Shown here: positions 1 through 64,000 of the stretch, piece by piece
Layout of the letters: each line of letters starts with the position of its first letter
Numbering within the stretch: position 1 is the first letter of the stretch
DNA from: Aeromicrobium yanjiei
Lineage (GTDB): Bacteria > Actinomycetota > Actinomycetes > Propionibacteriales > Nocardioidaceae
DNA: 64,000 nucleotides
NCBI RefSeq assembly: GCF_009649075.1
Contig: NZ_CP045737.1
Coordinates: 434,001-498,000 of the forward strand
Direction: 5' to 3'
The notes under the pieces: generated by a model
What the model was told of the DNA's origin: nothing
Database searches by the model: none
The model's input: the letters and a program-made list of their open reading frames with translations, nothing else
Made by a program: the position numbers and the translations under genes

Positions 1-252
1 GGCGTACGTGCCCGGGGCGTGCAGCGGGGTCAGGGCCCGGTCGACGACCGGACGCCCGTGGGTGAGGTCGGCCGCGATGCCGATGATCTGGTCAGCGGTG
101 TAGGTGCCGCGCGAGGCCATGCGCGCCAGCAGCTCGATCGAGTCGGCGTACTCGTAGCGCAGCAGGGTCGCGGCGAGCCGCGCGGCCGAGACGACGCCGG
201 AGTCCGCGAGGTCGACGAGGTGCGGAGGGAGGCCGGGTGTCTGGGGGCTCAC
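1..252 (-). CDS. Partial hypothetical protein (N-terminal part)
   Basis: The reading frame runs off the left edge, so only about 84 N-terminal residues are visible. They begin MSPQTPGLPPHLVDLADSG and form an amphipathic helical stretch. I do not recognise a family. The chosen start is GTG at 252. A TTG further upstream is also in frame, before an in-frame stop near 327, so the start is uncertain. The frame is open throughout and has GC-rich third positions typical of this genome. It lies 127 nt downstream of exonuclease III on the same strand, with a strong GC hairpin between the two. Confidence 0.5.
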   Translation of the reverse strand, partial: MSPQTPGLPPHLVDLADSGVVSAARLAATLLRYEYADSIELLARMASRGTYTADQIIGIAADLTHGRPVVDRALTPLHAPGTYA

Positions 253-339
253 CGGTGGGGGTGCTCGCTTCCGGGTCGACTGCAGGGCACGGGACAAGGC
301 GGTCGTGCCTCGTCAGAATACCGGGGACCCAGGCGGGGT

Positions 340-359
340 CGCGCCGCCGTCGCGGCGCG
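340..359 (-). terminator. GC-rich hairpin after exonuclease III
   Basis: A perfect 8-bp stem (CGCGCCGC / GCGGCGCG) with a 4-nt loop begins about 20 nt past the xth stop codon. There is no T-run, so termination is inferred only from position and stem strength. Confidence 0.35.
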
Positions 360-379
360 CCGCCGTCGTCCCGCCCGGC

Positions 380-1171
380 TCAGCCGATCTCGATGACGAC
401 GGGGGCGTGGTCGCTCGCGCCCTTGCCCTTGCGCTCCTCGCGGTCGATCCACGCCGAGTCGACCCGCGCGGCGAGCGCCTGCGAGGCCAGGATGAAGTCG
501 ATGCGCAGACCGCGCTTCTTGGGGAAGGCGAGCTGCTGGTAGTCCCAGTACGTGTAGACGCCCGGGCCCGGGGTGTGGGGACGCACGACGTCGTCGTAGC
601 CCGCGTCGAGGATGCCCTGGAACGCATCCCGCTCGGGCTGGGAGACGTGGGTGTGGCCCTCGAAGACCGACATGTCCCACACGTCGTCGTCCTGCGGCGC
701 GACGTTCCAGTCGCCGGTCAGCGCGATCTGCGCGTCTGGGTTGTCGGCCAGCCAGTCGCCCGCGACCTGGCGCAGGCGCTCGAGCCAGGCGAGCTTGTAG
801 ACGTAGTGCGGGTGGTCGACCTCGCGGCCGTTGGGCACGTAGAGGCTCCAGACCCGCACCCCGCCGCACGTCGCGCCGATCGAGCGGGCCTCGACGACCG
901 CGGGATCGCCGAACGTCGGCTGGTCGTCGGCGAACTGGGTCGCGACGTCCTCCAGGCCGACGCGGGAGATCAGCGCGACACCGTTCCACTGGCTCAGGCC
1001 GAAGTGGGCGACCTCGTAGCCCATCGAGGACAGCTCGAGGCCGGGGAACTGGTCCTCGCGGCACTTCGTCTCCTGGATGGCCAGGACATCGATGTCATTG
1101 CGCTCGAGCCACCCCGTCACGCGGTCGATGCGGCTCCGGATGGAGTTGACGTTCCAGGTCGCGATACGCAC
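380..1171 (-). CDS. xth: Exodeoxyribonuclease III (AP endonuclease family)
   Basis: This 263-aa protein belongs to the endonuclease/exonuclease/phosphatase fold and acts at abasic sites and 3' blocks in base-excision repair. Visible active-site motifs, in order, are NVNS near the N-terminus, QETK (metal-binding Glu), the TGDWNV segment with catalytic Asp/Asn, RIDFIL, and a C-terminal SDHAPV with catalytic Asp-His. Length and motif order match bacterial ExoIII. The ATG at 1171 gives the canonical MRIATWNVNS start. It is transcribed away from the peptidoglycan-binding-domain gene at 1271. Confidence 0.95.
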   Translation of the reverse strand: MRIATWNVNSIRSRIDRVTGWLERNDIDVLAIQETKCREDQFPGLELSSMGYEVAHFGLSQWNGVALISRVGLEDVATQFADDQPTFGDPAVVEARSIGATCGGVRVWSLYVPNGREVDHPHYVYKLAWLERLRQVAGDWLADNPDAQIALTGDWNVAPQDDDVWDMSVFEGHTHVSQPERDAFQGILDAGYDDVVRPHTPGPGVYTYWDYQQLAFPKKRGLRIDFILASQALAARVDSAWIDREERKGKGASDHAPVVIEIG

Positions 1172-1270
1172 CCCCTGAATCTATCTGGTGGGACCGACGC
1201 CGGGTGGAGGGGTGACAGATGAGGCTGCTGGGGCGCACCATGGGAGGTCTTGTCCCGGGAGGTGGTCGGC

Positions 1271-2410
1271 ATGCGCAGGATCCTGGTCGTCCTGGTGGTG
1301 CTCCTGATCGGCTCAGGGCTCCTCGCCGCCCCTGCCATGGCGGGCGATCCGCCGATCACGCTGCCGAAGAACCCGACCGGGCTGCCCGCGCCGGTAGAGC
1401 TGCCCGACGAGCTCGACCCCGCCGCCCCCTACCTGCCGCAGACGTCGTGCAGCCCGCTCGACATGCCCGGCGTGCTCAAGCTGCGCGACCTGGTGATGTC
1501 GACGTACGGACAGGGCAGGGCGGGCTCGATCTCGCGCAGCTGCACCGAGGGAGTCTCCGAGCACAGCGACGGCCGCGCATGGGACTGGATGGTGGATCCG
1601 AAGGACAAGCAGCAGAAGGCGGCGGCGGCCGACTTCCTGGCGTGGGTGACCCGCGACAACGGCCGCAACGCCCGACGCCTCGGCATCATGTACGTGATCT
1701 ACGACGAGAAGATCTGGGGCGTCTACGACACGCGGGCCGGCTGGCGGCCCAGCCGTGACCACCAGGACCACGTGCACGTGTCGCTCAGCTGGAACGGCGC
1801 CCGCGGCAACGTCTCGTTCTGGACCGGCAAGGTCAGCCCCACCGACTACGGTCCGTGCGTCAGGTTCAAGGGAACGTACGCCGCGCGGTCCGGCTCGCCG
1901 CGGACGGCCGCGTGCCCCGCGGTGTCGCCGCTGCTGGCCAGGACCACGCTGGGCGATCGTCAGTACGGCCGCACCGGCGGCACGGTCAAGAAGGCGCAGG
2001 CGCTGTTGAAGGTGCCCCGCACCGGGCGCTTCGACGATGCGACCTGGGCTGCTGTTCGGCGCTACCAGCGCGCCCACGACATCCCGTACACAGGCGGGCT
2101 GGACCAGCCGACCTGGGCCTCGCTCAGCCCCTCCAGCGTCAAGAGCCGGACGGCTACGCCCGGCACGCGCTCCGCCGCGATCGCCTACGGGATCGCGCAC
2201 TACGGCGACAGCGTGATCCGCAGGGGTCGGGTCGCGAAGGCCGTCGTGGTCCTGCAGACCGCGCTCGGGCTGCCGCGGGCGGATCGCAACGGCTTCTACG
2301 ACGCCGTGACGCTCGCGGCGGTCAAGAAGATGCAGGGCCGGGCGGGCATGGGGCGGGACGGCATCGTCCGGGCGGCCGAGTGGCGGGCGATGAAGAGCGC
2401 ACGCAACTGA
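1271..2410 (+). CDS. Secreted peptidoglycan-binding-domain protein
   Basis: The 379-aa protein starts with a classical signal peptide (MRRILVV, a hydrophobic core, then APAMA before residue 26). The ATG at 1271 has a strong upstream GGGAGG, so I prefer it to the TTG at 1250. The middle region (about 50-190) has a conserved domain containing DHQDHVHVSLSW; His-rich motifs of this kind occur in actinobacterial extracellular peptidase-like (VanY-related) domains, but catalysis is not proven. The C-terminal half has two repeats resembling PG_binding_1, around residues 225-275 and 305-375. The likely location is the cell wall. A membrane-protein gene follows 32 nt downstream. Confidence 0.75.
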   Translation: MRRILVVLVVLLIGSGLLAAPAMAGDPPITLPKNPTGLPAPVELPDELDPAAPYLPQTSCSPLDMPGVLKLRDLVMSTYGQGRAGSISRSCTEGVSEHSDGRAWDWMVDPKDKQQKAAAADFLAWVTRDNGRNARRLGIMYVIYDEKIWGVYDTRAGWRPSRDHQDHVHVSLSWNGARGNVSFWTGKVSPTDYGPCVRFKGTYAARSGSPRTAACPAVSPLLARTTLGDRQYGRTGGTVKKAQALLKVPRTGRFDDATWAAVRRYQRAHDIPYTGGLDQPTWASLSPSSVKSRTATPGTRSAAIAYGIAHYGDSVIRRGRVAKAVVVLQTALGLPRADRNGFYDAVTLAAVKKMQGRAGMGRDGIVRAAEWRAMKSARN

Positions 2411-2442
2411 GCAGAACCCCCCAGTGCTGCCATGATGGCGAG

Positions 2443-3066
2443 ATGAGCCATGAGGACTCCGCTGCGTACAACCCGCCGCACGAGGACGACCGCATCGACG
2501 GTCGGGTCGCCGACCAGTCGAAGGTCGGCCCACCCGTGTGGGTCAAGCGCATCGTCCTGGCGATCGTCCTGGTCGGCATCGCGTACGTCGTGTATCTCCT
2601 GTCGGCGGCGTTCTTCCCGCGGTGGTGGGCGCAGCGGGTCGCGGACCAGGTCGACGGCAGCGTCTCGCGCGGCACCCTGTGGGGACTGTTCTACGGCTTC
2701 GTGTTCTCGCTGGTCCCGCTGCTGATGCTGTTCCAGCTCCGGCACCGGTTCTACAGCTGGACGTGGCGTGGCATCCTCGCGGTCGTCGCGATCGTGCTCG
2801 CCGCCCCCAACTGGCTGACCCTCTCGGTCGTGGCCGGCAACAGCAGGGCCGCGCACGCGGGTGAGCGCATCATGGACGTCGACGCACCCGGCTTCCGCGC
2901 AGCGGCGCTGATCGGCGTGATCGCAGGCGTGGCGCTGGCCGTGATCATCACGGTGCTCAGCATGCGGCTGAAGGCCCGCCGCAGCGAGGTCAAGCGGCTG
3001 CGCACCGAGCGCGACGAGCTGCGCCGCACGCGGGGGACCGACGAAGGATCCCGCGAACAACCGTAG
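2443..3066 (+). CDS. Four-TM membrane protein with C-terminal coiled coil
   Basis: This 207-aa protein has a charged N-terminal tail and four hydrophobic segments (about residues 30-55, 75-100, 105-128 and 150-172). A basic, charged C-terminal helix follows that could form a coiled coil (LKARRSEVKRLRTERDELRR). It starts at the ATG at 2443, preceded by a purine-rich ATGGCGAG stretch. Similar uncharacterised membrane proteins are widespread in actinobacteria, but I do not know a function. It may be cotranscribed with the preceding cell-wall gene. Confidence 0.7.
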   Translation: MSHEDSAAYNPPHEDDRIDGRVADQSKVGPPVWVKRIVLAIVLVGIAYVVYLLSAAFFPRWWAQRVADQVDGSVSRGTLWGLFYGFVFSLVPLLMLFQLRHRFYSWTWRGILAVVAIVLAAPNWLTLSVVAGNSRAAHAGERIMDVDAPGFRAAALIGVIAGVALAVIITVLSMRLKARRSEVKRLRTERDELRRTRGTDEGSREQP

Positions 3067-3078
3067 GCAACGTTGCGG

Positions 3079-3125
3079 TTTCGGGCCATTTCGGTGGTGT
3101 GAACGTGTGAAATCAGTGGCCGAAA
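3079..3125 (+). terminator. Imperfect inverted repeat, possible terminator
   Basis: TTTCGGGCCA (3079-3088) pairs with TGGCCGAAA (3117-3125) with one bulged base. It lies between the membrane-protein stop and the amino-acid permease. The long spacer weakens the call. A 10-bp palindrome GCAACGTTGC is present just upstream. Confidence 0.25.
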
Positions 3126-3192
3126 GGGCTAGAGACAACGGGCACACGCGCGCTAGCATGCACCAACTTCTCTTGAGAGCCCGGGTGCATCC

Positions 3193-4752
3193 ATGGCCGA
3201 TCAACTCAGTGACGACGAGAAGCACCTCGCGAGCCTTGGCTACAAGCAGGAGCTGAACCGGTCCTGGTCCAGCTTCTCCAACTTCGCGATCTCGTTCTCG
3301 ATCATCTCGATCCTGGCCGGCTGCTTCACGACGTTCGGCCAGGCCTGGAACAACGGCGGGCCGGTCGCGATCTCGTGGGGCTGGCCGATCATCTCGCTGT
3401 TCATCCTCATCATCGGCTTCACGATGTCCGAGCTGGTCTCGGCCTATCCGACATCGGGAGGCATCTACTGGTGGGCGTCCAAGATGGGTGGACCCGCGGC
3501 CGGGTTCTTCACCGGGTGGCTCAACCTCATCGGCCTGCTCGCGGTCACCGCCTCGGTCGCGTACGGCTGTGCGACCTTCATGGACCTGACGTTGCAGACA
3601 GTGAGCGAGGGCTGGCGCGACAGCTACAGCCTGCAGCGCGTGTTCCTGATCTTCATCGCGATCCTCGTGGTCGCCGCCCTGCTCAACATCTTCAGCGGGC
3701 ACCTGCTCGCGGTCGTCAACAACATCTCGGTGTGGTGGCACGTGGTGGGCGTCGCGCTGATCATCGCGGTCCTGCTCATCATTCCCGACACCCACCAGTC
3801 GCTGAGCTTCATGTTCACCGAGAAGATCAACAACTCCGGCTACGCCGACGGATCCGTCAACGGCGGCACGTACTGGTTCCTCGTGCTGCCGCTCGGCTTC
3901 CTGCTGACCCAGTACACGATCACCGGCTTCGACGCCTCGGCCCACCTCTCGGAGGAGACGCAGGGCGCGGCCGAGGGTGCCGCGAAGGGCATCTGGCGCT
4001 CGATCGCGTACTCCGCACTCGGCGGCTGGCTGCTCCTGCTGGCCTTCCTGTTCGCGGTGCAGGACCCGGACGCGGTGACCGAGGGTGGCGGTGGTGTCGA
4101 CCTGATCTTCGGGCAGGCGTTGCCGCAGGGCTGGCACGTCCTGGTGCTCGCGATCTCGACCGCAGGACAGTTCTTCTGCATGATCGCGTGCCTCACGAGC
4201 GCCTCGCGGATGACGTTCGCGTTCAGCCGTGACGGCGCCATCCCCGGCTCGAGGATCTGGTCCAAGGTGTCGGCCACGAAGGTCCCGGCCAATGCGGTGG
4301 TCTTCGTGGCGGTGATCGGCGCGATCATCACCCTGCCGGCCCTGATCGAGGTGGACATCAACGGGGCACCCGTCCCGGTCGCGTTCTACGCGGTCACCTC
4401 AGTCGCCGTGATCGGCCTCTACCTGGCGTTCCTGATCCCCATCTTCCTGCGCTGGCGGATGGGTGACGCGTTCCAGCCCGGCAGCTGGAACAACGGGTCG
4501 AAGTACAAGTGGATGAACCTGATCGCCGTCGCGGAGATCGCGATCATCTGCATCTACTTCATCCTGCCGTTCACCCCTGCCGCGAGGCCGTGGGACGACG
4601 ACTTCTCCTGGAAGTTCGTCAACTACGCGCCGATCCTGACCGGCGGGACGCTCCTCGCGCTGACCATCTGGTGGTTCGCTTCGGCCCGCCGCTGGTTCAC
4701 CGGTCCCAAGCACACGATCGACGAGTCCGTGACAGACGCGTTCCAGGACTAG
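3193..4752 (+). CDS. APC-superfamily amino acid/amine permease
   Basis: This 519-aa integral membrane protein has about twelve hydrophobic segments and APC signature stretches (SAYPTSGGIYWWASKMGGPAAGF cut into the conserved TSGGIYWW and GWLN motifs; GFDASAHLSEET in the middle). It resembles the GABA/choline-type amino acid permeases (ACT subfamily). It lies upstream of a cluster with a GlnA4-like ligase, aldehyde dehydrogenase and gamma-glutamyl hydrolase-like protein, so I infer that it imports the amine or amino acid fed into that pathway. The FUSC gene intervenes on the other strand, so it is not in the same operon. Confidence 0.85.
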   Translation: MADQLSDDEKHLASLGYKQELNRSWSSFSNFAISFSIISILAGCFTTFGQAWNNGGPVAISWGWPIISLFILIIGFTMSELVSAYPTSGGIYWWASKMGGPAAGFFTGWLNLIGLLAVTASVAYGCATFMDLTLQTVSEGWRDSYSLQRVFLIFIAILVVAALLNIFSGHLLAVVNNISVWWHVVGVALIIAVLLIIPDTHQSLSFMFTEKINNSGYADGSVNGGTYWFLVLPLGFLLTQYTITGFDASAHLSEETQGAAEGAAKGIWRSIAYSALGGWLLLLAFLFAVQDPDAVTEGGGGVDLIFGQALPQGWHVLVLAISTAGQFFCMIACLTSASRMTFAFSRDGAIPGSRIWSKVSATKVPANAVVFVAVIGAIITLPALIEVDINGAPVPVAFYAVTSVAVIGLYLAFLIPIFLRWRMGDAFQPGSWNNGSKYKWMNLIAVAEIAIICIYFILPFTPAARPWDDDFSWKFVNYAPILTGGTLLALTIWWFASARRWFTGPKHTIDESVTDAFQD

Positions 4753-4774
4753 GTTCGGGCGCGCGACCCGGCAC

Positions 4775-6610
4775 TCAGACGCCGGCAGGGAGGGTCCGCA
4801 GCAGGTATCGCTCGGCCTCGCCGGTCTGCTGGGCCAGCTCCTGGGCGGTCGACGACGCCTGGCGGGGCTGCTCGGGACCGGTGCCCGAGCCGGGCCCGTC
4901 GGGCACCACCATCTCGGTGGGGCTCAGTGCGAGCAGGACCTCGTCCAGCTCTGCGGGGGTCGGACGGGTCGCGTCGACCAGGACGGTCAGGTCGTGCAGA
5001 CCGGTCCGCAGTCGGTCGAGCTCGGTCAGCTGCTGGTCGTCCAGCTTTTCGTGGTCAGGCACCAGCTCCTCCTGCTGCTGAGCGGCCTCGCGGTGCAGTG
5101 CCACGGCGTCGGACAGCCCCGGTGTCTCGCCGCTCACGGCGGCGCGGAGCGCAGCTGTGGTGGCCTCGGTTGCCGACTCGATGCGTCGGCGCAACGGCGG
5201 TGGCCGGAATGCGGGCACGACCGCGAAGCCGACGACCAGTCCGACGACCACCGCGGCTGCCGTCAGCCCCACGTACTGCAGGAGCAGGTTCGTGGCGTTG
5301 AGATCGCGGGTCACCGAGTTGAATCCCACGCTCACGACGACCATGCACCCCTGGCCCAGCGCGGGTCGCGTGACGATGAACCACAGGCCCATGCACAGGG
5401 CCACGCCGGCGATCGGGGTCAGGAAGCGTGACGGCACGGTCAGCAGGATCACCGCGACGAGCAGCGAGCCGCCGACAAGTCCGATGATCTTGTTGGTCGC
5501 CTTGGTCAAGGTGTCGCGCCAGCTGGCCTGCAGGATGCTGAAGGTGGCCAGCATCGCCGTGGAGACGAGCGGGTCGCCGCGATTCAGTCCCGACGTGATG
5601 ATGAGCATGATGAGCAGGCCGAGCGCGGTGCGGAACCCGTGCCGGAGCTGGACCGATCGCAGCCGGGCGGACGGGTGCAGCACAGCGTCCTTGAACTGGT
5701 GGCGGCTGTCGTGCTCGAGCGGGACCGCGCTCGTGTCGTGCTCGCGGATCGCCCGCTCGACGTCGTCGAGGGCGTCCGAGGCGTCGGCAAGGCGGGACGA
5801 GGTGGCGACGGGGGCGTGCTGGACTGACGGGTCCTGGGCCGACTCGTCCGGATCGGACGGGTGCGACGTCGAGGGCTTCGCCTGCAACCGCCCGGCCAGG
5901 TCCTTGGCCCGGTCGCGCATGGCGGCGATCGCGTCGGGATCGGTCCCTGACAGCTCTGCCGCGCGGAGGGCGAGGCGGTAGCGCGACGCCGCGTCGAGGA
6001 CGTCTGCCAGCCAGCGCTGCCTCCCGTCGCTGATCCACGTGCCGAAGGCAGTCGAGGTGGCCGCCGCGGAGTCGTCGGCGACGAGGACCTGCGCGATCTG
6101 CTCGCGGGTCGGTTTGGACGGATCGGAGATGCCCATCAGCACGCGAAGTGCGAGGGCGACTGCGACGCCGGCCACCGCGGCGGCGATGACCTGCTGGTGA
6201 TCGGCTCCCCCGTTCGGCGCGTAGCCGTAGCCGAACACGGTCGTCATCCCCAGGCCCATCCCTGCATTGGCGAAGCGGGGTCCGAGCAGGGGGAGCAGCG
6301 CGGCGACGAAGCCGAGGAGGACGACGAGGACGATGGCGGCGGGCCTGGACGCCTCAGCCACCAGGCGAGGCACTGCCGCCGCGAAGATGAGCAGAGGTCC
6401 CATGACAGCGGCGATCCGCAGGTCGGCACGCAGCGGGCCACCGATGAACACGACGAGGGAGAACAGCCCGGTCAGGCCGCCGATGATCCCCGCGGCGCCC
6501 GCTCCCCATGCGTCTGCGAGCACGACGGACGGCAGGACGGTCAGCATCATCAGGATGAGCAGCAAGGGGCTGCCCTTGGGGTGGTGCAGCAGGTGCTTGC
6601 CAGATGCCAC
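4775..6610 (-). CDS. FUSC-family membrane protein (aromatic acid/solute exporter-like)
   Basis: A 611-aa protein with two blocks of hydrophobic helices (about residues 15-160 and 330-460) separated by a soluble helical domain, and a helical C-terminal tail. This is the arrangement seen in fusaric-acid-resistance / p-hydroxybenzoate efflux (FUSC) proteins. The start is GTG at 6610 with GGAGG 8 nt upstream. It is divergent from the FadR-type regulator, and the two starts share about 165 nt, so it may be under the same control. The substrate is unknown. Confidence 0.75.
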   Translation of the reverse strand: MASGKHLLHHPKGSPLLLILMMLTVLPSVVLADAWGAGAAGIIGGLTGLFSLVVFIGGPLRADLRIAAVMGPLLIFAAAVPRLVAEASRPAAIVLVVLLGFVAALLPLLGPRFANAGMGLGMTTVFGYGYAPNGGADHQQVIAAAVAGVAVALALRVLMGISDPSKPTREQIAQVLVADDSAAATSTAFGTWISDGRQRWLADVLDAASRYRLALRAAELSGTDPDAIAAMRDRAKDLAGRLQAKPSTSHPSDPDESAQDPSVQHAPVATSSRLADASDALDDVERAIREHDTSAVPLEHDSRHQFKDAVLHPSARLRSVQLRHGFRTALGLLIMLIITSGLNRGDPLVSTAMLATFSILQASWRDTLTKATNKIIGLVGGSLLVAVILLTVPSRFLTPIAGVALCMGLWFIVTRPALGQGCMVVVSVGFNSVTRDLNATNLLLQYVGLTAAAVVVGLVVGFAVVPAFRPPPLRRRIESATEATTAALRAAVSGETPGLSDAVALHREAAQQQEELVPDHEKLDDQQLTELDRLRTGLHDLTVLVDATRPTPAELDEVLLALSPTEMVVPDGPGSGTGPEQPRQASSTAQELAQQTGEAERYLLRTLPAGV

Positions 6611-6710
6611 GGTCGTGCCTCCCTCGTGGAGCGGTCCGGCGCGCCCCGGGCCCGACAGTAGGGGCGATCGGCGAGGCCGATCAGGGGCCGATGGCCCCGA
6701 GTCATGACCA

Positions 6711-6737
6711 TGGACAACCCGCAGGACGGCCTATATG
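6711..6737 (+). promoter_or_regulatory. Possible promoter of the FadR-type regulator
   Basis: TGGACA (6711-6716) and TATATG (6732-6737) resemble -35 and -10 elements with a short 15-bp spacer. The downstream palindromes overlap the expected transcription start. Confidence 0.35.
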
Positions 6738-6761
6738 GTGCGGAACCAGACCAATTGTTGG
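6736..6761 (+). promoter_or_regulatory. Candidate FadR/GntR operators
   Basis: Two adjacent palindromes precede the regulator gene: TGGT-N5-ACCA (6736-6748) and CCAA-N3-TTGG (6751-6761). TGGT...ACCA half-sites are characteristic of FadR-subfamily GntR proteins. Autoregulation is inferred from position. Confidence 0.5.
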
Positions 6762-6774
6762 CCGGAGGTCAGCG

Positions 6775-7500
6775 GTGAGCGCACTCCTTGGCGGTGAGCA
6801 CCTCGCCGACGCGGTCCTGCGCCCGGTGCGTGCGCACCACGCGTTCGAGTCGTGCGTCGAGAGGCTCGCGACGTCGATCCGCCTCGGTCTCTACCAGGAC
6901 GGCAGCACGCTGCCGCCCGAGCGCGAGCTCGCCGAGCGGATCGGGGTGTCGCGGGCCACGCTCCGCGAGGCGATCGCGGCCCTGCGGGAGGCGGGTCTGG
7001 TGACGACCCGGCGCGGGCGGGGCGGCGGCACGGTCGTGACGTTCCGGCCGTCGGAGCCCGGCTCGGCCCCGACGTCCGCCCGGCCGCGATCCGAGCTGCT
7101 CGACGCGCTCGACTTCCGGCGCATCGTCGAGCCGGGCGCGGCGCACGCGGCCGCGGAGAAGCAGCTGAGCACTGCCCAGCAGCAGATGCTCCTGACGTCC
7201 CTGGACGAGGTCACCCGCGCCACGAGCAAGGCCGTGCACCGGCAGGCCGACTCGTTGTTCCACCTGGCCATCGCCTCGCTCTCGGACTCGCCCCTGCTGA
7301 TCGACGCGGTGACCAACGTGCAGATGTGCCTGCACGACATGCTCGAGGCGATCCCGGTCCTCGACCGCAACATCGATCACTCACGTCGCCAGCACGTCGC
7401 GGTGACCGAGGCGATCGTGTCGGGTGACGCCGCGGCCGCGCGACGCGCGATGGAGCGGCACTGCGACGACACGGCCGCACTGCTCCGGGCCCTGATGTGA
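6775..7500 (+). CDS. FadR-subfamily GntR transcriptional regulator
   Basis: This 241-aa protein has an N-terminal winged helix (residues about 25-95; LPPERELAERIGVSRATLREAI is the recognition region, seen as PPERELAERIGVSR) and a C-terminal all-helical FCD ligand domain. The FCD domain carries the expected metal-binding residues in its D-x-x-x-R/H pattern. The GTG start at 6775 has GGAGG 7 nt upstream; the frame extends further upstream but without conserved sequence. It precedes the GlnA4-like gene by 44 nt, a spacer filled by three near-identical 17-bp repeats. It probably controls the amine-catabolic operon. Ligand unknown. Confidence 0.85.
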   Translation: MSALLGGEHLADAVLRPVRAHHAFESCVERLATSIRLGLYQDGSTLPPERELAERIGVSRATLREAIAALREAGLVTTRRGRGGGTVVTFRPSEPGSAPTSARPRSELLDALDFRRIVEPGAAHAAAEKQLSTAQQQMLLTSLDEVTRATSKAVHRQADSLFHLAIASLSDSPLLIDAVTNVQMCLHDMLEAIPVLDRNIDHSRRQHVAVTEAIVSGDAAAARRAMERHCDDTAALLRALM

Positions 7501-7539
7501 ACCGGTCCCTGATGTGAACCGGGCCCCGATGTGAAGGAG
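7489..7539 (+). repeat. Three tandem 17-bp repeats across the regulator stop codon
   Basis: Units at 7489-7505, 7506-7522 and 7523-7539 share CCCTGATGTGAACCGG. The third unit has diverged and ends in the AAGGAG ribosome-binding site of the next gene. Each unit repeats the end of the regulator gene, including its TGA. This looks like replication slippage, now possibly used as a spacer. Confidence 0.8.
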
Positions 7540-7544
7540 AGCGC

Positions 7545-8924
7545 ATGAGCACTCGCAACGACCGGCACCTGACCCTCGAGCAACTCAGGGTCCGCATCGA
7601 GGAAGGCCATGTCGACACGGTCGTGGTGGCGTTCACCGACATGCAGGGACGTCTGCAGGGCAAGCGGCTCCACGCGGCGTACTTCCTGGACGTCGCGCTC
7701 AAGCAGGGCACCGAGGGGTGCAACTACCTGCTCAGCGTCGACGTCGACATGAACACCGTCGCGGGCTATGACATGAGCTCGTGGGAGCGGGGCTACGGCG
7801 ACATGGAGTTCGCCCTCGACCTCGACACGATCCGGGTGCTCGAGCACCTGCCGGCCACCGTCATGATCCAGTGCGACCTGGTGTGGCTCGATCACACCCC
7901 GGTCGTGCAGTCTCCCCGCACGATCCTGCAGATGCAGGTCGACCGGGCCGCTGCTGCGGGGTTCGCCGCGCTCGCCGGCACCGAGCTGGAGTTCATCGTG
8001 TTCGACACGACGTACGAGCAGGCGTGGAGCTCGGGCTATCGCGACCTGACCCCCGCCAACCAGTACAACATCGACTACTCGATCCTCGGCACGAGCCGGG
8101 TCGAGCCGCTGCTGCGCGACATCCGCAACACGATGTACGCCGCCGGCATGAACGTCGAGGGCGCCAAGGGCGAGTGCAACTACGGCCAGCACGAGATCGG
8201 CTTCCTCTTCGACGACGCCATCGTCACGGCGGACAACCACGCGGTCTACAAGACCGCAGCCAAGGAGATCGCGGCGCAGCACGGGCAGGCGCTGACGTTC
8301 ATGGCCAAGTACGACGAGCGCGAGGGCAGCTCGTGCCACATCCACCTGTCCCTGCGGGGCACCGACGGCGCCACGGTGTTCTGGGACGACGAGGCCGACG
8401 GGGGGCGCGGGGGCCGCACCCCGGTGTACGACCAGTTCATCGCCGGCATCCTGGCCACGATGCGTGACTTCACGCTGTTCTACGCGCCAAACATCAACTC
8501 CTACAAGCGCTTCGCGGACGGCTCTTTTGCGCCGACTGCGGTCGCGTGGGGGCTCGACAACCGCACGTGCGCGGTACGTCTGGTGGGGCACGGGCCGAGC
8601 GCGCGTCTGGAGAACCGCGTGCCGGGCGGCGACGCCAATCCCTATCTCGCGCTGGCCGCGATGCTCGGGGGTGGCCTGTACGGCATCGAGAACGAGCTCG
8701 AGCTCGAGGCCGAGGAGACCGGCAACGCGTACACGTCGGGCAATGCGAAGGTGCCGAGCACGATGCGGGAGGCACGCGAGGCGTTCCACGGCTCGGCGAT
8801 CGCCCGCGCGGTGTTCGGCGACGAGGTCGTCGACCACTACACCAACATGGCGGACGTCGAGCTCAAGGCGTTCGACGCGGCCGTGACCGACTGGGAGCTG
8901 CGCCGCGGCTTCGAACGACTCTGA
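7545..8924 (+). CDS. Glutamine synthetase-like ligase (GlnA4 / gamma-glutamyl-amine synthetase type)
   Basis: This 459-aa protein has the GS beta-grasp domain (residues about 15-110) and catalytic domain. Visible metal/ATP motifs are AGTELEFI, KGECNYGQHEIGF and SCHIHLSL, followed by the RLVGHG and ENRVPGGDANPYL stretch. There is no clear adenylylation-loop Tyr motif as in GlnA1. Together with the following aldehyde dehydrogenase, SDR and amidotransferase this matches the GlnA4-type arrangement of mycobacteria and streptomycetes, where GlnA4 gamma-glutamylates ethanolamine. I infer ATP-dependent gamma-glutamylation of an amine rather than ammonia assimilation. AAGGAG precedes the ATG. Confidence 0.85.
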   Translation: MSTRNDRHLTLEQLRVRIEEGHVDTVVVAFTDMQGRLQGKRLHAAYFLDVALKQGTEGCNYLLSVDVDMNTVAGYDMSSWERGYGDMEFALDLDTIRVLEHLPATVMIQCDLVWLDHTPVVQSPRTILQMQVDRAAAAGFAALAGTELEFIVFDTTYEQAWSSGYRDLTPANQYNIDYSILGTSRVEPLLRDIRNTMYAAGMNVEGAKGECNYGQHEIGFLFDDAIVTADNHAVYKTAAKEIAAQHGQALTFMAKYDEREGSSCHIHLSLRGTDGATVFWDDEADGGRGGRTPVYDQFIAGILATMRDFTLFYAPNINSYKRFADGSFAPTAVAWGLDNRTCAVRLVGHGPSARLENRVPGGDANPYLALAAMLGGGLYGIENELELEAEETGNAYTSGNAKVPSTMREAREAFHGSAIARAVFGDEVVDHYTNMADVELKAFDAAVTDWELRRGFERL

Positions 8925-8932
8925 GGACCCGC

Positions 8933-10294
8933 ATGACGAGCACCCACACCGTGATCAACCCCGCGACCGAGGAGGCCGTGGCCGAGGTCGAGATGGCGGA
9001 CCTCGCCGCCGCGGACGCGGCGATCGAGCGGGCCGCGGAGGCGTTCCCGGGCTGGCGGGACACCGCGCCCGGCGAGCGTGCGCGGCTGCTGCGCCGGTTC
9101 GCCGCGATCGTCGACGAGCACGTGCCCGAGCTCGCCGAGCTCGAGGTCCGCGGCTCGGGACACACGTGGGGCAATGCGACATGGGAGGCGGGCAACGTCC
9201 GCGACGTCCTCAACTACTACTCCGCGGCGCCCGAGCGGCTGACCGGCCTGCAGATCCCCGTGCCGGGCGGCGTCAACATGACGTTCCACGAGCCGCTGGG
9301 CGTGGTCGGCATCATCGTGCCCTGGAACTTCCCGATGCCGATCGCCGGCTGGGGCTTCGCGCCGGCGATCGCGGCCGGCAACACGGTGGTGCTGAAGCCC
9401 GCCGAGCTCACCCCGTTGACCGCGATCCGGCTCGCCCAGCTCGCGCTCGACGCCGGGATCCCCGAGGGCGTCCTGACCGTCGTCCCGGGCAAGGGATCGA
9501 TCGTGGGGGAGAGGTTCGTGACCCACCGGTCCGTCCGCAAGGTCTGCTTCACCGGATCGACCGAGGTCGGCAAGAAGATCATGGCCGGCTGTGCGGACCA
9601 GGTGAAGCGGGTGACGCTCGAGCTCGGGGGCAAGAGCGCCAACATCGTCTTCGCCGACGCGGACCTCGCCCGGGCCGCGGCGGCTGCCCCGGGGGCGGTG
9701 TTCGACAACGCGGGCCAGGACTGCTGCGCGCGCTCGCGCATCCTGGTGGAGCGCTCGGCGTACGACGAGTTCGTCTCGCACCTGCAGCCCGCGGTCGCCG
9801 CGGTCAAGGTGCTCGATCCGGCCGACCGGTCCAGCGAGATGGGTCCGCTGATCTCTGCGGCGCAGAGGGCGACCGTGCAGGGCTTCGTCGACGAGGCCGA
9901 GGTGGCCTTCACCGGCTCGGCGCCCGAGGGCCCCGGCTACTGGTTCGCGCCGACCGTCGTCCTCGCCGACGACCCGCAGGAGCGCATCTGGCGCGAGGAG
10001 GTCTTCGGCCCGGTCGTCGCGGTGATGCCGTTCGACGACGAGGCGCACGCACTCGAGCTGGCCAACGACACCGAGTTCGGGCTGTCCGGCTCGATCTACA
10101 CCCGTGACATCGGGCGAGCACTGCGTGTCTCGCGCGGCGTCGAGGCCGGCAACCTGAGCGTCAACTCGCACGCCTCGGTGCGCTACTGGACACCGTTCGG
10201 CGGATTCAAGCAGTCGGGCCTCGGCCGTGAGCTCGGCCCCGACGCGCCGCACGGGTTCACCGACGTCAAGAACGTCTTCATCTCCCACGACTGA
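8933..10294 (+). CDS. NAD(P)-dependent aldehyde dehydrogenase
   Basis: This 453-aa member of the ALDH superfamily oxidises an aldehyde to the acid. Visible residues are the VPWNFP oxyanion Asn motif, GSTEVGK in the Rossmann domain, the ELGGKSAN general-base Glu, the NAGQDCCARSR catalytic Cys segment, and EEVFGPV near the C-terminus. The ATG at 8933 follows the ligase stop by 8 nt and fits an operon. In this setting the substrate is probably the gamma-glutamylated amino-aldehyde made from the ligated amine. Confidence 0.9.
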   Translation: MTSTHTVINPATEEAVAEVEMADLAAADAAIERAAEAFPGWRDTAPGERARLLRRFAAIVDEHVPELAELEVRGSGHTWGNATWEAGNVRDVLNYYSAAPERLTGLQIPVPGGVNMTFHEPLGVVGIIVPWNFPMPIAGWGFAPAIAAGNTVVLKPAELTPLTAIRLAQLALDAGIPEGVLTVVPGKGSIVGERFVTHRSVRKVCFTGSTEVGKKIMAGCADQVKRVTLELGGKSANIVFADADLARAAAAAPGAVFDNAGQDCCARSRILVERSAYDEFVSHLQPAVAAVKVLDPADRSSEMGPLISAAQRATVQGFVDEAEVAFTGSAPEGPGYWFAPTVVLADDPQERIWREEVFGPVVAVMPFDDEAHALELANDTEFGLSGSIYTRDIGRALRVSRGVEAGNLSVNSHASVRYWTPFGGFKQSGLGRELGPDAPHGFTDVKNVFISHD

Positions 10295-10330
10295 CCGGCC
10301 AGCGGGGACGACACAGAGAGCGGGTAGGAC

Positions 10331-11098
10331 ATGGCAGGACGCATCGAGGGCAGGGTCGCCGTCGTCACCGGGGGCTGCTCGGGCATCGGGCTGGCGACGG
10401 TCCGCCGCTTCGCCGCAGAGGGCGCCCACGTCGTCATCGGGGACGTGGACGACACGTCGGGGCCGGGCGTCGCCGAGGAGGTCGGCGGCACGTACGTCCA
10501 CGTCGACGTCACCGACAAGGAGCAGGTCGACGCGCTGTTCCGCACCGCCCACGAGACGTACGGATCGGTGGACATCGCCTTCAACAACGCGGGCATCTCA
10601 CCGCCCGAGGACGACTCGATCCTCGACACCGATCTCGATGCGTGGCGCCGCGTGCAGGACGTCAACCTGACCAGCGTCTATCTGTGCTGCAAGGCCGTGC
10701 TGCCCTACATGCTCGACCAGGGCCGCGGGTCGATCATCAACACCGCCTCCTTCGTGGCCGTGATGGGGGCCGCGACGTCGCAGATCTCGTACTCCGCGTC
10801 CAAGGGCGGTGTCCTGTCGATGTCGCGCGAGCTCGGTGTGCAGTTCGCCCGCCAGGGCGTGCGGGTCAATGCGCTGTGCCCCGGCCCGGTCAACACGCCG
10901 TTGCTGCAGGAGCTCTTCGCCGACGATCCCGAGCGGGCCGCCCGGCGGCTCGTGCACGTGCCGGTCGGCCGTTTCGCCGAGCCCGAGGAGATCGCGAACG
11001 CCGTGCTGTTCCTGGCCAGCGACGAGTCCAGCTTCATGACCGCCTCGACGTTCCTCGTCGACGGCGGCATCTCAGGCGCCTACGTGACCCCGTTGTGA
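10331..11098 (+). CDS. Short-chain dehydrogenase/reductase
   Basis: A 255-aa classical SDR: TGGCSGIG cofactor motif at residues 14-21, NNAG at about 85, catalytic Ser and YSASKGG, and the LCPGPVNTP segment after the active site. It follows the aldehyde dehydrogenase by 36 nt and overlaps the amidotransferase start by 4 nt (GTGA). It most likely oxidises an alcohol on the gamma-glutamylated intermediate in the amine pathway. The exact substrate cannot be read from the sequence. Confidence 0.88.
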   Translation: MAGRIEGRVAVVTGGCSGIGLATVRRFAAEGAHVVIGDVDDTSGPGVAEEVGGTYVHVDVTDKEQVDALFRTAHETYGSVDIAFNNAGISPPEDDSILDTDLDAWRRVQDVNLTSVYLCCKAVLPYMLDQGRGSIINTASFVAVMGAATSQISYSASKGGVLSMSRELGVQFARQGVRVNALCPGPVNTPLLQELFADDPERAARRLVHVPVGRFAEPEEIANAVLFLASDESSFMTASTFLVDGGISGAYVTPL

Positions 11099-11790
11099 CC
11101 CGTCCCGTCATCGGCCTGAGCTCCTACCGGGAGCCCGCGCGGTGGGGCGTCTGGGACGAGTCCGCCGACCTGCTTCCCTCGACGTACGCCGGCGCGGTCG
11201 CAGCGGCGGGCGGGGTCGCGGTGATCCTGCCGCCCGGCCACCCCGAGAACGCCGACGCGGCGGTCGGCCGGCTCGACGGGCTCGTGCTGGCCGGGGGCGC
11301 CGACGTCGACCCGCGTCGCTACGGCGCCCAGGTGCACGAGCGGACCGCCGGCTGGCGGGTCGACCGCGATCAGTGGGAGCTCGCCCTGCTCGACGCGGCA
11401 GACGCCCACGACCTGCCCGTCCTCGGCATCTGCCGCGGCATGCAGGTCATGGCCGTGCACGCGGGCGGGACGCTGCACCAGCACGTGCCCGACCTCGTGG
11501 GCCACGAGGAGCACTCGCCCGGGGGAGCGCAGTTCGGTGACGTCAGCGTGGACGTCGTGCCCGGCACGCGTCTGGCCGCGGCCGTGGGCGACAAGGGCGA
11601 GGTCCGGTGCCATCATCACCAGTCCGTGGCCACCCACCCCGGCTTCCAGGCCGCGGCGCACTCGGCCGACGGGGTGCTGGAGGGGATGGAACGACCCGAC
11701 CGACCGTTCTGGGTCGGCGTCCAGTGGCATCCGGAGACCCTCGAGGACGTGGGCCTGTTCAGGTCACTGATCGCCGCTGCGGGCGGGTGA
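11095..11790 (+). CDS. Class I glutamine amidotransferase / gamma-glutamyl hydrolase (PuuD-like)
   Basis: This 231-aa protein has the peptidase C26 fold: LAGGADVDP, the nucleophile elbow GICRGMQ with catalytic Cys, and the C-terminal WHPE with catalytic His-Glu. The HHHQSV stretch is typical of gamma-glutamyl-GABA hydrolases. The GTG start overlaps the SDR stop by 4 nt, implying translational coupling. I infer that it removes the glutamyl group at the end of the gamma-glutamylated amine route, releasing glutamate. It converges on the next SDR gene with 7 nt between stop codons. Confidence 0.85.
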   Translation: MTRPVIGLSSYREPARWGVWDESADLLPSTYAGAVAAAGGVAVILPPGHPENADAAVGRLDGLVLAGGADVDPRRYGAQVHERTAGWRVDRDQWELALLDAADAHDLPVLGICRGMQVMAVHAGGTLHQHVPDLVGHEEHSPGGAQFGDVSVDVVPGTRLAAAVGDKGEVRCHHHQSVATHPGFQAAAHSADGVLEGMERPDRPFWVGVQWHPETLEDVGLFRSLIAAAGG

Positions 11791-11797
11791 GCGACGC

Positions 11798-12658
11798 TCA
11801 GACGTAGTGCGGTGCCGTCTCGGCCTGGGCGAGCGCGTGGCTGATCCTGCGGTTGAGCCGGCGCATGGCCGCCTCGTACGCCTTCGGGACGTAGCGCTGC
11901 AGGTAGTGTCCGGCGCGCACGTCGTGGGAGGTGAAGACGAGATACTTGCCCCGCTCCACGCCCCGGACCATGGCCGCGGCCGCCTCCTCCGGCGAGACGG
12001 CGTGCCGCTGGAGGTCCGCGAGCAGCTGCTGGAACGCGGGGTGCTCGACGTCCACCCCGGCGAGCGGCGGGGTGCTGGTGAGCGAGGTGCTCACGGCCCC
12101 GGGGCACAGGAGGGTGACACCGATCGCGTGCTGCTCGAGATCGAAGCGCAGCACCTCGCTGACGCCGTGCAGGCCGAACTTCGCGGCGCTGTAGGGAGCG
12201 CGGACGGGCAGCCCGAACAGGCCGGCCGACGACGACACGTTCACGATGTGTCCGCCGTTGCCGGTCTCGATCATCGGTGGGACGAAGGCCGACAGGACGT
12301 GGATGGGCCCCATCAGGTCGACCTCGACGCAGTCCCGCCACTCCTTGGACGTGAGGTCCTGGATGCGGCCGCCCGACGAGATGCCGGCGATGTTCATGAC
12401 GATGTCGACCGGTCCGTGGACCAGCGTGCGGTGGGCGAACGCCGCGACCGAGTCCTCGTGGGAGATGTCGAACGCCTCGTGGTGGACCACGTGATCCTCG
12501 ACGAGGGCCACGGTCTCGGCCAGGCGCTCGGTGTCGACGTCGGTCAGGGCGAGGCGCGCGCCCTTGTGTGCGGCCTGGATCGCGGCTGCGCGGCCGATGC
12601 CGCCCCCCGCACCAGTGATCACGGCCGTGCGGCCGTCAAAGCTCGTACCCTTCATCAT
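11798..12658 (-). CDS. Short-chain dehydrogenase
   Basis: A 286-aa SDR with TGAGGGIGR (residues about 15-23), NIAG, a catalytic Ser in NVSSSAG, and YSAAKFG. The C-terminal extension, with a basic helix ending in RRLNRRISHALA, is common among actinobacterial SDRs annotated as ketoreductases. It is convergent with the amine operon, so its membership in that pathway is doubtful. The 5' region shares a nested palindrome with the divergent exonuclease gene. Confidence 0.85.
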   Translation of the reverse strand: MMKGTSFDGRTAVITGAGGGIGRAAAIQAAHKGARLALTDVDTERLAETVALVEDHVVHHEAFDISHEDSVAAFAHRTLVHGPVDIVMNIAGISSGGRIQDLTSKEWRDCVEVDLMGPIHVLSAFVPPMIETGNGGHIVNVSSSAGLFGLPVRAPYSAAKFGLHGVSEVLRFDLEQHAIGVTLLCPGAVSTSLTSTPPLAGVDVEHPAFQQLLADLQRHAVSPEEAAAAMVRGVERGKYLVFTSHDVRAGHYLQRYVPKAYEAAMRRLNRRISHALAQAETAPHYV

Positions 12659-12704
12659 TTCCCCCTGGAGTTGTGAAGTGGGACGATCGTATCGCTTGCC
12701 CGGG

Positions 12705-12730
12705 GGTCACAGGTCGTACGTGTGACCTGT
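12705..12730. promoter_or_regulatory. Nested palindromic operator candidate
   Basis: GGTCACA (12705-12711) and TGTGACC (12721-12727) form a perfect inverted repeat with a 9-bp spacer. A second pair, ACAGGT and ACCTGT (12709-12714 and 12725-12730), is offset within it. It lies between the divergent SDR and exonuclease genes. No TetR or similar gene is adjacent. Confidence 0.5.
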
Positions 12731-12782
12731 CTCATCCGGCGGATAGCGTGAGGCGCAGCAACCACGAGCCGGAAGTCAGCAC

Positions 12783-13622
12783 ATGAGATCCAACAAGTAC
12801 GCCGCGACGTGCGCCGAGTGCAGCTCGGCCGTCGCGATCGCGGCCGGCCGACTGATCGGTCGTCCGGGGCGGTGGCTGACCCTCTGCCTGCCCTGCTCGC
12901 CGACCCCGCCTCCCCGCGGAGACCACCCCGGCTGGCACGTGGCACCTCTTGCCTCGCTCGACTTCGAGACCACCGGGGTCGATCCGCTGACCGACCGGGT
13001 CCTCAGCTTCGCGCTCCTGGACGACCGGGGTCGCGACGTCGTGGGCCTGGTCGATCCGGGGGTCCCGATCCCCGAGGCGTCCGCCGCGGTGCACGGCCTG
13101 ACGGCCGAGGCGCTGGCCGGTGCCCCCGCCCCGCACGAGGCGATCGCCCGGATCGTCGCCTGGGTGCAGGACCTCGTCGACCGCCGCATCGGACTGGTCG
13201 TGTTCAACGCGGCCTATGACCTGACGATGCTGCGAGCCGAGGCGCAGCGCTGGGGCACGGCCCAGCCCGACTGGGACCGTCTGCTCGTGGTGGATCCGTT
13301 CGTCATCGACTGGGGCATCGAGCGCGGCGGTCTCGGACCCCGTCGCCTCACCGACGTCTCGGCCTATTACGGCATCACGCTCGACAACGCGCATGACGCC
13401 GCAGCCGATGCGTACGCCGCGCGCGAGGTGGCCCACGAGATCGGCCGCCGCCACCCCGAGGTGGCCGCCGGCACGCTCGACGACCTCATGGAGCGGCAGC
13501 GCCGGTGGTTCGCCGACCGGGCGGAGGACTGGAACCGCTATGCCAGCACGGTGGGCCGCAGCCTCGACGATCCCGAGGGATGGCCCCTGCAGGTCGTGGC
13601 GCCCGAGGCCCGCACCGCCTGA
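12783..13622 (+). CDS. DnaQ-like 3'-5' exonuclease with N-terminal CxxC pairs
   Basis: This 279-aa protein has a DEDDh exonuclease domain (residues about 55-225): DFETTG (Exo I), VVFNAAYDLTML (Exo II) and HDAAADAYAA (Exo III with the His). Before it are two CxxC pairs (CAEC at about 11-14, CLPC at about 36-39) that could make a small zinc ribbon. It resembles stand-alone epsilon-like exonucleases rather than the PolIII subunit, and probably has a role in DNA repair or nucleotide turnover. Confidence 0.82.
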   Translation: MRSNKYAATCAECSSAVAIAAGRLIGRPGRWLTLCLPCSPTPPPRGDHPGWHVAPLASLDFETTGVDPLTDRVLSFALLDDRGRDVVGLVDPGVPIPEASAAVHGLTAEALAGAPAPHEAIARIVAWVQDLVDRRIGLVVFNAAYDLTMLRAEAQRWGTAQPDWDRLLVVDPFVIDWGIERGGLGPRRLTDVSAYYGITLDNAHDAAADAYAAREVAHEIGRRHPEVAAGTLDDLMERQRRWFADRAEDWNRYASTVGRSLDDPEGWPLQVVAPEARTA

Positions 13623-13635
13623 CGTCCTCGCCGGC

Positions 13636-14478
13636 TCAGGCCCTCGCGCGCGCGATGATGGCCTCGGCCAGCGGGTCGGGGGCCTGCTCGGGCACCCAGT
13701 GCCCGATGCCGTCGAGCTCGACGAACCGGTAGTCGGCGTCGACGAAGTCACCGCACGCCTCGGCGGCCACGCGCCCGATCGCCATGTCCTGATCTCCCCA
13801 CACGAACGTCGTGGGCACGTGCACGGGCGGCGTCGAGGCGAGCTCCGCCGTCATCGCCCGGTACCAGTTGAGCGCTGCGGTCAGGGCGCCCGGCTCGGCC
13901 AGCTGGGCCACGTAGCGGACGACGAGGCCGACCGGCACGGCATCGCCGTACATTGCGATGAGGCGTCTGCCCTCGTCGGCCAGCAGCAGGCCCTCGGCCT
14001 TGCCGCCGGGCTCGCGGAACAGCTGGATGTAGGCGGCTCTCTGCTGCTGGTCGGGATCGTTGCGCAGTGCTGCGTTGTACGCCGCGAGGTGGGGCACGGA
14101 CACGGCCGTGAGGGTCCTGACGCGCTCAGGGTGCTGCACGGCCACGAGCCACGCGACCACTGACCCCCAGTCGTGACCGGCGAGGTGGAACGTCCCGAGC
14201 CCCAGGGCGTCGGCGATGCCGAGCACGTCGGTGACCAGGAGGTCGGTCGTGTACGCCTCGACGCCCTCGGGCCGGGCGTGCGGGGAGTAGCCGCGCTGGT
14301 CGGGGGCGATGACGAGATGGCCGGCGTCGGACAGACGGGCCGCGACCGATGCCCAGGACAGCGAGGTCTCGGGGAAGCCGTGCAGCAAGATGATCGGTTC
14401 GCCGTCCTCGGGACCGGTGATCCGGACGTCGAACGTCAGGTCGCCGACGGCGACGGGGGTGATGGATCCGTACGTCAT
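13636..14478 (-). CDS. Alpha/beta hydrolase, epoxide-hydrolase-like
   Basis: This 280-aa protein has HGFPETSLSW (oxyanion hole), a nucleophile elbow GHDWGS with Asp as nucleophile, and GIGHWVPEQAP carrying the catalytic His. Asp in the elbow points to epoxide hydrolases/haloalkane dehalogenases rather than Ser esterases. The ATG at 14478 is chosen because GGAGG sits 7 nt upstream; a longer frame to 14595 lacks support. It is convergent with the exonuclease, 13 nt apart. Confidence 0.85.
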   Translation of the reverse strand: MTYGSITPVAVGDLTFDVRITGPEDGEPIILLHGFPETSLSWASVAARLSDAGHLVIAPDQRGYSPHARPEGVEAYTTDLLVTDVLGIADALGLGTFHLAGHDWGSVVAWLVAVQHPERVRTLTAVSVPHLAAYNAALRNDPDQQQRAAYIQLFREPGGKAEGLLLADEGRRLIAMYGDAVPVGLVVRYVAQLAEPGALTAALNWYRAMTAELASTPPVHVPTTFVWGDQDMAIGRVAAEACGDFVDADYRFVELDGIGHWVPEQAPDPLAEAIIARARA

Positions 14479-14515
14479 GGTGGACCTCCTGCGGTCACTC
14501 GACGGTGGGTCGTAC

Positions 14516-15313
14516 CTAGTCGATCGTGTCACCAGTGCGCGCGACGGCCTCACGATCGAGCGTGGCAGCGGTCTCGGGATCGGGGGCGCTCCCACCGCGA
14601 TCGTATGGCAGCCACCACGTGTCGTCCTCGTCGCGCGGAGCGGCGGGGTAGCTGTCGATCGCCTCGGCGAGCAAGTCGTCCATGCAGGTGCGGAGCCGGG
14701 TCGTCAGTGCCTCGACGTCCTCGTCGTGGCGTGCGGTCAGCGGCTCACCGACGAGGATCGTGATCGGCGTCCCACGTCGCAGGGACCGGTGCCCGTCCAC
14801 CGTCAGCACGCGGTGGCCGCCCCAGACGACCACGGGGACCAGCGGGACGCCGCGGTTGAGCGCCATCGCGGCGGCGCCGCGCTTGAACGGCTTGAGCAGC
14901 CACGAGCGGCTGATCGTGGCCTCCGGGAACACCCCCACGAGCTGATCTGCGTCCAGCAGCCGCAGTGACCGGCGGTACGCGCGAGCCCCGTGCCGGCGAT
15001 CGACCGGGATGTGTCCCATCGCGCGCATGAGCCGGCCGGCGACCGGCAGGCCGAACACCGAGGTCTTGGCCATGAACCGCACGAGGCGTCCGCGCTCGCG
15101 GGCGGCGTAGCCGATGAAGGTGAAGTCGAGGAACCCGACGTGATTGGCCGCGAGCACGGCCGGTCCCGCGGACGGGATGTGCTCGGCCCCTCGGACGTCG
15201 AAGCGGTAGCCCATGAGGCGGAAGAGCGCCGCGAAGACGCGGTTCGCCCAGCGATAGGTCCGATCGGATCCCAGCAGGGGCGGCTCGCCGGCGGACTGGG
15301 CGGCCCCGGCCAT
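14516..15313 (-). CDS. 1-acyl-glycerol-3-phosphate acyltransferase-like (PlsC family)
   Basis: A 265-aa acyltransferase with the NHVGFLD catalytic motif (NHx4D) at about residue 57 and the FPEAT substrate-binding motif at about 128. It acylates lysophosphatidate or a related glycerol lipid at the membrane. The ATG immediately follows the TAG of the YhhN gene upstream (TAGATG), so the two are almost certainly cotranscribed and coupled. The pair suggests a membrane-lipid remodelling unit. Confidence 0.85.
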   Translation of the reverse strand: MAGAAQSAGEPPLLGSDRTYRWANRVFAALFRLMGYRFDVRGAEHIPSAGPAVLAANHVGFLDFTFIGYAARERGRLVRFMAKTSVFGLPVAGRLMRAMGHIPVDRRHGARAYRRSLRLLDADQLVGVFPEATISRSWLLKPFKRGAAAMALNRGVPLVPVVVWGGHRVLTVDGHRSLRRGTPITILVGEPLTARHDEDVEALTTRLRTCMDDLLAEAIDSYPAAPRDEDDTWWLPYDRGGSAPDPETAATLDREAVARTGDTID

Positions 15314-16018
15314 CTACCGGGCGGCCGGCAGTCGCGGCCAGCAGTCCGTGCGGACGGTGGGGTCGAAGCCGGCTCCCGCGGCGACAGTCCGCTTCTCGCG
15401 CCACACGATGCCCGTGGTCAGGAAGAAGATCGCCAGGATGTACAGCGCCATGATGGCCAGTCCCGTGACGGTCGCGTCCTGGTCGATCCGCCCCGCCTCG
15501 GCCAGGGCGATGATCCCGTCGGACACGAGGAAGAGGGCCCCGCCGATCCCGGCACGCAGGTCCGTCGAGAGCGCGGTCGCGGCGGTCGCCAGGAGCAGCG
15601 CGGCGTACACCGGGACGAGCGGCTTGAGGCCGGGCTCCAGCCCGCCCCAGCACCAGGCGACCAGGGCCACGGCCGCGACGACGTACGCCACGAGGATCAG
15701 CGGCTTGCGGCGCAGCTGCTCGATCGCGCCGCGGCGCACGAAGAACGTGATGAGGCAGACGTGGGCGACGGCGAAGGCGGCCATGCCCGCGGTGAACATG
15801 TCCTCGATCTCCAGGAACAGGTCACCGAGGCAGCAGAAGACCAGCGCGACGGCCAGCAGGCGAGGGCCGCGCTGCTCCAGGACCCACCCGACGAGGAGGG
15901 GTGCGAGCAGGCACTTGGTGATGCTGTCCCACGGGGTCGCCTCCACGCCGTTGAGGACGAGGTGCACGACGGCGACCACGCCGAAGGCGATCAGCCAGGG
16001 GCTCTTGACGGCGTTCAT
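15314..16018 (-). CDS. YhhN-family lysoplasmalogenase-like membrane protein
   Basis: A 234-aa protein with seven or eight hydrophobic helices and the family pattern of conserved acidic residues in helices (NGVEATPWDSITKCLLAPLL seen as TKCLLAPLL, and GDLFLEIED at about residue 65). Known members hydrolyse the vinyl-ether bond of lysoplasmalogens. Family membership is fairly clear; the substrate in this organism is not. It is directly followed by, and coupled to, the PlsC-like acyltransferase. Confidence 0.8.
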   Translation of the reverse strand: MNAVKSPWLIAFGVVAVVHLVLNGVEATPWDSITKCLLAPLLVGWVLEQRGPRLLAVALVFCCLGDLFLEIEDMFTAGMAAFAVAHVCLITFFVRRGAIEQLRRKPLILVAYVVAAVALVAWCWGGLEPGLKPLVPVYAALLLATAATALSTDLRAGIGGALFLVSDGIIALAEAGRIDQDATVTGLAIMALYILAIFFLTTGIVWREKRTVAAGAGFDPTVRTDCWPRLPAAR

Positions 16019-16102
16019 GCGCTCAACCTATCGAAGGCCGGACGCCACGATCGGCTCCGGCACGTCGCCGGCGAGGGGGTTGACACCACGAGCGAAACGA
16101 CA

Positions 16103-16126
16103 ATACTTAAGTGTGTGGTTAAGTAT
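16103..16126 (+). promoter_or_regulatory. ArsR-type operator overlapping the start codon
   Basis: A perfect inverted repeat with 8-bp arms ATACTTAA (16103-16110) and TTAAGTAT (16119-16126) and an 8-bp spacer that contains the GTG start of the regulator. ArsR dimers bind AT-rich palindromes of this type, so negative autoregulation is likely. The operator is conspicuously AT-rich in this GC-rich region. Confidence 0.7.
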
Positions 16127-16480
16127 GAGGAGCAGCTGGACCGGGTCTTCCGCGCCATGGCGGACCGGACGCGGCGGGCCATGGTCGAGCACCTGGTGGC
16201 CGGCCCCGCTTCGGTGAGTCAGCTCGCGGATCCGCACGAGATGTCGATGCCGGCGGTCGTCCAGCACCTGAAGGTGCTGGAGGAGGCCGGGATCGTGAGC
16301 TCGGAGAAGGTCGGGCGGGTCCGGACCTTCCAGCTGGCCCCCGACGCCCTGGCGGTCGCCGGCGCGTGGCTGGGCCGGCAGCGGCTGGCCGCCGAGCAGC
16401 GGCTCGACCGGCTCGGGGCCCTCCTCGACCACGACGTGGTGACCGACAGCGAGGAGAACAGACATGAGCACGACGACTGA
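16115..16480 (+). CDS. ArsR-family regulator (paired with SRPBCC protein)
   Basis: A 121-aa winged-helix protein: LDRVFRAMADRTRRAMVEHL, then SVSQLADPHEMSMPAVVQHL as the helix-turn-helix (parts shown are MADRTRRAMVEHL and MPAVVQHLKVLE). It has no metal-binding CxC motif, so it belongs to the non-metal branch that sits next to SRPBCC/AHSA1 genes. GTG at 16115 gives the family-typical MVKYEEQLDRVF start and lies inside the operator; the transcript may be leaderless. It overlaps the next gene by 17 nt. Confidence 0.85.
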   Translation: MVKYEEQLDRVFRAMADRTRRAMVEHLVAGPASVSQLADPHEMSMPAVVQHLKVLEEAGIVSSEKVGRVRTFQLAPDALAVAGAWLGRQRLAAEQRLDRLGALLDHDVVTDSEENRHEHDD

Positions 16481-16943
16481 GCGCACCCAGACCCACGCAA
16501 CCTTCGTCCTGGAGCGCGACTACACGGCGCCCGTCGACAAGGTGTGGGCCGCCTTCGCCGACCCGGACGTCAAGAAGCAGTGGTTCGGGGGCGGTGACTT
16601 CGAGGACGTCGAGGTCTCCGAGGACTTCCGTGTCGGTGGCATCTCGATCAACAACGGGACGATGAACGGGCACCGCAGCGAGTTCCGCGCGACCTACACC
16701 GACATCGTCGAGCGTGAGCGCATCGTCTACGTCTACGACATGTGGGACGACGGCGTGCACGCCTCGACGTCCATCACGACGGTCGTCCTCGAGCCGACCG
16801 ACGGCGGCACCCACCTGACGTTCACCGAGCAGGGGGTGCACCTCGACGGCGTCCACGGCCCGGGCCCGGAGGCGGCGGCAGGCCGGGAGCACGGCACCGG
16901 CTGGCTCCTGGACCGCATGGCCGGTGTGGTGGAGCGCTCCTGA
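16464..16943 (+). CDS. SRPBCC / AHSA1-domain protein
   Basis: A 159-aa START-like (Activator of Hsp90 ATPase C-terminal-like) domain covering nearly the full length, with the FVLERDYTAPVDKVWAAFADP strand-helix start (seen as TAPVDKVWAAFADP), WFGGG and THLTFTEQG. These proteins form a hydrophobic ligand cavity. The gene overlaps the ArsR regulator by 17 nt and is therefore controlled with it. Ligand unknown. Confidence 0.85.
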   Translation: MSTTTERTQTHATFVLERDYTAPVDKVWAAFADPDVKKQWFGGGDFEDVEVSEDFRVGGISINNGTMNGHRSEFRATYTDIVERERIVYVYDMWDDGVHASTSITTVVLEPTDGGTHLTFTEQGVHLDGVHGPGPEAAAGREHGTGWLLDRMAGVVERS

Positions 16944-16953
16944 CGGAGGCGAC

Positions 16954-17892
16954 CTACGCGGTGCGGCGGGCCGGCTTCGAGGCGTACATGTTCGCGTCGG
17001 CGAGGGCGAAGGCGTCCATGACCGTGACGAGGCCGGGGGTGGTGGACGCATGGCCGATCGAGGCGGCGATCCCGGCCTCGGCCAGGCACGACCGGAAGCG
17101 CTCGAAGTGGGCGTCCAGGTCGGCGACGGCGACGCTGTTGGAGAGCACGACGAACTCGTCGCCGCCGTAGCGGGCCAGCCGGTCGGCCTCACCCGCCGTG
17201 CGGGAGAGGGCTGCGGCGGCCGCGCAGATCAGCTCGTCGCCCGCGTCGTGGCCGGCCGAGTCGTTGACCGTCTTGAGCCCGTCGAGATCGATGACCGCGA
17301 CCGCCGCGAGGTCGCCGTAGGCGTCGATCCGCTGCTGGGCGTCCTGCACGAGCAGGTCCCACCCGCGGCGGTTCGTCAGTCCGGTCAGGGCGTCGGTGTG
17401 CGCGAGCGCCTCCGCGATCTCAGCGGCTCGCCGCTGCCGATCGAGGGTGCGGGCCATGGCCAGCTGCGACGAGAGCAGGTCGGCCATCAGCTCGATGAGC
17501 TCGACGTCGATCTCCGAGACGTCGGTCAGCGGATCGGGCCCCACGCCGCACAGGGTGCCGAAGGTCTGCCCGAGGTCGTCGGTCAGCGGCATCCCTGCGT
17601 ACGCGCGCACCTGCTGGGCGAGCGGGTGGTCCGCGTAGTCGGGGTTGACACTCGAGTCCGGCACGAACCGGGAGGCGCCGTCGAGCATGCGGACGCAGAA
17701 CGTCTCGGGCCACGGCTCGCGCTGGCCCACGCTGAGGAACGTCTCGGGGTGCACGTGGACGTGGACCTGCTCGCCACCCGCGACCCGTGACACCGACCAG
17801 TCGGGGATCGGCGTGTGCGCGTTGAGGTAGTCGACGATGCGTTGAGCTGACGCGCTGAACAGGAGGGCCCCGGTCGGGTCACGATCATCCAC
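16954..17892 (-). CDS. GAF-GGDEF diguanylate cyclase
   Basis: A 312-aa protein: an N-terminal GAF-like sensor domain (residues about 10-150) and a C-terminal GGDEF domain (about 165-310) with DALTGLTNRRG, an intact YGGDEF active site and the IGHAS segment. It should make c-di-GMP from two GTP. The position of the RxxD inhibitory site, just before the active site, reads GEAD, so the first Arg is missing and product inhibition is probably weak. No membrane helix is seen, so it is cytosolic. The GTG at 17892 is preferred over a much longer spurious upstream frame. Confidence 0.85.
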   Translation of the reverse strand: MDDRDPTGALLFSASAQRIVDYLNAHTPIPDWSVSRVAGGEQVHVHVHPETFLSVGQREPWPETFCVRMLDGASRFVPDSSVNPDYADHPLAQQVRAYAGMPLTDDLGQTFGTLCGVGPDPLTDVSEIDVELIELMADLLSSQLAMARTLDRQRRAAEIAEALAHTDALTGLTNRRGWDLLVQDAQQRIDAYGDLAAVAVIDLDGLKTVNDSAGHDAGDELICAAAAALSRTAGEADRLARYGGDEFVVLSNSVAVADLDAHFERFRSCLAEAGIAASIGHASTTPGLVTVMDAFALADANMYASKPARRTA

Positions 17893-17952
17893 GCCGCAAT
17901 TGTGCCGTTGCACCGTCGCCGCGCGCAGACGATTGTCTGGCACGTTGGTCAC

Positions 17953-19569
17953 ATGACGGCTGATCTCGTGCTCGCCAACGCCCATGTCCACGACGGCACG
18001 GGATGGTCGCGAGATGCCGACTCGATCGCCATCCGTGACGGCCGCATCGTGGCGATCGGATCGGAGCTCCCGGCCGGAGCCGAGGTCGTCGACCTGGACG
18101 GGGCCTGGGTGCTGCCCGGGTTCCACGACGCCCACGTGCACCCCGTGCAGGCGGGGCTGGAGATGAACGCGTGCGACCTGACCGGCGGCGGCGACGTCGA
18201 CGGCTATCTCGACCGCATCGCGGCGTACGCGGCGGCGCACCCGGACGCCGAGTGGGTGCTCGGCGGCGGCTGGTCGATGGACGCCTTCCCCGGCGGAGTG
18301 CCGACCGCCGAGGCGCTCGACCGGGTGCTGCCCGACCGCCCTGCGTTCCTGCCCAACAGGGACCACCACAGCGCCTGGGTCAACAGCGCGGCGCTGCGCC
18401 GCGCACGGATCGACCGGACGACGCCCGACCCGAGCGACGGCCGCATCGAGCGGGACGCGGACGGCGAGCCGACCGGGGCGCTGCACGAGGGCGCCATGGA
18501 GCTCGTCCGGGCCCTGGTCCCGCCGGCGACGCCGGGCGAGCAGACCCGGGCGCTGCTGACCGCGCAGGCGTACCTGCACTCGCTGGGCATCGTGGGGTGG
18601 CAGGACGCCCTGGTGGGGGAAGGCCTCGGCATGGCCGACTCGCTCGAGACCTATCTCGCTGCGGCCCGCGACGGCCTGCTGACCGCCAAGGTCGTCGCGG
18701 CACTGTGGTGGGACCGTGGGCGGGGGGCGGACCAGATCCCCGGGCTGATCGAACGACGGGCCCGGGCCGCTGCGGCCGGCATCGACGCCGGCAGCGTCAA
18801 GATCATGCAGGACGGGGTGTGCGAGACGTTCACCGCGGCGGTGATCGATCCCTATCTCGACGGGCACGGCCGACCGACCGACAACTGCGGCCTGTCCTTC
18901 ATCGAGCCCGCCGACCTCGCGGCGTACGTCCAGCAGCTCGACGCCGCCGACTTCCAGGTCCACGTGCACGCGCTGGGGGACCGGGCCGTGCGCGACAGCC
19001 TGGACGCGATCGAGCACGCCATCGCGGTCAACGGGCGGCGGGGGAACCGGCACCACCTGGCGCACGTGCAGATCGTCCACCCGGACGACGTGCCGCGATT
19101 CGCGGCGCTCGACGTCACGGCGAATGCGCAGCCGTTGTGGGCCTGCCTGGACGATCAGATGGTCGACCTGACGCTGCCGTTCCTCACCGCGTCCGCCCGG
19201 GAGCAGCAGTACGTCTTCCGGTCGCTGCTCACCTCCGGAGCGCGCCTCGCGTTCGGCAGCGACTGGCCCGTGTCGTCGCCGGACCCGTTCGGCGCGATGC
19301 ACGTCGCGGTCAACCGGACGGCACCGACCAGTCGGCTCGGCCCGTTGCTCGCGCACGAGGGCCTGACCGTCGCGGAGGCGCTCGACGCCTACACGAGCGG
19401 CAGCGCCTGGGTGAGTCGGCTCGAGCGCACATCAGGACGTCTCGCGGTGGGCGCGGCCGCAGACCTCGCGGTCGTGGACCGCGACGTCTTGGGGGTGCCG
19501 CCGGACCGGATCGCCGACGTGCGCGTGCTGCGGACGTACGTGGACGGCCGCCTCGTGCACGGGGGTTGA
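17953..19569 (+). CDS. Amidohydrolase (YtcJ-like, metal-dependent)
   Basis: A 538-aa TIM-barrel amidohydrolase with the composite N- and C-terminal beta-sandwich. The metal-binding HDAHVHP is at about residue 66, VHVHALGDRAV in the barrel, and FGSDWPVSSPDPF near residue 435 carries the conserved Asp. The C-terminal GAAADLAVVDRD returns to the sandwich. YtcJ-like members include predicted amidohydrolases of unknown substrate. It is divergent from the GGDEF gene and convergent with the VOC gene, separated by 1 nt. Confidence 0.87.
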   Translation: MTADLVLANAHVHDGTGWSRDADSIAIRDGRIVAIGSELPAGAEVVDLDGAWVLPGFHDAHVHPVQAGLEMNACDLTGGGDVDGYLDRIAAYAAAHPDAEWVLGGGWSMDAFPGGVPTAEALDRVLPDRPAFLPNRDHHSAWVNSAALRRARIDRTTPDPSDGRIERDADGEPTGALHEGAMELVRALVPPATPGEQTRALLTAQAYLHSLGIVGWQDALVGEGLGMADSLETYLAAARDGLLTAKVVAALWWDRGRGADQIPGLIERRARAAAAGIDAGSVKIMQDGVCETFTAAVIDPYLDGHGRPTDNCGLSFIEPADLAAYVQQLDAADFQVHVHALGDRAVRDSLDAIEHAIAVNGRRGNRHHLAHVQIVHPDDVPRFAALDVTANAQPLWACLDDQMVDLTLPFLTASAREQQYVFRSLLTSGARLAFGSDWPVSSPDPFGAMHVAVNRTAPTSRLGPLLAHEGLTVAEALDAYTSGSAWVSRLERTSGRLAVGAAADLAVVDRDVLGVPPDRIADVRVLRTYVDGRLVHGG

Positions 19570-19570
19570 G

Positions 19571-19948
19571 TCAGCCGAACGAGACGAGGCAGAACGGATG
19601 GCCGGCCGGATCGGCGAACACCCGCCACGGGTCCTGGTCGGGGTCGACGACCTCGGACAGGATGCGCGCACCCAGCCGCACGACGTCGTCAGTCCCGGCA
19701 GTCAGGTCGTCGACCTCGATGTCGAGATGGACCTGTTGCTCCCCGGTGCGGCCCGGCCACGGCGGGGGCTCGAACGCCTCCACGACCTGGAAGGCCAGGC
19801 GGGGGCCGCCGGCCTGACGCTCGAGGGACCACCAGTCGTCCTCGCGCTGGTCGATCTCCTGGCCCAGGACCTGCGACCAGAACTCCGCGAGGGGCTCCGG
19901 GTCCCGGCACTCCAGCACGATCGAGCGCACGGCTCCGACGCGGGTCAT
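19571..19948 (-). CDS. VOC-superfamily (glyoxalase-like) protein
   Basis: A 125-aa single-domain protein with the paired beta-alpha-beta-beta-beta modules of the vicinal-oxygen-chelate fold: IVLECRDPEPLAEFW at the start, VHLDIEVDDL in the middle and VFADPAGHPFCLV at the end. Members include glyoxalases and antibiotic-binding proteins; no specific activity can be assigned. Its ATG overlaps the TGA of the 43-aa gene upstream (ATGA). Confidence 0.85.
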   Translation of the reverse strand: MTRVGAVRSIVLECRDPEPLAEFWSQVLGQEIDQREDDWWSLERQAGGPRLAFQVVEAFEPPPWPGRTGEQQVHLDIEVDDLTAGTDDVVRLGARILSEVVDPDQDPWRVFADPAGHPFCLVSFG

Positions 19949-20076
19949 GACACCGAGTCGTCAAGCCCGTCGGCGTCCGGGTTGCTGACGCTGGGCTCGA
20001 AGGGTCGGGGTGCGTCGACCTCCGGGTTGTCGGCGGTCTCGTCGGGGTCCAGGGGCTCGTTCGGTGATTGGCTCAT
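19945..20076 (-). CDS. 43-residue acidic small protein
   Basis: An open frame MSQSPNEPLDPDE...DDSVS of 43 residues, rich in Asp, Glu and Pro and lacking hydrophobic segments. It ends in a 4-nt ATGA overlap with the VOC gene, and codon third positions are GC-rich. The overlap suggests that translation of the VOC gene is coupled to it. It could instead be a leader that is translated but has no protein function. The composition suggests an intrinsically disordered peptide. Confidence 0.5.
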   Translation of the reverse strand: MSQSPNEPLDPDETADNPEVDAPRPFEPSVSNPDADGLDDSVS

Positions 20077-20115
20077 GCGCCGGTCGTACCCCGCCGGGCC
20101 GGGGTCAAGCAGGGC

Positions 20116-21537
20116 TCAGGCGCAGAGGGAGTCGCTGGCCGTGCGGGTCGTGGCCTTGACGGCCTTGGGAGCCTTCGGCTGGACCCCGCCCTCGATGCGG
20201 TCCGCGCCCAGGATGAGCCAGACGCCGGTCATGCCCGAGGAGTGCACGACGACGTCGGCCATGAAGCCGAAGTCGCGGTTGATCGCGTCGGCGGTGGCCA
20301 TCGCCTCGGGTGTTCCGTCCACGAAGATGCGGGTGGTCTTGGCAGGCTTCTGGGCGTTCTCGATGCCGCTGATCGTGTAGCCGAGGGTCGACATCGAGGC
20401 CTGCGCCGCCGTCGCGAGACCGTTGGTCTGCGCAGCGTTCAGGAGCTTGACCGGGGTCTCCCGGCTGGCCTTCTTCTCGTCCTCGGAGCCCTCGACCGGC
20501 ACCTTCTTGTCCTTCGCGATCGCAGCGAAGATCGTGTCGGCGTCCGCCGTCTTCACGACGCGGTTGGGATCGGTCGGTGCGGTGCCGTTGGGCATCGTGA
20601 TGAACCGGATGTCCGAGTCGTCGACCGACCTGGCGCGCTGGGCCAGCGACGTGAGCTTGGGGATCGAGGAGATGCCGTCGTCGACCGTGATCGAGGACGT
20701 CAGGGCGTTGATGAACTTGAACAGGCGGTCCGGACGGGTGAGGGTGCCGGCGCTGCGGGCCTGGCTGATGATCGAGGACATCACGACCTGCTGGTGACCG
20801 AGGCGACCGATGTCGCTGCCGTCGCCCACCGCATGGCGGGTGCGGGCCAGCGCGAGGGCGTCCTTGCCCTTGAGCTTCTGCTTGCCGGCGGGGAGGTTGA
20901 GCTTGGCGTCGGGATCGACCATCGCCTGGTTGAGGCACACCTTGACGCCACCGAGGGCGTTGACCATCGAGGCGAAGCCGTCGAAGTCGAGCTGGACGAA
21001 GTGGTTGATGTGCACGCCGCTCAGCTGCTCGACCGCCCGCACCGAGCAGGCCGGGCCGCCGGCGAGCGCCGAGTTGATCATCTGCTGCGGACCGCCGGCG
21101 AACGCGCCGCTGCCGGTGTCGTCGCACGCGGGCAGGTCGGTGAGGGTGTCGCGGGGGATCTGGACCGCGTCGATGCGGGTGTTGTTCTTGGAGAAGTGCA
21201 CCAGCATGAGGGCGTCGCTGCGCTGGCCCTCCTCCTTGCCGTAGCCCTTGGTCTTGAGCTTGCGCGAGTCCGAGCCGATGAACAGGACGTTGAGCGCGCC
21301 CTTCGGGGTGTCGTCCTTGACCACGTGGTCGGCCTCGTCGAGGGCCTTGGACTCGATGTTGTGGTTGAACTTCCAGTACGCCGCCGCGCCCCCGATGCCG
21401 ACGATCAGGGCCAGGACGAGCGCGCCGAAGCCGAGACCCCGCACGATGCGCCTGCCACGGGAACGCTCCCGCTTGCGAGAGGTCGGCGGCGACGCGGGCG
21501 CGGGCTCGGGGGCCGGCGCGTCGGGGCTGCTCACCAT
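20116..21537 (-). CDS. LytR-CpsA-Psr (LCP) family protein
   Basis: A 473-aa protein with a cytosolic basic N-terminus, one TM helix (about residues 33-55), the LCP catalytic domain (about 80-300; NVLFIGSDSR, RSDALMLVHF, IPRDT, RTRHAVGDGSDIGRLGHQQ seen as GDGSDIGRLGHQQ) and a C-terminal LytR_C-like domain (about 385-455). These enzymes transfer polyprenyl-linked glycopolymers to peptidoglycan or related acceptors. ATG at 21537 follows GGAGAAG closely, and the adjacent GTG is an alternative. The leader contains a 7-bp hairpin. Confidence 0.88.
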   Translation of the reverse strand: MVSSPDAPAPEPAPASPPTSRKRERSRGRRIVRGLGFGALVLALIVGIGGAAAYWKFNHNIESKALDEADHVVKDDTPKGALNVLFIGSDSRKLKTKGYGKEEGQRSDALMLVHFSKNNTRIDAVQIPRDTLTDLPACDDTGSGAFAGGPQQMINSALAGGPACSVRAVEQLSGVHINHFVQLDFDGFASMVNALGGVKVCLNQAMVDPDAKLNLPAGKQKLKGKDALALARTRHAVGDGSDIGRLGHQQVVMSSIISQARSAGTLTRPDRLFKFINALTSSITVDDGISSIPKLTSLAQRARSVDDSDIRFITMPNGTAPTDPNRVVKTADADTIFAAIAKDKKVPVEGSEDEKKASRETPVKLLNAAQTNGLATAAQASMSTLGYTISGIENAQKPAKTTRIFVDGTPEAMATADAINRDFGFMADVVVHSSGMTGVWLILGADRIEGGVQPKAPKAVKATTRTASDSLCA

Positions 21538-21568
21538 CTTCTCCTGCGGGTTCGGGGCGTTCGAAAGG

Positions 21569-21587
21569 CTGCCGGCCAAACCGGCAG
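21569..21587 (-). promoter_or_regulatory. Leader hairpin before the LCP gene
   Basis: A perfect 7-bp stem CTGCCGG / CCGGCAG with a 5-nt loop lies about 30 nt upstream of the LCP start. Role unknown. Confidence 0.3.
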
Positions 21588-21735
21588 ACGTCCTACGATA
21601 CGAGGCGTACCTGAGAACAGGATAGGAAGCGCGGGTGACGTTGAGCGCATTCCACCGGTATGACCATGACTGTGTCGGGGGCGAGCCCCCGGGGGCTTCC
21701 GTCCCGAGACAGCGCTGGAGATCGAGCGGGTCGGG

Positions 21736-21808
21736 TGGGCCCCGTGGGACTCGAACCCACAACCCGCGGATTAAAAGTCCGCTGCTCTGCCAATTGAGCT
21801 AGAGGCCC
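21736..21808 (-). tRNA. tRNA-Lys (anticodon TTT)
   Basis: A 73-nt cloverleaf: acceptor 5' GGGCCTC pairs with GGGGCCC (one G-T), the D arm starts GCTCAATTGGCAGAGC, the anticodon loop is CTTTTAA, and the T arm is GTGGG-TTCGAGT-CCCAC with discriminator A. CCA is not encoded. The tRNA 5' end coincides with the edge of the left direct repeat that borders the catabolic island. Confidence 0.95.
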
Positions 21809-21881
21809 GGGACATGGGGACAAAGGTCCGGAGAACCCTCCGGAGAATGCCGCTACGCCCAAGAGCGAGTATCGCAGAGGT
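21802..21881 (+). repeat. Left direct repeat of the catabolic island
   Basis: Positions 21847-21881 match 41549-41583 over 35 bp with one mismatch, including a 25-bp perfect core (21857-21881). Weaker similarity extends left to the first bases of the tRNA, with shared GGGGACAA and TCCGGAGAA blocks. The repeat is in the same orientation as the right copy. Confidence 0.8.
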
Positions 21882-22378
21882 AGTGCGCGTGTGCGCGTGC
21901 CGGCTATCGAGAACCCTCGGGACAACTCCTTTGTGGTTCGGACGGCCTGAAAGCAGTGTCCTGACCGACCGATCATTACCCGACGGCAACGAGCCCAGCG
22001 GCTTCGGCACCAGACTGGGCCCCTCTGAGGGCGGCGGTCCCGCAGTGGATGGGAGTCGCTCTCGTTGCGCTCGTGCGGCTCGTCGGACCGAGCCTACGGA
22101 GGGGACGTGGCCTTCGGGGCCAAGCCGAGAATGCGCATACCGACTGGCCTTGGACTCGCGGCGGCTACTCGGTACTGCCAGGGGGGTCGTCGACGTCCAA
22201 TTCGAGTCCTCCCATGAGGACCTTCGGGCCAGGGGGCGTGGGCGCGGACCACCGCGAAATATTGGAGTTGAAGGACCAGCCGCCGGTCGCCTCCCTGGAC
22301 GGAAATGAACCGCGCTCTAGCTGCTCGGGTGCCCAGAGGTCGACACGAAATATGCCGATGCGCGGTGGGGGGGGGGCA
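21882..22378. other. About 500 bp without a recognisable gene (island left margin)
   Basis: Only short frames without recognisable domains are seen on either strand. A G10 homopolymer lies at 22367-22376, next to the end of the GMC gene remnant. The stretch looks like decayed or rearranged DNA between the tRNA-side repeat and the first functional island gene. Confidence 0.5.
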
Positions 22379-22633
22379 TCAGTTGCGGGAGTTGTCTACG
22401 TCGCTGTCTTGGGCCAGCTCGCTCGATAACGAGCGGTAGCCCCAGTCGTGGCCCTCCAGAGACGGTCCCTCAGATCCCGAAGCGACTCGGGTAGTTGATC
22501 GGGTCAATACGTACCCGGGGCCGGCCTCGATAAGGACGAGGCGCTCGGATGGGTTCTTCGGCAGACCTGCCGCCGGGACGGCGCCAGAGCTGCCCGCACC
22601 GTCGTTGATGTTGCTACGGGTAGCAGCGCTCAC
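22379..22633 (-). pseudogene. Truncated GMC oxidoreductase (N-terminal remnant)
   Basis: The 84-residue frame reads like the first 80 residues of a GMC flavoprotein: GAGSSGAV (FAD-binding glycine motif), then NPSERLVLIEAGPGY and EGPSLEGHDWGYRS. These align with GAGSTGAV, EHVVLIEAGPKY and EGPALEGSPDWGYK of the intact GMC protein at 32371-33930. It then stops, just before the conserved PRG-x-VLGG segment and next to the G10 run. The rest of the roughly 520-aa protein is absent. It lies 22 nt downstream of the ABC ATPase gene on the same strand, so it probably once belonged to that operon. Confidence 0.75.
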
Positions 22634-22655
22634 GTGATCGCCCCGGTCCCGGCGA

Positions 22656-24239
22656 TCAGCGTCCGGACGCGACGGCGACGTCGGTCGCGTATAGCCGCTC
22701 GCTGAGCGAGTGAGCGGAGAGGTCGTCGCCGGTCACTTCAGCCACGATGACACCGTGCTGGATGACGACGGCCCGGTCGACGACCTGAGCGAGCTCCTCG
22801 AGGTCGGACGCGACGACGATCGCTGCGCTGCCGGCGTCAGTCAGCCGGCGAACGTTGGCGTAGATGTCGGCGCGAGCCCCGACGTCGACCCCTTGCGTCG
22901 GCTCATCGAGCAGCAGGACGACAGGGTCCAGCCGCAACCACCGGGCGAGAACTGCCTTCTGCTGGTTACCGCCTGACAGGGTGCTGATGGCCACCGACCC
23001 CGACGATGCCTTGACCTTGAATGCGTCGCGAAGTTGGTCGACGTCGCGTGTCATGGCCCGTTGCTTGAAGAGCCCACGCCAGTAGCGGCGCAGGACGCTC
23101 ACGTTCATGTTCTCGTCGACCGTCAGGGTCGGGAAGATCCCCCCGGTTGCTCTTTCCTCGGGGATCATCACGACCCCGTGCGCGATGGCTTGGTCCTTGC
23201 GGGTGAAGTTCACTGCCTCGCCGTTGATCCGAACGGTGCCAGTGTCGATGGACAGGTCACCGTAGAGTGCGCGGAGAAGCTCGGTGCGCCCGGACCCGAG
23301 GAGACCGGCTACGCCGAGGATCTCACCGGCGCGCACCGAGATGTTGATGCCCTGCAACGGGCCAGCGGAGAGGTCGTCGACCTGGAGCACGGTGGGGGAG
23401 TCCGGACGAACCTTGATCCGCGCTTGAGCCATCTCCGTGCGGCCGCCGAGGATCGCGTGGACCAGTTCACGTTCGGTGAGCTTGTCGCCCGCGAGGTTCG
23501 CCGCGACACGGCCGTCGCGCAGGACGGTCGCGTGATCAGCCAGGGCGACTACCTCGTCGAGCCGGTGGCTGACCAGGACAACTGCGTGGCCTTCGGCGGC
23601 CAGCCGCCGGATCGCGGCGTGGAGGATGCGCGCCTCGTGTACGGGCAGGGATGCGGTCGGCTCGTCGAGAATGATCAGTCCGCCGCCCTCGTCGACGTCC
23701 TGGAGAGCCCGTGCGATCGCGATCTGGGCGCGGGTAGCGATGGGGAGGTCACGCAGAAGTGTCCGAGGGGTCGCCTCGATCTCGAACCGATCGATGAGCG
23801 CTCTCGCCCGGTCGGACACCGAACGCCAGTCGACCGAAGGGCCGATGCGGGTCGGGTAGCCGGCGCCCAGCATGAGGTTCTCTCCGACGTTGAGGTCCAG
23901 GAACACGGCCAGGTCCTGGTGGACGACTCGCAGCCCCAGTTCGTGCATGGCCTGCGACTTGATCTCGTCGGCTGCGATGACGGCGTCGCCTAGTTGTACC
24001 TCGCCGGCATCGGCCGACTCGACGCCGCAGAGGATCTTGATCAGCGTCGACTTGCCGCTGCCGTTGCCTCCGCAGAGCCCAAGTACTTCACCGCCTCGAA
24101 CGTCGAGGTCGACCCTGTCGAGTGCGCGTGTGCCCGGATAGACCTTGCTGAGGCCGCGGATCGAAAGGGCGTTGCGGCCCTTCGTAACCGAGGCGCCAGC
24201 CGTCTGTGAACCGTTGCTCTCCACCTGGGGACCTCTCAT
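22656..24239 (-). CDS. Sugar-type ABC transporter ATPase (RbsA/MglA-like, two ABC domains)
   Basis: About 527 aa with two tandem nucleotide-binding domains. Domain 1 has Walker A GGNGSGKST, Walker B LIILDEPTASL and a degenerate signature. Domain 2 has the degenerate GLLGSGRTELL in place of Walker A, a full LSGGNQQKAVLARWL signature and VLLLDEPTQGVDVGA. This asymmetry is normal for the CUT2 (RbsA/MglA) family. ATG at 24239 is taken; GTG at 24224, with GAGAGG upstream, is an alternative. Its likely partners are the binding protein at 25847 and the permease at 27513, with an MFS gene between. Divergent from the MFS gene. Confidence 0.85.
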   Translation of the reverse strand: MRGPQVESNGSQTAGASVTKGRNALSIRGLSKVYPGTRALDRVDLDVRGGEVLGLCGGNGSGKSTLIKILCGVESADAGEVQLGDAVIAADEIKSQAMHELGLRVVHQDLAVFLDLNVGENLMLGAGYPTRIGPSVDWRSVSDRARALIDRFEIEATPRTLLRDLPIATRAQIAIARALQDVDEGGGLIILDEPTASLPVHEARILHAAIRRLAAEGHAVVLVSHRLDEVVALADHATVLRDGRVAANLAGDKLTERELVHAILGGRTEMAQARIKVRPDSPTVLQVDDLSAGPLQGINISVRAGEILGVAGLLGSGRTELLRALYGDLSIDTGTVRINGEAVNFTRKDQAIAHGVVMIPEERATGGIFPTLTVDENMNVSVLRRYWRGLFKQRAMTRDVDQLRDAFKVKASSGSVAISTLSGGNQQKAVLARWLRLDPVVLLLDEPTQGVDVGARADIYANVRRLTDAGSAAIVVASDLEELAQVVDRAVVIQHGVIVAEVTGDDLSAHSLSERLYATDVAVASGR

Positions 24240-24396
24240 TGATAGGGGCGCGAGGGGCCTGCCGGAACGGTCTGCCGCCTGAGCGATGCGGGACCGTACC
24301 ACAACGTAATTGCTACGACGAGGGGTCTGAGGTGTCGAAGTTCTCTAGCAGCGCAGAACCTCCAGCGCATGCGTAAGGTCATCGCCCGGAGGATCA

Positions 24397-25632
24397 ATGA
24401 CACCTTGGTTGCGAGGGGCGCTGAAGGGCCGGATGCCCGACTCGGCCGCGTTCTGGCTGCTGTTTTCGATCGTGGCGTCGGTCTGCGCCCTGTCGGGCGC
24501 ACCCACGCCGCTATACCGCGTCTACCAGCAGAACTGGGGCTTTTCGGAGATCACCACGACCGTCGTGTTCGCCGCCTACGCCCTTGGCATCCTCTTGGCA
24601 CTCATCACGGTGGGGTCGCTCTCGGACCACCTCGGTCGCAAGCCCGTGGTGCTGGTCTGCGTGTTGCTGCAGATCGGCGTCGAGTCGCTCTTCGTCTTCG
24701 CGGACGGAGTGCCGATGCTGTTGAGCGCACGCCTCCTGCAGGGCCTGGTGACTGGCGCCGTTTTCGGCGCGCTCGGTGCCGCGATGATCGACCTCGACAG
24801 AGTCAGAGGCGTAACGGCGAACGCCGCGGCCGCCCCGCTTGGCGGAGCGTCCGGCGCGATGGCCGCGGGGGTGTTCGTGCAGTACCTGCCCGACCCGACG
24901 CGCCTGATCTACATTGCGCTGGCCGTGACGTTGTCGGTCCAGGCCGTGCTTGTCCCGTTCATGCGTGAGACCTGTGCACGCAGGCCCGGGTCGCTGCGGT
25001 CGCTACGGCCCCAATTCGGTCTGCCGCGGTCCGTGAGGCGCCGGTTCCTCGTGTCCGCGCCGGTGCTGGTGGCCTCGTGGTCGCTGTTCGGACTTTACGG
25101 CGCCTTGGGCCCCACCATCGTCCGCGAGCTGAACGGCCAGACGTCGCCCGTGCTGGGAGGCTTGACCATCGTCGCCATCTCCGGCATCGGGGCGCTGACA
25201 GTGCTCACGCTGGCTAGCAGGGTTTCGCCCCGCGTCTTGATGCTGTTTGCGACGACGGCCCTGATCGTGGGGATGGCCGGGACTCTGGTCGCCATGCAAG
25301 AACGATCGCTACCCGGATTCTTCGCGGCGAGCTTCGTGGCAGGAAGCGGGTTCGGAGCCGGCTACCAGGCCGGCACCCGCAGCGTGATGCCGCTGGTGTC
25401 GACCCACGAACGCGCTGGCGTCCTGTCGATCATCTTGGTGCTCTGCTACGCCTCGATGGGTGTGCCGACCGTCGTGGCCGGGTTCCTCATCGCCCACGCG
25501 GTCCCGGTGCTCGACACCGCGAGCGGGTACGCGGTCTTCCTCATCGTGCTCGCCTCCGCGGCCCTGCTGGGGGCGATTCGACCGACAGCCGCGGCAGTCG
25601 ACGACAGCCTCGATGTCGATCGTTCCGCGTAG
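24397..25632 (+). CDS. MFS transporter
   Basis: A 411-aa, twelve-helix major facilitator. Motif A reads GSLSDHLGRKPVV in the loop after TM2, and FMRETC marks the central loop. The ATG at 24397 has CGGAGG 7 nt upstream. It lies between the pieces of the ABC importer, and may export an intermediate or import a related substrate. It is divergent from the ABC ATPase gene with a 157-nt gap. The substrate cannot be told from sequence. Confidence 0.85.
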   Translation: MTPWLRGALKGRMPDSAAFWLLFSIVASVCALSGAPTPLYRVYQQNWGFSEITTTVVFAAYALGILLALITVGSLSDHLGRKPVVLVCVLLQIGVESLFVFADGVPMLLSARLLQGLVTGAVFGALGAAMIDLDRVRGVTANAAAAPLGGASGAMAAGVFVQYLPDPTRLIYIALAVTLSVQAVLVPFMRETCARRPGSLRSLRPQFGLPRSVRRRFLVSAPVLVASWSLFGLYGALGPTIVRELNGQTSPVLGGLTIVAISGIGALTVLTLASRVSPRVLMLFATTALIVGMAGTLVAMQERSLPGFFAASFVAGSGFGAGYQAGTRSVMPLVSTHERAGVLSIILVLCYASMGVPTVVAGFLIAHAVPVLDTASGYAVFLIVLASAALLGAIRPTAAAVDDSLDVDRSA

Positions 25633-25702
25633 CGCCGGCCCGCCTAGCGGACAACGTCGACACTCCAGTGCTTGCAATGGCAGCACTTTCACGCCCTAGA
25701 AG

Positions 25703-25711
25703 TGGATCCAA
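25703..25711 (+). promoter_or_regulatory. TGGATCCA palindrome upstream of the binding-protein gene
   Basis: TGGATCCAA, a perfect 8-bp palindrome plus one base, is followed by CAATTTATCC. The same TGGATCCAA occurs at 40461-40469, read on the minus strand, upstream of the acyl-CoA synthetase gene. FCD-type GntR proteins often bind such sites, and one is encoded at 40655. Confidence 0.5.
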
Positions 25712-25846
25712 CAATTTATCCGCATGTGATGTCCAACACAATAACGAAGTGGTAAGGTCCGGGCGGTTTCGTGCCCGGGGGCATGGGGCCAGCGTCCACC
25801 GAACCCAGCCGGGAAGGTGTGACGTCCCCGCGTCCAAAGGAGAGAC

Positions 25847-27019
25847 ATGTCAGCCAAATCCATTGTTGCGGGCACGGCTATCGCTGCCAGTGCCCTGTTG
25901 CTTGCCGCGTGCTCGTCGGAAGGTTCGAGCGGCTCGTCGTCGTCCTCGTCGTCGGGTGACTCAGGATCGACGGCCGAGGTCGCCGGCTTCCCGCCGCTGG
26001 AGGAACAGTTCAAACCGGGAGAGAGCTCGCCGCCCACGACCTCACCGCCACTGGCCAAGGACAAGACCGTCTGGTACGTCCAGTGCGGCGCTCAGATTCC
26101 CGGGTGTGTTCAAAAGGGCAAGTACACCGGGGAGGCCGCCAAGGCCGCTGGCTGGGACTTCAAGGTCGCCGACGGCAACCTCAACATCGCCGGCGGGTTC
26201 AATACTGCCATCCGGTCAGCTATCGCTGCCAACGCCGACGCGATCATCGTGGACTCGTTCTCGTGCGAGCCGGCGCAGCAGTCCCTCAAGGAGGCTGCGG
26301 CCAAGAAGATCCCCGTGCTGGGCATCGAGTCGATTGACTGCTCGGAGTTCGACGGTGGCCCCGACCTGTACACGGTCCCGTTCATCCCGAGCGAGGAACT
26401 CAAGGACAACAAGGCGTGGTTCGAAGCGCGCGGCATCCGTGCGGCGCAGTACGTCGCGCAGGCGACCGGCGGCGAGGCCAAGATCATCGACAGCCCCGGA
26501 CTTGCCGACCCCGACTACGTCACGGAGTCAGACGCCTTCGCCGCGGAGATCAAGAAGTGCGACACCTGCGAGATCGTGGGCTCCTCGCCATGGAAGGAAG
26601 CCGACCTGACTCCCAACGGAAAGTGGATCACTGGCATCCGCGCCCAGCTCATCAAGCACCCAGAGGCCAACGCCGTGAAGTTCCCGTACGAGGCGTTCTC
26701 TCTGACTTTGGGCGGTGCGCGGGACGTCAAGAACTCTGGCGTCGACGCGATCTCGTTTGGTGGTGTGGCTGATCCGGGCGGCATTGAGGCGGTCCGCGAC
26801 GGGACGCTAGAGGCGATCACCAACGCACGCTCGGTCGAGTGGGAAGGGTACGCGGCCATCGACACGCTCAACCGTGCGTTCAACGGCGAGCCGTCCGTGC
26901 CGCAGGGTGTCGGCATGGCCCTTATCGACAAGGACCACAACCTGCCGGAGTCAGGCGAGGAATACGTCGCAACGATCGACTTCAAGGCGATCTACCTGAA
27001 GGCGTGGGGCGTCAGCTGA
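25847..27019 (+). CDS. Sugar-type ABC substrate-binding lipoprotein (RbsB-like)
   Basis: A 390-aa lipoprotein: signal peptide with lipobox LLAAC (Cys22), a Ser/Gly-rich linker (residues about 23-50), then a Peripla_BP_4-type two-lobe domain. Visible are the VWYVQCGAQIPG strand, ANADAIIVDSF, a central loop and GVDAISFGGVADPGGIEAVRDG near the C-terminus. The several Cys residues (CEP, CSEF, CDTC) are unusual for the family. AAGGAGAG lies upstream of the ATG. It should deliver ligand to the permease/ATPase pair encoded nearby, and a strong terminator follows it. Confidence 0.85.
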   Translation: MSAKSIVAGTAIAASALLLAACSSEGSSGSSSSSSSGDSGSTAEVAGFPPLEEQFKPGESSPPTTSPPLAKDKTVWYVQCGAQIPGCVQKGKYTGEAAKAAGWDFKVADGNLNIAGGFNTAIRSAIAANADAIIVDSFSCEPAQQSLKEAAAKKIPVLGIESIDCSEFDGGPDLYTVPFIPSEELKDNKAWFEARGIRAAQYVAQATGGEAKIIDSPGLADPDYVTESDAFAAEIKKCDTCEIVGSSPWKEADLTPNGKWITGIRAQLIKHPEANAVKFPYEAFSLTLGGARDVKNSGVDAISFGGVADPGGIEAVRDGTLEAITNARSVEWEGYAAIDTLNRAFNGEPSVPQGVGMALIDKDHNLPESGEEYVATIDFKAIYLKAWGVS

Positions 27020-27038
27020 TCGTCTGAGTGAACGAGGG

Positions 27039-27068
27039 GCGCCGGTCGTGGAATCGACCGGCGCTTTT
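27039..27068 (+). terminator. Intrinsic terminator after the binding-protein gene
   Basis: A perfect 10-bp stem GCGCCGGTCG / CGACCGGCGC with a 6-nt loop, followed by TTTT, begins 20 nt past the stop codon. Confidence 0.85.
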
Positions 27069-27512
27069 CGTCACGCCCTGGCGCCCCACTCCAGCCCGAG
27101 TTCCTCAGGGGCGCGGGCCGACGCCACCAGGGGAGAAGGCCAGGCGGCTGGAGTGCGGGGGGAAGAGGCCTACGCCACGGGGGCGCCGTTGTGCGCCCTC
27201 ACGCGGTCGGCTCGAGGCCCCGGGACCGGGCGGGGACCAGCGCGCCCTTGGGCAGGTGGGCGGCACGCGGTGTACCAAGGCCAGCAGCGAGGTGCGAGGC
27301 CTGCACGCTCGGGCGCCGCCCTCATCGGTAGGTGCAATGGCACTGGAGTTGAGCGCGGACTGGAGAGGGCACGACTGCAGCGGTACAGCGACGGCAGCGC
27401 GCCGAGTCTGCCCATGACGGGCTCGCCCCCCGCACGTGACGCAGCGACGTCCGGCCGTGACGTGTGGTCACCGTCGGGCGCCGTGCCGCGAGGAGGGGCA
27501 GAGGTGCACCGC
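27069..27512. other. About 440 bp without a recognisable gene
   Basis: It lies between the SBP terminator and the 3' end of the permease gene. Frames exist on both strands, but none has recognisable motifs or a convincing ribosome-binding site. I see no repeat or promoter signature. Confidence 0.4.
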
Positions 27513-28598
27513 CTACTGGGTTCCGACCTTCTCAGTCTGAGGGGGTGTTTCGGTTACGCTGGCTTGGCGCACCTCGTTGACCAATATGGAGGTCGCCTTG
27601 CGGGAACGGGCTCGAGCGATGAGCGTCGATAGCGCCACGCTGATGACGAGCGCTGCGCCGTTAAACACAGGGGTGACCCACGTGTCGGCTCCCAGGAGCT
27701 GAAGGCCGTTGACCGCCACGGCTACCAGAAAGACACCGAACATCGTGCCCCACACGTTGTTGAGTCCCGGCCGGATGGCGGTCTGTCCCAGAAATACGGC
27801 AGCCAGGGCGGGGAAAAGGAACGACTGTGCCTGCGTGGAGTCCGCGACCATCGAGCGTGTGGTGAGAACGACACCAGCCATGCCTCCGAACAGCGCCGAC
27901 CCCATGAAGGCGATGACCAGGGATCGGTCGACGCGGAAGCCGGCCAGCCGGGCCGCGTTCTCGTTCGACCCGATGGCCGTGAGCACGCGTCCGAACGGTG
28001 TCTGGGTGAGCACGTACCAGGCGACCAGCGCCAGCACCATGAGCAGCCAAAAGAGGATGGCGATACCGAGGAACTCCTGGTTCCCGAAGTCACCCAGCGA
28101 GTTGGGCAGACCACTGCCGACGGGTGAGCCGTCCGTGTACCACTCGAGGAGCCCGCCGATGAGGATATACATGCCGAACGTCGCGATAAACGGGTTGAGC
28201 CGCAGTACCGCCACCAGCAGCGCGTTGATGCCGCCGGCAACGAGCGCGACGCCGATGGCGGCCACGATGCCGCTGATCACGGGCTGCCCATGGGTGCCGC
28301 TCACGGATGCGAACGTGACGCTCGACAAGCCGGCGATTGCCGCGACCGAGAGGTCGAAGTAGCCCGCCACGAGCGGGATGACCATGCCGATGGCGATGAG
28401 GCCTGTCACCGACTGGTTGGCGAAGATGTTGTGCAGATTGCCCGATGAGAGGAACAGGTCGCCGACTGACGACACGAAGCCGAAGTAAAGGACGAGCAGG
28501 ACCAAGAGAATGGGGATTCCTGCGCTTTCCAGCGCGTGGCTTATCGAGAAGCGCTCGCGGTCAATCCGCGGTCGCCGTGTGGATGCTGTCATGGTCAT
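27513..28598 (-). CDS. Sugar-type ABC transporter permease (RbsC-like)
   Basis: A 361-aa protein with about nine or ten hydrophobic helices. It has the BPD_transp_2 landmarks PLVAGYFDLSVAAIAGL, INALLVAVLRLNPFIATFG (shown as LRLNPFIATFG) and GSNENAARLAGFRVDR, the coupling loop to the ATPase. The start at 28598 is tentative, and a second ATG lies two codons on. It is the last gene of the long minus-strand catabolic operon, about 220 nt after the acyl-CoA dehydrogenase, so uptake and catabolism may be cotranscribed. Confidence 0.85.
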   Translation of the reverse strand: MTMTASTRRPRIDRERFSISHALESAGIPILLVLLVLYFGFVSSVGDLFLSSGNLHNIFANQSVTGLIAIGMVIPLVAGYFDLSVAAIAGLSSVTFASVSGTHGQPVISGIVAAIGVALVAGGINALLVAVLRLNPFIATFGMYILIGGLLEWYTDGSPVGSGLPNSLGDFGNQEFLGIAILFWLLMVLALVAWYVLTQTPFGRVLTAIGSNENAARLAGFRVDRSLVIAFMGSALFGGMAGVVLTTRSMVADSTQAQSFLFPALAAVFLGQTAIRPGLNNVWGTMFGVFLVAVAVNGLQLLGADTWVTPVFNGAALVISVALSTLIARARSRKATSILVNEVRQASVTETPPQTEKVGTQ

Positions 28599-28821
28599 TT
28601 CTCTACTTTCTGGTCGTCGCGAGTTGGCCAAATGGCGGGCACAATGCGGTTACGCTCGTTGGGAATCGGCCCCTTCTGAAGCGCAGGTTCTGCACCCAGA
28701 ACGGGACCAGCAAGGGCGGGACCGAGTAGGGGCGGCCCGACCCGTGGCCGAGACGTCGCATCGGCGGAGGGCCGTGCGGTTGGCGGCCGGCGCAGCGGAG
28801 GATAGGTGGCGGGCACAGGGC

Positions 28822-29904
28822 CTACCTCGTCTTTTCGGTCAGGAGGTCCCAGGCGCTTCGGCCGCTGTCGGCCGCGAGCCGGCCGATGCGGTCGTCCCAG
28901 AGGTTCTGATTGCCAAACTCGTTGCGCCAAGCCAAGGCCGGCATGGTGAAGTGACGCAACGGGTGGTCGAGCGTCATGCCGATGGCACCGTGGAGCTGGT
29001 GGCAGTTGCGCACCACGGTAGTCGCGGCTCGTGAGGTCTGAGATTTCGCAGCTGAGATGGCCAGCACGGCTGGTCGGCTCGTGAAGTCACCGGACGCGAT
29101 CTGGGACACCGCGACGTCCACGGCGCTTGTGGCAACCGCGAGTTCACTGGCCGCCGCAGCCAGCAGCTGCTGGACAGCTTGGAATGCTGTGAGCGTGCGA
29201 CCGAACTGGCGCCGTTGACGGACGTGGTCTATCGACATCTCCACTGCGCGCGCAAGCGCACCCCTGGTCTGAATGGCCCGGCCAAGCGCACCCCTCAGCA
29301 ACCACTCGTCGGTTGTGGAGGCGTCGACCTCGTGGACATCCGCGACCGTGATGACCGCGGTCACAGTCTCGCGCGGCTGGAACGCCGCGTTGGCATGCTC
29401 GACGACGTACTTCTCCGAGGGGTCCAGGACTGCCACGACGGTGTGCCCGTCCAACGAGCCGAGCACGACCGTGTGCTGCGAGATGCGCGCCCACGGGACA
29501 CGGGCGGCGTTCACGTGCACACCCCCGCCCGGCGCGTTCGAGAAGGCTGCTCGTGCCGTGGTCAGCGGGCCACGGTCGACCGGTCTGACTCTGGCCCGGT
29601 TGAGCAACCACTCGGAAATGAAGGATGTTTCCATGAGTGGTCCCGGAGCGCCGCTGCGCGCCGCCTCGGCGAGGACGATCGCGGCGGCCTCCCAGCCCCC
29701 ACCGTCGGCGTCGGGCTCGTCGGAGAGTCCCATGCGGAGCAGGCCGGCATCCTCAAGCGCGTCCCACAGCGCCGGGACGAACGGCAGGGCCGGCGCTGGG
29801 ACCGTGAGTGCCTCCGCCAGGACGTCGTCGCAGATGTTCGACGTCAGGTCGCGCAGCGATCGCGCGTCGTCGGCGTCGAGGCGGCCGACAGGTTCGGTGG
29901 TCAT
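28822..29904 (-). CDS. Acyl-CoA dehydrogenase, second (shorter) subunit type
   Basis: A 360-aa ACAD-fold protein. RQFGRTLTAFQAVQQLLA and CHQLHGAIGMTLDHPL mark the C-terminal helical domain, while the N-terminal half is divergent. It sits 2 nt downstream of a fuller ACAD, the arrangement of the alpha2-beta2 dehydrogenases (FadE26/27, FadE28/29 type) of actinobacterial steroid side-chain degradation. I therefore infer a heteromeric enzyme that uses a bulky or branched acyl-CoA. The lack of a recognisable catalytic Glu fits the non-catalytic chain, but this needs alignment. Confidence 0.8.
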   Translation of the reverse strand: MTTEPVGRLDADDARSLRDLTSNICDDVLAEALTVPAPALPFVPALWDALEDAGLLRMGLSDEPDADGGGWEAAAIVLAEAARSGAPGPLMETSFISEWLLNRARVRPVDRGPLTTARAAFSNAPGGGVHVNAARVPWARISQHTVVLGSLDGHTVVAVLDPSEKYVVEHANAAFQPRETVTAVITVADVHEVDASTTDEWLLRGALGRAIQTRGALARAVEMSIDHVRQRRQFGRTLTAFQAVQQLLAAAASELAVATSAVDVAVSQIASGDFTSRPAVLAISAAKSQTSRAATTVVRNCHQLHGAIGMTLDHPLRHFTMPALAWRNEFGNQNLWDDRIGRLAADSGRSAWDLLTEKTR

Positions 29905-29906
29905 GT

Positions 29907-31085
29907 CTACCTCAGTCCCAACTCGCGGACGATAACGCCTCTGAGCACCTCGTTGGTACCGCCGCGCAGCGTGAACCCGGGCGACTGGTGGATGGCGTCG
30001 GCCAGCGTCTTGCCGAACTGGCCGGCCGTGGACGTGGGGTCGGGCTCGTGTGCGGAGATCGCCGCAGCCGTCTCGATGACTTCCTTCTCGAACTGGGTGC
30101 CGAGGTCCTTGACGATGGCTGCCGAGAGGTTCTCAGGCTTGCCTGCCGCGAGCGAGCCGGCGATTGCCAGCGACATCTGACGCAGCACGAACGCGCGCGC
30201 CACGAGCGCACCGATGGCCGCGTGCTGCGGGCCGGCCTGATCGGGCTCGGCCTGGTCGGGTCCTGGACGTTGCGCTGTCACGAGTCCCTCGAGGACCGGG
30301 AAACTGGACAGGATGCGCTCGGGCCCGCTGCGTTCGTAGGCGAGTTCGGACGTCACCTGGCTCCAGCCATCGCCGATCGCCCCGAGGACGAGCTCGTCAG
30401 GTACGAAGACGTGGTCGAGCACGACCTCGTTGAAGTGGTGCAGTCCGGTGAGGAACTTGATCGGCCTGATGTCGATGCCGGGTGAGTCCAGGTCGACGAT
30501 GAACTGGCTGAGCCCATGGTGACGATGCTGCGGGTCGAGCGGTTCGGTGCGGGCCAGGACGAAGAAGGCGTGGCAGTGGTGTGCACCCGATGTCCAGATC
30601 TTGGTGCCTGTGATTTCCCAACCCCCTTCGGCCCGTTTCGCGGTCGTCTGCACGCTGGCCAGGTCCGAGCCGGACTCCGGTTCGCTCATGCCGATGCCGA
30701 AGTACAGCTCACCCTTCGCAATGCCGGGCAGGTAGCGCTGCCGCTGGTACTCGGTGCCGTGGGACAGCAGTGAGGGGGCGGCCTGTCGATCGGCGACCCA
30801 GTGCGCCGCGACGGGGGCGCCGGCGGCCAGCAGCTCCTCGATCACGATGTACCGCTCGAGGTGGGAGGCGCCCCGCCCGCCGTACTGTTCTGGGATCGTC
30901 ATGCCGAGAAGCCCGCGGCGACCCAGCTCGGCGCTGAAGGCTGGGTCCCATCCGACGGTCCACGAGTCGACGCTCGGCGAGAAGGCACCGGTCTTGAGCG
31001 AGTCAGCGATGAAGGTACGCACCTCTTGCCGGATGTGGTCGGCGTGCGGTGGTGGTGGGGTGGCGGACGGGACGAGTTGGAGCAT
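29907..31085 (-). CDS. Acyl-CoA dehydrogenase (catalytic-subunit type)
   Basis: A 392-aa FAD enzyme introducing the alpha-beta double bond. Visible are FGIGMSEPESGSDL (FAD/substrate binding), ITGTKIWTSGAHH, AYERSGPERI with the candidate catalytic Glu, and GGTNEVLRGVIVREL at the C-terminus. The Glu position in the YER motif resembles the FadE26/IVD class. It is followed by the shorter ACAD 2 nt downstream and preceded by a large imperfect palindrome. Electrons would go to ETF, which is not encoded here. Confidence 0.87.
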   Translation of the reverse strand: MLQLVPSATPPPPHADHIRQEVRTFIADSLKTGAFSPSVDSWTVGWDPAFSAELGRRGLLGMTIPEQYGGRGASHLERYIVIEELLAAGAPVAAHWVADRQAAPSLLSHGTEYQRQRYLPGIAKGELYFGIGMSEPESGSDLASVQTTAKRAEGGWEITGTKIWTSGAHHCHAFFVLARTEPLDPQHRHHGLSQFIVDLDSPGIDIRPIKFLTGLHHFNEVVLDHVFVPDELVLGAIGDGWSQVTSELAYERSGPERILSSFPVLEGLVTAQRPGPDQAEPDQAGPQHAAIGALVARAFVLRQMSLAIAGSLAAGKPENLSAAIVKDLGTQFEKEVIETAAAISAHEPDPTSTAGQFGKTLADAIHQSPGFTLRGGTNEVLRGVIVRELGLR

Positions 31086-31122
31086 GCAGATGTCTCCCTG
31101 GAGAATGTGGTCTCGGCAGTGC

Positions 31123-31190
31123 GATGTGGGCGGACGTCAACACTGCCCCGCGCGACGATCGGTCGCGCGGAACAATGTTGGCGGCACATC
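31123..31190 (-). repeat. Long imperfect palindrome between decarboxylase and dehydrogenase genes
   Basis: The core stem CCGCGCGAC / GTCGCGCGG has a short loop. It is flanked outward by CAACA/TGTTG and GATGTG/CACATC. There is no T-run. It may be an mRNA processing or attenuation hairpin separating two parts of the operon. Confidence 0.6.
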
Positions 31191-31196
31191 GAACGG

Positions 31197-31823
31197 TCAG
31201 GCGCTCACTGGGCGAGCGGCAATGTTGTCGCGCAGGTTCTCGTAACCCGGCTGTCCGAGCCTGGCCTGCCCCTCCTCCGACTGCGTCAGGGCAGGCAGAT
31301 CGGCCCAGTCGAACTCCGACGGCACGACGATGCTGAGCAAGATGGGCCCGGCTCCTTCGTGCATGTCGTTCACGGCCTCCTCCAAGGCTGGACCAAGTTC
31401 GGAGAACTCGGAGATGCGGCTGGCCCGTGTGTACCCGACCGACTTCGCGAAGTCGGGGACGGACTGCGTGCCGACACCCGGGAGTTTCTGACCGCCCGTG
31501 ATGTCGTACCCGCCGTTCTCCATGATGATGTGCAGGAACTTCTTCGGCTTTTGCCCACCGATCGTGACCAGCGTGCCCAAGTTCATGAGGATGGAACCGT
31601 CGGTGTCTACGACGACCACGCCGAGGTCGGGACGGCCGAGCGCGATGCCGTGCCCGAAGGGCGAGGCCATGCCCATGGGCGCCATCGAGATGAGGTCCAT
31701 GGCGTGCTTCGAGTACTTCGGCCATGCCATCCCGCCGGTCATCGTGGCGATGACGACGTCGTTGTCGGTGCGGAGATCGGCGAGGTTCTGCAGCACTGCG
31801 CCGTGGTTCAAGGTGTCGCTCAT
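31197..31823 (-). CDS. ThDP-dependent 2-oxoacid decarboxylase, beta (ThDP-binding) subunit
   Basis: A 208-aa protein equivalent to the C-terminal ThDP domain of decarboxylases. MASPFGHGIALGRPD precedes VVVVDTDGSILMNLG, and the ThDP/Mg motif ends at HIIMENGGYDITGG (a DTDGS...ENGGY variant of GDG...NN). It overlaps the alpha subunit by 4 nt. Separate subunits of this size characterise sulfopyruvate/phosphonopyruvate decarboxylase-like enzymes (ComE type). I infer a 2-oxoacid decarboxylase; the real substrate is unknown, and no sulfonate genes are nearby. Confidence 0.82.
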   Translation of the reverse strand: MSDTLNHGAVLQNLADLRTDNDVVIATMTGGMAWPKYSKHAMDLISMAPMGMASPFGHGIALGRPDLGVVVVDTDGSILMNLGTLVTIGGQKPKKFLHIIMENGGYDITGGQKLPGVGTQSVPDFAKSVGYTRASRISEFSELGPALEEAVNDMHEGAGPILLSIVVPSEFDWADLPALTQSEEGQARLGQPGYENLRDNIAARPVSA

Positions 31824-32371
31824 GAGTGAGTCCTATCCAGGTTGTCGACGAGAATGACAAACGGCTCCTGCGCGTCGAAGGCTTGCGTCACGGTCGCCCG
31901 CGCTGCCTCCTCCGAGTCGTCCTGCAGGAGCAGCGCGTGCTTGATGTTGGTGGCGTCGAGGATCGGCTCGGTCCAATCGCCGGCCAGCTTGACGTGTCCG
32001 GCCATTCCGCCGACGGCCTCGAAGGCGCCTTCCAGCGTCGCGCCACGTCCCGCGTATCCGACGAACACGGGCAGGGGGATGTGCATGTCGCACGGTAGGC
32101 CGCGGAACGTGTCGAGGGATTCGAACAGTCCGAGGTTCTCCATGCACAGGATGGTTCGGTGCCCGGAGGTGACAAGGCCCGATGCGAGCGCAACCGCCTC
32201 ACCCTCACGACAGGCGAGGATGACGGTCATGTCTGGGTCGTCATCGAAGGCTGCACGCAGTGCCTCGGTCTCGTAGTTCGCTACCGAGACCAGGTGCGTG
32301 AACTTGTAATCCTTCGCGAGCTCCATCGTGATGTCGACGAGCTCCTTGGTGTTTGCAACCGTGTTTGTCAT
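31820..32371 (-). CDS. ThDP-dependent 2-oxoacid decarboxylase, alpha (Pyr) subunit
   Basis: A 183-aa protein equivalent to the N-terminal Pyr domain: CREGEAVALASGLVTSG holds the catalytic Glu that activates ThDP, followed by MENLGLFESLDTFRG and PVFVGYAGRGATLEG. It corresponds to ComD of sulfopyruvate decarboxylase. Its ATG overlaps the GMC stop by 1 nt (TGATG) and its stop overlaps the beta subunit, so all three are coupled. Together they suggest oxidation followed by decarboxylation of a 2-oxoacid. Confidence 0.82.
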   Translation of the reverse strand: MTNTVANTKELVDITMELAKDYKFTHLVSVANYETEALRAAFDDDPDMTVILACREGEAVALASGLVTSGHRTILCMENLGLFESLDTFRGLPCDMHIPLPVFVGYAGRGATLEGAFEAVGGMAGHVKLAGDWTEPILDATNIKHALLLQDDSEEAARATVTQAFDAQEPFVILVDNLDRTHS

Positions 32372-33930
32372 CAGCTCTCCTCACTCAGCATGTCGGCGAA
32401 CTTTTCGCCGATCATGTAGCACGTCAGATTGGTGTAGGCGTTCACGATGGTCGGCATGATCGAGGCGTCGGCCACGTAGAGGTTCGACACCCCGCGGACC
32501 TTCAGCCCCGAGTCCAGGACCGCCATGTCGTCGCCGTCGGGGCCCATACGGCACGTGCCGACACAGTGGTACGTCGTGGTGACGTGGTCGTGGATCCACT
32601 CGAGGAACCTCTCCTCGTCGGCCAGCGTCGCCGCGTCGGGCGCCAGCAGTGGACCGGCCACGTGCGGTGAGACCGCGTCGGAGTGAAGCAGCTCGAGCGC
32701 GAAGCGCACTCCGTCAGCGAGCCGCTTGGTGTCGATGTCGGACCCGAGGAAGTTGAAGTGCAGCTCCGGGTGGGTCTGCGGGTCGGCGCTGACCAGCTCA
32801 AGCCACCCGCCTGCGACGGGCTTAGCCAGGATGACGGGGAAGAAGACGCCGGCCTTGACGCTGGGGTCAAGGTCGAAGTTCATGTTCTTCGCCGCGGTGA
32901 ACCCCAGCGCCAGCACCATGTCGTTGTCCTGGCCTCCGTCGAGGCCGCTGCTCCACCGAAGCGAGGCGTTGAAGCCGAAACGCGTCTCGTTCGGGTCAGC
33001 TGCCGCGTAGACGACGGGGACGTGCGGGTGGTCCACGAGGTTGGCGCCGACGCCGGGCAGGTCGACGCGGACCTTGATACCGGCACGCTCCAGCATGTCC
33101 TTGGGGCCGATGCCGGACAGCATAAGCAGCTGAGGCGAGTTGATCGCGCCGCCACTGAGGACGACACGGTCAGCATGAATTTCCTCGAGCTTGCCGTCGC
33201 GTTGGATCTCGACTCCGACAGCTTGGTCGCCGTCGAACAGCACCCGGGTAACGAGGGTGTCCGCGACGATCTCCAGGTTCTCGCGGTCGCGAGCCTCGTA
33301 GAGGTACGTGACTGCGGCGCTGGCGCGGAACGTGCTGATCTTGTTGCGTGGCGTGGAGGCGATGCCCGACATGTCGGGCTCGTTGAGGTCTTCCTTGTAC
33401 TCCAGGCCATGATCGGCCAGCGCCTCGACGACGCTCTGGACCGCAGTCGGCCACTCGTCGAGCGTTGGCCGGCGGACTGGGATCGGGCCGGACGAGCCGT
33501 GGTACTCCTTTTCGGGGAAGTCCAGGTCGGTCTCGAGCTTGTTGAAGTACGGCAGGACCGACTCCCAGCTCCAGTCTTTGTTGCCGCGCTCGCCCCAGTC
33601 GTCGAAGTCGGCGGGCAGGCCGCGGATTGCCATGGAGGCGTTTATCGAGCCGCTGCCTCCGAGGACCTTGCCGCGAGGGTAGTTGCCGACGACGCTGGTG
33701 TGCGTCGGCTCGGTCCAGAAGCACTTGTAACCCCAGTCGGGGCTGCCCTCGAGCGCCGGGCCCTCGGCATCCCAGAGTGACTCGGGCAGCTCGTCGATGG
33801 ACAGATACTTCGGGCCGGCTTCGATGAGCACGACGTGCTCGGCCGGGTCTTCGGACAGGCGCGCCGCGAGGACGGCACCTGTGCTACCGGCCCCTACGAC
33901 GATGGTTCTATGGACGTTGCTTGTACTCAT
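32371..33930 (-). CDS. GMC-family FAD oxidoreductase (choline dehydrogenase-like)
   Basis: A 519-aa flavoprotein: VVGAGSTGAVLAARLSEDP (FAD, residues about 12-30), LIEAGP, YPRGKVLGGSGSINASMA, SGGAINSPQLLMLSGIGP and the C-terminal TYHCVGTCRMG with the active-site His, then VADASIMPTIVNAYTN. It oxidises an alcohol to aldehyde or ketone. It is closely related in sequence to the truncated remnant at 22379. It is preceded by its own promoter-like element and coupled to the decarboxylase subunits downstream. Confidence 0.88.
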   Translation of the reverse strand: MSTSNVHRTIVVGAGSTGAVLAARLSEDPAEHVVLIEAGPKYLSIDELPESLWDAEGPALEGSPDWGYKCFWTEPTHTSVVGNYPRGKVLGGSGSINASMAIRGLPADFDDWGERGNKDWSWESVLPYFNKLETDLDFPEKEYHGSSGPIPVRRPTLDEWPTAVQSVVEALADHGLEYKEDLNEPDMSGIASTPRNKISTFRASAAVTYLYEARDRENLEIVADTLVTRVLFDGDQAVGVEIQRDGKLEEIHADRVVLSGGAINSPQLLMLSGIGPKDMLERAGIKVRVDLPGVGANLVDHPHVPVVYAAADPNETRFGFNASLRWSSGLDGGQDNDMVLALGFTAAKNMNFDLDPSVKAGVFFPVILAKPVAGGWLELVSADPQTHPELHFNFLGSDIDTKRLADGVRFALELLHSDAVSPHVAGPLLAPDAATLADEERFLEWIHDHVTTTYHCVGTCRMGPDGDDMAVLDSGLKVRGVSNLYVADASIMPTIVNAYTNLTCYMIGEKFADMLSEES

Positions 33931-33995
33931 GATGTCCCTTCGAATGCCTCGTTATGGTTCGCCGATTAGGCGGGAAGTGCTGGTATTTCGGTCAG

Positions 33996-34013
33996 TCCGG
34001 CCCCGAGGCCGGA
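33996..34013. promoter_or_regulatory. Palindrome at the predicted start of transcription
   Basis: TCCGGCC and GGCCGGA flank a CCGA loop. It overlaps the +1 region of the promoter just upstream, so it could be an operator or leader hairpin. Confidence 0.35.
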
Positions 34014-34015
34014 GA

Positions 34016-34044
34016 AGAGTATGCTTCTTTAATCGTGTGGTCAA
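34016..34044 (-). promoter_or_regulatory. Internal promoter of the catabolic operon
   Basis: TTGACC (34039-34044) and TACTCT (34016-34021), read on the minus strand, are separated by 17 bp. It lies in the 163-nt gap before the GMC/decarboxylase genes. Confidence 0.55.
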
Positions 34045-34093
34045 CGTCACGTGGCAAGTTCTTGCTCGCGCTGTCTCCATGCCGTAGATCGCG

Positions 34094-35728
34094 TCATCCA
34101 GCGGCGCTCACCGCGAGTCCGGACCGCTGTTCGGCGACAAGCAGATCGGCGCAGCGAAGCGCGAGTGCCCCGACGGTGGCCGCGGGATTGACGGCCCCTC
34201 CGGTGGTCATCGACCCCACGTCGCAGATGACGAGGTTGTCGACGCCCCAGGCCCGGTGCTGCCCGTCGGTGACCGAGCAGGTCGGGTCCGAGCCCATCCG
34301 GTTGGCGCCCATCAGGTGCCAGCCCGGCGGGTTGTACGGCTCGAGGCCGGGGCCGCTGACCTCGGCGTCGATGCCCGCCGCAAGCTCGGCCACCCGTGCT
34401 GCGCCGAACTGGAGCGCGGCACGGTCGTTGTCGTGCAGCGCGTAGGCGGTGTGGGCCGCAGGCAGGCCGCTGGAGTCGGTGACGTCCGGGTCGAGCGTCA
34501 CACGGTTGGTATCGACCGGGATGTCATCGGTCTGAATTGCGACGAAGAAACTGCGGTCGAAGCGTTGCTCGAACCCGTCGTGGTGGCCGGCACCCCATGG
34601 GGCAGGGTTCTGTTCCATGAACCCGCCGAGCCCGGCGAACAACGGACCGCCCGTGGCGCAGAATGTCATGGTCATGCCGTTCACGAAGCCGCGCGAGAGA
34701 TCGGTGTTGTAGAACTCGTGCGAGTACACCGCCCCGCCGAGGGGGCCCTTGAAGTTGTTGAGTGGGTCCTTGGTCCAGATGTCCCACAGCGAGTAGCCGT
34801 GCAGGATGAGGTTTCGCCCCACCTGGTCGTGGTCGTTGGCCAAGCCGTCCGGGTTGTCGGCGTTGGCCGACATCAGCAGCAGCCGCGGTGTGCCGATGCC
34901 GTTGGCGGCCAGTACGACGAGCCGGGCTCGGACGATGTGCTCCTGGCCGGTCTCGAGATCGATGTACTCGGCGCCGACAGCCTTGCGTCCATTGGTGACG
35001 ATGCGGGTGACGCGTGCGCCTGTGCGTAGCTCGAGGCCTTGGGCGACGGCGTGGCGTGTGTAGGCGTTCCAGCCGGTGCCCTTCGCCTCACGCGGGCAGC
35101 CCATCATGCAGTGCCCGCAGCGGTTGCAGGACTGGCGGTCGTCGAAGTCCTCCGATATCGAGCCGAGGTCGGAAGGCCACCAGTGCCATCCGGCGCGGTC
35201 GCACGCATCGGCCGCGCGCTGCAGGTAGCTGCCGTGCCGGATCGGCGGCATGCGGTCGGCGCGGTGGTGTGGGTACGAAGGGTCACCGTGGACCCCCGAG
35301 ACGCCGAAGAAGTTGTCGTGCTGGTCGTAGTACGGCTCGAGGTCCTCGTACGACAGCGGCCAGTCGATGGAGTTGCCGACTCCGTGCTCGCTGCCCTTGC
35401 GGAAGTCGGCCGGCTTCATCCGGTGCCAGAGGGCGGCGTACGCGTTCGTGCCACCCCCGACCGCGTTGTAAAGCATCGGCTGGAAGTCGCCGCCGGTCAC
35501 TGGGTAGTCGGTAGGCAGCCGACGGACGTTGGGGTTGCCCGACCAGCGACGGCGCATGTCGAACTCCCAGTCCGACGACACCATCGCTGTGTCCATGGGG
35601 TGAACCCGGGGGCCTTGCTCGAGCATCACGACGCGGGCGCCTGTCTTGGTCAGCGTTCGTGCTATGGCGCCGCCGGACAGGCCACCGCCGATGATCAGGA
35701 CGTCTATCTCGTCAGCGGTGTAGGACAT
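34094..35728 (-). CDS. GMC oxidoreductase, gluconate-dehydrogenase large-subunit-like
   Basis: A 544-aa flavoprotein: IIGGGLSGGAIARTL (FAD), GGGTNAYAALWHRM, the Cys-rich CNRCGHCMMGCPREAKGT, GTPRLLLMSANAD and the C-terminal GWHLMGANRMG with the active-site His and NPAATVGALALR. The Cys cluster and the partner gene with a subunit-3-like domain match gluconate/fructose dehydrogenase complexes. There is no Tat signal, so it is probably cytosolic. It overlaps the small-subunit gene by 17 nt. The substrate is a polyol or hydroxyacid by family analogy only. Confidence 0.85.
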   Translation of the reverse strand: MSYTADEIDVLIIGGGLSGGAIARTLTKTGARVVMLEQGPRVHPMDTAMVSSDWEFDMRRRWSGNPNVRRLPTDYPVTGGDFQPMLYNAVGGGTNAYAALWHRMKPADFRKGSEHGVGNSIDWPLSYEDLEPYYDQHDNFFGVSGVHGDPSYPHHRADRMPPIRHGSYLQRAADACDRAGWHWWPSDLGSISEDFDDRQSCNRCGHCMMGCPREAKGTGWNAYTRHAVAQGLELRTGARVTRIVTNGRKAVGAEYIDLETGQEHIVRARLVVLAANGIGTPRLLLMSANADNPDGLANDHDQVGRNLILHGYSLWDIWTKDPLNNFKGPLGGAVYSHEFYNTDLSRGFVNGMTMTFCATGGPLFAGLGGFMEQNPAPWGAGHHDGFEQRFDRSFFVAIQTDDIPVDTNRVTLDPDVTDSSGLPAAHTAYALHDNDRAALQFGAARVAELAAGIDAEVSGPGLEPYNPPGWHLMGANRMGSDPTCSVTDGQHRAWGVDNLVICDVGSMTTGGAVNPAATVGALALRCADLLVAEQRSGLAVSAAG

Positions 35729-36188
35729 GGCGAACCTCCTCGGTCGGCACGAACGTGCCGCGGCGAATGGTGGGGATGGGGACCTCGGCGTCGATGGCGT
35801 AGCCGAGCGGCTGCGGTGACGGGTGGTAGTCGGAGTGGTTCGCGACGACGAGCAGGACGTCGGGTGCGCAGTAGTAGCCCGAGTACACGTAGAACCGCAG
35901 CAGCACGAACTCGTCGGGCCGGGACGCTTCGACGGCTTCGAGTGCGCCGGTGTCGCCGCCGCCTGAGGTGAAGTCGTCTGCGAGCTGGGTGAGGACTGCG
36001 GCCTCCTCGGGGTCGCACCGGCTCGCGATGAACCCCGCTACCCCCACGCTGTCGCCGGGGGGGTAGGGGTCGCGCCCCGGGATCATGACGGCGGCGATTG
36101 CATCGAGCGCGCCGTGCGTCGCCGGAGGCAGGGTCACGCCCCAGTAGCCGGGGGTGTAGCTCTTGGCCAGTTCCATCGGGTCACTCAC
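35712..36188 (-). CDS. Gluconate 2-dehydrogenase subunit 3-like protein
   Basis: A 158-aa protein with LDAIAAVMIPGRDPYPPGDSVGVAGFI early on, the type of N-terminal pattern seen in subunit 3 of membrane gluconate dehydrogenases, and a C-terminal FYVYSGYYC segment. Unlike typical members it has no Tat signal peptide. The GTG start at 36188 precedes the GMC gene with a 17-nt overlap. It most likely stabilises the GMC subunit. The cytochrome c subunit of the classical complex is absent here. Confidence 0.6.
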   Translation of the reverse strand: MSDPMELAKSYTPGYWGVTLPPATHGALDAIAAVMIPGRDPYPPGDSVGVAGFIASRCDPEEAAVLTQLADDFTSGGGDTGALEAVEASRPDEFVLLRFYVYSGYYCAPDVLLVVANHSDYHPSPQPLGYAIDAEVPIPTIRRGTFVPTEEVRHVLHR

Positions 36189-36221
36189 TCTCGTTCTCGG
36201 GTCGGTGGGGGTCTGCTTCGG

Positions 36222-36611
36222 TCAGGCGGAACGCACTCCGCTGAAGGCTTGGCACCTGGCCGTCTCGATGACCAAGCGCTGGTCAGGGGTGCCGACCAGC
36301 GTGTGGGCCGGGGCGTCGTCTATCGCCTCGTCGAACCACCACTGCAGGGCTGCGCTGAGCCCGATGCTCGCGAGGAGCACCTGGTTGGTGGTTGCCACGC
36401 ACGGGTGGATGCGCCGCGCGTGCTCGTCGAACTGGAACAGCGGGTAGAGGTACCCGACCCGCGCGTAGCGGATGCCGAGGAGTTTGCCTTGGGCGCGCAG
36501 CAGCCGGAGGAAGTGCGGCGTGGGCGCCCCGCCGAGCATCGCGGACGTCTCGTAGCAGTCCAGATGCGGGACCTCGCGGACGAGTGCCTTGGCACGTTCT
36601 GTTCCACTCAT
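36222..36611 (-). CDS. Small protein resembling Xre/MbcA (DUF2384-type) proteins
   Basis: A 129-aa protein. An N-terminal segment resembles a helix-turn-helix-like stretch. LLGIRYARVGYLYPLFQFDEHARRI (shown in part) follows, then WWFDE...VGTPDQRL at the C-terminus, where DUF2384 proteins have a W-x-TP-L-G pattern. The match is visual and weak. There is no RES-domain toxin nearby. ATG at 36611 gives an ATGA overlap with the hydratase gene, so it is translated with the operon. A regulator or accessory role is possible. Confidence 0.5.
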   Translation of the reverse strand: MSGTERAKALVREVPHLDCYETSAMLGGAPTPHFLRLLRAQGKLLGIRYARVGYLYPLFQFDEHARRIHPCVATTNQVLLASIGLSAALQWWFDEAIDDAPAHTLVGTPDQRLVIETARCQAFSGVRSA

Positions 36612-37396
36612 CGTCCGCTCCATTGGGGATCACGTCCTTCAGTGAACGCAGCGGCTCCTTCGAGCCGGTCGTCACTCGTGTAGGGGCTGGTGCCGGGGTC
36701 GATGCGCAGCGCGGCGGGGATCGGCAGTGCGGCCCCGTGCGTCACCATCGCCTTGAACCGGCGCAGCGTCAGTGGTGCACGGGTCGCGATGGTGGTGGCG
36801 ATGCGATCGACGACGGCATCAAGCTCCGTGGCAGAGCAGACCTGCGACACGAACCCGATGTCGGCGGCTCGCGCGGCATCGAACGTCTCGGCGCGGTACA
36901 TGATGTCGAAGGCGTGAGCACGACTGACCAGCCGCGGCAGCATCTGGCTGCCGAAGTTCGCGCCCATCCCCACCCGGCTCTCAGGCATCCGGAACGCAGC
37001 GGACGTGGCCGCGATGCGCATGTCGCACGCCATCGCGAGTTCCAGTCCGGCCCCGACGACCCAGCCCTGCAACGCTGCAATGGTGGGCTTGTGCGACTCC
37101 AGGACCGTCTCGAAGACGTTGCGATACGCGTGCCGCATCGGGTCGACGATGGGGCGCCTGCCGTCGACCGGTGTGTGGTCCTCCTTGAGGTCGACACCTA
37201 CGGAGAAGGCGCGTGCCGACGTTGTGCCCAGCACGATGACCCGCACGGCGTCGTCGACGTCAAGCTGGCAGAACACCTCGACGAGCAGGTGCTGAAGCGC
37301 CGTGTCCATGGCGTTCATGCGCTCGGGCCTGTCCAGCCGCACCCAGGCAACACCGTGCGCGACGTCGATCTGCAGCCCTGCGGGCGTGGCCGTCAT
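36608..37396 (-). CDS. Enoyl-CoA hydratase/isomerase family protein
   Basis: A 262-aa crotonase-fold protein: RLDRPERMNAMDTAL, AFSVGVDLKE (oxyanion-hole strand) and ALQGWVVGAGLELAMACDMRIA. The usual catalytic-Glu region reads MPESRVGMGANFGSQ, so the Glu pattern is only partly kept. Hydration, isomerisation or another crotonase reaction is possible. It overlaps the hydratase upstream by 4 nt and the next gene by 4 nt, so it is part of the same operon. Confidence 0.85.
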   Translation of the reverse strand: MTATPAGLQIDVAHGVAWVRLDRPERMNAMDTALQHLLVEVFCQLDVDDAVRVIVLGTTSARAFSVGVDLKEDHTPVDGRRPIVDPMRHAYRNVFETVLESHKPTIAALQGWVVGAGLELAMACDMRIAATSAAFRMPESRVGMGANFGSQMLPRLVSRAHAFDIMYRAETFDAARAADIGFVSQVCSATELDAVVDRIATTIATRAPLTLRRFKAMVTHGAALPIPAALRIDPGTSPYTSDDRLEGAAAFTEGRDPQWSGR

Positions 37397-38151
37397 GACT
37401 GTTCCTGGATGCGGTCGAGGCGGCGCCGCTGGGTCCAGAGCTGAACGCCTCGCTCAGCCTCCAGCGCCGCGGGCCATGGCAGCGGCTGTGACCCGGTCTC
37501 GATCTCGAAGGTCCGCTTGACCCGGCGCGCGAGCAGAGGGTCGCTTGCCACAGACGTGGCGATGTCCAGCGCGCGCTGCTCGACCTCGCCGTCGGGGACG
37601 CAGACTCCGGCGAAGCCGAGGTCGTAGGCGCGCTGACCTGACATTTCTTGACCGAAGAGACCCAGCGCACCTGAAATTTCCCGTCCGCCGAGACGGCGAG
37701 CCAACGTGAAGAAGCCTCCGCCCGGGTGGATGCCTGCCGCCATGAACCCGGCGATCAGTCGGGCGGACGCTGAGACGACGCGTAGGTCGGCCGCCATGAC
37801 GAGGTTGAGCCCGGCACCCACGGCCGCTCCTCGTACCGCAGCGATGGTTGGCACGGGCAGGCTGCCGAGCTGCACGAAGGAGCCGTACATGAGGTCGGTC
37901 TCCTCGTATGCGCGGTCGCTCAGGGTGTCTCCGTAGGTGTCCGACCACGACCGTGTGTCGGCTCCGGAGCAGAACGCTCCTGCGTCGCCGCGGACGATGG
38001 TGCAGCCGAACGTCTGGTCGGCCTCGATGTCGCGGCACGCCTGCCCGAGCTCGCGTGCCATGTCGATGGTCAGGGCATTCTTGACGTCGGGGTTTGAGAC
38101 GGTGATGACCGCGACGTTGCCTTTGCGCTCAAGCGTGACGGAGCCCATCAC
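37393..38151 (-). CDS. Enoyl-CoA hydratase/isomerase family protein
   Basis: A 252-aa crotonase: VSNPDVKNALTIDMARELG, AFCSGADTRSW, AAVRGAAVGAGLNLVMAADLRV and GIHPGGGFFTLARRLGG. The hydratase Glu residues are not both evident, so it may be a racemase, isomerase or decarboxylase-type crotonase. It overlaps its neighbours by 4 nt on both sides. Two crotonases together suggest that one hydrates and the other processes a modified acyl-CoA. Confidence 0.85.
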   Translation of the reverse strand: MMGSVTLERKGNVAVITVSNPDVKNALTIDMARELGQACRDIEADQTFGCTIVRGDAGAFCSGADTRSWSDTYGDTLSDRAYEETDLMYGSFVQLGSLPVPTIAAVRGAAVGAGLNLVMAADLRVVSASARLIAGFMAAGIHPGGGFFTLARRLGGREISGALGLFGQEMSGQRAYDLGFAGVCVPDGEVEQRALDIATSVASDPLLARRVKRTFEIETGSQPLPWPAALEAERGVQLWTQRRRLDRIQEQS

Positions 38152-40298
38152 GCACCTGCCTTCGGCGCCAGGATCATCATGAAGTCGAGCGCTTGCACAG
38201 GCCGGTGGGGGTCATGGGTCACTCGTAGTGGGTTGACCTCCACTTCGCGAAGACGGTCGCCGGCGACCACGGCCAGCTGGCTGATCTGGGCGATGGCCTC
38301 GGCCACGGCGTCCAGGTCGTAGGCCGGCGTCGACCGGTAACCCGTGAGCAGTGCGGCGGCGCGGGTGCGCAGCAGAAGGGTCTTCGCCTGCTTGCGGTCG
38401 ACTGGTGCGAAGGTCGTCGCGGTGTCGCGGTAGAGCTCGGTGGCGGTGCCTCCGAGGCCGACCGTTATCAGCGGCAGGCCGTGATCGCCGGAGCGCGTGA
38501 CGCCCACGATGAGCTCGATTCCGTCGCCGACCAGGTCCTGGATAAGGACGCCCTCGGGTTGGTCGCCAGCGAACATCGCGAGTAGTTGCGCGGTGCGGCG
38601 CGGCAGGTCGGCGGGTTCGATACCCACCAGGACTCCGCCGCGATCGGTCTTGTGCAGGACGTTCGGCGACTGAATCTTGAGGACGGCGGGCGTCGAGCGT
38701 GTGGCGGCCAGATCCTCGGCCTGTTGAAGGTCGGTGATCAGGTGGGTTGTGGGTCGTGGGATTCCGAGCCCGTCCATCAGGGGGGCGGCGGCGGCCTCGG
38801 TCACGACCTCGACGTACTGGTCGATGAGTGCCGCGAAGTCGTCAGCCGTCGTCGGCGTCGACGGGGCGTTGGGGGTGATGGTCGAGTTGTCGCTGACCAG
38901 CGAGCGGAGCGCCAGTGTGGCGGACCCGACTGAGTCGAAGACCGGGAACCCGGCGTCGCGCAGCGCGTGCCGAGCGGCGGTCGTCTGTGCGTGCGCCGCA
39001 CACCATGCGACGACGATGGGCTTGTCGGACAGTGCGATGAGTCCGGCGAGGGCTGTAGCCGCCTTCTCGGCCTGGTCGCCGATGATGAGGGTCAGCGCCA
39101 CCAGCACGACGTCCACCTCAGGCAGTGCGGCGGTGAGTTTGCAGACGCTAATGAACTCGGTGACGTCCTTGCCGTTGAACACCTGGGCGGTGACGTCGAT
39201 GGGGTTTTCAGTAGCTCCGTAGGCTGGGATCATTGCTGCGAGCTCGTTCTGGGCCTGCTCTGACAGCTGCACGACGTCGAGGCCGCGCGAGTCGGCCAGG
39301 TCAGCTGCCAGGCTGCCCACGCCCCCCGATGTGGTCACGATTGCGACGGCGGGGCCGTGGGCACGAGGCAGGGTGGTGTGAACGTGCGCCAGCTCCACCA
39401 GCTCGTCGATGTCGTCGGCGAGCACGACTCCGTACTCGCGCACCACGGCGTTGAAGGCGGCTGCGCTCCCGACGATTGCGCCGGTGTGGGAGGCCGCCGC
39501 GCGAGCCCCTGCCTCGCTGGTCGCGGATCGCAGCACGATGAGAGACTTGCCGAGCTCTTGAGCACGTGTGGCGAGGTCGAGGAACTCGCGCTCGCCGGTA
39601 GCGCTCTCGATGTACATGGCCAGGGTCGTCGTGGCGTCCTGCTCGATGAGGTACCGGGCTATTTCGACGGTCTTGAGGTCGGCTTGGTTGCCGGTGCTAA
39701 TCCATGAGGCGATGCCGATGCCACGTTCGCGGGCCAGGCTCAGGATCGATCCGCCCACGGCGCCGCTCTGCCCGACGTATGTCAGGCCGCCAGGGGTCAG
39801 CGGTCCCACCTCCAGTGCGCCGGTGAAGGTGCCGTAGAAGTGTGTCGCTGTGTTGAGCGCCCCTTGGCAGTTGGGGCCGATGAGGCGGATGCCGTGCTGG
39901 GCAGCCACCGACGTGAGCTTGGTCTGAAGGGCCTGTCCCTCTTCGCCGGTTTCGCTGAACCCGGACGCAAAGATGACGGCGACCTTGGCGCCGGCGCGCG
40001 CGATGGCGGGAAGCAGGGATATGGCGCGTGCCGCCGGGATGAGGACCAGTGCGAGGTCGATGGGGCCCGGCAGTGCGTCGACGTCGGGGTAGCAGGCCAC
40101 GCCGTGGAGGGACTCGTACCCGGGGTTGATCGGGTAGATGGCGCCCTTGTAGCCGAAGGCTGTCAGGTACTGGAGCGGCCGTGCGAACAGGTTGCTTTGT
40201 CGTCCTGAGGCGCCGACGATGGCGATCGCTTGAGGCGAGAAGAGTGAGTCAAGTGCATCGGTGCTGGAGGTGATCAACGGCGTTCCCGTGGTCGTCAC
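38148..40298 (-). CDS. NDP-forming acyl-CoA synthetase (acetate-CoA ligase, ADP-forming family)
   Basis: About 716 aa, with alpha and beta parts fused. The CoA-binding domain (IAIVGASGRQSN, NPGYESLHG, GPNCQGALN), the ligase domain (STGNQADLKTVE and the SHTGAIVGS catalytic-His segment) and a C-terminal ATP-grasp (LKIQSPNVLHKTDRGG, VGLGGTATELY) are in the usual order. GTG at 40298, with GAAGGG upstream, is preferred over a TTG at 40340. It either activates the substrate acid or makes ATP from the final acyl-CoA. First gene of the operon; a TGGATCCA site lies about 165 nt upstream. Confidence 0.88.
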   Translation of the reverse strand: MTTTGTPLITSSTDALDSLFSPQAIAIVGASGRQSNLFARPLQYLTAFGYKGAIYPINPGYESLHGVACYPDVDALPGPIDLALVLIPAARAISLLPAIARAGAKVAVIFASGFSETGEEGQALQTKLTSVAAQHGIRLIGPNCQGALNTATHFYGTFTGALEVGPLTPGGLTYVGQSGAVGGSILSLARERGIGIASWISTGNQADLKTVEIARYLIEQDATTTLAMYIESATGEREFLDLATRAQELGKSLIVLRSATSEAGARAAASHTGAIVGSAAAFNAVVREYGVVLADDIDELVELAHVHTTLPRAHGPAVAIVTTSGGVGSLAADLADSRGLDVVQLSEQAQNELAAMIPAYGATENPIDVTAQVFNGKDVTEFISVCKLTAALPEVDVVLVALTLIIGDQAEKAATALAGLIALSDKPIVVAWCAAHAQTTAARHALRDAGFPVFDSVGSATLALRSLVSDNSTITPNAPSTPTTADDFAALIDQYVEVVTEAAAAPLMDGLGIPRPTTHLITDLQQAEDLAATRSTPAVLKIQSPNVLHKTDRGGVLVGIEPADLPRRTAQLLAMFAGDQPEGVLIQDLVGDGIELIVGVTRSGDHGLPLITVGLGGTATELYRDTATTFAPVDRKQAKTLLLRTRAAALLTGYRSTPAYDLDAVAEAIAQISQLAVVAGDRLREVEVNPLRVTHDPHRPVQALDFMMILAPKAGA

Positions 40299-40654
40299 GT
40301 ACTGAGGCCCTTCTGTTGCCTTGCATGCATGGACGGCCAACGGTCGGACATCCAGATGAGTAGAGCGGGAGAGGCTTCTGCCCTCCGCGGCCAGAGCTTG
40401 GAACCTCGACGTTCTGTGTGGCGCAGGTCACGTGATCTGGATCTCATGGAGGCTACACAATTGGATCCAGTTTGACCAGAGGGTCGGGTTACCCCGAGAT
40501 ATGGCCTGCCTTCAGAGGCAAAACAGCGTGACGAAAACGCGCTGAGGACATCTCGGCGCTTGGCGGTCACGGACGCGGCGGTGCCGCGAGGAGGGCTACT
40601 AGTCCGTTCAGACGGGCCGTACGGGGGAACCGGGCGGCGCGTCTCAAACCTTCT
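40299..40654. other. 356-bp intergenic region upstream of the catabolic operon
   Basis: No gene is seen. It holds the TTGGATCCA palindrome at 40461-40469 and probably the main operon promoter, which I could not place with confidence. Confidence 0.5.
40461..40469 (-). promoter_or_regulatory. TGGATCCA operator upstream of the catabolic operon
   Basis: TTGGATCCA is, on the minus strand, TGGATCCAA followed by TTGTGTAG. It matches the site upstream of the SBP gene and lies about 165 nt from the synthetase start. Candidate target of the GntR/FCD protein. Confidence 0.5.
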
Positions 40655-41323
40655 TTAGGGGTGTGGCGAGAGCAGGGAGTTGAGCCGGGCCTCGGATTTC
40701 GCCCGGTGGTTCATCATGAGTTGGACGAGGCCCTCGACGTCGTTGCGCCCGAGCGTCTCGACCATCTGAGCGTGTTCGGTGATGATGCGGGAACGCTCTC
40801 CCGAGTCGCTCACGAACACCGCGTGGTACGGCATCGCCCAGCCCCAGATGCGCTCGACCTCGTCGACGACGAGGCTCAGCGGGCTGTCGCGGAACATGGT
40901 GAAGTGGAACTCCTTGTTGAGCTGGCGCACAGCGCCCGCGTCGGCGCGCTCGGCAGCGACGGAGATCGCATCGTTCAGCTCGGTGAGACGTTCGAGGTGA
41001 CGGGGCTTGGCCTCCGGGAGGCTGCGGATGATTGCCGACTCGAGGAGGTCGCGCATGAGGTACAGCTGGTCGAACTCGGCTTGGTTGAGCCTTGCGACGG
41101 AGAAGCCGAAGTTGTACTGGTGCGTGACCAGGCCAGTGGCGAGGAGGTGCCGAAGGGCCTCACGGATGGGCAGGCGGCTGACCGAGAATCGCTCGGCCAT
41201 CTGCTCCTGCCGGATCTGCTGGCCGGGCAGCAGTTCGCCGCCGACGATCATCTCCTGAATTTCGTTGACAATGCGCTGGACGGCCTGCTCGCGTCCGTTT
41301 GTGCCCTTGGCTCTGGTTGTCAC
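40655..41323 (-). CDS. GntR-family regulator with FCD domain
   Basis: A 222-aa protein: winged helix (residues about 12-80; PGQQIRQEQMAERFSVSR and LPIREALRHL) and FCD helical ligand domain (about 90-210; NKEFHFTMF and RNDVEGLVQLMMNHR include the metal-binding His residues). The start is GTG at 41323 with GAGGAG upstream. It is the last island gene before the right direct repeat. Its position and the TGGATCCA sites suggest that it controls the catabolic operon and the binding-protein gene. Ligand unknown. Confidence 0.85.
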   Translation of the reverse strand: MTTRAKGTNGREQAVQRIVNEIQEMIVGGELLPGQQIRQEQMAERFSVSRLPIREALRHLLATGLVTHQYNFGFSVARLNQAEFDQLYLMRDLLESAIIRSLPEAKPRHLERLTELNDAISVAAERADAGAVRQLNKEFHFTMFRDSPLSLVVDEVERIWGWAMPYHAVFVSDSGERSRIITEHAQMVETLGRNDVEGLVQLMMNHRAKSEARLNSLLSPHP

Positions 41324-41676
41324 GTCACTCCTCGGTCAGGCCGCACAATGGTGGCTCATCGCGTGTGCACCGCGTCGCTCCGGCGTCCCCGTCTTGCGCC
41401 TCGCGGCGTTTTTGTAGCCCGGGACCAGCCGTTCCCGATTCGCACTGCCATGACAGTGGTCAGATCGCGTTACTGCACGTTAGACCAATTGTCCCCAGGC
41501 CCCAGAGACCCGGGGCATCGGGGACAATGATCCGGAGAAGATCCGGACATGCCGCTATGCCCAAGAGCGAGTATCGCAGAGGTGCGCGGCAGGCACGGGA
41601 GAGCCGTCGCGTGGGCGCGGGGTGCGGGCTGCGGAGGAGCTGACTCCCGCTGAGGGCGTCGGGGTATCTGGAGCGC
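41324..41676. other. Island right margin, 353 bp without a gene
   Basis: It includes the right direct repeat. No coding signal is recognised on either strand, and no integrase or excisionase is present. Confidence 0.5.
41505..41583 (+). repeat. Right direct repeat of the catabolic island
   Basis: It matches 21802-21881. Positions 41549-41583 match 35 bp of the left copy with one mismatch; the remaining match, with several differences, reaches a sequence resembling the first tRNA-Lys bases (GAGACCC against GAGGCCC). No tRNA gene follows it. Confidence 0.8.
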
Positions 41677-42210
41677 ATGTGGCGAAAGGTGGCGTGGCAG
41701 GGAGTCGTCTCGGGTGCCGTCGGGGTGGCGGTGATGACGGCCGGCGAGAAGGTCGAGCAGCGGTTGACCGGCAGACCTGACTCGTACGTCCCTGGGCGGG
41801 TGCTCGAACGGCTGGTGGGCCGGACTGACACCCCCGGACGTCCTTCCAGGGCGGTCAACCTCGCGATGCACTACGGGCAGGGCATCCTGCTCGGGACGGT
41901 GCGCTCGCTCATGGCCCAGGCCGGTCTTCGCGGCGCGCTCGCGTCGGCGCAGTTCTCCGTCCTGCGGCTGACCAATGACCAGATCCTGGAGAACGCGACC
42001 GGAGTCGGCGCCCCTCCGCAGACCTGGCCCCGCGGTGAGCTGGCGGTGGACCTGGTGCACAAGACCGTCTACGGGTTCGTCACGGGCGCGGTCGCGGACG
42101 CCCTGGCCGGGCGCGACGGCCCCGGGCCCGGGCAGCGGCACGCCTTGCGCCGACCGGGACGCCATCACGACGTCGGTCCCGTGCCGCGCGCCGAGTCGTT
42201 CACACGGTGA
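41677..42210 (+). CDS. Hypothetical small membrane-associated protein
   Basis: A 177-aa protein with a hydrophobic N-terminal helix (about residues 8-24) and two more weakly hydrophobic stretches (about 65-85 and 130-145). A Pro/Gly/Arg-rich C-terminal tail follows. I do not recognise the family with confidence; YagU-like/DUF1440 proteins are a possibility. It is the first non-island gene to the right and precedes the glutamate-synthase-like gene. Confidence 0.6.
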   Translation: MWRKVAWQGVVSGAVGVAVMTAGEKVEQRLTGRPDSYVPGRVLERLVGRTDTPGRPSRAVNLAMHYGQGILLGTVRSLMAQAGLRGALASAQFSVLRLTNDQILENATGVGAPPQTWPRGELAVDLVHKTVYGFVTGAVADALAGRDGPGPGQRHALRRPGRHHDVGPVPRAESFTR

Positions 42211-42286
42211 CCGGCGAGGTCCCGGACGGCGGCGCCTGTCCGCGCCTCGCGTGGACAAGCGCACCCGTGCGGGGTAGGACTTGGAC

Positions 42287-43882
42287 ATGAAGCTCAGCCA
42301 GGTGCTCGGAGGGGTCGGCATAGCGATCGGGGCGGTGGCGGCTCGTGACCTGACACAGAAGAAGCACGCATTGATGCGCAACTTCCCTGTGCTGGCGCAC
42401 GCCCGCTACTGGCTGGAGACGATCGGCCCTGAGCTGCGTCAGTACATCGTGACCAGCAACGACGAGGAACGGCCGTTCAGCCGCGATCAGCGCTCCTGGA
42501 TCTACGCCTCGTCCAAGCAGGAGAACAACTACTCGGGTTTCGGCACCGACAACGACATCGAGCACCTGCCGGGCTACGCGATCATCAAGCACCGGACGTT
42601 CGCCGACTCCCTGCCGCACGATCACGCCGAGAGCACCGGTCTGCCGAGCGCGAAGATCCTCGGCGGACCGCGCGGGCGCGCCAAGGCGTTCCGTCCCGAG
42701 TCGGTCGTGAACGTCTCGGGCATGAGCTTCGGGTCGATGTCGGGCAATGCGATCCAGGCGCTCAACCGGGGAGCGAAGCTCGCAGGGTGCATGCACAACA
42801 CGGGGGAGGGCGGCCTGTCCTCGCACCACCGCCAGGGCGGCGACATCGTCCTGCAGATCGGCACCGCCTACTTCGGGTGCCGCAACGATGACGGCACCTT
42901 CTCGATCGACCGGCTCAAGGACGTCGTGGAGTCGGCGCCGGTCCGGGCGATCGAGATCAAGCTCTCCCAGGGCGCCAAGCCGGGTCTCGGCGGCCTGCTG
43001 CCCGCGGCGAAGGTGACCCGCGAGATCAGCGAGATCCGGGGCATCCCGATGGGCCAGGACTGCGCGAGTCCCTCGCGGCACACCGCCTTCACCGACACCG
43101 ACAGCCTGCTCGACTTCGTCGAGCTCATCGCGGCCGAGACGGGTGTTCCGGTGGGCATCAAGAGCGCGGTGGGCGAGATGGGCTTCTGGTACGACCTCGC
43201 GCGTCACATGTCTCGCCGGGACCGCGGCGTCGACTTCGTGACGATCGACGGCGGCGAGGGCGGCACCGGCGCGTCGCCGCGCATCTTCGCCGACTCGATC
43301 GCCCTGCCGTTCCGCATGGGCTTCTCCCGGGTCTACGGCACGTTCGCCGCCGCGGGCCTGAGCGATGACGTCACCTTCATCGGCTCGGGCAAGCTGGGCC
43401 TTCCCGACAACGCCGTCGTGGCGTTCGCGCTGGGTGCCGACATGGTCAGCGTGGCCCGCGAGGCGATGCTCGCGATCGGCTGCATCCAGTCGCAGAAGTG
43501 CCACACCGACCGCTGCCCGACGGGCGTCGCGACCCAGGACCCGTGGCTGGCCCACGGCCTCGATCCGACCGAGAAGGGTCAGCGGTGCGCCCAGTACGTC
43601 CGGACGTTCCGCAAGGAGCTGGTGAAGGTGTCAGAGGCGGTGGGTGTCGCGCATCCGGGCCTGATCACCCCCGACGACGTGGACATCCTGCAGGGCGACT
43701 ACGAGGCGGTGTCCCTGCGTGCGGCCTACGGCTACGAGGACGGCTGGGGCGCCCTGGGACCGGATCTGGCGCGGCAGATCTCCGAGCTGATGGCGCCCGG
43801 CGGCTCGCGCCCCGAGCGGGACTCGATCGAGCAGGGCGAGGGCGAGAAGCCCCTCGGTCACGACGCCGAGAGCGTCACCTGA
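42287..43882 (+). CDS. FMN-binding glutamate synthase-family protein
   Basis: A 531-aa protein resembling the FMN/central domain of GltB (residues about 105-475): NVSGMSFGSMSGNAIQALNRGA, HNTGEGGLSSHH, IEIKLSQGAKPGLGG, FVTIDGGEGGTGASP and the Cys motif CIQSQKCHTDRCPTG (CxxxxxC type 3Fe-4S ligand). It lacks the amidotransferase domain and has an N-terminal hydrophobic segment, so it may be membrane-associated. The FMN-only class is known but the substrate is not. It converges on the kinase with an 8-nt overlap. Confidence 0.85.
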   Translation: MKLSQVLGGVGIAIGAVAARDLTQKKHALMRNFPVLAHARYWLETIGPELRQYIVTSNDEERPFSRDQRSWIYASSKQENNYSGFGTDNDIEHLPGYAIIKHRTFADSLPHDHAESTGLPSAKILGGPRGRAKAFRPESVVNVSGMSFGSMSGNAIQALNRGAKLAGCMHNTGEGGLSSHHRQGGDIVLQIGTAYFGCRNDDGTFSIDRLKDVVESAPVRAIEIKLSQGAKPGLGGLLPAAKVTREISEIRGIPMGQDCASPSRHTAFTDTDSLLDFVELIAAETGVPVGIKSAVGEMGFWYDLARHMSRRDRGVDFVTIDGGEGGTGASPRIFADSIALPFRMGFSRVYGTFAAAGLSDDVTFIGSGKLGLPDNAVVAFALGADMVSVAREAMLAIGCIQSQKCHTDRCPTGVATQDPWLAHGLDPTEKGQRCAQYVRTFRKELVKVSEAVGVAHPGLITPDDVDILQGDYEAVSLRAAYGYEDGWGALGPDLARQISELMAPGGSRPERDSIEQGEGEKPLGHDAESVT

Positions 43883-45125
43883 CGGCGTCGCTGGCCCGGC
43901 GCCGCCGGTCAGCGCGGGGAAGAAACAGCGCCACGAGGGTCGTCGGGTGGTCACCGACACCGATGAAGCCGCCGAGCGCCTCGGCCCGGGTGGCAGCGTC
44001 GCTGAGACCCGAGACGGCTTCCGTGGGGGAAGCGTGCAGGACGCCGGGCTCGATCACGCGCGACCCCTCGTCGTGCACGCGGAAGCGGAAGTGGGTGCTG
44101 TCGGGGAAGATCTCGATCGTGACGGTGCCCGATCCGTGCAGCAGGGCGTTCTCGATCAGGATGTCGACGACGGCGTCGATCGCCTCGCGGGCGGCCCACA
44201 CCATCGCGGGATCCTGCGTGGGCAGCACCGTGATCTCGCGGCCGGCTGCCTCTGCCTGAGCCGACCAGCGCTTCGCGGCGTCGGTGGCCACGGTGGCGAG
44301 GTCGACGGTCGAGCCCCGGTTCTTGCGTCGATCGCCACCGCTCTCGAGCAGCGCCGTCACGACACCGCTCAGCCGGTCGACCTGGGTCAGGCTGTGCTGC
44401 AGCTCGTCGGCGACCGCGGGCGGGGTCTCGGGCCACAGCGTCAGGTCCTCGAGCGAGAGCCGCAGCGCCGTGATGGGCGTGCGGAGCTCGTGTGACGCGA
44501 CGACCGCGAGATTGCGCTCGCGACGCACCAGCTCGTCGAGCTGACCGGCGGCGCTGCGCAGAGCGTCGCCCAGCTCGGCCGCCTCCCGCATGTTGGACCT
44601 GTGCACAGGGGCGTCGAAGTGTCCCTCACCGATGCGCTTCGCGTCCTCCGCCAGCCGGCGGAAGGGGTAGGCGAAGCGCTGGGCGAGCAGCCAGCCGATC
44701 ACTGCTGCCAGCACGGCAAGTGCGAGGCCCACGAGCACCAGCGACCACAGGGCGTCCGACACACGACCCGCGCTGACGGAGGCCTGCTGCGTCAGGATGA
44801 CCCGGGCCCCGGTGTCGGCGACGGGTCGGGTCGCGGAGATGTCGTCCTCGTCACGGGCGGCCGTGCGGGTGCTGATGCGAGTGCCGTCCTCGGCCATGTA
44901 CGTGAGGGTCTGCCCCTCCTGGGTCAGCTGGTCCAGGAACGCGGGCGTGATCTCGTCGGGCCCGCGGGCCGCCACCGCGACAGCCACGAGATCGGCCGAC
45001 TCGCTGACGGACTCGCGCTCCTGGTCCTGGACGAGGTTGGCGGTGGAGTAGGCCCGCACGACGCCGAAGACGGCGATCATCCCGACGGTCATCGCGACGA
45101 GCGTCACCATCAGGCGTTCACGCAT
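43875..45125 (-). CDS. Sensor histidine kinase of the fibre locus
   Basis: A 416-aa two-TM kinase: TM1 (residues about 7-25), an extracytoplasmic sensor of about 90 residues, TM2 (about 128-150), HAMP, the SHELRTP dimerisation motif with His212, and an HATPase domain with IENALLHGSGTV (N box). The G boxes look short and irregular (VHDEGS, DAATRAEALGGFIG), so ATP binding may be atypical. It overlaps the response regulator gene by 8 nt, and the pair ends the Ig-like protein transcript. Confidence 0.85.
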   Translation of the reverse strand: MRERLMVTLVAMTVGMIAVFGVVRAYSTANLVQDQERESVSESADLVAVAVAARGPDEITPAFLDQLTQEGQTLTYMAEDGTRISTRTAARDEDDISATRPVADTGARVILTQQASVSAGRVSDALWSLVLVGLALAVLAAVIGWLLAQRFAYPFRRLAEDAKRIGEGHFDAPVHRSNMREAAELGDALRSAAGQLDELVRRERNLAVVASHELRTPITALRLSLEDLTLWPETPPAVADELQHSLTQVDRLSGVVTALLESGGDRRKNRGSTVDLATVATDAAKRWSAQAEAAGREITVLPTQDPAMVWAAREAIDAVVDILIENALLHGSGTVTIEIFPDSTHFRFRVHDEGSRVIEPGVLHASPTEAVSGLSDAATRAEALGGFIGVGDHPTTLVALFLPRADRRRRASDAVR

Positions 45126-45873
45126 CGGCGGTGCTCTCCAGCCTGAACCCGACGCCGCGGACCGTCACGATGCGAGACGAGGTGCCGCTCTCCTCGAGCT
45201 TTTGCCGCAGACGCCCGATCGTCGTGTCGAGCGTCTTGGTCGAGCCGAACCAGTTCTCGTCCCAGACGTCGTCCATGACCCGCTCGCGGGTGAACACCGC
45301 GCCGGGGGTGGACTGCAGGAGCGCGAGGACGTCGAACTCCTTGGCCGTGACGGCCAGCTCGGCGGCGCCGACCCAGACGCGGCGAGCATCGGTGTCGACC
45401 CGCAGGGCGCCGGCGTCGTCGGTGGCTGCTGCGGGCGCGGGCGGGGCAGGCGCAGCCGGGGTGGCTGCCGGCGCCGGCGCATCGGCTGCCGCGGGGGCCG
45501 CACGCCGGAGCAGGGCACGGGCGCGGGCCAGCAGCTCGGCGAGGCCGAACGGCTTGGCCAGGTAGTCGTCGGCGCCCACGTCGAGGCCCACGACGCGGTC
45601 GAGCTCGCCGCCGCGGGCCGTCAGGATCAGCACGCCGCCCCCATAGCCTCCCGCGCGGATGCGACGGCACACCTCCAGCCCGTCGATGTCCGGCAGGCCG
45701 AGATCCAGGAGCACGAGATCGACGTCGCCGGCCTGGACCCGGTCGATCGCTGGGAGGCCGGCCGAGGCGCGTTGGACCGAGTAGCCCTCACGCTCGAGGG
45801 TGCGGATGAGGGGAGCGGCGATCTGGTCGTCGTCCTCGACGAGCAGCACGAGGTGGGGCATCTCACGAAGCAT
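45118..45873 (-). CDS. OmpR-family response regulator with Ala/Pro linker
   Basis: A 251-aa protein: receiver domain (residues about 7-122) with acidic pair EDDD, phospho-acceptor Asp57 and KPF; an Ala/Pro-rich linker (about 128-155); and a winged-helix DNA-binding domain (about 160-248) with RERVMDDVWDEN and TTIGRLRQKLE. OmpR/PhoB-type dimers bind direct repeats about 11 bp apart, which fits the arrays at 48087 and 50028. It overlaps the upstream membrane-protein stop by 11 nt. Confidence 0.9.
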   Translation of the reverse strand: MLREMPHLVLLVEDDDQIAAPLIRTLEREGYSVQRASAGLPAIDRVQAGDVDLVLLDLGLPDIDGLEVCRRIRAGGYGGGVLILTARGGELDRVVGLDVGADDYLAKPFGLAELLARARALLRRAAPAAADAPAPAATPAAPAPPAPAAATDDAGALRVDTDARRVWVGAAELAVTAKEFDVLALLQSTPGAVFTRERVMDDVWDENWFGSTKTLDTTIGRLRQKLEESGTSSRIVTVRGVGFRLESTADA

Positions 45874-46255
45874 ACGGTGACCGCGTGTCCGGGCCGGCGG
45901 TCGTGCGTGGCCGGTCCGCGACGAGCAGGCCGATCACCGCTATCGACAGTGCGAGGACGAGGACGCCCAACGGGCTGACCGTCTGGACGTCCTGTCCGGG
46001 CAGGCCGATCGTCGACGTGAGGGCGGCGCCGGCTCCGCTCACGGCCGCCATCAGTCCCAGCACGAGGCGCGATTCCCACGTGCTGCTGCGATGCAGCCAG
46101 TACGCGGCGACCGTCGTCATCAGGACGAGCGCCATCAGCAGCACCTCGATGTATGTCTCGGGCTGGGTCAGCCCACCACGAAGCAGCTGGACGAGGACCA
46201 GCAGGGCCGCGGCCATCGTGGCACCCCGCGAGCGGGTGGTGTGCTCCATGCGCAT
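45863..46255 (-). CDS. Small membrane protein of the fibre locus
   Basis: A 130-aa protein with four probable TM helices and a short charged N-terminus. Its ATG overlaps the Ig-like protein stop by 1 nt (TGATG), and its stop lies inside the response-regulator start. The overlaps show that it is translated as part of the operon. No family is recognised; an export, anchoring or signalling role for the Ig-like protein is conceivable. Confidence 0.75.
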   Translation of the reverse strand: MRMEHTTRSRGATMAAALLVLVQLLRGGLTQPETYIEVLLMALVLMTTVAAYWLHRSSTWESRLVLGLMAAVSGAGAALTSTIGLPGQDVQTVSPLGVLVLALSIAVIGLLVADRPRTTAGPDTRSPYAS

Positions 46256-48063
46256 CAGAAGTCCACGTCCGTCGGGCCGGACTCGGTCACGGTGCTCGTG
46301 CTGATCGGGTTGCCCGCCAGGTCGAGGATCGAGGACGACGGGCTCCACACCATGTCGGCGGCCTTCGCCGTGCCGGCGGCCGAGTAAGGGGAGGAGTCGA
46401 GCCGGATCGTCACGACCGTGCGGGCTCCGCCGTCGGTGAGGGTCGTCGCGCTCATCGTCACGCGAGCGCTGGTGGCGAGGAGGAAGAAGTCCTCGTTGAG
46501 GGCGACGGTGCCCAGATCGGCATTGCCCGGACCGGAGACGTCGAGCACGTCGTTGCCGCCCCACCAGCTCGCGTTGCTGAACTGGACCGAGCCCGACGTC
46601 GCCGTCCCGGACCAACCCGCGTAGATCGAGCTGAGATCCATCTGCTCGCTGAACGTGTAGACGATGGTGTCCCCGGCGTCGACTTTGCCGTTCGTCCCGC
46701 CGTTGGTGGTCTGGATGTCGACACCCTTGCCACGCGTGTTGTCGATCGTGCGATCGGTGACGACGGCGGAGGGGGTCTGGACGCCGGCCGAGTCGGTCAC
46801 GACTGCGCGCAGGTCGTACGCGCCGTCGGGGAGGCCGGCCGTGGCGAATGAGCAGCTGTACGGCGAGGTGGTGTCGGTGCAGATGTCGGTCCAGGTGCCG
46901 GCGCCGGCGGGCGAGCGCTGGAACTTGACCGAGGCGATCGTCCCGGTCGACTTGGCCTGGGCGTCCAGCGTGACCGTGCCGCGCAGGTGGGGGCGGGGCG
47001 CCGTGAGGGTGACCGAGGAGACCGTGTTCTGCACGACGCGCCCTGCCGTCGGCGCTGAGGTCGTGGTGTTGCCGGCCTTGTCGGTGGCGACGGCGCGGAA
47101 CGTGTAGGTGCCGTTCGCGAGGGTGTTGGTGTCGGCGGCGCAGCTGGCCGGGAGGCTCGTCGCGGTGCACAGATCGGTCCAGGTGCTGCCCGACCCGGCC
47201 TGGACGACCACCTTGGCGATGCCCGAGCGCTCGTCACTGGCACCGGCGGCGAAGGTCTTGGTGCCCTTCAGGGGGGTGCCCGGGTCGGTCATCGTGACGA
47301 CCGGAGCGATGTTGTCGACGACCACGCGGCTGACCACGGGCGATGCGAACGTCGCGGTGCCGGCCACGGCGACGGCGCGCAGGTCGTACGTCCCGCCGGG
47401 GACGGCGCTGGTGTCGACGGAGCAGGTGTAGGGCGCGGTGGTCGAGGAGCAGGCCGTGGCCCAGCTCGTGCTGCCCGTGGGGGCGAACTCGATCCTCACC
47501 GAGGAGATCGTGACGCCGCCCTGGTTGCTGACGCCGACCGTGGTGCTCACGGTGCCCCGCAGGAAGTCGCCCGGGCGGGGCAGCGAGACCGTGAGGTTGT
47601 TGGCGACGGTGGCGCGGAACGTCGTGGAGGTCGCGGTGTTGCCGGCGCGGTCGACGGCCGTGGCTCGCAGGTCGTAGGAGCCGTCGGCGTCCGGGAGCGT
47701 GTTCCAGTCACAGGCGTACGGGGCGGTCCTCGCGGTGCAGACCGTCGTCCAGGTGGAGCTGCCGGCGGCGGCCCGCTGGATCGTGACGCGGTCGATGCCG
47801 GTGACGTCGTCCTGCGCGGGGGCCGCGATCGTCGTCATGCCCTTGACGGTGGGGCTCGGGGTGGAGACCGTGACGGACGGCGGCGTCCAGTCGGCCGCGG
47901 CGGTGACGGTGCTGGTCGAGCCGGTGCGGGAGACGAACGACGCGGAGGACGAGCCGGTCACGGCGACCGAGGCGACGACGGCGACCAGGGCGCCGACGGC
48001 CCAGGGCAGCCGGCGGGTCAGGGAGGTCCCCTGCTGCCGGTGCCGTGCGTGCGTCGAGCTCAT
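46255..48063 (-). CDS. Secreted protein with four Ig-like repeats
   Basis: A 602-aa protein with a long basic N-region and signal/anchor (residues about 1-42), then four Ig-like repeats of about 90 residues (about 60-150, 155-245, 248-338 and 340-430). Each has a Cys pair (TVCTA/YACDW, TACSS/YTCSV, DLCTA/ASCAA, DICTD/YSCSF). A unique C-terminal domain of about 150 residues follows (TYTFSEQMDLSSI-type, shown as YTFSEQMDL). There is no sortase motif at the end. The start lies at or near the predicted transcription start, so the mRNA may be leaderless. Confidence 0.82.
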   Translation of the reverse strand: MSSTHARHRQQGTSLTRRLPWAVGALVAVVASVAVTGSSSASFVSRTGSTSTVTAAADWTPPSVTVSTPSPTVKGMTTIAAPAQDDVTGIDRVTIQRAAAGSSTWTTVCTARTAPYACDWNTLPDADGSYDLRATAVDRAGNTATSTTFRATVANNLTVSLPRPGDFLRGTVSTTVGVSNQGGVTISSVRIEFAPTGSTSWATACSSTTAPYTCSVDTSAVPGGTYDLRAVAVAGTATFASPVVSRVVVDNIAPVVTMTDPGTPLKGTKTFAAGASDERSGIAKVVVQAGSGSTWTDLCTATSLPASCAADTNTLANGTYTFRAVATDKAGNTTTSAPTAGRVVQNTVSSVTLTAPRPHLRGTVTLDAQAKSTGTIASVKFQRSPAGAGTWTDICTDTTSPYSCSFATAGLPDGAYDLRAVVTDSAGVQTPSAVVTDRTIDNTRGKGVDIQTTNGGTNGKVDAGDTIVYTFSEQMDLSSIYAGWSGTATSGSVQFSNASWWGGNDVLDVSGPGNADLGTVALNEDFFLLATSARVTMSATTLTDGGARTVVTIRLDSSPYSAAGTAKAADMVWSPSSSILDLAGNPISTSTVTESGPTDVDF

Positions 48064-48069
48064 GACTCA

Positions 48070-48075
48070 ACTCTA
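48070..48075 (-). promoter_or_regulatory. -10-like hexamer of the Ig-like protein promoter
   Basis: TAGAGT on the minus strand, 11 bp from the end of the 11-bp repeat array and 6 nt from the start codon. This is the same spacing as at the other array promoter. Confidence 0.5.
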
Positions 48076-48086
48076 GGAAGGGACGA

Positions 48087-48130
48087 TCCACGTGATCTCC
48101 ACACGAATGCCTCAGGACCTCCACATCTGC
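48087..48130 (-). promoter_or_regulatory. Array B: four 11-bp direct repeats upstream of the Ig-like gene
   Basis: Plus-strand units are TCCACGTGATC (48087), TCCACACGAAT (48098), GCCTCAGGACC (48109) and TCCACATCTGC (48120). Three start with TCCAC, and the third is degenerate as in array A. It sits where an activator of the PhoB/OmpR class would bind. Confidence 0.75.
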
Positions 48131-48140
48131 GCGAACGACA

Positions 48141-48172
48141 ACGTGCCGCCGACCAGGTGGTCGGCGGCACGT
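48141..48172 (-). terminator. Terminator hairpin after calY2
   Basis: A perfect 15-bp stem (ACGTGCCGCCGACCA / TGGTCGGCGGCACGT) with a GG loop lies about 40 nt after the second CalY gene and just before array B. The tract after it on the minus strand includes TTGTCGTT. It separates the two transcription units. Confidence 0.75.
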
Positions 48173-48209
48173 CGTCGAGCGGGCCGGGGGTGCCCGCAAG
48201 CTGGGGGGA

Positions 48210-48725
48210 CTACTCGTCGCTCGTGGCGGCGTCGGCCTCGACCGAGCTCCACTCGAAGGCCGCGGCGGCGGTCCGGCCCTGGGCCCGGTTGGTCGCACGG
48301 CGGTCGAGCTCGACCGTGAACGAGTAGTCGGTGGCGGCGCCTGGGCCCATGAGGCCCAGGTCGGTCAGGGCCCCGTCCGCGAGACCGCCGAACGTGCCGG
48401 CGTAGATCACGCGTCGAGCGGTGGTGTCGGTGATGACCATCGACAGGCTGCGGCCGAATGCGTTGGTCGATTCGGTCTCGACGAGGCGGAACCGCGCGGG
48501 CACCGAGGCGGTGTTCGTGATCGTCAGGCCTCCCCTGACGACGTCACCGGGCTGGAGGTTGCTCGCGTCGAAGATCGCGGCCCGTGACCTGGAGTTGCTC
48601 TGCGTCAGGGGCCCGGAGGTGGCGGAGCTGATCGTGGTCGCGCTGACCGAGGTGTACGTGGCGCCCGATCCCACCGCGAGCGCGCCGCCGGCGACCACCG
48701 TGGCGAGCGGAGCGAGGATCTTCAT
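48210..48725 (-). CDS. CalY/TasA-like fibre protein 2
   Basis: A 171-aa protein with N-terminal signal MKILAPLATVVAGGALAVGSG, then the CalY/TasA-type beta-fold: FDASNLQPGDVVRGGLTITNTASVPARF, VIYAGTFGGLADG and FEWSSVEAD at the end. ATG at 48725 is chosen over GTG at 48734 because it matches the paralogue's start and exact length (171 aa). CalY/TasA proteins form extracellular fibres after cleavage by a SipW-type peptidase, which is encoded next to it. Assignment is by pattern, not by search. Confidence 0.78.
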   Translation of the reverse strand: MKILAPLATVVAGGALAVGSGATYTSVSATTISSATSGPLTQSNSRSRAAIFDASNLQPGDVVRGGLTITNTASVPARFRLVETESTNAFGRSLSMVITDTTARRVIYAGTFGGLADGALTDLGLMGPGAATDYSFTVELDRRATNRAQGRTAAAAFEWSSVEADAATSDE

Positions 48726-48772
48726 GGTCCTCACGAGATGAGTCCTGGGGTGATCGTCATGACCGGTCCGGA

Positions 48773-49375
48773 TCAGGCGGAGTGTGCGGGCTCACGGACG
48801 GGGCCCGTGACAGCTCGCGGCCCGTCCTCGCGGCGGCCACCGATGGCGCGAGCGAGCTCGACCAGCGCGGCCAGGGCGATGAGCGCCGCCGGGATGCCGA
48901 TGACCACCATGCGGATCTCCCGGTCGGCCAGGGCCACGAAGACCCAGCCGAGGTGCGGGACGGTGTGGCGTACGACCGGCTGCTCGCCCTCGGTCAGGCT
49001 GAACTTCCACGGATCGGGGTCCGGGTTGGCGTCGCCCTGGGTCTGGAGCTGGCGGACGCCGGTCTTCAACGTGGTGTCCTTGATGATGCGGTGCGTCACA
49101 AGGGTCGTCACGCCGCTGTCGGCGGGTGGGAGGTACGTGATGACGTCCCCGACCTTGAGCTCGTCCACCGGGACGGGCTCCTCGAAGGCGATCGCACCCT
49201 TCTCGAACGTTCCCGACATCGAGCCGCCCGTGATCACGTAGCGCTCGTAGCCGAACAGGCTCGGCGCGAGGTACGCGACGCCGGCCAGGGTGGCGAGGAT
49301 CGACAGGAGCGTGACCAGGCCGGAGCCGACGCGGGCAGCGGTGCTGCGGCGGGGGCGGCTGTGCTTGCGGCTCAT
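48773..49375 (-). CDS. ER-type (SipW-like) signal peptidase I
   Basis: A 200-aa protein: TM helix 1 (residues about 18-40), GGSMSGTF with catalytic Ser52, VTHRI with His95 in place of the Lys of classical LepB, QGDANPDPDP, and a C-terminal TM helix (about 152-175). The Ser-His arrangement is the signature of ER/archaeal/SipW peptidases. SipW processes TasA/CalY in Bacillus, and here the gene sits between two CalY-like genes. I infer that it is dedicated to both. A hairpin separates it from calY1. Confidence 0.88.
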   Translation of the reverse strand: MSRKHSRPRRSTAARVGSGLVTLLSILATLAGVAYLAPSLFGYERYVITGGSMSGTFEKGAIAFEEPVPVDELKVGDVITYLPPADSGVTTLVTHRIIKDTTLKTGVRQLQTQGDANPDPDPWKFSLTEGEQPVVRHTVPHLGWVFVALADREIRMVVIGIPAALIALAALVELARAIGGRREDGPRAVTGPVREPAHSA

Positions 49376-49417
49376 GAGCGTGTCCTGTCGAGGTGTGCGG
49401 GTCGAGATGGCGGGGGC

Positions 49418-49438
49418 GGGGCGCCGTCACGGCGCCCC
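49418..49438 (-). terminator. Intercistronic hairpin after calY1
   Basis: A perfect 9-bp stem GGGGCGCCG / CGGCGCCCC with a TCA loop, between calY1 and the signal peptidase. It lacks a T-run and is likely partial, allowing more calY1 than downstream mRNA. Confidence 0.55.
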
Positions 49439-49444
49439 GGCGTG

Positions 49445-49960
49445 TCAGCTGGCGGGGTTCTCGACCTGCACCGAGTCCCACTGGAAGGCGGCGGTGGCGA
49501 CCTTGCCCTGGTCGTCGTTCGGGGCGGACGCGGCGAGCTTGGCGCTGAACGTGTAGCTGTTGGCAGCCTTGGGAGCGACCTCGCCGAGATCGGTCTTCAC
49601 GCCGTCCACCAGATCGCCGAACGGGCCGCTGAAGACGACCTTGTTGGTCGTGGTGTTGGTGATGACCATCGTCATGCTGCTGGCCGCGAACGTGTTGGTG
49701 GACGCGGTCTCGGTGAGCGAGAACTTGGCGGGCAGCGAGCCGGTGTTGGTGATCGTGAGCGAGCCGGTGGCCGTGTCGCCGGGCTTGATGTCGGTGGCGG
49801 TGAAGATCGCTGCCTTGTCCTTCGAGTTGGTCTGCGACAGGGTGCCCGCGGTGACCGAGCTGATCGTGTTGGCGCTCGTCGAGGTGAACGTGGCGCCTGA
49901 TCCGACCGCGACCGCGCCGGCGGCGACGAGGGTGGCGAGGGGGAGGAGGATCTTCTTCAT
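49445..49960 (-). CDS. CalY/TasA-like fibre protein 1
   Basis: A 171-aa paralogue of the protein at 48210 and of the same length: MKKILLPLATLVAAGAVAVGSG (signal), then KPGDTATGSLTITNTGSLPAKF, KVVFSGPFGDLVDG and AFQWDSVQ at the end. It is Ser/Thr-rich with no Cys, as expected for a fibre subunit. It is the first gene after array A and has an AAGGA site before the ATG. The following hairpin suggests that it is made in excess. Peptidase recognition was not modelled. Confidence 0.8.
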   Translation of the reverse strand: MKKILLPLATLVAAGAVAVGSGATFTSTSANTISSVTAGTLSQTNSKDKAAIFTATDIKPGDTATGSLTITNTGSLPAKFSLTETASTNTFAASSMTMVITNTTTNKVVFSGPFGDLVDGVKTDLGEVAPKAANSYTFSAKLAASAPNDDQGKVATAAFQWDSVQVENPAS

Positions 49961-50010
49961 GGTGTGTCCTTGGGAGGTAGTGGCGAGGCGCTGCGTTGGC
50001 TTGTGACCTC

Positions 50011-50016
50011 AACCTA
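50011..50016 (-). promoter_or_regulatory. -10-like hexamer of the calY1 promoter
   Basis: TAGGTT on the minus strand, 11 bp from the proximal end of array A. The predicted start near 50004 leaves a leader of about 44 nt. Confidence 0.5.
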
Positions 50017-50027
50017 TTGAGCCGCGA

Positions 50028-50071
50028 TCCACACGATCTCCACACAACGTCCTCACGCACTCCACAGTTCG
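50028..50071 (-). promoter_or_regulatory. Array A: four 11-bp direct repeats upstream of calY1
   Basis: Plus-strand units are TCCACACGATC (50028), TCCACACAACG (50039), TCCTCACGCAC (50050) and TCCACAGTTCG (50061). No -35 hexamer is apparent between array and -10, as in activator-dependent promoters. The same layout is present at 48087. Confidence 0.78.
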
Positions 50072-50112
50072 GCACCAGCTGCCGGGGAGCTCCACAGTCC
50101 CGGAGCGGGACC

Positions 50113-51300
50113 TCACACGGGCAGGTCGAACCAGACGCTCGTGCCGCCCTCGGCGGCGCTCTCCATCCCGATCGTCCCGCCGTGCGCCTCGACGATCCTC
50201 CGCGCGGTCGCCAGGCCGATGCCGTGGCCGGACGCGTGCTCGTCCTGCCGGGCGAACAGCTCGAACATCGCTGCGCGGCGGGCCGGGGGCACGCCGATGC
50301 CGTTGTCGGTGACCCGGACCCGCCAGTGACGGTCGAGCCGGTCGGCGGTGATCGAGACGACGGCCTTCTCGCCGGGACGCACGAACTTGACCGCGTTGGT
50401 CAGCAGGTTGAGCACGACGGAGTAGAGCAGGTCGGGGTCGCCGAGGACCACGGGCAGCTCGCCCACCTTGACCTCTGCCCCCTCGCGCATGATCAACGGA
50501 GCGACATCGCGGACGACGGAGCTGACGACCGTGGACAGATCGGTCGGCGAGAGACGCAGGCGGCCGTTCTCCCGCGCGAACGTCAGCATCTCCTCGATCA
50601 TGGCGTCCATGCGGTGCCCGGCCTCCTTGACGGCCAGGACCATCTCGGACACGCCGGTGTCGGCCGTGACCGCGGGCTCGCCGGCCAGCAGCTCGGCGTT
50701 GATGAGGATCGCGGTCAGTGGCGTGCGGAGATCGTGGCTGACCTGGCCGGCGAACTGGATGAGGTGCTCATTGGACCGACGCAGCTCGTCGCGGACCGCC
50801 GTCAGGTCGCGCAGCGAGTCCTCGAGCGCCTGGCTGCGGTAGCGCAGCTCGAGCATGTCGGTGACCTGTGAGGCCATCACCGCGAGCGCCCGCTGCTGCA
50901 CGTCGGTGAGCTCGTGCGGGACGACGTCGAAGACGCACAGGCGTCCGATGGCCAGGCCGTCGGCCGTCGTGACCGGCGCCGAGGCGTAGAAGCGGACATC
51001 GCCGATCTCGCCGTTGACGAAGGGATTGGAGGAGAAGCGCACGTCGTTGCTGGCGTCGGGCACGATCACCGGCTCGGGGTCGTCCATCACGACCGCGCAC
51101 ATCGAGTCCTCGCGCGCGCACACCGCCGGCTCGATGCCGTGGGCCACGATCTGGTGCTGCTGGTTGCTGCTGAGGATGTTGATCACCGCGTGCGGGACAC
51201 CGCAGATCTGCGCGATCAGGCTGACCAGTGACTGGAGGTCGCGGCCGGGCGCGCGATCAAGCACTCCGTAGCGCTCGATGAGCGCGTCGTAGGTAGGCAC
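50113..51300 (-). CDS. GAF-domain histidine kinase
   Basis: A 395-aa soluble kinase: GAF domain (residues about 10-150), a coiled segment, HisKA with SHDLRTP (His189) and HATPase with NLLTNAVKF (N box), VTDNGIGVP and GHGIGLATARRIVEAHGG. GTG at 51300 preceded by GGGGAA is preferred over TTG at 51312. No TM helix is seen, so it senses an internal signal. It is upstream of the calY operon but is separated from it by array A. No adjacent response regulator of its own. Confidence 0.88.
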   Translation of the reverse strand: MPTYDALIERYGVLDRAPGRDLQSLVSLIAQICGVPHAVINILSSNQQHQIVAHGIEPAVCAREDSMCAVVMDDPEPVIVPDASNDVRFSSNPFVNGEIGDVRFYASAPVTTADGLAIGRLCVFDVVPHELTDVQQRALAVMASQVTDMLELRYRSQALEDSLRDLTAVRDELRRSNEHLIQFAGQVSHDLRTPLTAILINAELLAGEPAVTADTGVSEMVLAVKEAGHRMDAMIEEMLTFARENGRLRLSPTDLSTVVSSVVRDVAPLIMREGAEVKVGELPVVLGDPDLLYSVVLNLLTNAVKFVRPGEKAVVSITADRLDRHWRVRVTDNGIGVPPARRAAMFELFARQDEHASGHGIGLATARRIVEAHGGTIGMESAAEGGTSVWFDLPV

Positions 51301-51323
51301 GGCATTCCCCAATGACGGTGTCC

Positions 51324-51337
51324 AGGACTTAGGTCCT
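51324..51337. promoter_or_regulatory. Palindrome upstream of the GAF kinase
   Basis: AGGAC-TTAG-GTCCT lies in the short gap between the divergent kinase and MFS genes. A possible operator. Confidence 0.3.
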
Positions 51338-51405
51338 CATCGTCTCACGGTCCGGCTCCGCACGATCGACTCGCGGGCAGGCGTGAGCGGACCTAGCGTG
51401 GTCTG

Positions 51406-52839
51406 GTGACGCAGACCGACGCCCGTGAGCTGACCCCCGAGGAACAGTCCCGGCGCTGGCAGGCCCTCGCCGTGTGCCTGGGAGCCGGTGCGATGACCCT
51501 GCTGGACGTCAGCATCGTCAACGTCGCCCTGCCGTCGATCAGCGAGGGGCTCGGTGCCGGCAACAGCACGATCCAGTGGGTCGTGGCCGGCTACGCGCTC
51601 GCCTTCGGCATCGCGCTGGTCCCGGGCGGACGCCTGGGCGACGCCCGCAGCCGGAGGACCGTCTTCCTGTGGGGCGTCGCACTGTTCACCCTGTCCAGTG
51701 CTGCGTGCGGAGCGGCGCAGACGCCGTGGATGCTCGCTGCGGCGCGAGTCGTCCAAGGGCTCGGCGGTGGACTCATCACCCCGCAGGTCTCCGGATTCAT
51801 CCAGAACCTGTTCCGTGGCCCCGAACGGGGCCGAGCCTTCGGTCTCTTCGGCACCACGATCGGCGTCTCCACCGCGATCGGCCCGCTCCTCGGTGGCCTG
51901 CTCGTCCACCTCGGCGGGGACGAGTGGGGGTGGCGGCTCGTGTTCTACGTCAACCTCCCGATCGGGATCGCGCTGCTGGTCCTCGCCGCCCGCTACCTGC
52001 CCCGCACCGAGAAGGGGCCGAAGCAGTCCCTCGACCCGGTCGGGGTGGTCCTGTTCGGCACGGCGATGCTCCTCGTGCTCCTTCCCCTCGTCCAGGGCGG
52101 TCAGGACTCGTCGCTGGCGCAGCGGCCCTGGTGGCTCGTGGGGGTTGCGGCACTGCTGCTGGTCGTCTTCGTCCTCTGGGAGCGCCGCTGGACGGCGCGA
52201 GGCCGCGAGACGCTGCTCGACCTCTCGCTCGTCCGCGTGCGGTCGTACGTCCTCGGGCTCGGCGTGGGCACCCTCTACTTCGCCGGGTTCACCTCGATCT
52301 TCATCATCCTCACCCTGTTCCTGCAGGAAGGGCTCGGCTACACCCCGCTCGAGGCCGGCTTCTCCCAGCTGCCCTTCGCCGTGGGCTCGGCCACGTCCGC
52401 GTGGATCGGGGGTCGTCTCGTCGAGCGGTTCGGCAGGGCGCTGGTCGTCCTGGGCCTCGCGACGGTGACCGTCGCACTCGTGGGGATCGACGTGGTGGTG
52501 CCTCATCTGGACGGCAGCATCGGGCTCAAGCTCGCGCCGCTGCTGCTCCTGGCCGGTCTGGGTGGCGGTCTCGTGATCTCGCCCAACATCACCCTCTCGC
52601 TGGACGAGGTGGATCCCGCCCGGGCCGGTGCCGGCGGTGGTCTGCTGCAGACCGCCCAGCGTGTCGGCTCGGCGATCGGTGTCGCGATCGTCCTCGCCCT
52701 GTTCTTCGAGCGGGTCAGGTCGACCGACGGGGACTTCGCCGATGCGCTGTCCTACAGCCTGCACGTGACGATCGCCTTCATCGTGTTCGCCCTGGTCATG
52801 GGGGTGCTCGACCTCGTACGTCGCGCACGTCACGACTGA
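51406..52839 (+). CDS. MFS exporter, EmrB/QacA (DHA2) type
   Basis: A 477-aa carrier with about fourteen hydrophobic helices. DVSIVNVALPSI in TM1 (DHA2-typical), GGRLGDARSRR (motif A) and TAIGPLLGGLLV (motif C, antiporter) are visible. It is likely a proton-coupled drug or metabolite efflux pump. GTG at 51406. No adjacent TetR or MarR regulator is evident. Confidence 0.87.
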   Translation: MTQTDARELTPEEQSRRWQALAVCLGAGAMTLLDVSIVNVALPSISEGLGAGNSTIQWVVAGYALAFGIALVPGGRLGDARSRRTVFLWGVALFTLSSAACGAAQTPWMLAAARVVQGLGGGLITPQVSGFIQNLFRGPERGRAFGLFGTTIGVSTAIGPLLGGLLVHLGGDEWGWRLVFYVNLPIGIALLVLAARYLPRTEKGPKQSLDPVGVVLFGTAMLLVLLPLVQGGQDSSLAQRPWWLVGVAALLLVVFVLWERRWTARGRETLLDLSLVRVRSYVLGLGVGTLYFAGFTSIFIILTLFLQEGLGYTPLEAGFSQLPFAVGSATSAWIGGRLVERFGRALVVLGLATVTVALVGIDVVVPHLDGSIGLKLAPLLLLAGLGGGLVISPNITLSLDEVDPARAGAGGGLLQTAQRVGSAIGVAIVLALFFERVRSTDGDFADALSYSLHVTIAFIVFALVMGVLDLVRRARHD

Positions 52840-52924
52840 CGCGGACGCGATCGGCTGCGTCCAGACCGGCCCGCGAGATAGTGTCGAGCTGATGTTGACC
52901 GTGGACCACCTGGGAGCCCGCCGC

Positions 52925-53077
52925 ATGCCTGAGCCGTTGGACAGTCGCCTGCGCGACGACGACGCGCTCGACGAGATCGAGATGACAAGCCGTCTCATCA
53001 TCGCGGCGTCCTCGAAGGACGGACACCTCTCGCAACGCGAGGTCGACGAGATCCTGGGCATCCCCACTGCCGGGTGA
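52925..53077 (+). CDS. 50-residue conserved-looking acidic protein
   Basis: The frame MPEPLDSRLRDDDALDEIE...HLSQREVDEILGIPTAG is highly charged and helical. ATG at 52925 has GGGAG 8 nt upstream; a longer frame from 52892 lacks this support. Codon usage matches the neighbours. I do not know the function. Confidence 0.6.
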   Translation: MPEPLDSRLRDDDALDEIEMTSRLIIAASSKDGHLSQREVDEILGIPTAG

Positions 53078-53151
53078 CCCCGCGGCTGGCATGTGCGAAC
53101 AGCGTGCATCTAGCATGGGCTTGCCCTACTCAGCATTGACAGGAGCTAGTC

Positions 53152-53769
53152 GTGCGTTTTCGCATTCGGCCAGTTGAAACATCCTTCTACGATCTGTTCA
53201 CCGAGATGGCGAACCACCTCGTGGAGGGTGCAAATCTGCTGGCGCAGATGCTCGACTCCGGCACCGACAAGAACGCCCTCGGTGACCTGATGAGAGAAGC
53301 CGAGCACCAAGCGGACGAGACGACCCACAAGATCATCAAGCGGGCCAACACGACGTTCATCACGCCGTTCGACCGTGAGGACATCTACCGTCTCGCCAGC
53401 AGCCTCGACGACGTCATGGACTTCATGGAGGAGACCGTCGACCTCGTGGGCCTGTACGAGCTCGGCGAGCTGCCGGCCGACTTCGCGCCGCAGGTCGAGG
53501 TGCTGCAGCGGGCGACCCAGCTGACCGCCGATGCCATGCCGCGACTGCGCACGATGAAGGACCTCGACGAGTACTGGATCGAGATCAACCGGCTGGAGAA
53601 CCAGGGCGACCGCTCGTACCGCCGAATCGTCGCCAACCTGTTCAGCGGAAGCTACAAGTCGCTGGAGGTGCTCAAGCTCAAGGACGTCGTTGACTCCCTC
53701 GAGCACGCCATCGACGCGCTCGAGTCCGTCGCGAACACGGTGGAGCAGATCGCCGTCAAGGAGTCCTGA
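53152..53769 (+). CDS. DUF47 / PhoU-like protein, partner of the Pit transporter
   Basis: A 205-aa all-helical protein: EHQADETTHKIIKRANTTFITPFDREDIYRLASSLDDVMDF (shown in part) contains the DUF47 core with conserved acidic/His residues. These PhoU-related proteins accompany Pit transporters. The GTG start at 53152 follows an AGGAG. It is 3 nt upstream of the transporter gene, so the two form an operon. A role in regulating phosphate uptake is inferred. Confidence 0.88.
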   Translation: MRFRIRPVETSFYDLFTEMANHLVEGANLLAQMLDSGTDKNALGDLMREAEHQADETTHKIIKRANTTFITPFDREDIYRLASSLDDVMDFMEETVDLVGLYELGELPADFAPQVEVLQRATQLTADAMPRLRTMKDLDEYWIEINRLENQGDRSYRRIVANLFSGSYKSLEVLKLKDVVDSLEHAIDALESVANTVEQIAVKES

Positions 53770-53772
53770 GCA

Positions 53773-54795
53773 GTGGACCTTGTCCTCGCCCTGGTGATCG
53801 CCACTGTCGTCATCGCACTGTTCTTCGACTACACCAACGGCTTCCACGACGCTGCCAACGCGATCGCCACCTCGGTGTCGACCCGTGCCCTGACGCCGCG
53901 CATCGCGCTGGTGATGGCTGCGATCCTCAACTTCGTGGGAGCGCTGCTGGGGGTCGGTGTCGCCAAGACGATCAAGGAGATCCTCGTCGGCTTCGACGAC
54001 ATGACCTCCCAACACGCCTTGACGGTGGTCATGAGCGCCCTGGTCGGAGCCATCACGTGGAACCTCATCACGTGGTACTTCGGCATCCCGTCGTCCTCGT
54101 CGCACGCTCTGATCGGCGGCCTGATCGGTGTGGGACTCGCCGCGGGCGTGACGGTCGACTGGGACAAGGTCGTCGACAAGGTCGTCATCCCGATGGTCAT
54201 GAGCCCCGCGCTCGGCTTCGGTGGTGCGTTCATCGTGATGCTGACGATCATGTGGGTCTTCCGGCGGGCCAATCCGCACACCGTCAACCGTGGGTTCCGT
54301 CTGTCGCAGACCGTCTCGGCGGCCGCGCTGTCGCTCGGGCACGGCCTGCAGGACGCGCAGAAGACCATGGGTGTCATCGTGCTGGCGCTCGTCGCCGGCG
54401 GCTACGGTCCCGCGGCCGGCGAGCGGGAGATCCCCTACTGGGTCGTCTTCGCGGCTGCCGGCGCGATCTCGCTCGGCACGCTGTCGGGTGGCATGCGCAT
54501 CATGCGCACGATGGGACGCCGCATCATCGCCCTCGACCCCCCGCGCGGATTCGCGGCGGAGTCGACCGCTGCGGTCGTCCTGTACGGCATGGCGATCGGC
54601 CTGCACGCCCCCGTCTCGACGACCCACACCATGACCTCGGCGGTCATGGGCGCAGGCGCCACGAAGCGGTTCAGCGCGGTGCGCTGGGGAGTGGCTCGCG
54701 GCATCATCACCGCCTGGATCGTCACGATCCCTGCGGCCGCGGCCGTCGGCGCGGTGACGTACCTGCTGCTGCGCCTGGTGATCCCGGGCAACTGA
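53773..54795 (+). CDS. Low-affinity inorganic phosphate transporter (Pit family)
   Basis: A 340-aa membrane protein with about ten helices and both PiT signature segments: FDYTNGFHDAANAIATSVST at the start and GHGLQDAQKTMGV in the second half, plus GIPSSSSHAL and GLHAPVSTTHTM. It imports metal-phosphate or phosphate in symport. GTG start. It is the partner of the DUF47 gene upstream and is convergent with pstB, complementing the high-affinity Pst system. Confidence 0.9.
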   Translation: MDLVLALVIATVVIALFFDYTNGFHDAANAIATSVSTRALTPRIALVMAAILNFVGALLGVGVAKTIKEILVGFDDMTSQHALTVVMSALVGAITWNLITWYFGIPSSSSHALIGGLIGVGLAAGVTVDWDKVVDKVVIPMVMSPALGFGGAFIVMLTIMWVFRRANPHTVNRGFRLSQTVSAAALSLGHGLQDAQKTMGVIVLALVAGGYGPAAGEREIPYWVVFAAAGAISLGTLSGGMRIMRTMGRRIIALDPPRGFAAESTAAVVLYGMAIGLHAPVSTTHTMTSAVMGAGATKRFSAVRWGVARGIITAWIVTIPAAAAVGAVTYLLLRLVIPGN

Positions 54796-54853
54796 GTTCC
54801 TTGGGGGTCCCGCGGGGTCGGCTTGGGTCCTTCGGCTCGCCGGCCTCGCGCTG

Positions 54854-54866
54854 GGGCCTTCGGCCC
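54854..54866. terminator. Hairpin between convergent pit and pstB
   Basis: GGGCC-TTC-GGCCC; a further GCCGC-rich inverted repeat is nearby. No T-run. Bidirectional termination is plausible. Confidence 0.35.
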
Positions 54867-54923
54867 GGGACGCTCACGCTTCGCTGGCATGGGTTCGGCG
54901 CTCGGCCGCAGGCGGCCTCGACC

Positions 54924-55703
54924 TCACCCAAACCTGCCCTGGATGTAGGCCTCGGTGGCGGGGTCGACCGGGTTGGAGAAGATCGTGTCGGTGCGGCCGA
55001 CCTCGATGAGCCGGCCGGGCTTGCCGACGCCCGACAGGTTGAAGAACGCGGTCTCGTCCGAGACCCGGGCGGCCTGCTGCATGTTGTGAGTGACGATCAC
55101 GATCGTGTAGTCGCTCTTGAGCTCGTGGATGAGGTCCTCGATCACGCTGGTCGAGATCGGGTCGAGGGCCGAGCACGGCTCGTCCATCAGCAGGATCTCG
55201 GGCTCGACCGAGATCGCCCGCGCGATGCACAGGCGCTGCTGCTGACCGCCCGAGAGGCCCGAGCCGGGCCGGTCGAGGCGGTCCTTGACCTCGGCCCACA
55301 GTCCGGCGCTGCGCAGCGACCGCTCGACGATGTCGTCGGACTCGGTCTTCTTCATGCGCTTGCTGTTGAGCTTCTGCCCGGCCAGGACGTTGTCGTAGAT
55401 CGACATCGTCGGGAAGGGGTTGGGACGCTGGAAGACCATGCCGATCATGCGGCGGACGTTGACCGGGTCCATGTCGGACGCGTACAGGTCCTGACCGTCG
55501 ATGAGGACCTTGCCCTCGACCCGGGCGCCGCGGATGACCTCGTGCATGCGGTTGAGCGACCGCAAGAAGGTCGACTTGCCGCAGCCCGAGGGGCCGATGA
55601 ACGCGGTGACGGACTTGGCGGCGATGGGGATCGTGACGTCCTCGACGGCGAGGAAGTCGCCGTAGTAGATGTTCAGGTCGGAGACGTCGATGCTCTTGGC
55701 CAT
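54924..55703 (-). CDS. pstB: Phosphate ABC transporter ATPase PstB
   Basis: A 259-aa ATPase: Walker [10 protein letters not shown] at about residue 38, Q loop VFQRPNPFP, signature [15 protein letters not shown] and Walker [31 protein letters not shown] gives the H-loop His. The length is standard and ATG at 55703 begins [17 protein letters not shown]. It powers PstCA and is the last gene of the pstSCAB operon. Confidence 0.95.
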
Positions 55704-55720
55704 GGTGGGAACCTTCCGGT

Positions 55721-56785
55721 TTAGCGCTCGCCCTTGGGCGAGAAGAAGTAGGAGACGAGACGGGCGATGAGGTTGAGGAGCATGACGATCAGCAGCAGCG
55801 TCAGGGCGGCGCCCCAGGCGCGGTCGATGCTGAACTCCGGCGGGATGCCCGGGCTCCGCACCGACTGGTAGGCGAAGACCGGCAGGGTCGCCATGCGGCC
55901 CTCGAACAGGTTGAAGTTCACCGAGTCGGTCGCGCCGGCGATGATGAGCAGGGGAGCGGTCTCGCCGATGACCCGGGCGATCGCGAGCGTGATGCCCGTG
56001 ACGATGCCGGCCAGCGCGGTCGGCAGCACGACCTTCGCGATGGTGCGCCACTTGGGCACTCCCAGCGCGTACGAGGCCTCGCGCAGCTCGTTCGGGACGA
56101 GCTTCAGCATCTCCTCGGTCGACCGGACCACGACGGGGATCATCAGCACCGACAGCGCGACCGAGCCGCCGATGCCCATGCGGACGCCCTCGCCGAAGAA
56201 CACCACGAACAGGGCGTACGCGAACAGTCCCGCGACGATCGACGGGATGCCCGTCATGACGTCGACGAGGAACCGGATCCAGCGCGAGAGCCGGTTGCCG
56301 TCGGCGTACTCGACGAGGTAGATGGCTGCGAACAGGCCGATCGGGACCGAGATGACCGCGGCGGCGCCGGTGATGAGCAACGTGCCGACGAGCGCCTGGT
56401 AGATGCCGCCGCCCTCGCCGACGACGTTGCGCATCGAGTAGGTGAAGAACTCCGCGGAGAGCACCTTGGTGCCCTTGCTGATGACCGTGTAGAGGATGCT
56501 GACCAGCGGGAACATCGCCAGCGTGAACGCCGAGGTGACGAGCACTGTGACCAGGCGGTCGGTGGCCTTGCGGCGGCCCTCGACCACGGCCGACCACAGC
56601 GGGAGGCCCAGGCAGACGACCAGGACCGCCAGTGCGGCGAGGACCAGGTTGGTCCCGGTGAGATAGAGGGCCGCGCCGACGACGAGGGCGCCGGCGATGA
56701 CCGCCCGGCTGCCCCACGAGGGCAGTCGTGCGCCGTAGAGCTCCTTTTGGATGTCCACGGATTCGCGAGTGAGGGTGGTCGTCAT
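55721..56785 (-). CDS. pstA: Phosphate ABC transporter permease PstA
   Basis: A 354-aa permease with a longer N-terminal extension than E. coli PstA: two extra hydrophobic helices around residues 25-65. The BPD_transp_1 domain follows with [30 protein letters not shown] (shown as [12 protein letters not shown]) and the EAA-like loop around [20 protein letters not shown]. The ATG at 56785 overlaps the PstC stop by 1 nt. Confidence 0.93.
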
Positions 56786-57732
56786 CAGTTGGCTCCGGAG
56801 AAGTCCTTGCGGCGGTCCACGACGGACCGGGCGGCGAAGTTGACGAGGAAGGTGATCACGAACAGCACCAGGCCGCTGGCGATCAGGACGTTGACCGTCT
56901 TGCCGCTGGCCTCGCCGAAGCTCAGCGCGATGTTGGCCGCGATCGTGCTCGGGTTGGTGCTGCTGATGAGGTTGGCGGTCACGGTGCCTGCGGTCACCGA
57001 CAGCACCATCGCGACAGCCAGCGTCTCGCCCAGAGCCCGGCCGAGGCCGAGCATCGCGGCCGAGACGATCCCGGAGCGGGCGTACGGGAAGATCGCGAGC
57101 CGGGCCATCTCCCAGCGCGTCGCGCCGAGGGCCAGGGCGGCCTCCTCGTGGAGGCGGGGCGTCTGCAGGAAGATCTCGCGGCAGATCGCGGTCATGATCG
57201 GCAGGATCATCACGGCCAGCACGATGCAGGCGGTCATGATCGTGCGGCCGGTGGCCGAGGCCGGGCCGGCGAAGAACGGGATGAAGCCGAGGTGCTCCGC
57301 GAGCCACTCGTAGACCGGCACCATGTGCGGGGCGAGGAACTGGATGCCCCAGAGGCCGTACACGACGCTCGGCACCGCGGCGAGCAGGTCGACGAGATAG
57401 CCCAGGACCTGCCCGAGCCGACGAGGCGAGTAGTGCGAGATGAACAGCGCGACCCCCACGGCGACCGGTGTCGCGATGATCAGGGCGACGGTGGCGGCGA
57501 TGAGGGTGCCGTAGACGAGCGGCCAGACGTACGGCCAGAAGCTCTGACCGCTCTTGACCTCGTCGGGATCGGCGAGGATCCCCGGGATGCCCTCGACCGT
57601 GAGGAATGCGGCGACGCCGGCCAGGACGAGGAGGATGAGGAGGCCGGCACTGGTCGACAGCCCCGAGAAGATGCGGTCGCCGGCGCGGACCACGGTGGTG
57701 CGCTTGCGACGAGGGGCCAGCGTGCTGGTCAC
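56785..57732 (-). CDS. pstC: Phosphate ABC transporter permease PstC
   Basis: A 315-aa permease with about six helices. [16 protein letters not shown] and [23 protein letters not shown] (EAA loop, in part) are visible, and it has the standard length. Its stop overlaps the PstA start by 1 nt. A strong hairpin separates it from pstS upstream, so the permease mRNA is expected to be less abundant than that of the binding protein. Confidence 0.94.
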
Positions 57733-57773
57733 AGGCGGTGCCTTTCAACTGCTGTTCGGATGGTGATGCGGGT

Positions 57774-57806
57774 GCTGCCGCCCGGCCACGAGGGCCGGGC
57801 GGCAGC
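57774..57806 (-). terminator. pstS-pstC intercistronic hairpin
   Basis: A perfect 14-bp stem (GCTGCCGCCCGGCC / GGCCGGGCGGCAGC) with a 5-nt loop directly after the pstS stop. No T-run; it probably stabilises or partially terminates pstS mRNA. Confidence 0.7.
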
Positions 57807-57810
57807 GGGA

Positions 57811-58908
57811 TCAGGCGGCGGAGATCGTCTCGACCGCGGCCTGCACCTTGGTGGCGAAGTCGCCGGAGAGCGGTGCCGATCCGGCACTCTCCGCGGCGGC
57901 GGTCTGTCCCTCGGAGCTGACGACGTACGACAGCCAGGCCTTCACGAGCTCGGCCTGCTTGGCGTCCGGGTAGGTCTGGCACGCGATCTGGTAGGACACG
58001 AGGACGATCGGGTAGACGCCCGGCTCCTCGGTCTTGCGATCGATGTCGACCGCGATGTCGGTCTTGCTGCGACCCTCGACCGGCGCTGCGGTGTCGAGCG
58101 TCTTGGCCGCGGCCTCGGGCGTCGGCGCGATGAAGTCGTCGCCGACCTTCACGTTGGCCTTGCCGAGCTCGCCGGCCTGGCTCTCGTCGGCGTAGCCGAT
58201 CGTGCCGTTGCCGCCCGAGACGGCCGCGACGACGCCCGAGGTGCCCTCGGCAGCCTCGCCGCCCTTGATCGGCCACGTCTCGACGGTCCCGCCGGTCCAG
58301 CTGCCGTCCGAGGCGGCCTCGAGGTAGTTGGTGAAGTTCTTCGTGGTGCCCGAGTCGTCCGAGCGGTGCACGGCCGTGATCTTGGTGTCGGGCAGGTCGA
58401 CGCCGGGGTTGTCGGCCTTGATCGCGTCGTCGTCCCACGTCGTGATCGTGCCCTCGAAGATCGCGCCGATGGTCTTGGCCGACAGGTTGAGCTCCTTCAC
58501 GCCGTCGAGCTTGTAGATGACCGCGATGGGGCTGACGTACACCGGGACCTCGACGACGTCGCTCCCGCACTTCTTCTCCGCGGCCGCGACCTCTTCGTCC
58601 TCGAGGTACGAGTCGCTGCCGGCGAAGGCGACGCCACCGGCGATGAACTGCTCACGTCCGCCGCCCGAGCCGACCGGGTCGTAGTTGACCGTGGCGCCGC
58701 TGTTCGCGGTCTGGAACTGCTTCTTCCAGGCGGCGATTGCAGCTTCCTGCGACGTCGCTCCGGCGCCGTTGAGCGTCCCGGAGACGCCGTCGCCGCCGGA
58801 CGTGTCACTACCGCCGTCCGATTCGTTCGCGGCACCGCAGGCGCTGAGGCCGAGGGCGATGGCGAGCATGGCCGCGGGGGCGGCGATGCGCAGTTTGGTG
58901 CGGTTCAC
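57811..58908 (-). CDS. pstS: Phosphate-binding lipoprotein PstS
   Basis: A 365-aa lipoprotein: lipobox GLSAC with Cys24, a Ser/Gly/Asp linker, then the PBP fold with LNGAGATSQEAAIAAWKKQF (phosphate loop), GSGGGREQFI, VHRSDDSGTTKNFTNYL and GYADES. GTG start with an AGAGAGGGA site. The PHO box lies about 75 nt upstream, so it should be induced on phosphate starvation by PhoP. Confidence 0.95.
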   Translation of the reverse strand: MNRTKLRIAAPAAMLAIALGLSACGAANESDGGSDTSGGDGVSGTLNGAGATSQEAAIAAWKKQFQTANSGATVNYDPVGSGGGREQFIAGGVAFAGSDSYLEDEEVAAAEKKCGSDVVEVPVYVSPIAVIYKLDGVKELNLSAKTIGAIFEGTITTWDDDAIKADNPGVDLPDTKITAVHRSDDSGTTKNFTNYLEAASDGSWTGGTVETWPIKGGEAAEGTSGVVAAVSGGNGTIGYADESQAGELGKANVKVGDDFIAPTPEAAAKTLDTAAPVEGRSKTDIAVDIDRKTEEPGVYPIVLVSYQIACQTYPDAKQAELVKAWLSYVVSSEGQTAAAESAGSAPLSGDFATKVQAAVETISAA

Positions 58909-58981
58909 GGGGGTCCCTCTCTGGGATCAGATTGTGCTTACCCCGTGAAGGTAGGCAGCCCAGGTGTATCGATCGCGGGCC

Positions 58982-59014
58982 GTTGGTGAACGGCCGGTGA
59001 ACGATGACGGAACG
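58982..59014 (-). promoter_or_regulatory. PHO box: three 11-bp repeats upstream of pstS
   Basis: Minus-strand units are GTTCCGTCATC, GTTCACCGGCC and GTTCACCAACG. Two fit the actinobacterial PhoP consensus GTTCACC closely, and the first is a weaker unit. Spacing is exactly 11 bp. Together with pstS next to it the call is strong. Confidence 0.85.
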
Positions 59015-59030
59015 GTGGGCAGCAGTCCCG

Positions 59031-59918
59031 TCAGGCCAGCAGCTCGGTGGCGTGGACGAGGCCCTTGCGGTGGTGCACCACGACGCCCTGGCCGGGGGCG
59101 AGCTCGACCGGGTCGATGCCGAGCGCCTCGAAGACCCACGGCAGGGTCGGCCGGTGGCTGCACAGGACGACGGGCTTCTTGCGGTCCAGGATCGCCGCGA
59201 CCGAGCGCTGCACCTGGGCGGCGCGGGTGTCCTCTGACAGGCGGTCGTCGATCTCCAGGAACGTGTCGATCGAGTGGGCGTACGGCTCGACGGTCTGGGC
59301 GCAGCGCACTGCGGGGCTGCTCACGATGCGCCGGACGCCGTACGCGCCGAGGACCGGGACGAGCGCCTTGGCGCGGGTCAGACCGGCGGCGGTGAGGGGG
59401 CGCTCGAGCTCCTCGATCCCGGACGACCGGGGGACGGCCTTGCCGTGGCGCAGCACGACGAGCGTGCGGGTCCGGTGCGCCTGGGCCTCGCGCAGCGTAC
59501 GGAAGGTCTCCAGCAGCTCGACGTCGTGCTGGTACGTCAGCAGCCCCCGGGCGTCCCGCACGCTCACCCAGCGGATCTGGTCGACCTCCTTGTTGGGGGT
59601 GAACCGGTCGGAGTCGTCCGGGCCGACGACGCGTGCGCACCAGTAGGCGACGCGCTTGGTGCCGTCGCTGATCGGGTAGGAGATCTCCTGCAGCGGGTGG
59701 CCGAGACGGACGCGGACGCCGGCCTCCTCGCCGATCTCGCGGACCGCTGTCGTCTGCAGCGCCTCGCCCGGGTCGGTCTTGCCCTTCGGGAAGGTCCAGT
59801 CGTCGTACGAGGGCCGGTGCACGACCAGCAGCTCGACGCGCGGGTCGGGGCGGGCAGATCCGGGCCGGTTGCGCCACACGATGCCACCGGCTGCCGTCGT
59901 GATCCGTTCACTTGCCAT
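59031..59918 (-). CDS. mutT1: MutT1-like Nudix hydrolase fused to histidine phosphatase
   Basis: A 295-aa two-domain protein. The N-terminal Nudix domain (residues about 5-130) has the box GKTDPGEALQTTAVREIGEEAG. The C-terminal histidine phosphatase domain (about 140-290) has LRHGKAVPRSSG with RHG and CSHRPTLP. This is the architecture of mycobacterial MutT1, which hydrolyses 8-oxo-dGTP and diadenosine polyphosphates. ATG at 59918. It is divergent from the 59973 gene, and the PHO box of pstS is in its 3' vicinity. Confidence 0.9.
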   Translation of the reverse strand: MASERITTAAGGIVWRNRPGSARPDPRVELLVVHRPSYDDWTFPKGKTDPGEALQTTAVREIGEEAGVRVRLGHPLQEISYPISDGTKRVAYWCARVVGPDDSDRFTPNKEVDQIRWVSVRDARGLLTYQHDVELLETFRTLREAQAHRTRTLVVLRHGKAVPRSSGIEELERPLTAAGLTRAKALVPVLGAYGVRRIVSSPAVRCAQTVEPYAHSIDTFLEIDDRLSEDTRAAQVQRSVAAILDRKKPVVLCSHRPTLPWVFEALGIDPVELAPGQGVVVHHRKGLVHATELLA

Positions 59919-59972
59919 GGTGCGTATTGTCCCCCGAAGAAGTGGCCAGCAGGTGAAGGAGGTGTTGACGCG

Positions 59973-61051
59973 GTGAAACGTCGACCCACCGTGCGTCTCG
60001 TGCTCGCGCCACTGCTGGTCATCGCCGTCGCCGTCACCGCAGGGTGGCTCGTCGACGAGCGGGGCGCCGCCGATCCCCGCCCGCCCCTTGCCTCGGCCCT
60101 GGACGTGCTGCCGTCCGCGACGGTCGTGGCCGGTTTCACCGACTGGTCGGCGATCCGTCGCGACCTCGGGCTGGGAGACGCCTCGACGGCGGCCGCTCGG
60201 TCCCGGATGGGCGACGACGCCGCGCTGCGCGACCTGTCGACGCGGTCGGTGCTGGCGGAGTCCGTCGAGCCGATGCACGCGTCGTACGGCTGGTCCGTGG
60301 CCGACCTGGAGTGGGAGTCGTACGGGCAGGCCGCCGGCGGCGCGGCGATGGTGGCCCGCACGTCGTCGCGGGTCTCGTTCGCCGACGTCGAGAATCGGCT
60401 CCGGGCGCTCGGCTACACCCGCGACGGGGCGGTGTGGACGCTCGGCGACGAGGGCCGGGTCAGGGTCGGGCCCGCCCTCGCCTCGGCACTCGGCACGGTC
60501 GCCCTGCTCCCGGGCCGGCGGCTCGTGGTCGCGACGAGCAGTGCGGCGTACGCGCCGGTGGTGCTCGCCACGATCCGGGGCGACGAGCCCTCGCTGCTCG
60601 CGAGGCGTCCGGTCGCCGACATCGCCGGGCAGCTGTCGGGGTCCGCCAGTGCGCTGGTGCAGGCGCAGCAGGAGGCGTGCCGGTCGACGGCCGTCGGCGA
60701 GGGCGACCCGGACGTCGCGGCCCAGGCGGACGCGGCGGTGGCCCGCACGGGCGGGCTGGCGGCGCCGCGTTATGCGGGCCGGGGGCTCGTGGACGGCCCG
60801 CGCAGGCAGCACATCCGGTTCGCCTGGGCGTACGCCTCACCGCGAGTGGCCGCCGACCAGCTGGAGACCCGCACGTCCTTGGCGACGGGACCGTTCATCG
60901 GTCGGTCCGGCCGAGTGGAGGACTCGCTCGACCTCGTCTCGGCCACGGTGCGCGGGAGCGCCGCGGCGTTGCGGTTCGACCTCGATCCCGACCGCGGCGC
61001 GTACATGTCGGGCGAGGGACCGCTGCTCTTCGCGGCCTGCCCGGCCTCGCG

Positions 61052-61055
<4 letters not shown>
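59973..61055 (+). CDS. Hypothetical secreted or membrane-anchored protein
   Basis: A 360-aa protein with one N-terminal helix (residues about 7-27), then a globular extracytoplasmic part without recognised domains. The sequence has repeated [18 protein letters not shown] and [21 protein letters not shown] patterns typical of secreted actinobacterial proteins of unknown function. GTG at 59973 with AAGGAGG 10 nt upstream. It overlaps the ppk stop by 4 nt in convergent orientation. Confidence 0.75.
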
Positions 61056-63193
<2,138 letters not shown>

Positions 63194-63271
63194 CTGTCCA
63201 GAGTGGCAGATCAACGTGAACGCGGCCTGAACAAGGACCGCGCGGACCTCCTCAGGCACTAGCGTGACCGC

Positions 63272-64000
63272 ATGGCACTCGTTCCCCAGCTCATCGGCGC
63301 CGCGCGGGGTGCCTCCGCCCGCGCTCTGATGCAGCTGCCGCGTCCCGCGATCGCTCGTCTGGCAGGCCCACCGGTCGTCGTCAACGGCCGTACGCTCGAC
63401 CCCGAGATGCAGCTGCTGCTTCGCCTCCAGCGACTCGAGGGACCGGCGGCCGAGTCCGTCGCGATCAGCCGGGGGCGCCGGATCATTGTGTCCTCGTCGA
63501 GGCTTGCGGGCGGCAACCAGCCGATCGGCGCCATCACGGATCGCACGATCGACGGTCCCGGCGGCCCGCTGGGCCTGCGCTTCTACACCCCGCGCGGGCT
63601 GACCGGGCGGGCGCCAGCGCTCGTGTTCTTCCATGGCGGCGGCTGGATCTACGGCGACCTCGAGAGCCACGACGCGACGTGCCGGTTCCTGGCGGAGGAG
63701 GCGCAGGTGCGGGTCGTCGCGGTCGACTACCGCCTGGCCCCGGAAGCGCCGTTCCCGGCCGCGGTCGACGACGTCCTGGCAGCGTGGAGCTGGATCGTGG
63801 AGCACGCGCCGGGGCTGGGCATCGATCCCGACCGCATCGCGGTCGGCGGCGACAGCGCGGGCGGCAATCTCGCCGCGGTGGTCGCGCAGCAGACCGCCGG
63901 CTCGGCGAGCGCTCCGGCGTTCCAGCTGCTGATCTATCCGGTGACGGACTTCCTCAACCGGGCCCCCAGCCGCACCACGTACGCCGAGGGCTTCTTCCTC
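63272..64000 (+). CDS. Alpha/beta hydrolase, HSL-type esterase (partial)
   Basis: The first 243 residues are inside the window; the C-terminus runs off the right edge. HGGGWIYGD (oxyanion hole of hormone-sensitive lipase family), [11 protein letters not shown] and the nucleophile elbow [10 protein letters not shown] are all present. The His and Asp of the triad lie downstream. ATG at 63272. It probably hydrolyses short or medium acyl esters. Divergent from ppk. Confidence 0.9.

Follow-up and report, generated by a model that had tools for sequence, protein, structure and literature searches.

Organization of the locus

The window, which is the whole stretch of DNA analysed here, is a 64,000-nt segment of Aeromicrobium yanjiei contig NZ_CP045737.1. 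All seven genes of the locus lie on the minus strand. These genes, the associated elements and a neighboring kinase gene are listed below by window coordinates; a slash marks the predicted cut within a signal.

43875..45125, minus strand: sensor histidine kinase (HK); HisKA over its cut-off, HAMP and HATPase_c under theirs
45118..45873, minus strand: OmpR-type response regulator (RR); Response_reg and Trans_reg_C
45863..46255, minus strand: small hydrophobic (membrane) protein; conserved tail (S/R)PYA
46255..48063, minus strand: secreted Ig-repeat protein, 602 aa; four Big_7; N-terminal SipW-type site SSSA/SF and donor-strand-like segment
48070..48075, minus strand: -10-like element TAGAGT after operator 2, assigned by column consensus
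48087..48125, minus strand: operator 2 (predicted); four half-sites spaced at 11 bp, preceding the Ig operon
48129..48184, minus strand: terminator- or attenuator-like hairpin between CalY2 and the Ig gene; arms of 27 nt with 85% complementarity, separated by 2 nt
48210..48725, minus strand: CalY2, second TasA/camelysin-like subunit, 171 aa from ATG; GSGA/TY
48773..49375, minus strand: SipW-like ER/archaeal-type signal peptidase, 200 aa; S52, H95 and D115 invariant
49445..49960, minus strand: CalY1, TasA/camelysin-like secreted subunit, 171 aa; SipW-type signal GSGA/TF
50011..50016, minus strand: -10-like element TAGGTT at a fixed distance after operator 1; column consensus in relatives TAGcGT
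50028..50066, minus strand: operator 1 (predicted); four half-sites TGTGGA/TGAGGA, 11-bp spacing, upstream of CalY1
50113..51312, minus strand: GAF-domain histidine kinase; no regulator gene adjoining within the window

A preliminary description of this DNA had reported a CalY-peptidase-CalY unit and a second unit with overlaps of 1 to 11 nt. The open reading frame coordinates agree with it in gene positions, order and overlaps (Ig/membrane protein, 1 nt; membrane protein/RR, 11 nt; RR/HK, 8 nt). For CalY2, an alternative, longer GTG start would give 174 aa. The same description called the layout fused, which is wrong, because the hairpin (48129-48184), the second operator and its -10-like element sit between the two halves. 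A palindrome similar to this hairpin is visible in loci L033-L037. Rfam produced no match at gathering scores in positions 43000-52000.

The GAF-domain kinase (50113-51312) lies just beyond the span first assigned to the locus, and it probably belongs to the module as a second input. The small membrane protein matches no Pfam family over its cut-off, and its relatives yield scattered weak matches. A single weak PHROGs match (E 0.017) raised the possibility of a holin-like protein, which we rejected as an artefact of hydrophobicity.

CalY proteins and the SipW-like signal peptidase

CalY1 and CalY2 are 56% identical. As the preliminary description anticipated, both match the TasA/camelysin profile PF12389 (Pfam cut-off 22.5 bits), CalY1 above the cut-off with 25.9 bits and CalY2 below it with 17.7 bits (E 0.0034). 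All 27 aligned CalY sequences of the genus match at E<=0.01; this alignment (A1) holds 27 of the 29 CalY found, with two near-identical copies from L034 omitted. CalY copy number is expanded in L034. A CalY profile matches the TasA structures 5of1 and 8aur at E 4e-4, locally, over profile columns 38-82 (45 columns). Against the TasA equivalog NF046066 (cut-off 450), CalY1 scores 18.2 bits and CalY2 has no match. By these profile scores, the CalY proteins rank as relatives and not as Bacillus TasA proper.

The peptidase scores 62.8 bits against TIGR02228, over the cut-off of 51.85, and 50.7 bits against the Bacillus SipW equivalog NF046067, far below the cut-off of 190 although related. It had been described as an ER-type signal peptidase with a Ser/His active site, and this assignment holds: S52, H95 and D115 are invariant in 21 of 21 peptidases, a catalytic set of the Ser-His and not the Ser-Lys kind, and the SipW profile aligns with human SEC11A across the Ser/His/Asp region. 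A search of the A. yanjiei genome found no other match to the protein. At the predicted SipW-type site of CalY proteins, P2' is F in 93 and Y in 2 of the 95 sequences that could be parsed from 96; the remaining one, L158, has F by eye.

Pfam names PF12389 a camelysin metallo-endopeptidase, and the match of CalY to TasA is only local. CalY proteins might therefore be exported proteases of the camelysin kind, or secreted proteins that stay soluble, instead of fibre subunits; the locus would then be a cassette for the regulated secretion of exoproteins and an adhesin. However, the CalY N-terminus is of the donor-strand kind and the Ig partner has the same segment, the copy number of CalY is expanded in one locus, and the CalY profile matches a TasA fibre structure (8aur). 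We consider a protease or soluble-protein role improbable on these grounds.

The Ig-repeat protein

Pfam detects four Big_7 stretches in the Ig protein, whose N-terminus carries a SipW-type cleavage signal and donor-strand-like segment like those of CalY. An aromatic residue occupies P1' or P2' of the predicted site in 79 of 82 distinct Ig proteins. The Ig protein of L045 has Leu at P2'. When 11-mers starting at P1 were compared between CalY and Ig proteins (79 pairs), the mean BLOSUM62 score was 21.0; 11-mers taken elsewhere in the same Ig protein averaged -3.3. In this comparison, P1 Ala and the CalY aromatic residue are fixed by the search pattern and the Ig register is imperfect in some rows.

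The subunit-like N-terminus and the same type of peptidase site make the Ig protein resemble, in sequence, the fibre-end protein TapA. TapA is small and is not known to have Big_7 Ig repeats. Because such repeats form much of the Ig protein, it is at most an analogue of TapA. Its C-terminal region is conserved; this region matches no Pfam family over its cut-off (weak matches alone, to Big_5 and Tf2-1_C, in 4 of 20 rows each) and nothing in the PDB at E<=1.

The common cleavage-site signature could by itself account for much of the N-terminal similarity, in which case the Ig protein could be an independent surface adhesin that uses the same peptidase and stays outside the fibre. We regard this as less likely than not. 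The similarity window extends ten residues beyond the predicted cut, and the Ig gene lies in the cluster of the fibre genes and has their operator type. Moreover, passages of PMC9674648 describe a Bacillus TapA whose N-terminus resembles that of TasA and which was modelled as a strand donor to TasA; strand complementation also stands in the title of PMC10151520.

Conservation of the module

CalY, SipW, Ig, RR and HK genes occur together in 20 of the 21 loci of the genus, and the exception, L040, stops at its contig end. CalY, Ig, RR and HK genes lie beside SipW in 30 of 40 family loci and in 46 of the 58 named loci whose SipW scores at least 180 bits, versus none of the 22 named loci with SipW below 180 bits. 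At least one partner is missing from its place in the other loci (10/40 and 12/58), some of which are at contig ends, and others of which are rearranged or reduced (L088, L114, L118/L160). A control with SipW paralogues, comprising nine loci, is weak because its stretches are short. The co-occurrence of peptidase, Ig protein and regulator on which the preliminary description depended is kept across genera, even where flanking genes differ. The module is conserved in Aeromicrobium, Nocardioides, Knoellia, Microbacterium and other actinobacteria.

Predicted operators

Both CalY1 and the Ig operon are preceded by four GTGGA-type half-sites with 11-bp spacing, located before a -10-like element. 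With up to two mismatches allowed, the operator pattern matches the whole 3.68-Mb genome exactly twice, at operator 1 (0 mismatches) and operator 2 (2 mismatches). In 100 shuffled versions of the window, the operator 1 pattern never occurs. Repeat detection at operator 2 recovers two of its four half-sites as repeats. In 49 congeners, 43 of 46 operator matches are at the module, and a control with the reversed pattern gave 0; the other three matches are distant from module genes. Module genes are present in 22 of the 23 congeners that carry a site. Among the 21 genomes with the module, three lack a match at up to one mismatch, and their CalY sites still score 24.5-25.5 for the motif.

At a motif score threshold of at least 21, with scoring shaped on sequences of the genus, sites lie upstream of CalY in 21/21 genus loci, Ig in 17/21 and RR in 0/20, and in 0.2% of 1402 random windows; the four Ig genes below threshold are those of L048 and L050-L052. 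Across the named set, the same threshold is reached upstream of 38/57 CalY and 23/54 Ig genes, and beyond Aeromicrobium and Nocardioides upstream of 13/26 and 5/23, respectively. In Microbacterium, the sites ahead of CalY score 17.5-21. Beyond the closest relatives, many loci have a weaker operator motif or none.

A motif-free measure of periodicity upstream of CalY favors a lag of 11 (mean 18.4, versus 14.3-16.0 for other lags); in 60% of 67 regions no other lag exceeds it. Upstream of Ig genes this signal is not convincing (17.8 at lag 11 versus 17.6 at lag 9; 31% of 64 regions); evidence for the Ig operator therefore comes from the motif instead of periodicity.

Direct repeats at 11-bp spacing serve several OmpR-type regulators, and binding of RR to the operators is a prediction. 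Another regulator, such as a global PhoP- or MtrA-like protein, might therefore use the sites, with the RR/HK pair merely a co-inherited neighbor. We judge this improbable, since two sites in 3.68 Mb, both at the locus, are ill-suited to a global regulator, site-bearing congeners nearly always have the module genes, and the regulator gene itself lies behind operator 2. The locus had been called self-regulated; the two predicted operators, one of them ahead of the unit that encodes the regulator, now provide sequence evidence for this view. The regulator is probably dedicated to the genes of the fibre locus.

A model for the locus

The genes, their conserved order, their common signal type and the specific repeat motif make it likely that the locus encodes a donor-strand fibre of the TasA type, with an Ig-like subunit at its end or as its anchor, and that an autoregulated two-component system of the locus activates it. 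The SipW-like peptidase would process CalY1, CalY2 and the Ig-repeat protein, which have a cleavage-site signature in common. CalY subunits would then polymerise outside the cell through N-terminal donor-strand exchange, like TasA. The Ig protein, because of its donor-strand-like N-terminus, would be placed at one end of the fibre, where it may act as nucleator or anchor in the role of TapA, or as a tip adhesin; its Ig repeats and the conserved C-terminal region would project. The sensor kinase, perhaps together with the GAF kinase, would phosphorylate the OmpR-type regulator, which presumably binds the four tandem 11-bp half-sites directly upstream of the promoter of each unit and turns on the CalY-SipW-CalY unit as well as the Ig-membrane protein-RR-HK unit. 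Because the regulator gene sits in the second of these units, autoregulation would be positive.

More tentatively, and with somewhat less than even confidence, we propose a "tipped TasA fibre" of actinobacteria. Its Ig end subunit would be donor-strand-joined to the CalY polymer and released by the same peptidase, all within one positive-feedback regulon whose regulator, across the genome, is specific to the two operators. The GAF kinase would be an alternative input that replaces the membrane kinase in some Nocardioides.

TasA-like systems are called phylogenetically widespread, and characterised predominantly in Bacillus, in passages of PMC10903470. The gene set of Aeromicrobium, a soil-type bacterium, and many relatives probably builds a TasA-like surface protein fibre with its own signal peptidase and a matching multi-domain partner. 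It offers a conserved, regulated version in actinobacteria and a candidate fibre-end protein. The motif lets the regulon be predicted from sequence in nearer relatives, and environmental isolates make assembly, anchoring and the on/off decision accessible to genetic study.

Comparison with known systems

Among the matches listed in a literature search that covered few subscription papers, none describes the actinobacterial module. Passages of PMC9674648 show that tapA-sipW-tasA of Bacillus subtilis likewise combines a TasA-family subunit, SipW and an accessory protein whose donor-strand N-terminus resembles that of TasA, but it is a three-gene operon under SinR control, without a kinase/regulator pair. 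In Bacillus cereus (sipW-tasA, calY and capP), two TasA-family subunits lie by sipW together with a secreted assembly factor. However, as described in passages of PMC13082335, CapP has DUF4047 and QKKV/AEE tandem repeats and no Ig repeats, and SinI/SinR and PlcR are named as biofilm regulators. The bundling pili of Pyrobaculum are also TasA-related fibres, but archaeal (parts of PMC9674648 and PMC10903470).

The preliminary description knew of no precedent for the layout, yet a comparable operon has been published. According to passages of PMC7395162, sipW-bsaABCRSD of Clostridium perfringens encodes a SipW-like peptidase, the polymerising secreted fibre subunit BsaA, further putative secreted accessory proteins and a dedicated two-component system, which lies in the operon and is needed for its expression; BsaR binds the sipW promoter. 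The organism belongs to another phylum, its operon has one promoter with read-through whereas Aeromicrobium has two operator-bearing promoters, and those passages mention no four-Ig-repeat protein. Likened by description, sipW-bsaABCRSD is, as far as these sources extend, the nearest published analogue of the Aeromicrobium locus.

Gene content and protein families

The module's seven genes are all encoded on the minus strand and span 43875-49960:

49445-49960, minus strand: CalY1, TasA/camelysin-like secreted subunit
48773-49375, minus strand: SipW-like peptidase
48210-48725, minus strand: CalY2, second such subunit
46255-48063, minus strand: Ig protein, secreted, with four Big_7 repeats
45863-46255, minus strand: membrane protein
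45118-45873, minus strand: OmpR-type regulator (RR)
43875-45125, minus strand: sensor histidine kinase (HK)

CalY1 and CalY2 share 56% identity and are the two matches to PF12389 at E≤1 in a profile search of their own genome. CalY1 scores above the cut-off of this family and CalY2 below it, and each of the 27 CalY rows in the genus alignment matches it at E≤0.01. The CalY profile also matches TasA structures (5of1 and 8aur, E 4e-4), in a stretch of just 45 columns directly behind the N-terminal segment. The peptidase exceeds the cut-off of the archaeal-type model TIGR02228 and is its own sole match in the genome at E≤0.001. Its residues S52, H95 and D115, which fall in the region aligned to SEC11A, are invariant in 21/21 orthologues. 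Neither CalY nor the peptidase reaches the cut-offs of the curated Bacillus equivalog models; by that test, therefore, they are relatives rather than orthologues. Several of the 120 CalY relatives listed, from a total of 970, are already annotated "TasA family protein" or "CalY family protein"; at the level of single genes, therefore, the annotation is not novel.

The membrane protein is small and conserved and has no Pfam family above cut-off; its tail reads PYA plus one residue in 12 of 13 aligned relatives. An opposite-strand gene (42281-43882), which we take to be glutamate-synthase-like, overlaps the HK gene at its own end by 8 nt.

Conservation and distribution

Any peptidase match at E≤0.001 is found in 41 of 49 Aeromicrobium genomes, and an orthologue-like match (57-100% identity) in 21, the present genome included. 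The 20 further orthologous loci fetched from the genus all carry CalY, SipW and Ig genes in the same order, followed in 19 by RR and HK; the exception stops at a contig end. The flanking GltS-like, MFS and PhoU-PiT genes are inside the fetched stretch at some of these loci and absent from others, so conservation of the cluster goes further than general synteny. At nine paralogous SipW loci of the genus, covered by stretches of just 2.7-3.5 kb, no match to Ig, RR or HK occurs, and four of the nine have a CalY-like match. Many Aeromicrobium genomes hold a separate set of SipW-like peptidases (L024-L032), often two or more close by; the peptidase search (E≤0.001) found none of this type in the genome studied here.

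At E≤1e-40, the peptidase has a match in 71 of 341 family genomes, from 7 of 26 genera. Forty family loci were sampled from 39 of the 50 non-genus genomes among these, and 30 were counted as complete. A named set, which shares some genomes with the numbered sets, comprises the best 80 of 120 confirmed loci. Among the 58 with SipW of at least 180 bits, 46 are complete, from Aeromicrobium, Nocardioides, Knoellia, Janibacter, Terrabacter, Intrasporangium, Ornithinimicrobium, Georgenia, Cellulomonas, Microbacterium, Agromyces and Arthrobacter, among others; the 22 below 180 bits have no RR match. Ten Thermoleophilia-type loci (L176, L177, L180-L187) contain CalY and SipW, with no RR or HK found, and several stop at contig ends. 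Of 393 genomes sampled across the class, 14 have a match at E≤1e-40, and 13 of the 14 belong to the same family as Aeromicrobium yanjiei; thus, the module is patchy.

A putative operator shared by two probable promoters

Two sites each comprise four TGTGGA/TGAGGA half-sites at 11-bp spacing:

50028-50066: operator 1, upstream of CalY1
48087-48125: operator 2, upstream of the Ig gene

A TANNNT -10-like element follows the half-sites at a fixed distance. The consensus of 21 CalY upstream sequences of the genus is tGTGGA..gcgtGgGGA..TcgtGTGGAgat.gCGTGGATCgcGcCTCCaTAGcGT. With up to two mismatches, these are exactly the two sites in the whole genome. Allowing one mismatch, 46 matches (two of them overlapping, in G012) occur in 49 congeners, and the reversed-pattern control gives 0 in each. 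A match is present in 18 of the 21 genomes with a peptidase orthologue; in G032, G034 and G041, which have none at this stringency, the CalY sites score 24.5-25.5. Five more genomes have a match, and four of them, G021, G036, G038 and G039, carry module genes on broken contigs (in G036, CalY adjoins Ig and SipW is absent). No module genes were found in the 7-10 kb fetched around the match in G047 or around one extra match each in G002 and G036.

Across 61 genus and family loci, 89 of 95 motif clusters precede the start of a CalY or Ig gene by at most 260 nt; unclustered, the count is 166, versus 8 in reversed sequence. Because the motif score was tuned to sequences of the genus, more weight attaches to its test beyond the genus. 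Outside Aeromicrobium and Nocardioides, a score of at least 21 is reached upstream of CalY in 13/26 cases and of Ig in 5/23, versus 0.2% of 1402 random windows. Upstream of RR, within the operon, no site reaches this score in 20 genus or 49 named loci. At L048 and L050-L052, SipW and the Ig start are 6-25 nt apart and no site upstream of Ig exceeds the threshold; thus, transcription of Ig at these loci may begin at the CalY promoter. Locus L034 has a site at SipW, at Ig and at each of its four CalY genes (5972-9788 in operon orientation), the latter with four half-sites each. The contigs of L205-L207 and L210 seem broken or collapsed at CalY.

Regulators and kinases

Because the RR and HK genes sit behind operator 2, activation by the module's regulator would reinforce itself. 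A further kinase gene has no regulator gene adjoining it in the window:

50113-51312: GAF-domain histidine kinase

Such a kinase (at least 200 bits) occurs within 9 kb of the peptidase at 13/21 genus, 7/40 family and 16/58 named loci, at several of them immediately before CalY or immediately after HK. At L117 and L178, a GAF-kinase-like gene follows RR (L119, on the same contig as L168, is a weak case at 41 bits), and no membrane HK of at least 100 bits was found at these three loci. We infer that the GAF-domain kinase is a second input to the module. Its presence near the module extends to several genera.

The Ig protein as a candidate fibre partner

The mature N-terminus of the Ig protein resembles that of CalY, with the consensus ATFTS common to both. 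Of 82 distinct Ig proteins, 79 have an aromatic residue at P1' or P2', the positions behind the inferred SipW cleavage site; the exceptions are Leu in L045 and mis-set starts in L100 and L180. Excerpts of one study (PMC10269814) report an aromatic P2' in SipW-cut TasA and in 0 of 143 verified E. coli proteins cleaved by the signal peptidase LepB. For Bacillus, the likeness of TapA to the TasA donor strand led to a model, outlined in extracts of PMC9674648, in which TapA supplies the first donor strand. By the same logic, the N-terminal likeness suggests the Ig protein as a candidate end subunit.

Conservation of the Ig C-terminus reaches the final residue: 42 of 82 proteins carry D-x-D-[FYW], and the others mostly have near variants, for example DREF. 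The C-terminal region (46258-46755) shows weak Pfam similarity only, Big_5 among others, and no solved relative of it was found. The Ig protein of Aeromicrobium sp. S22 is 98% identical to the one studied here.

Comparison with known systems

No description of the actinobacterial module appears among the publications listed in our literature searches. The nearest published system found is sipW-bsaABCRSD of C. perfringens (PMC7395162). According to the portions of that paper available, its expression is bimodal, sipW expression needs BsaRS, and BsaR binds the sipW promoter. Given this precedent, the actinobacterial module is a variant of an already known type, from which it differs by its host group, its Ig-repeat partner, its small membrane protein and its two-promoter operator regulon.
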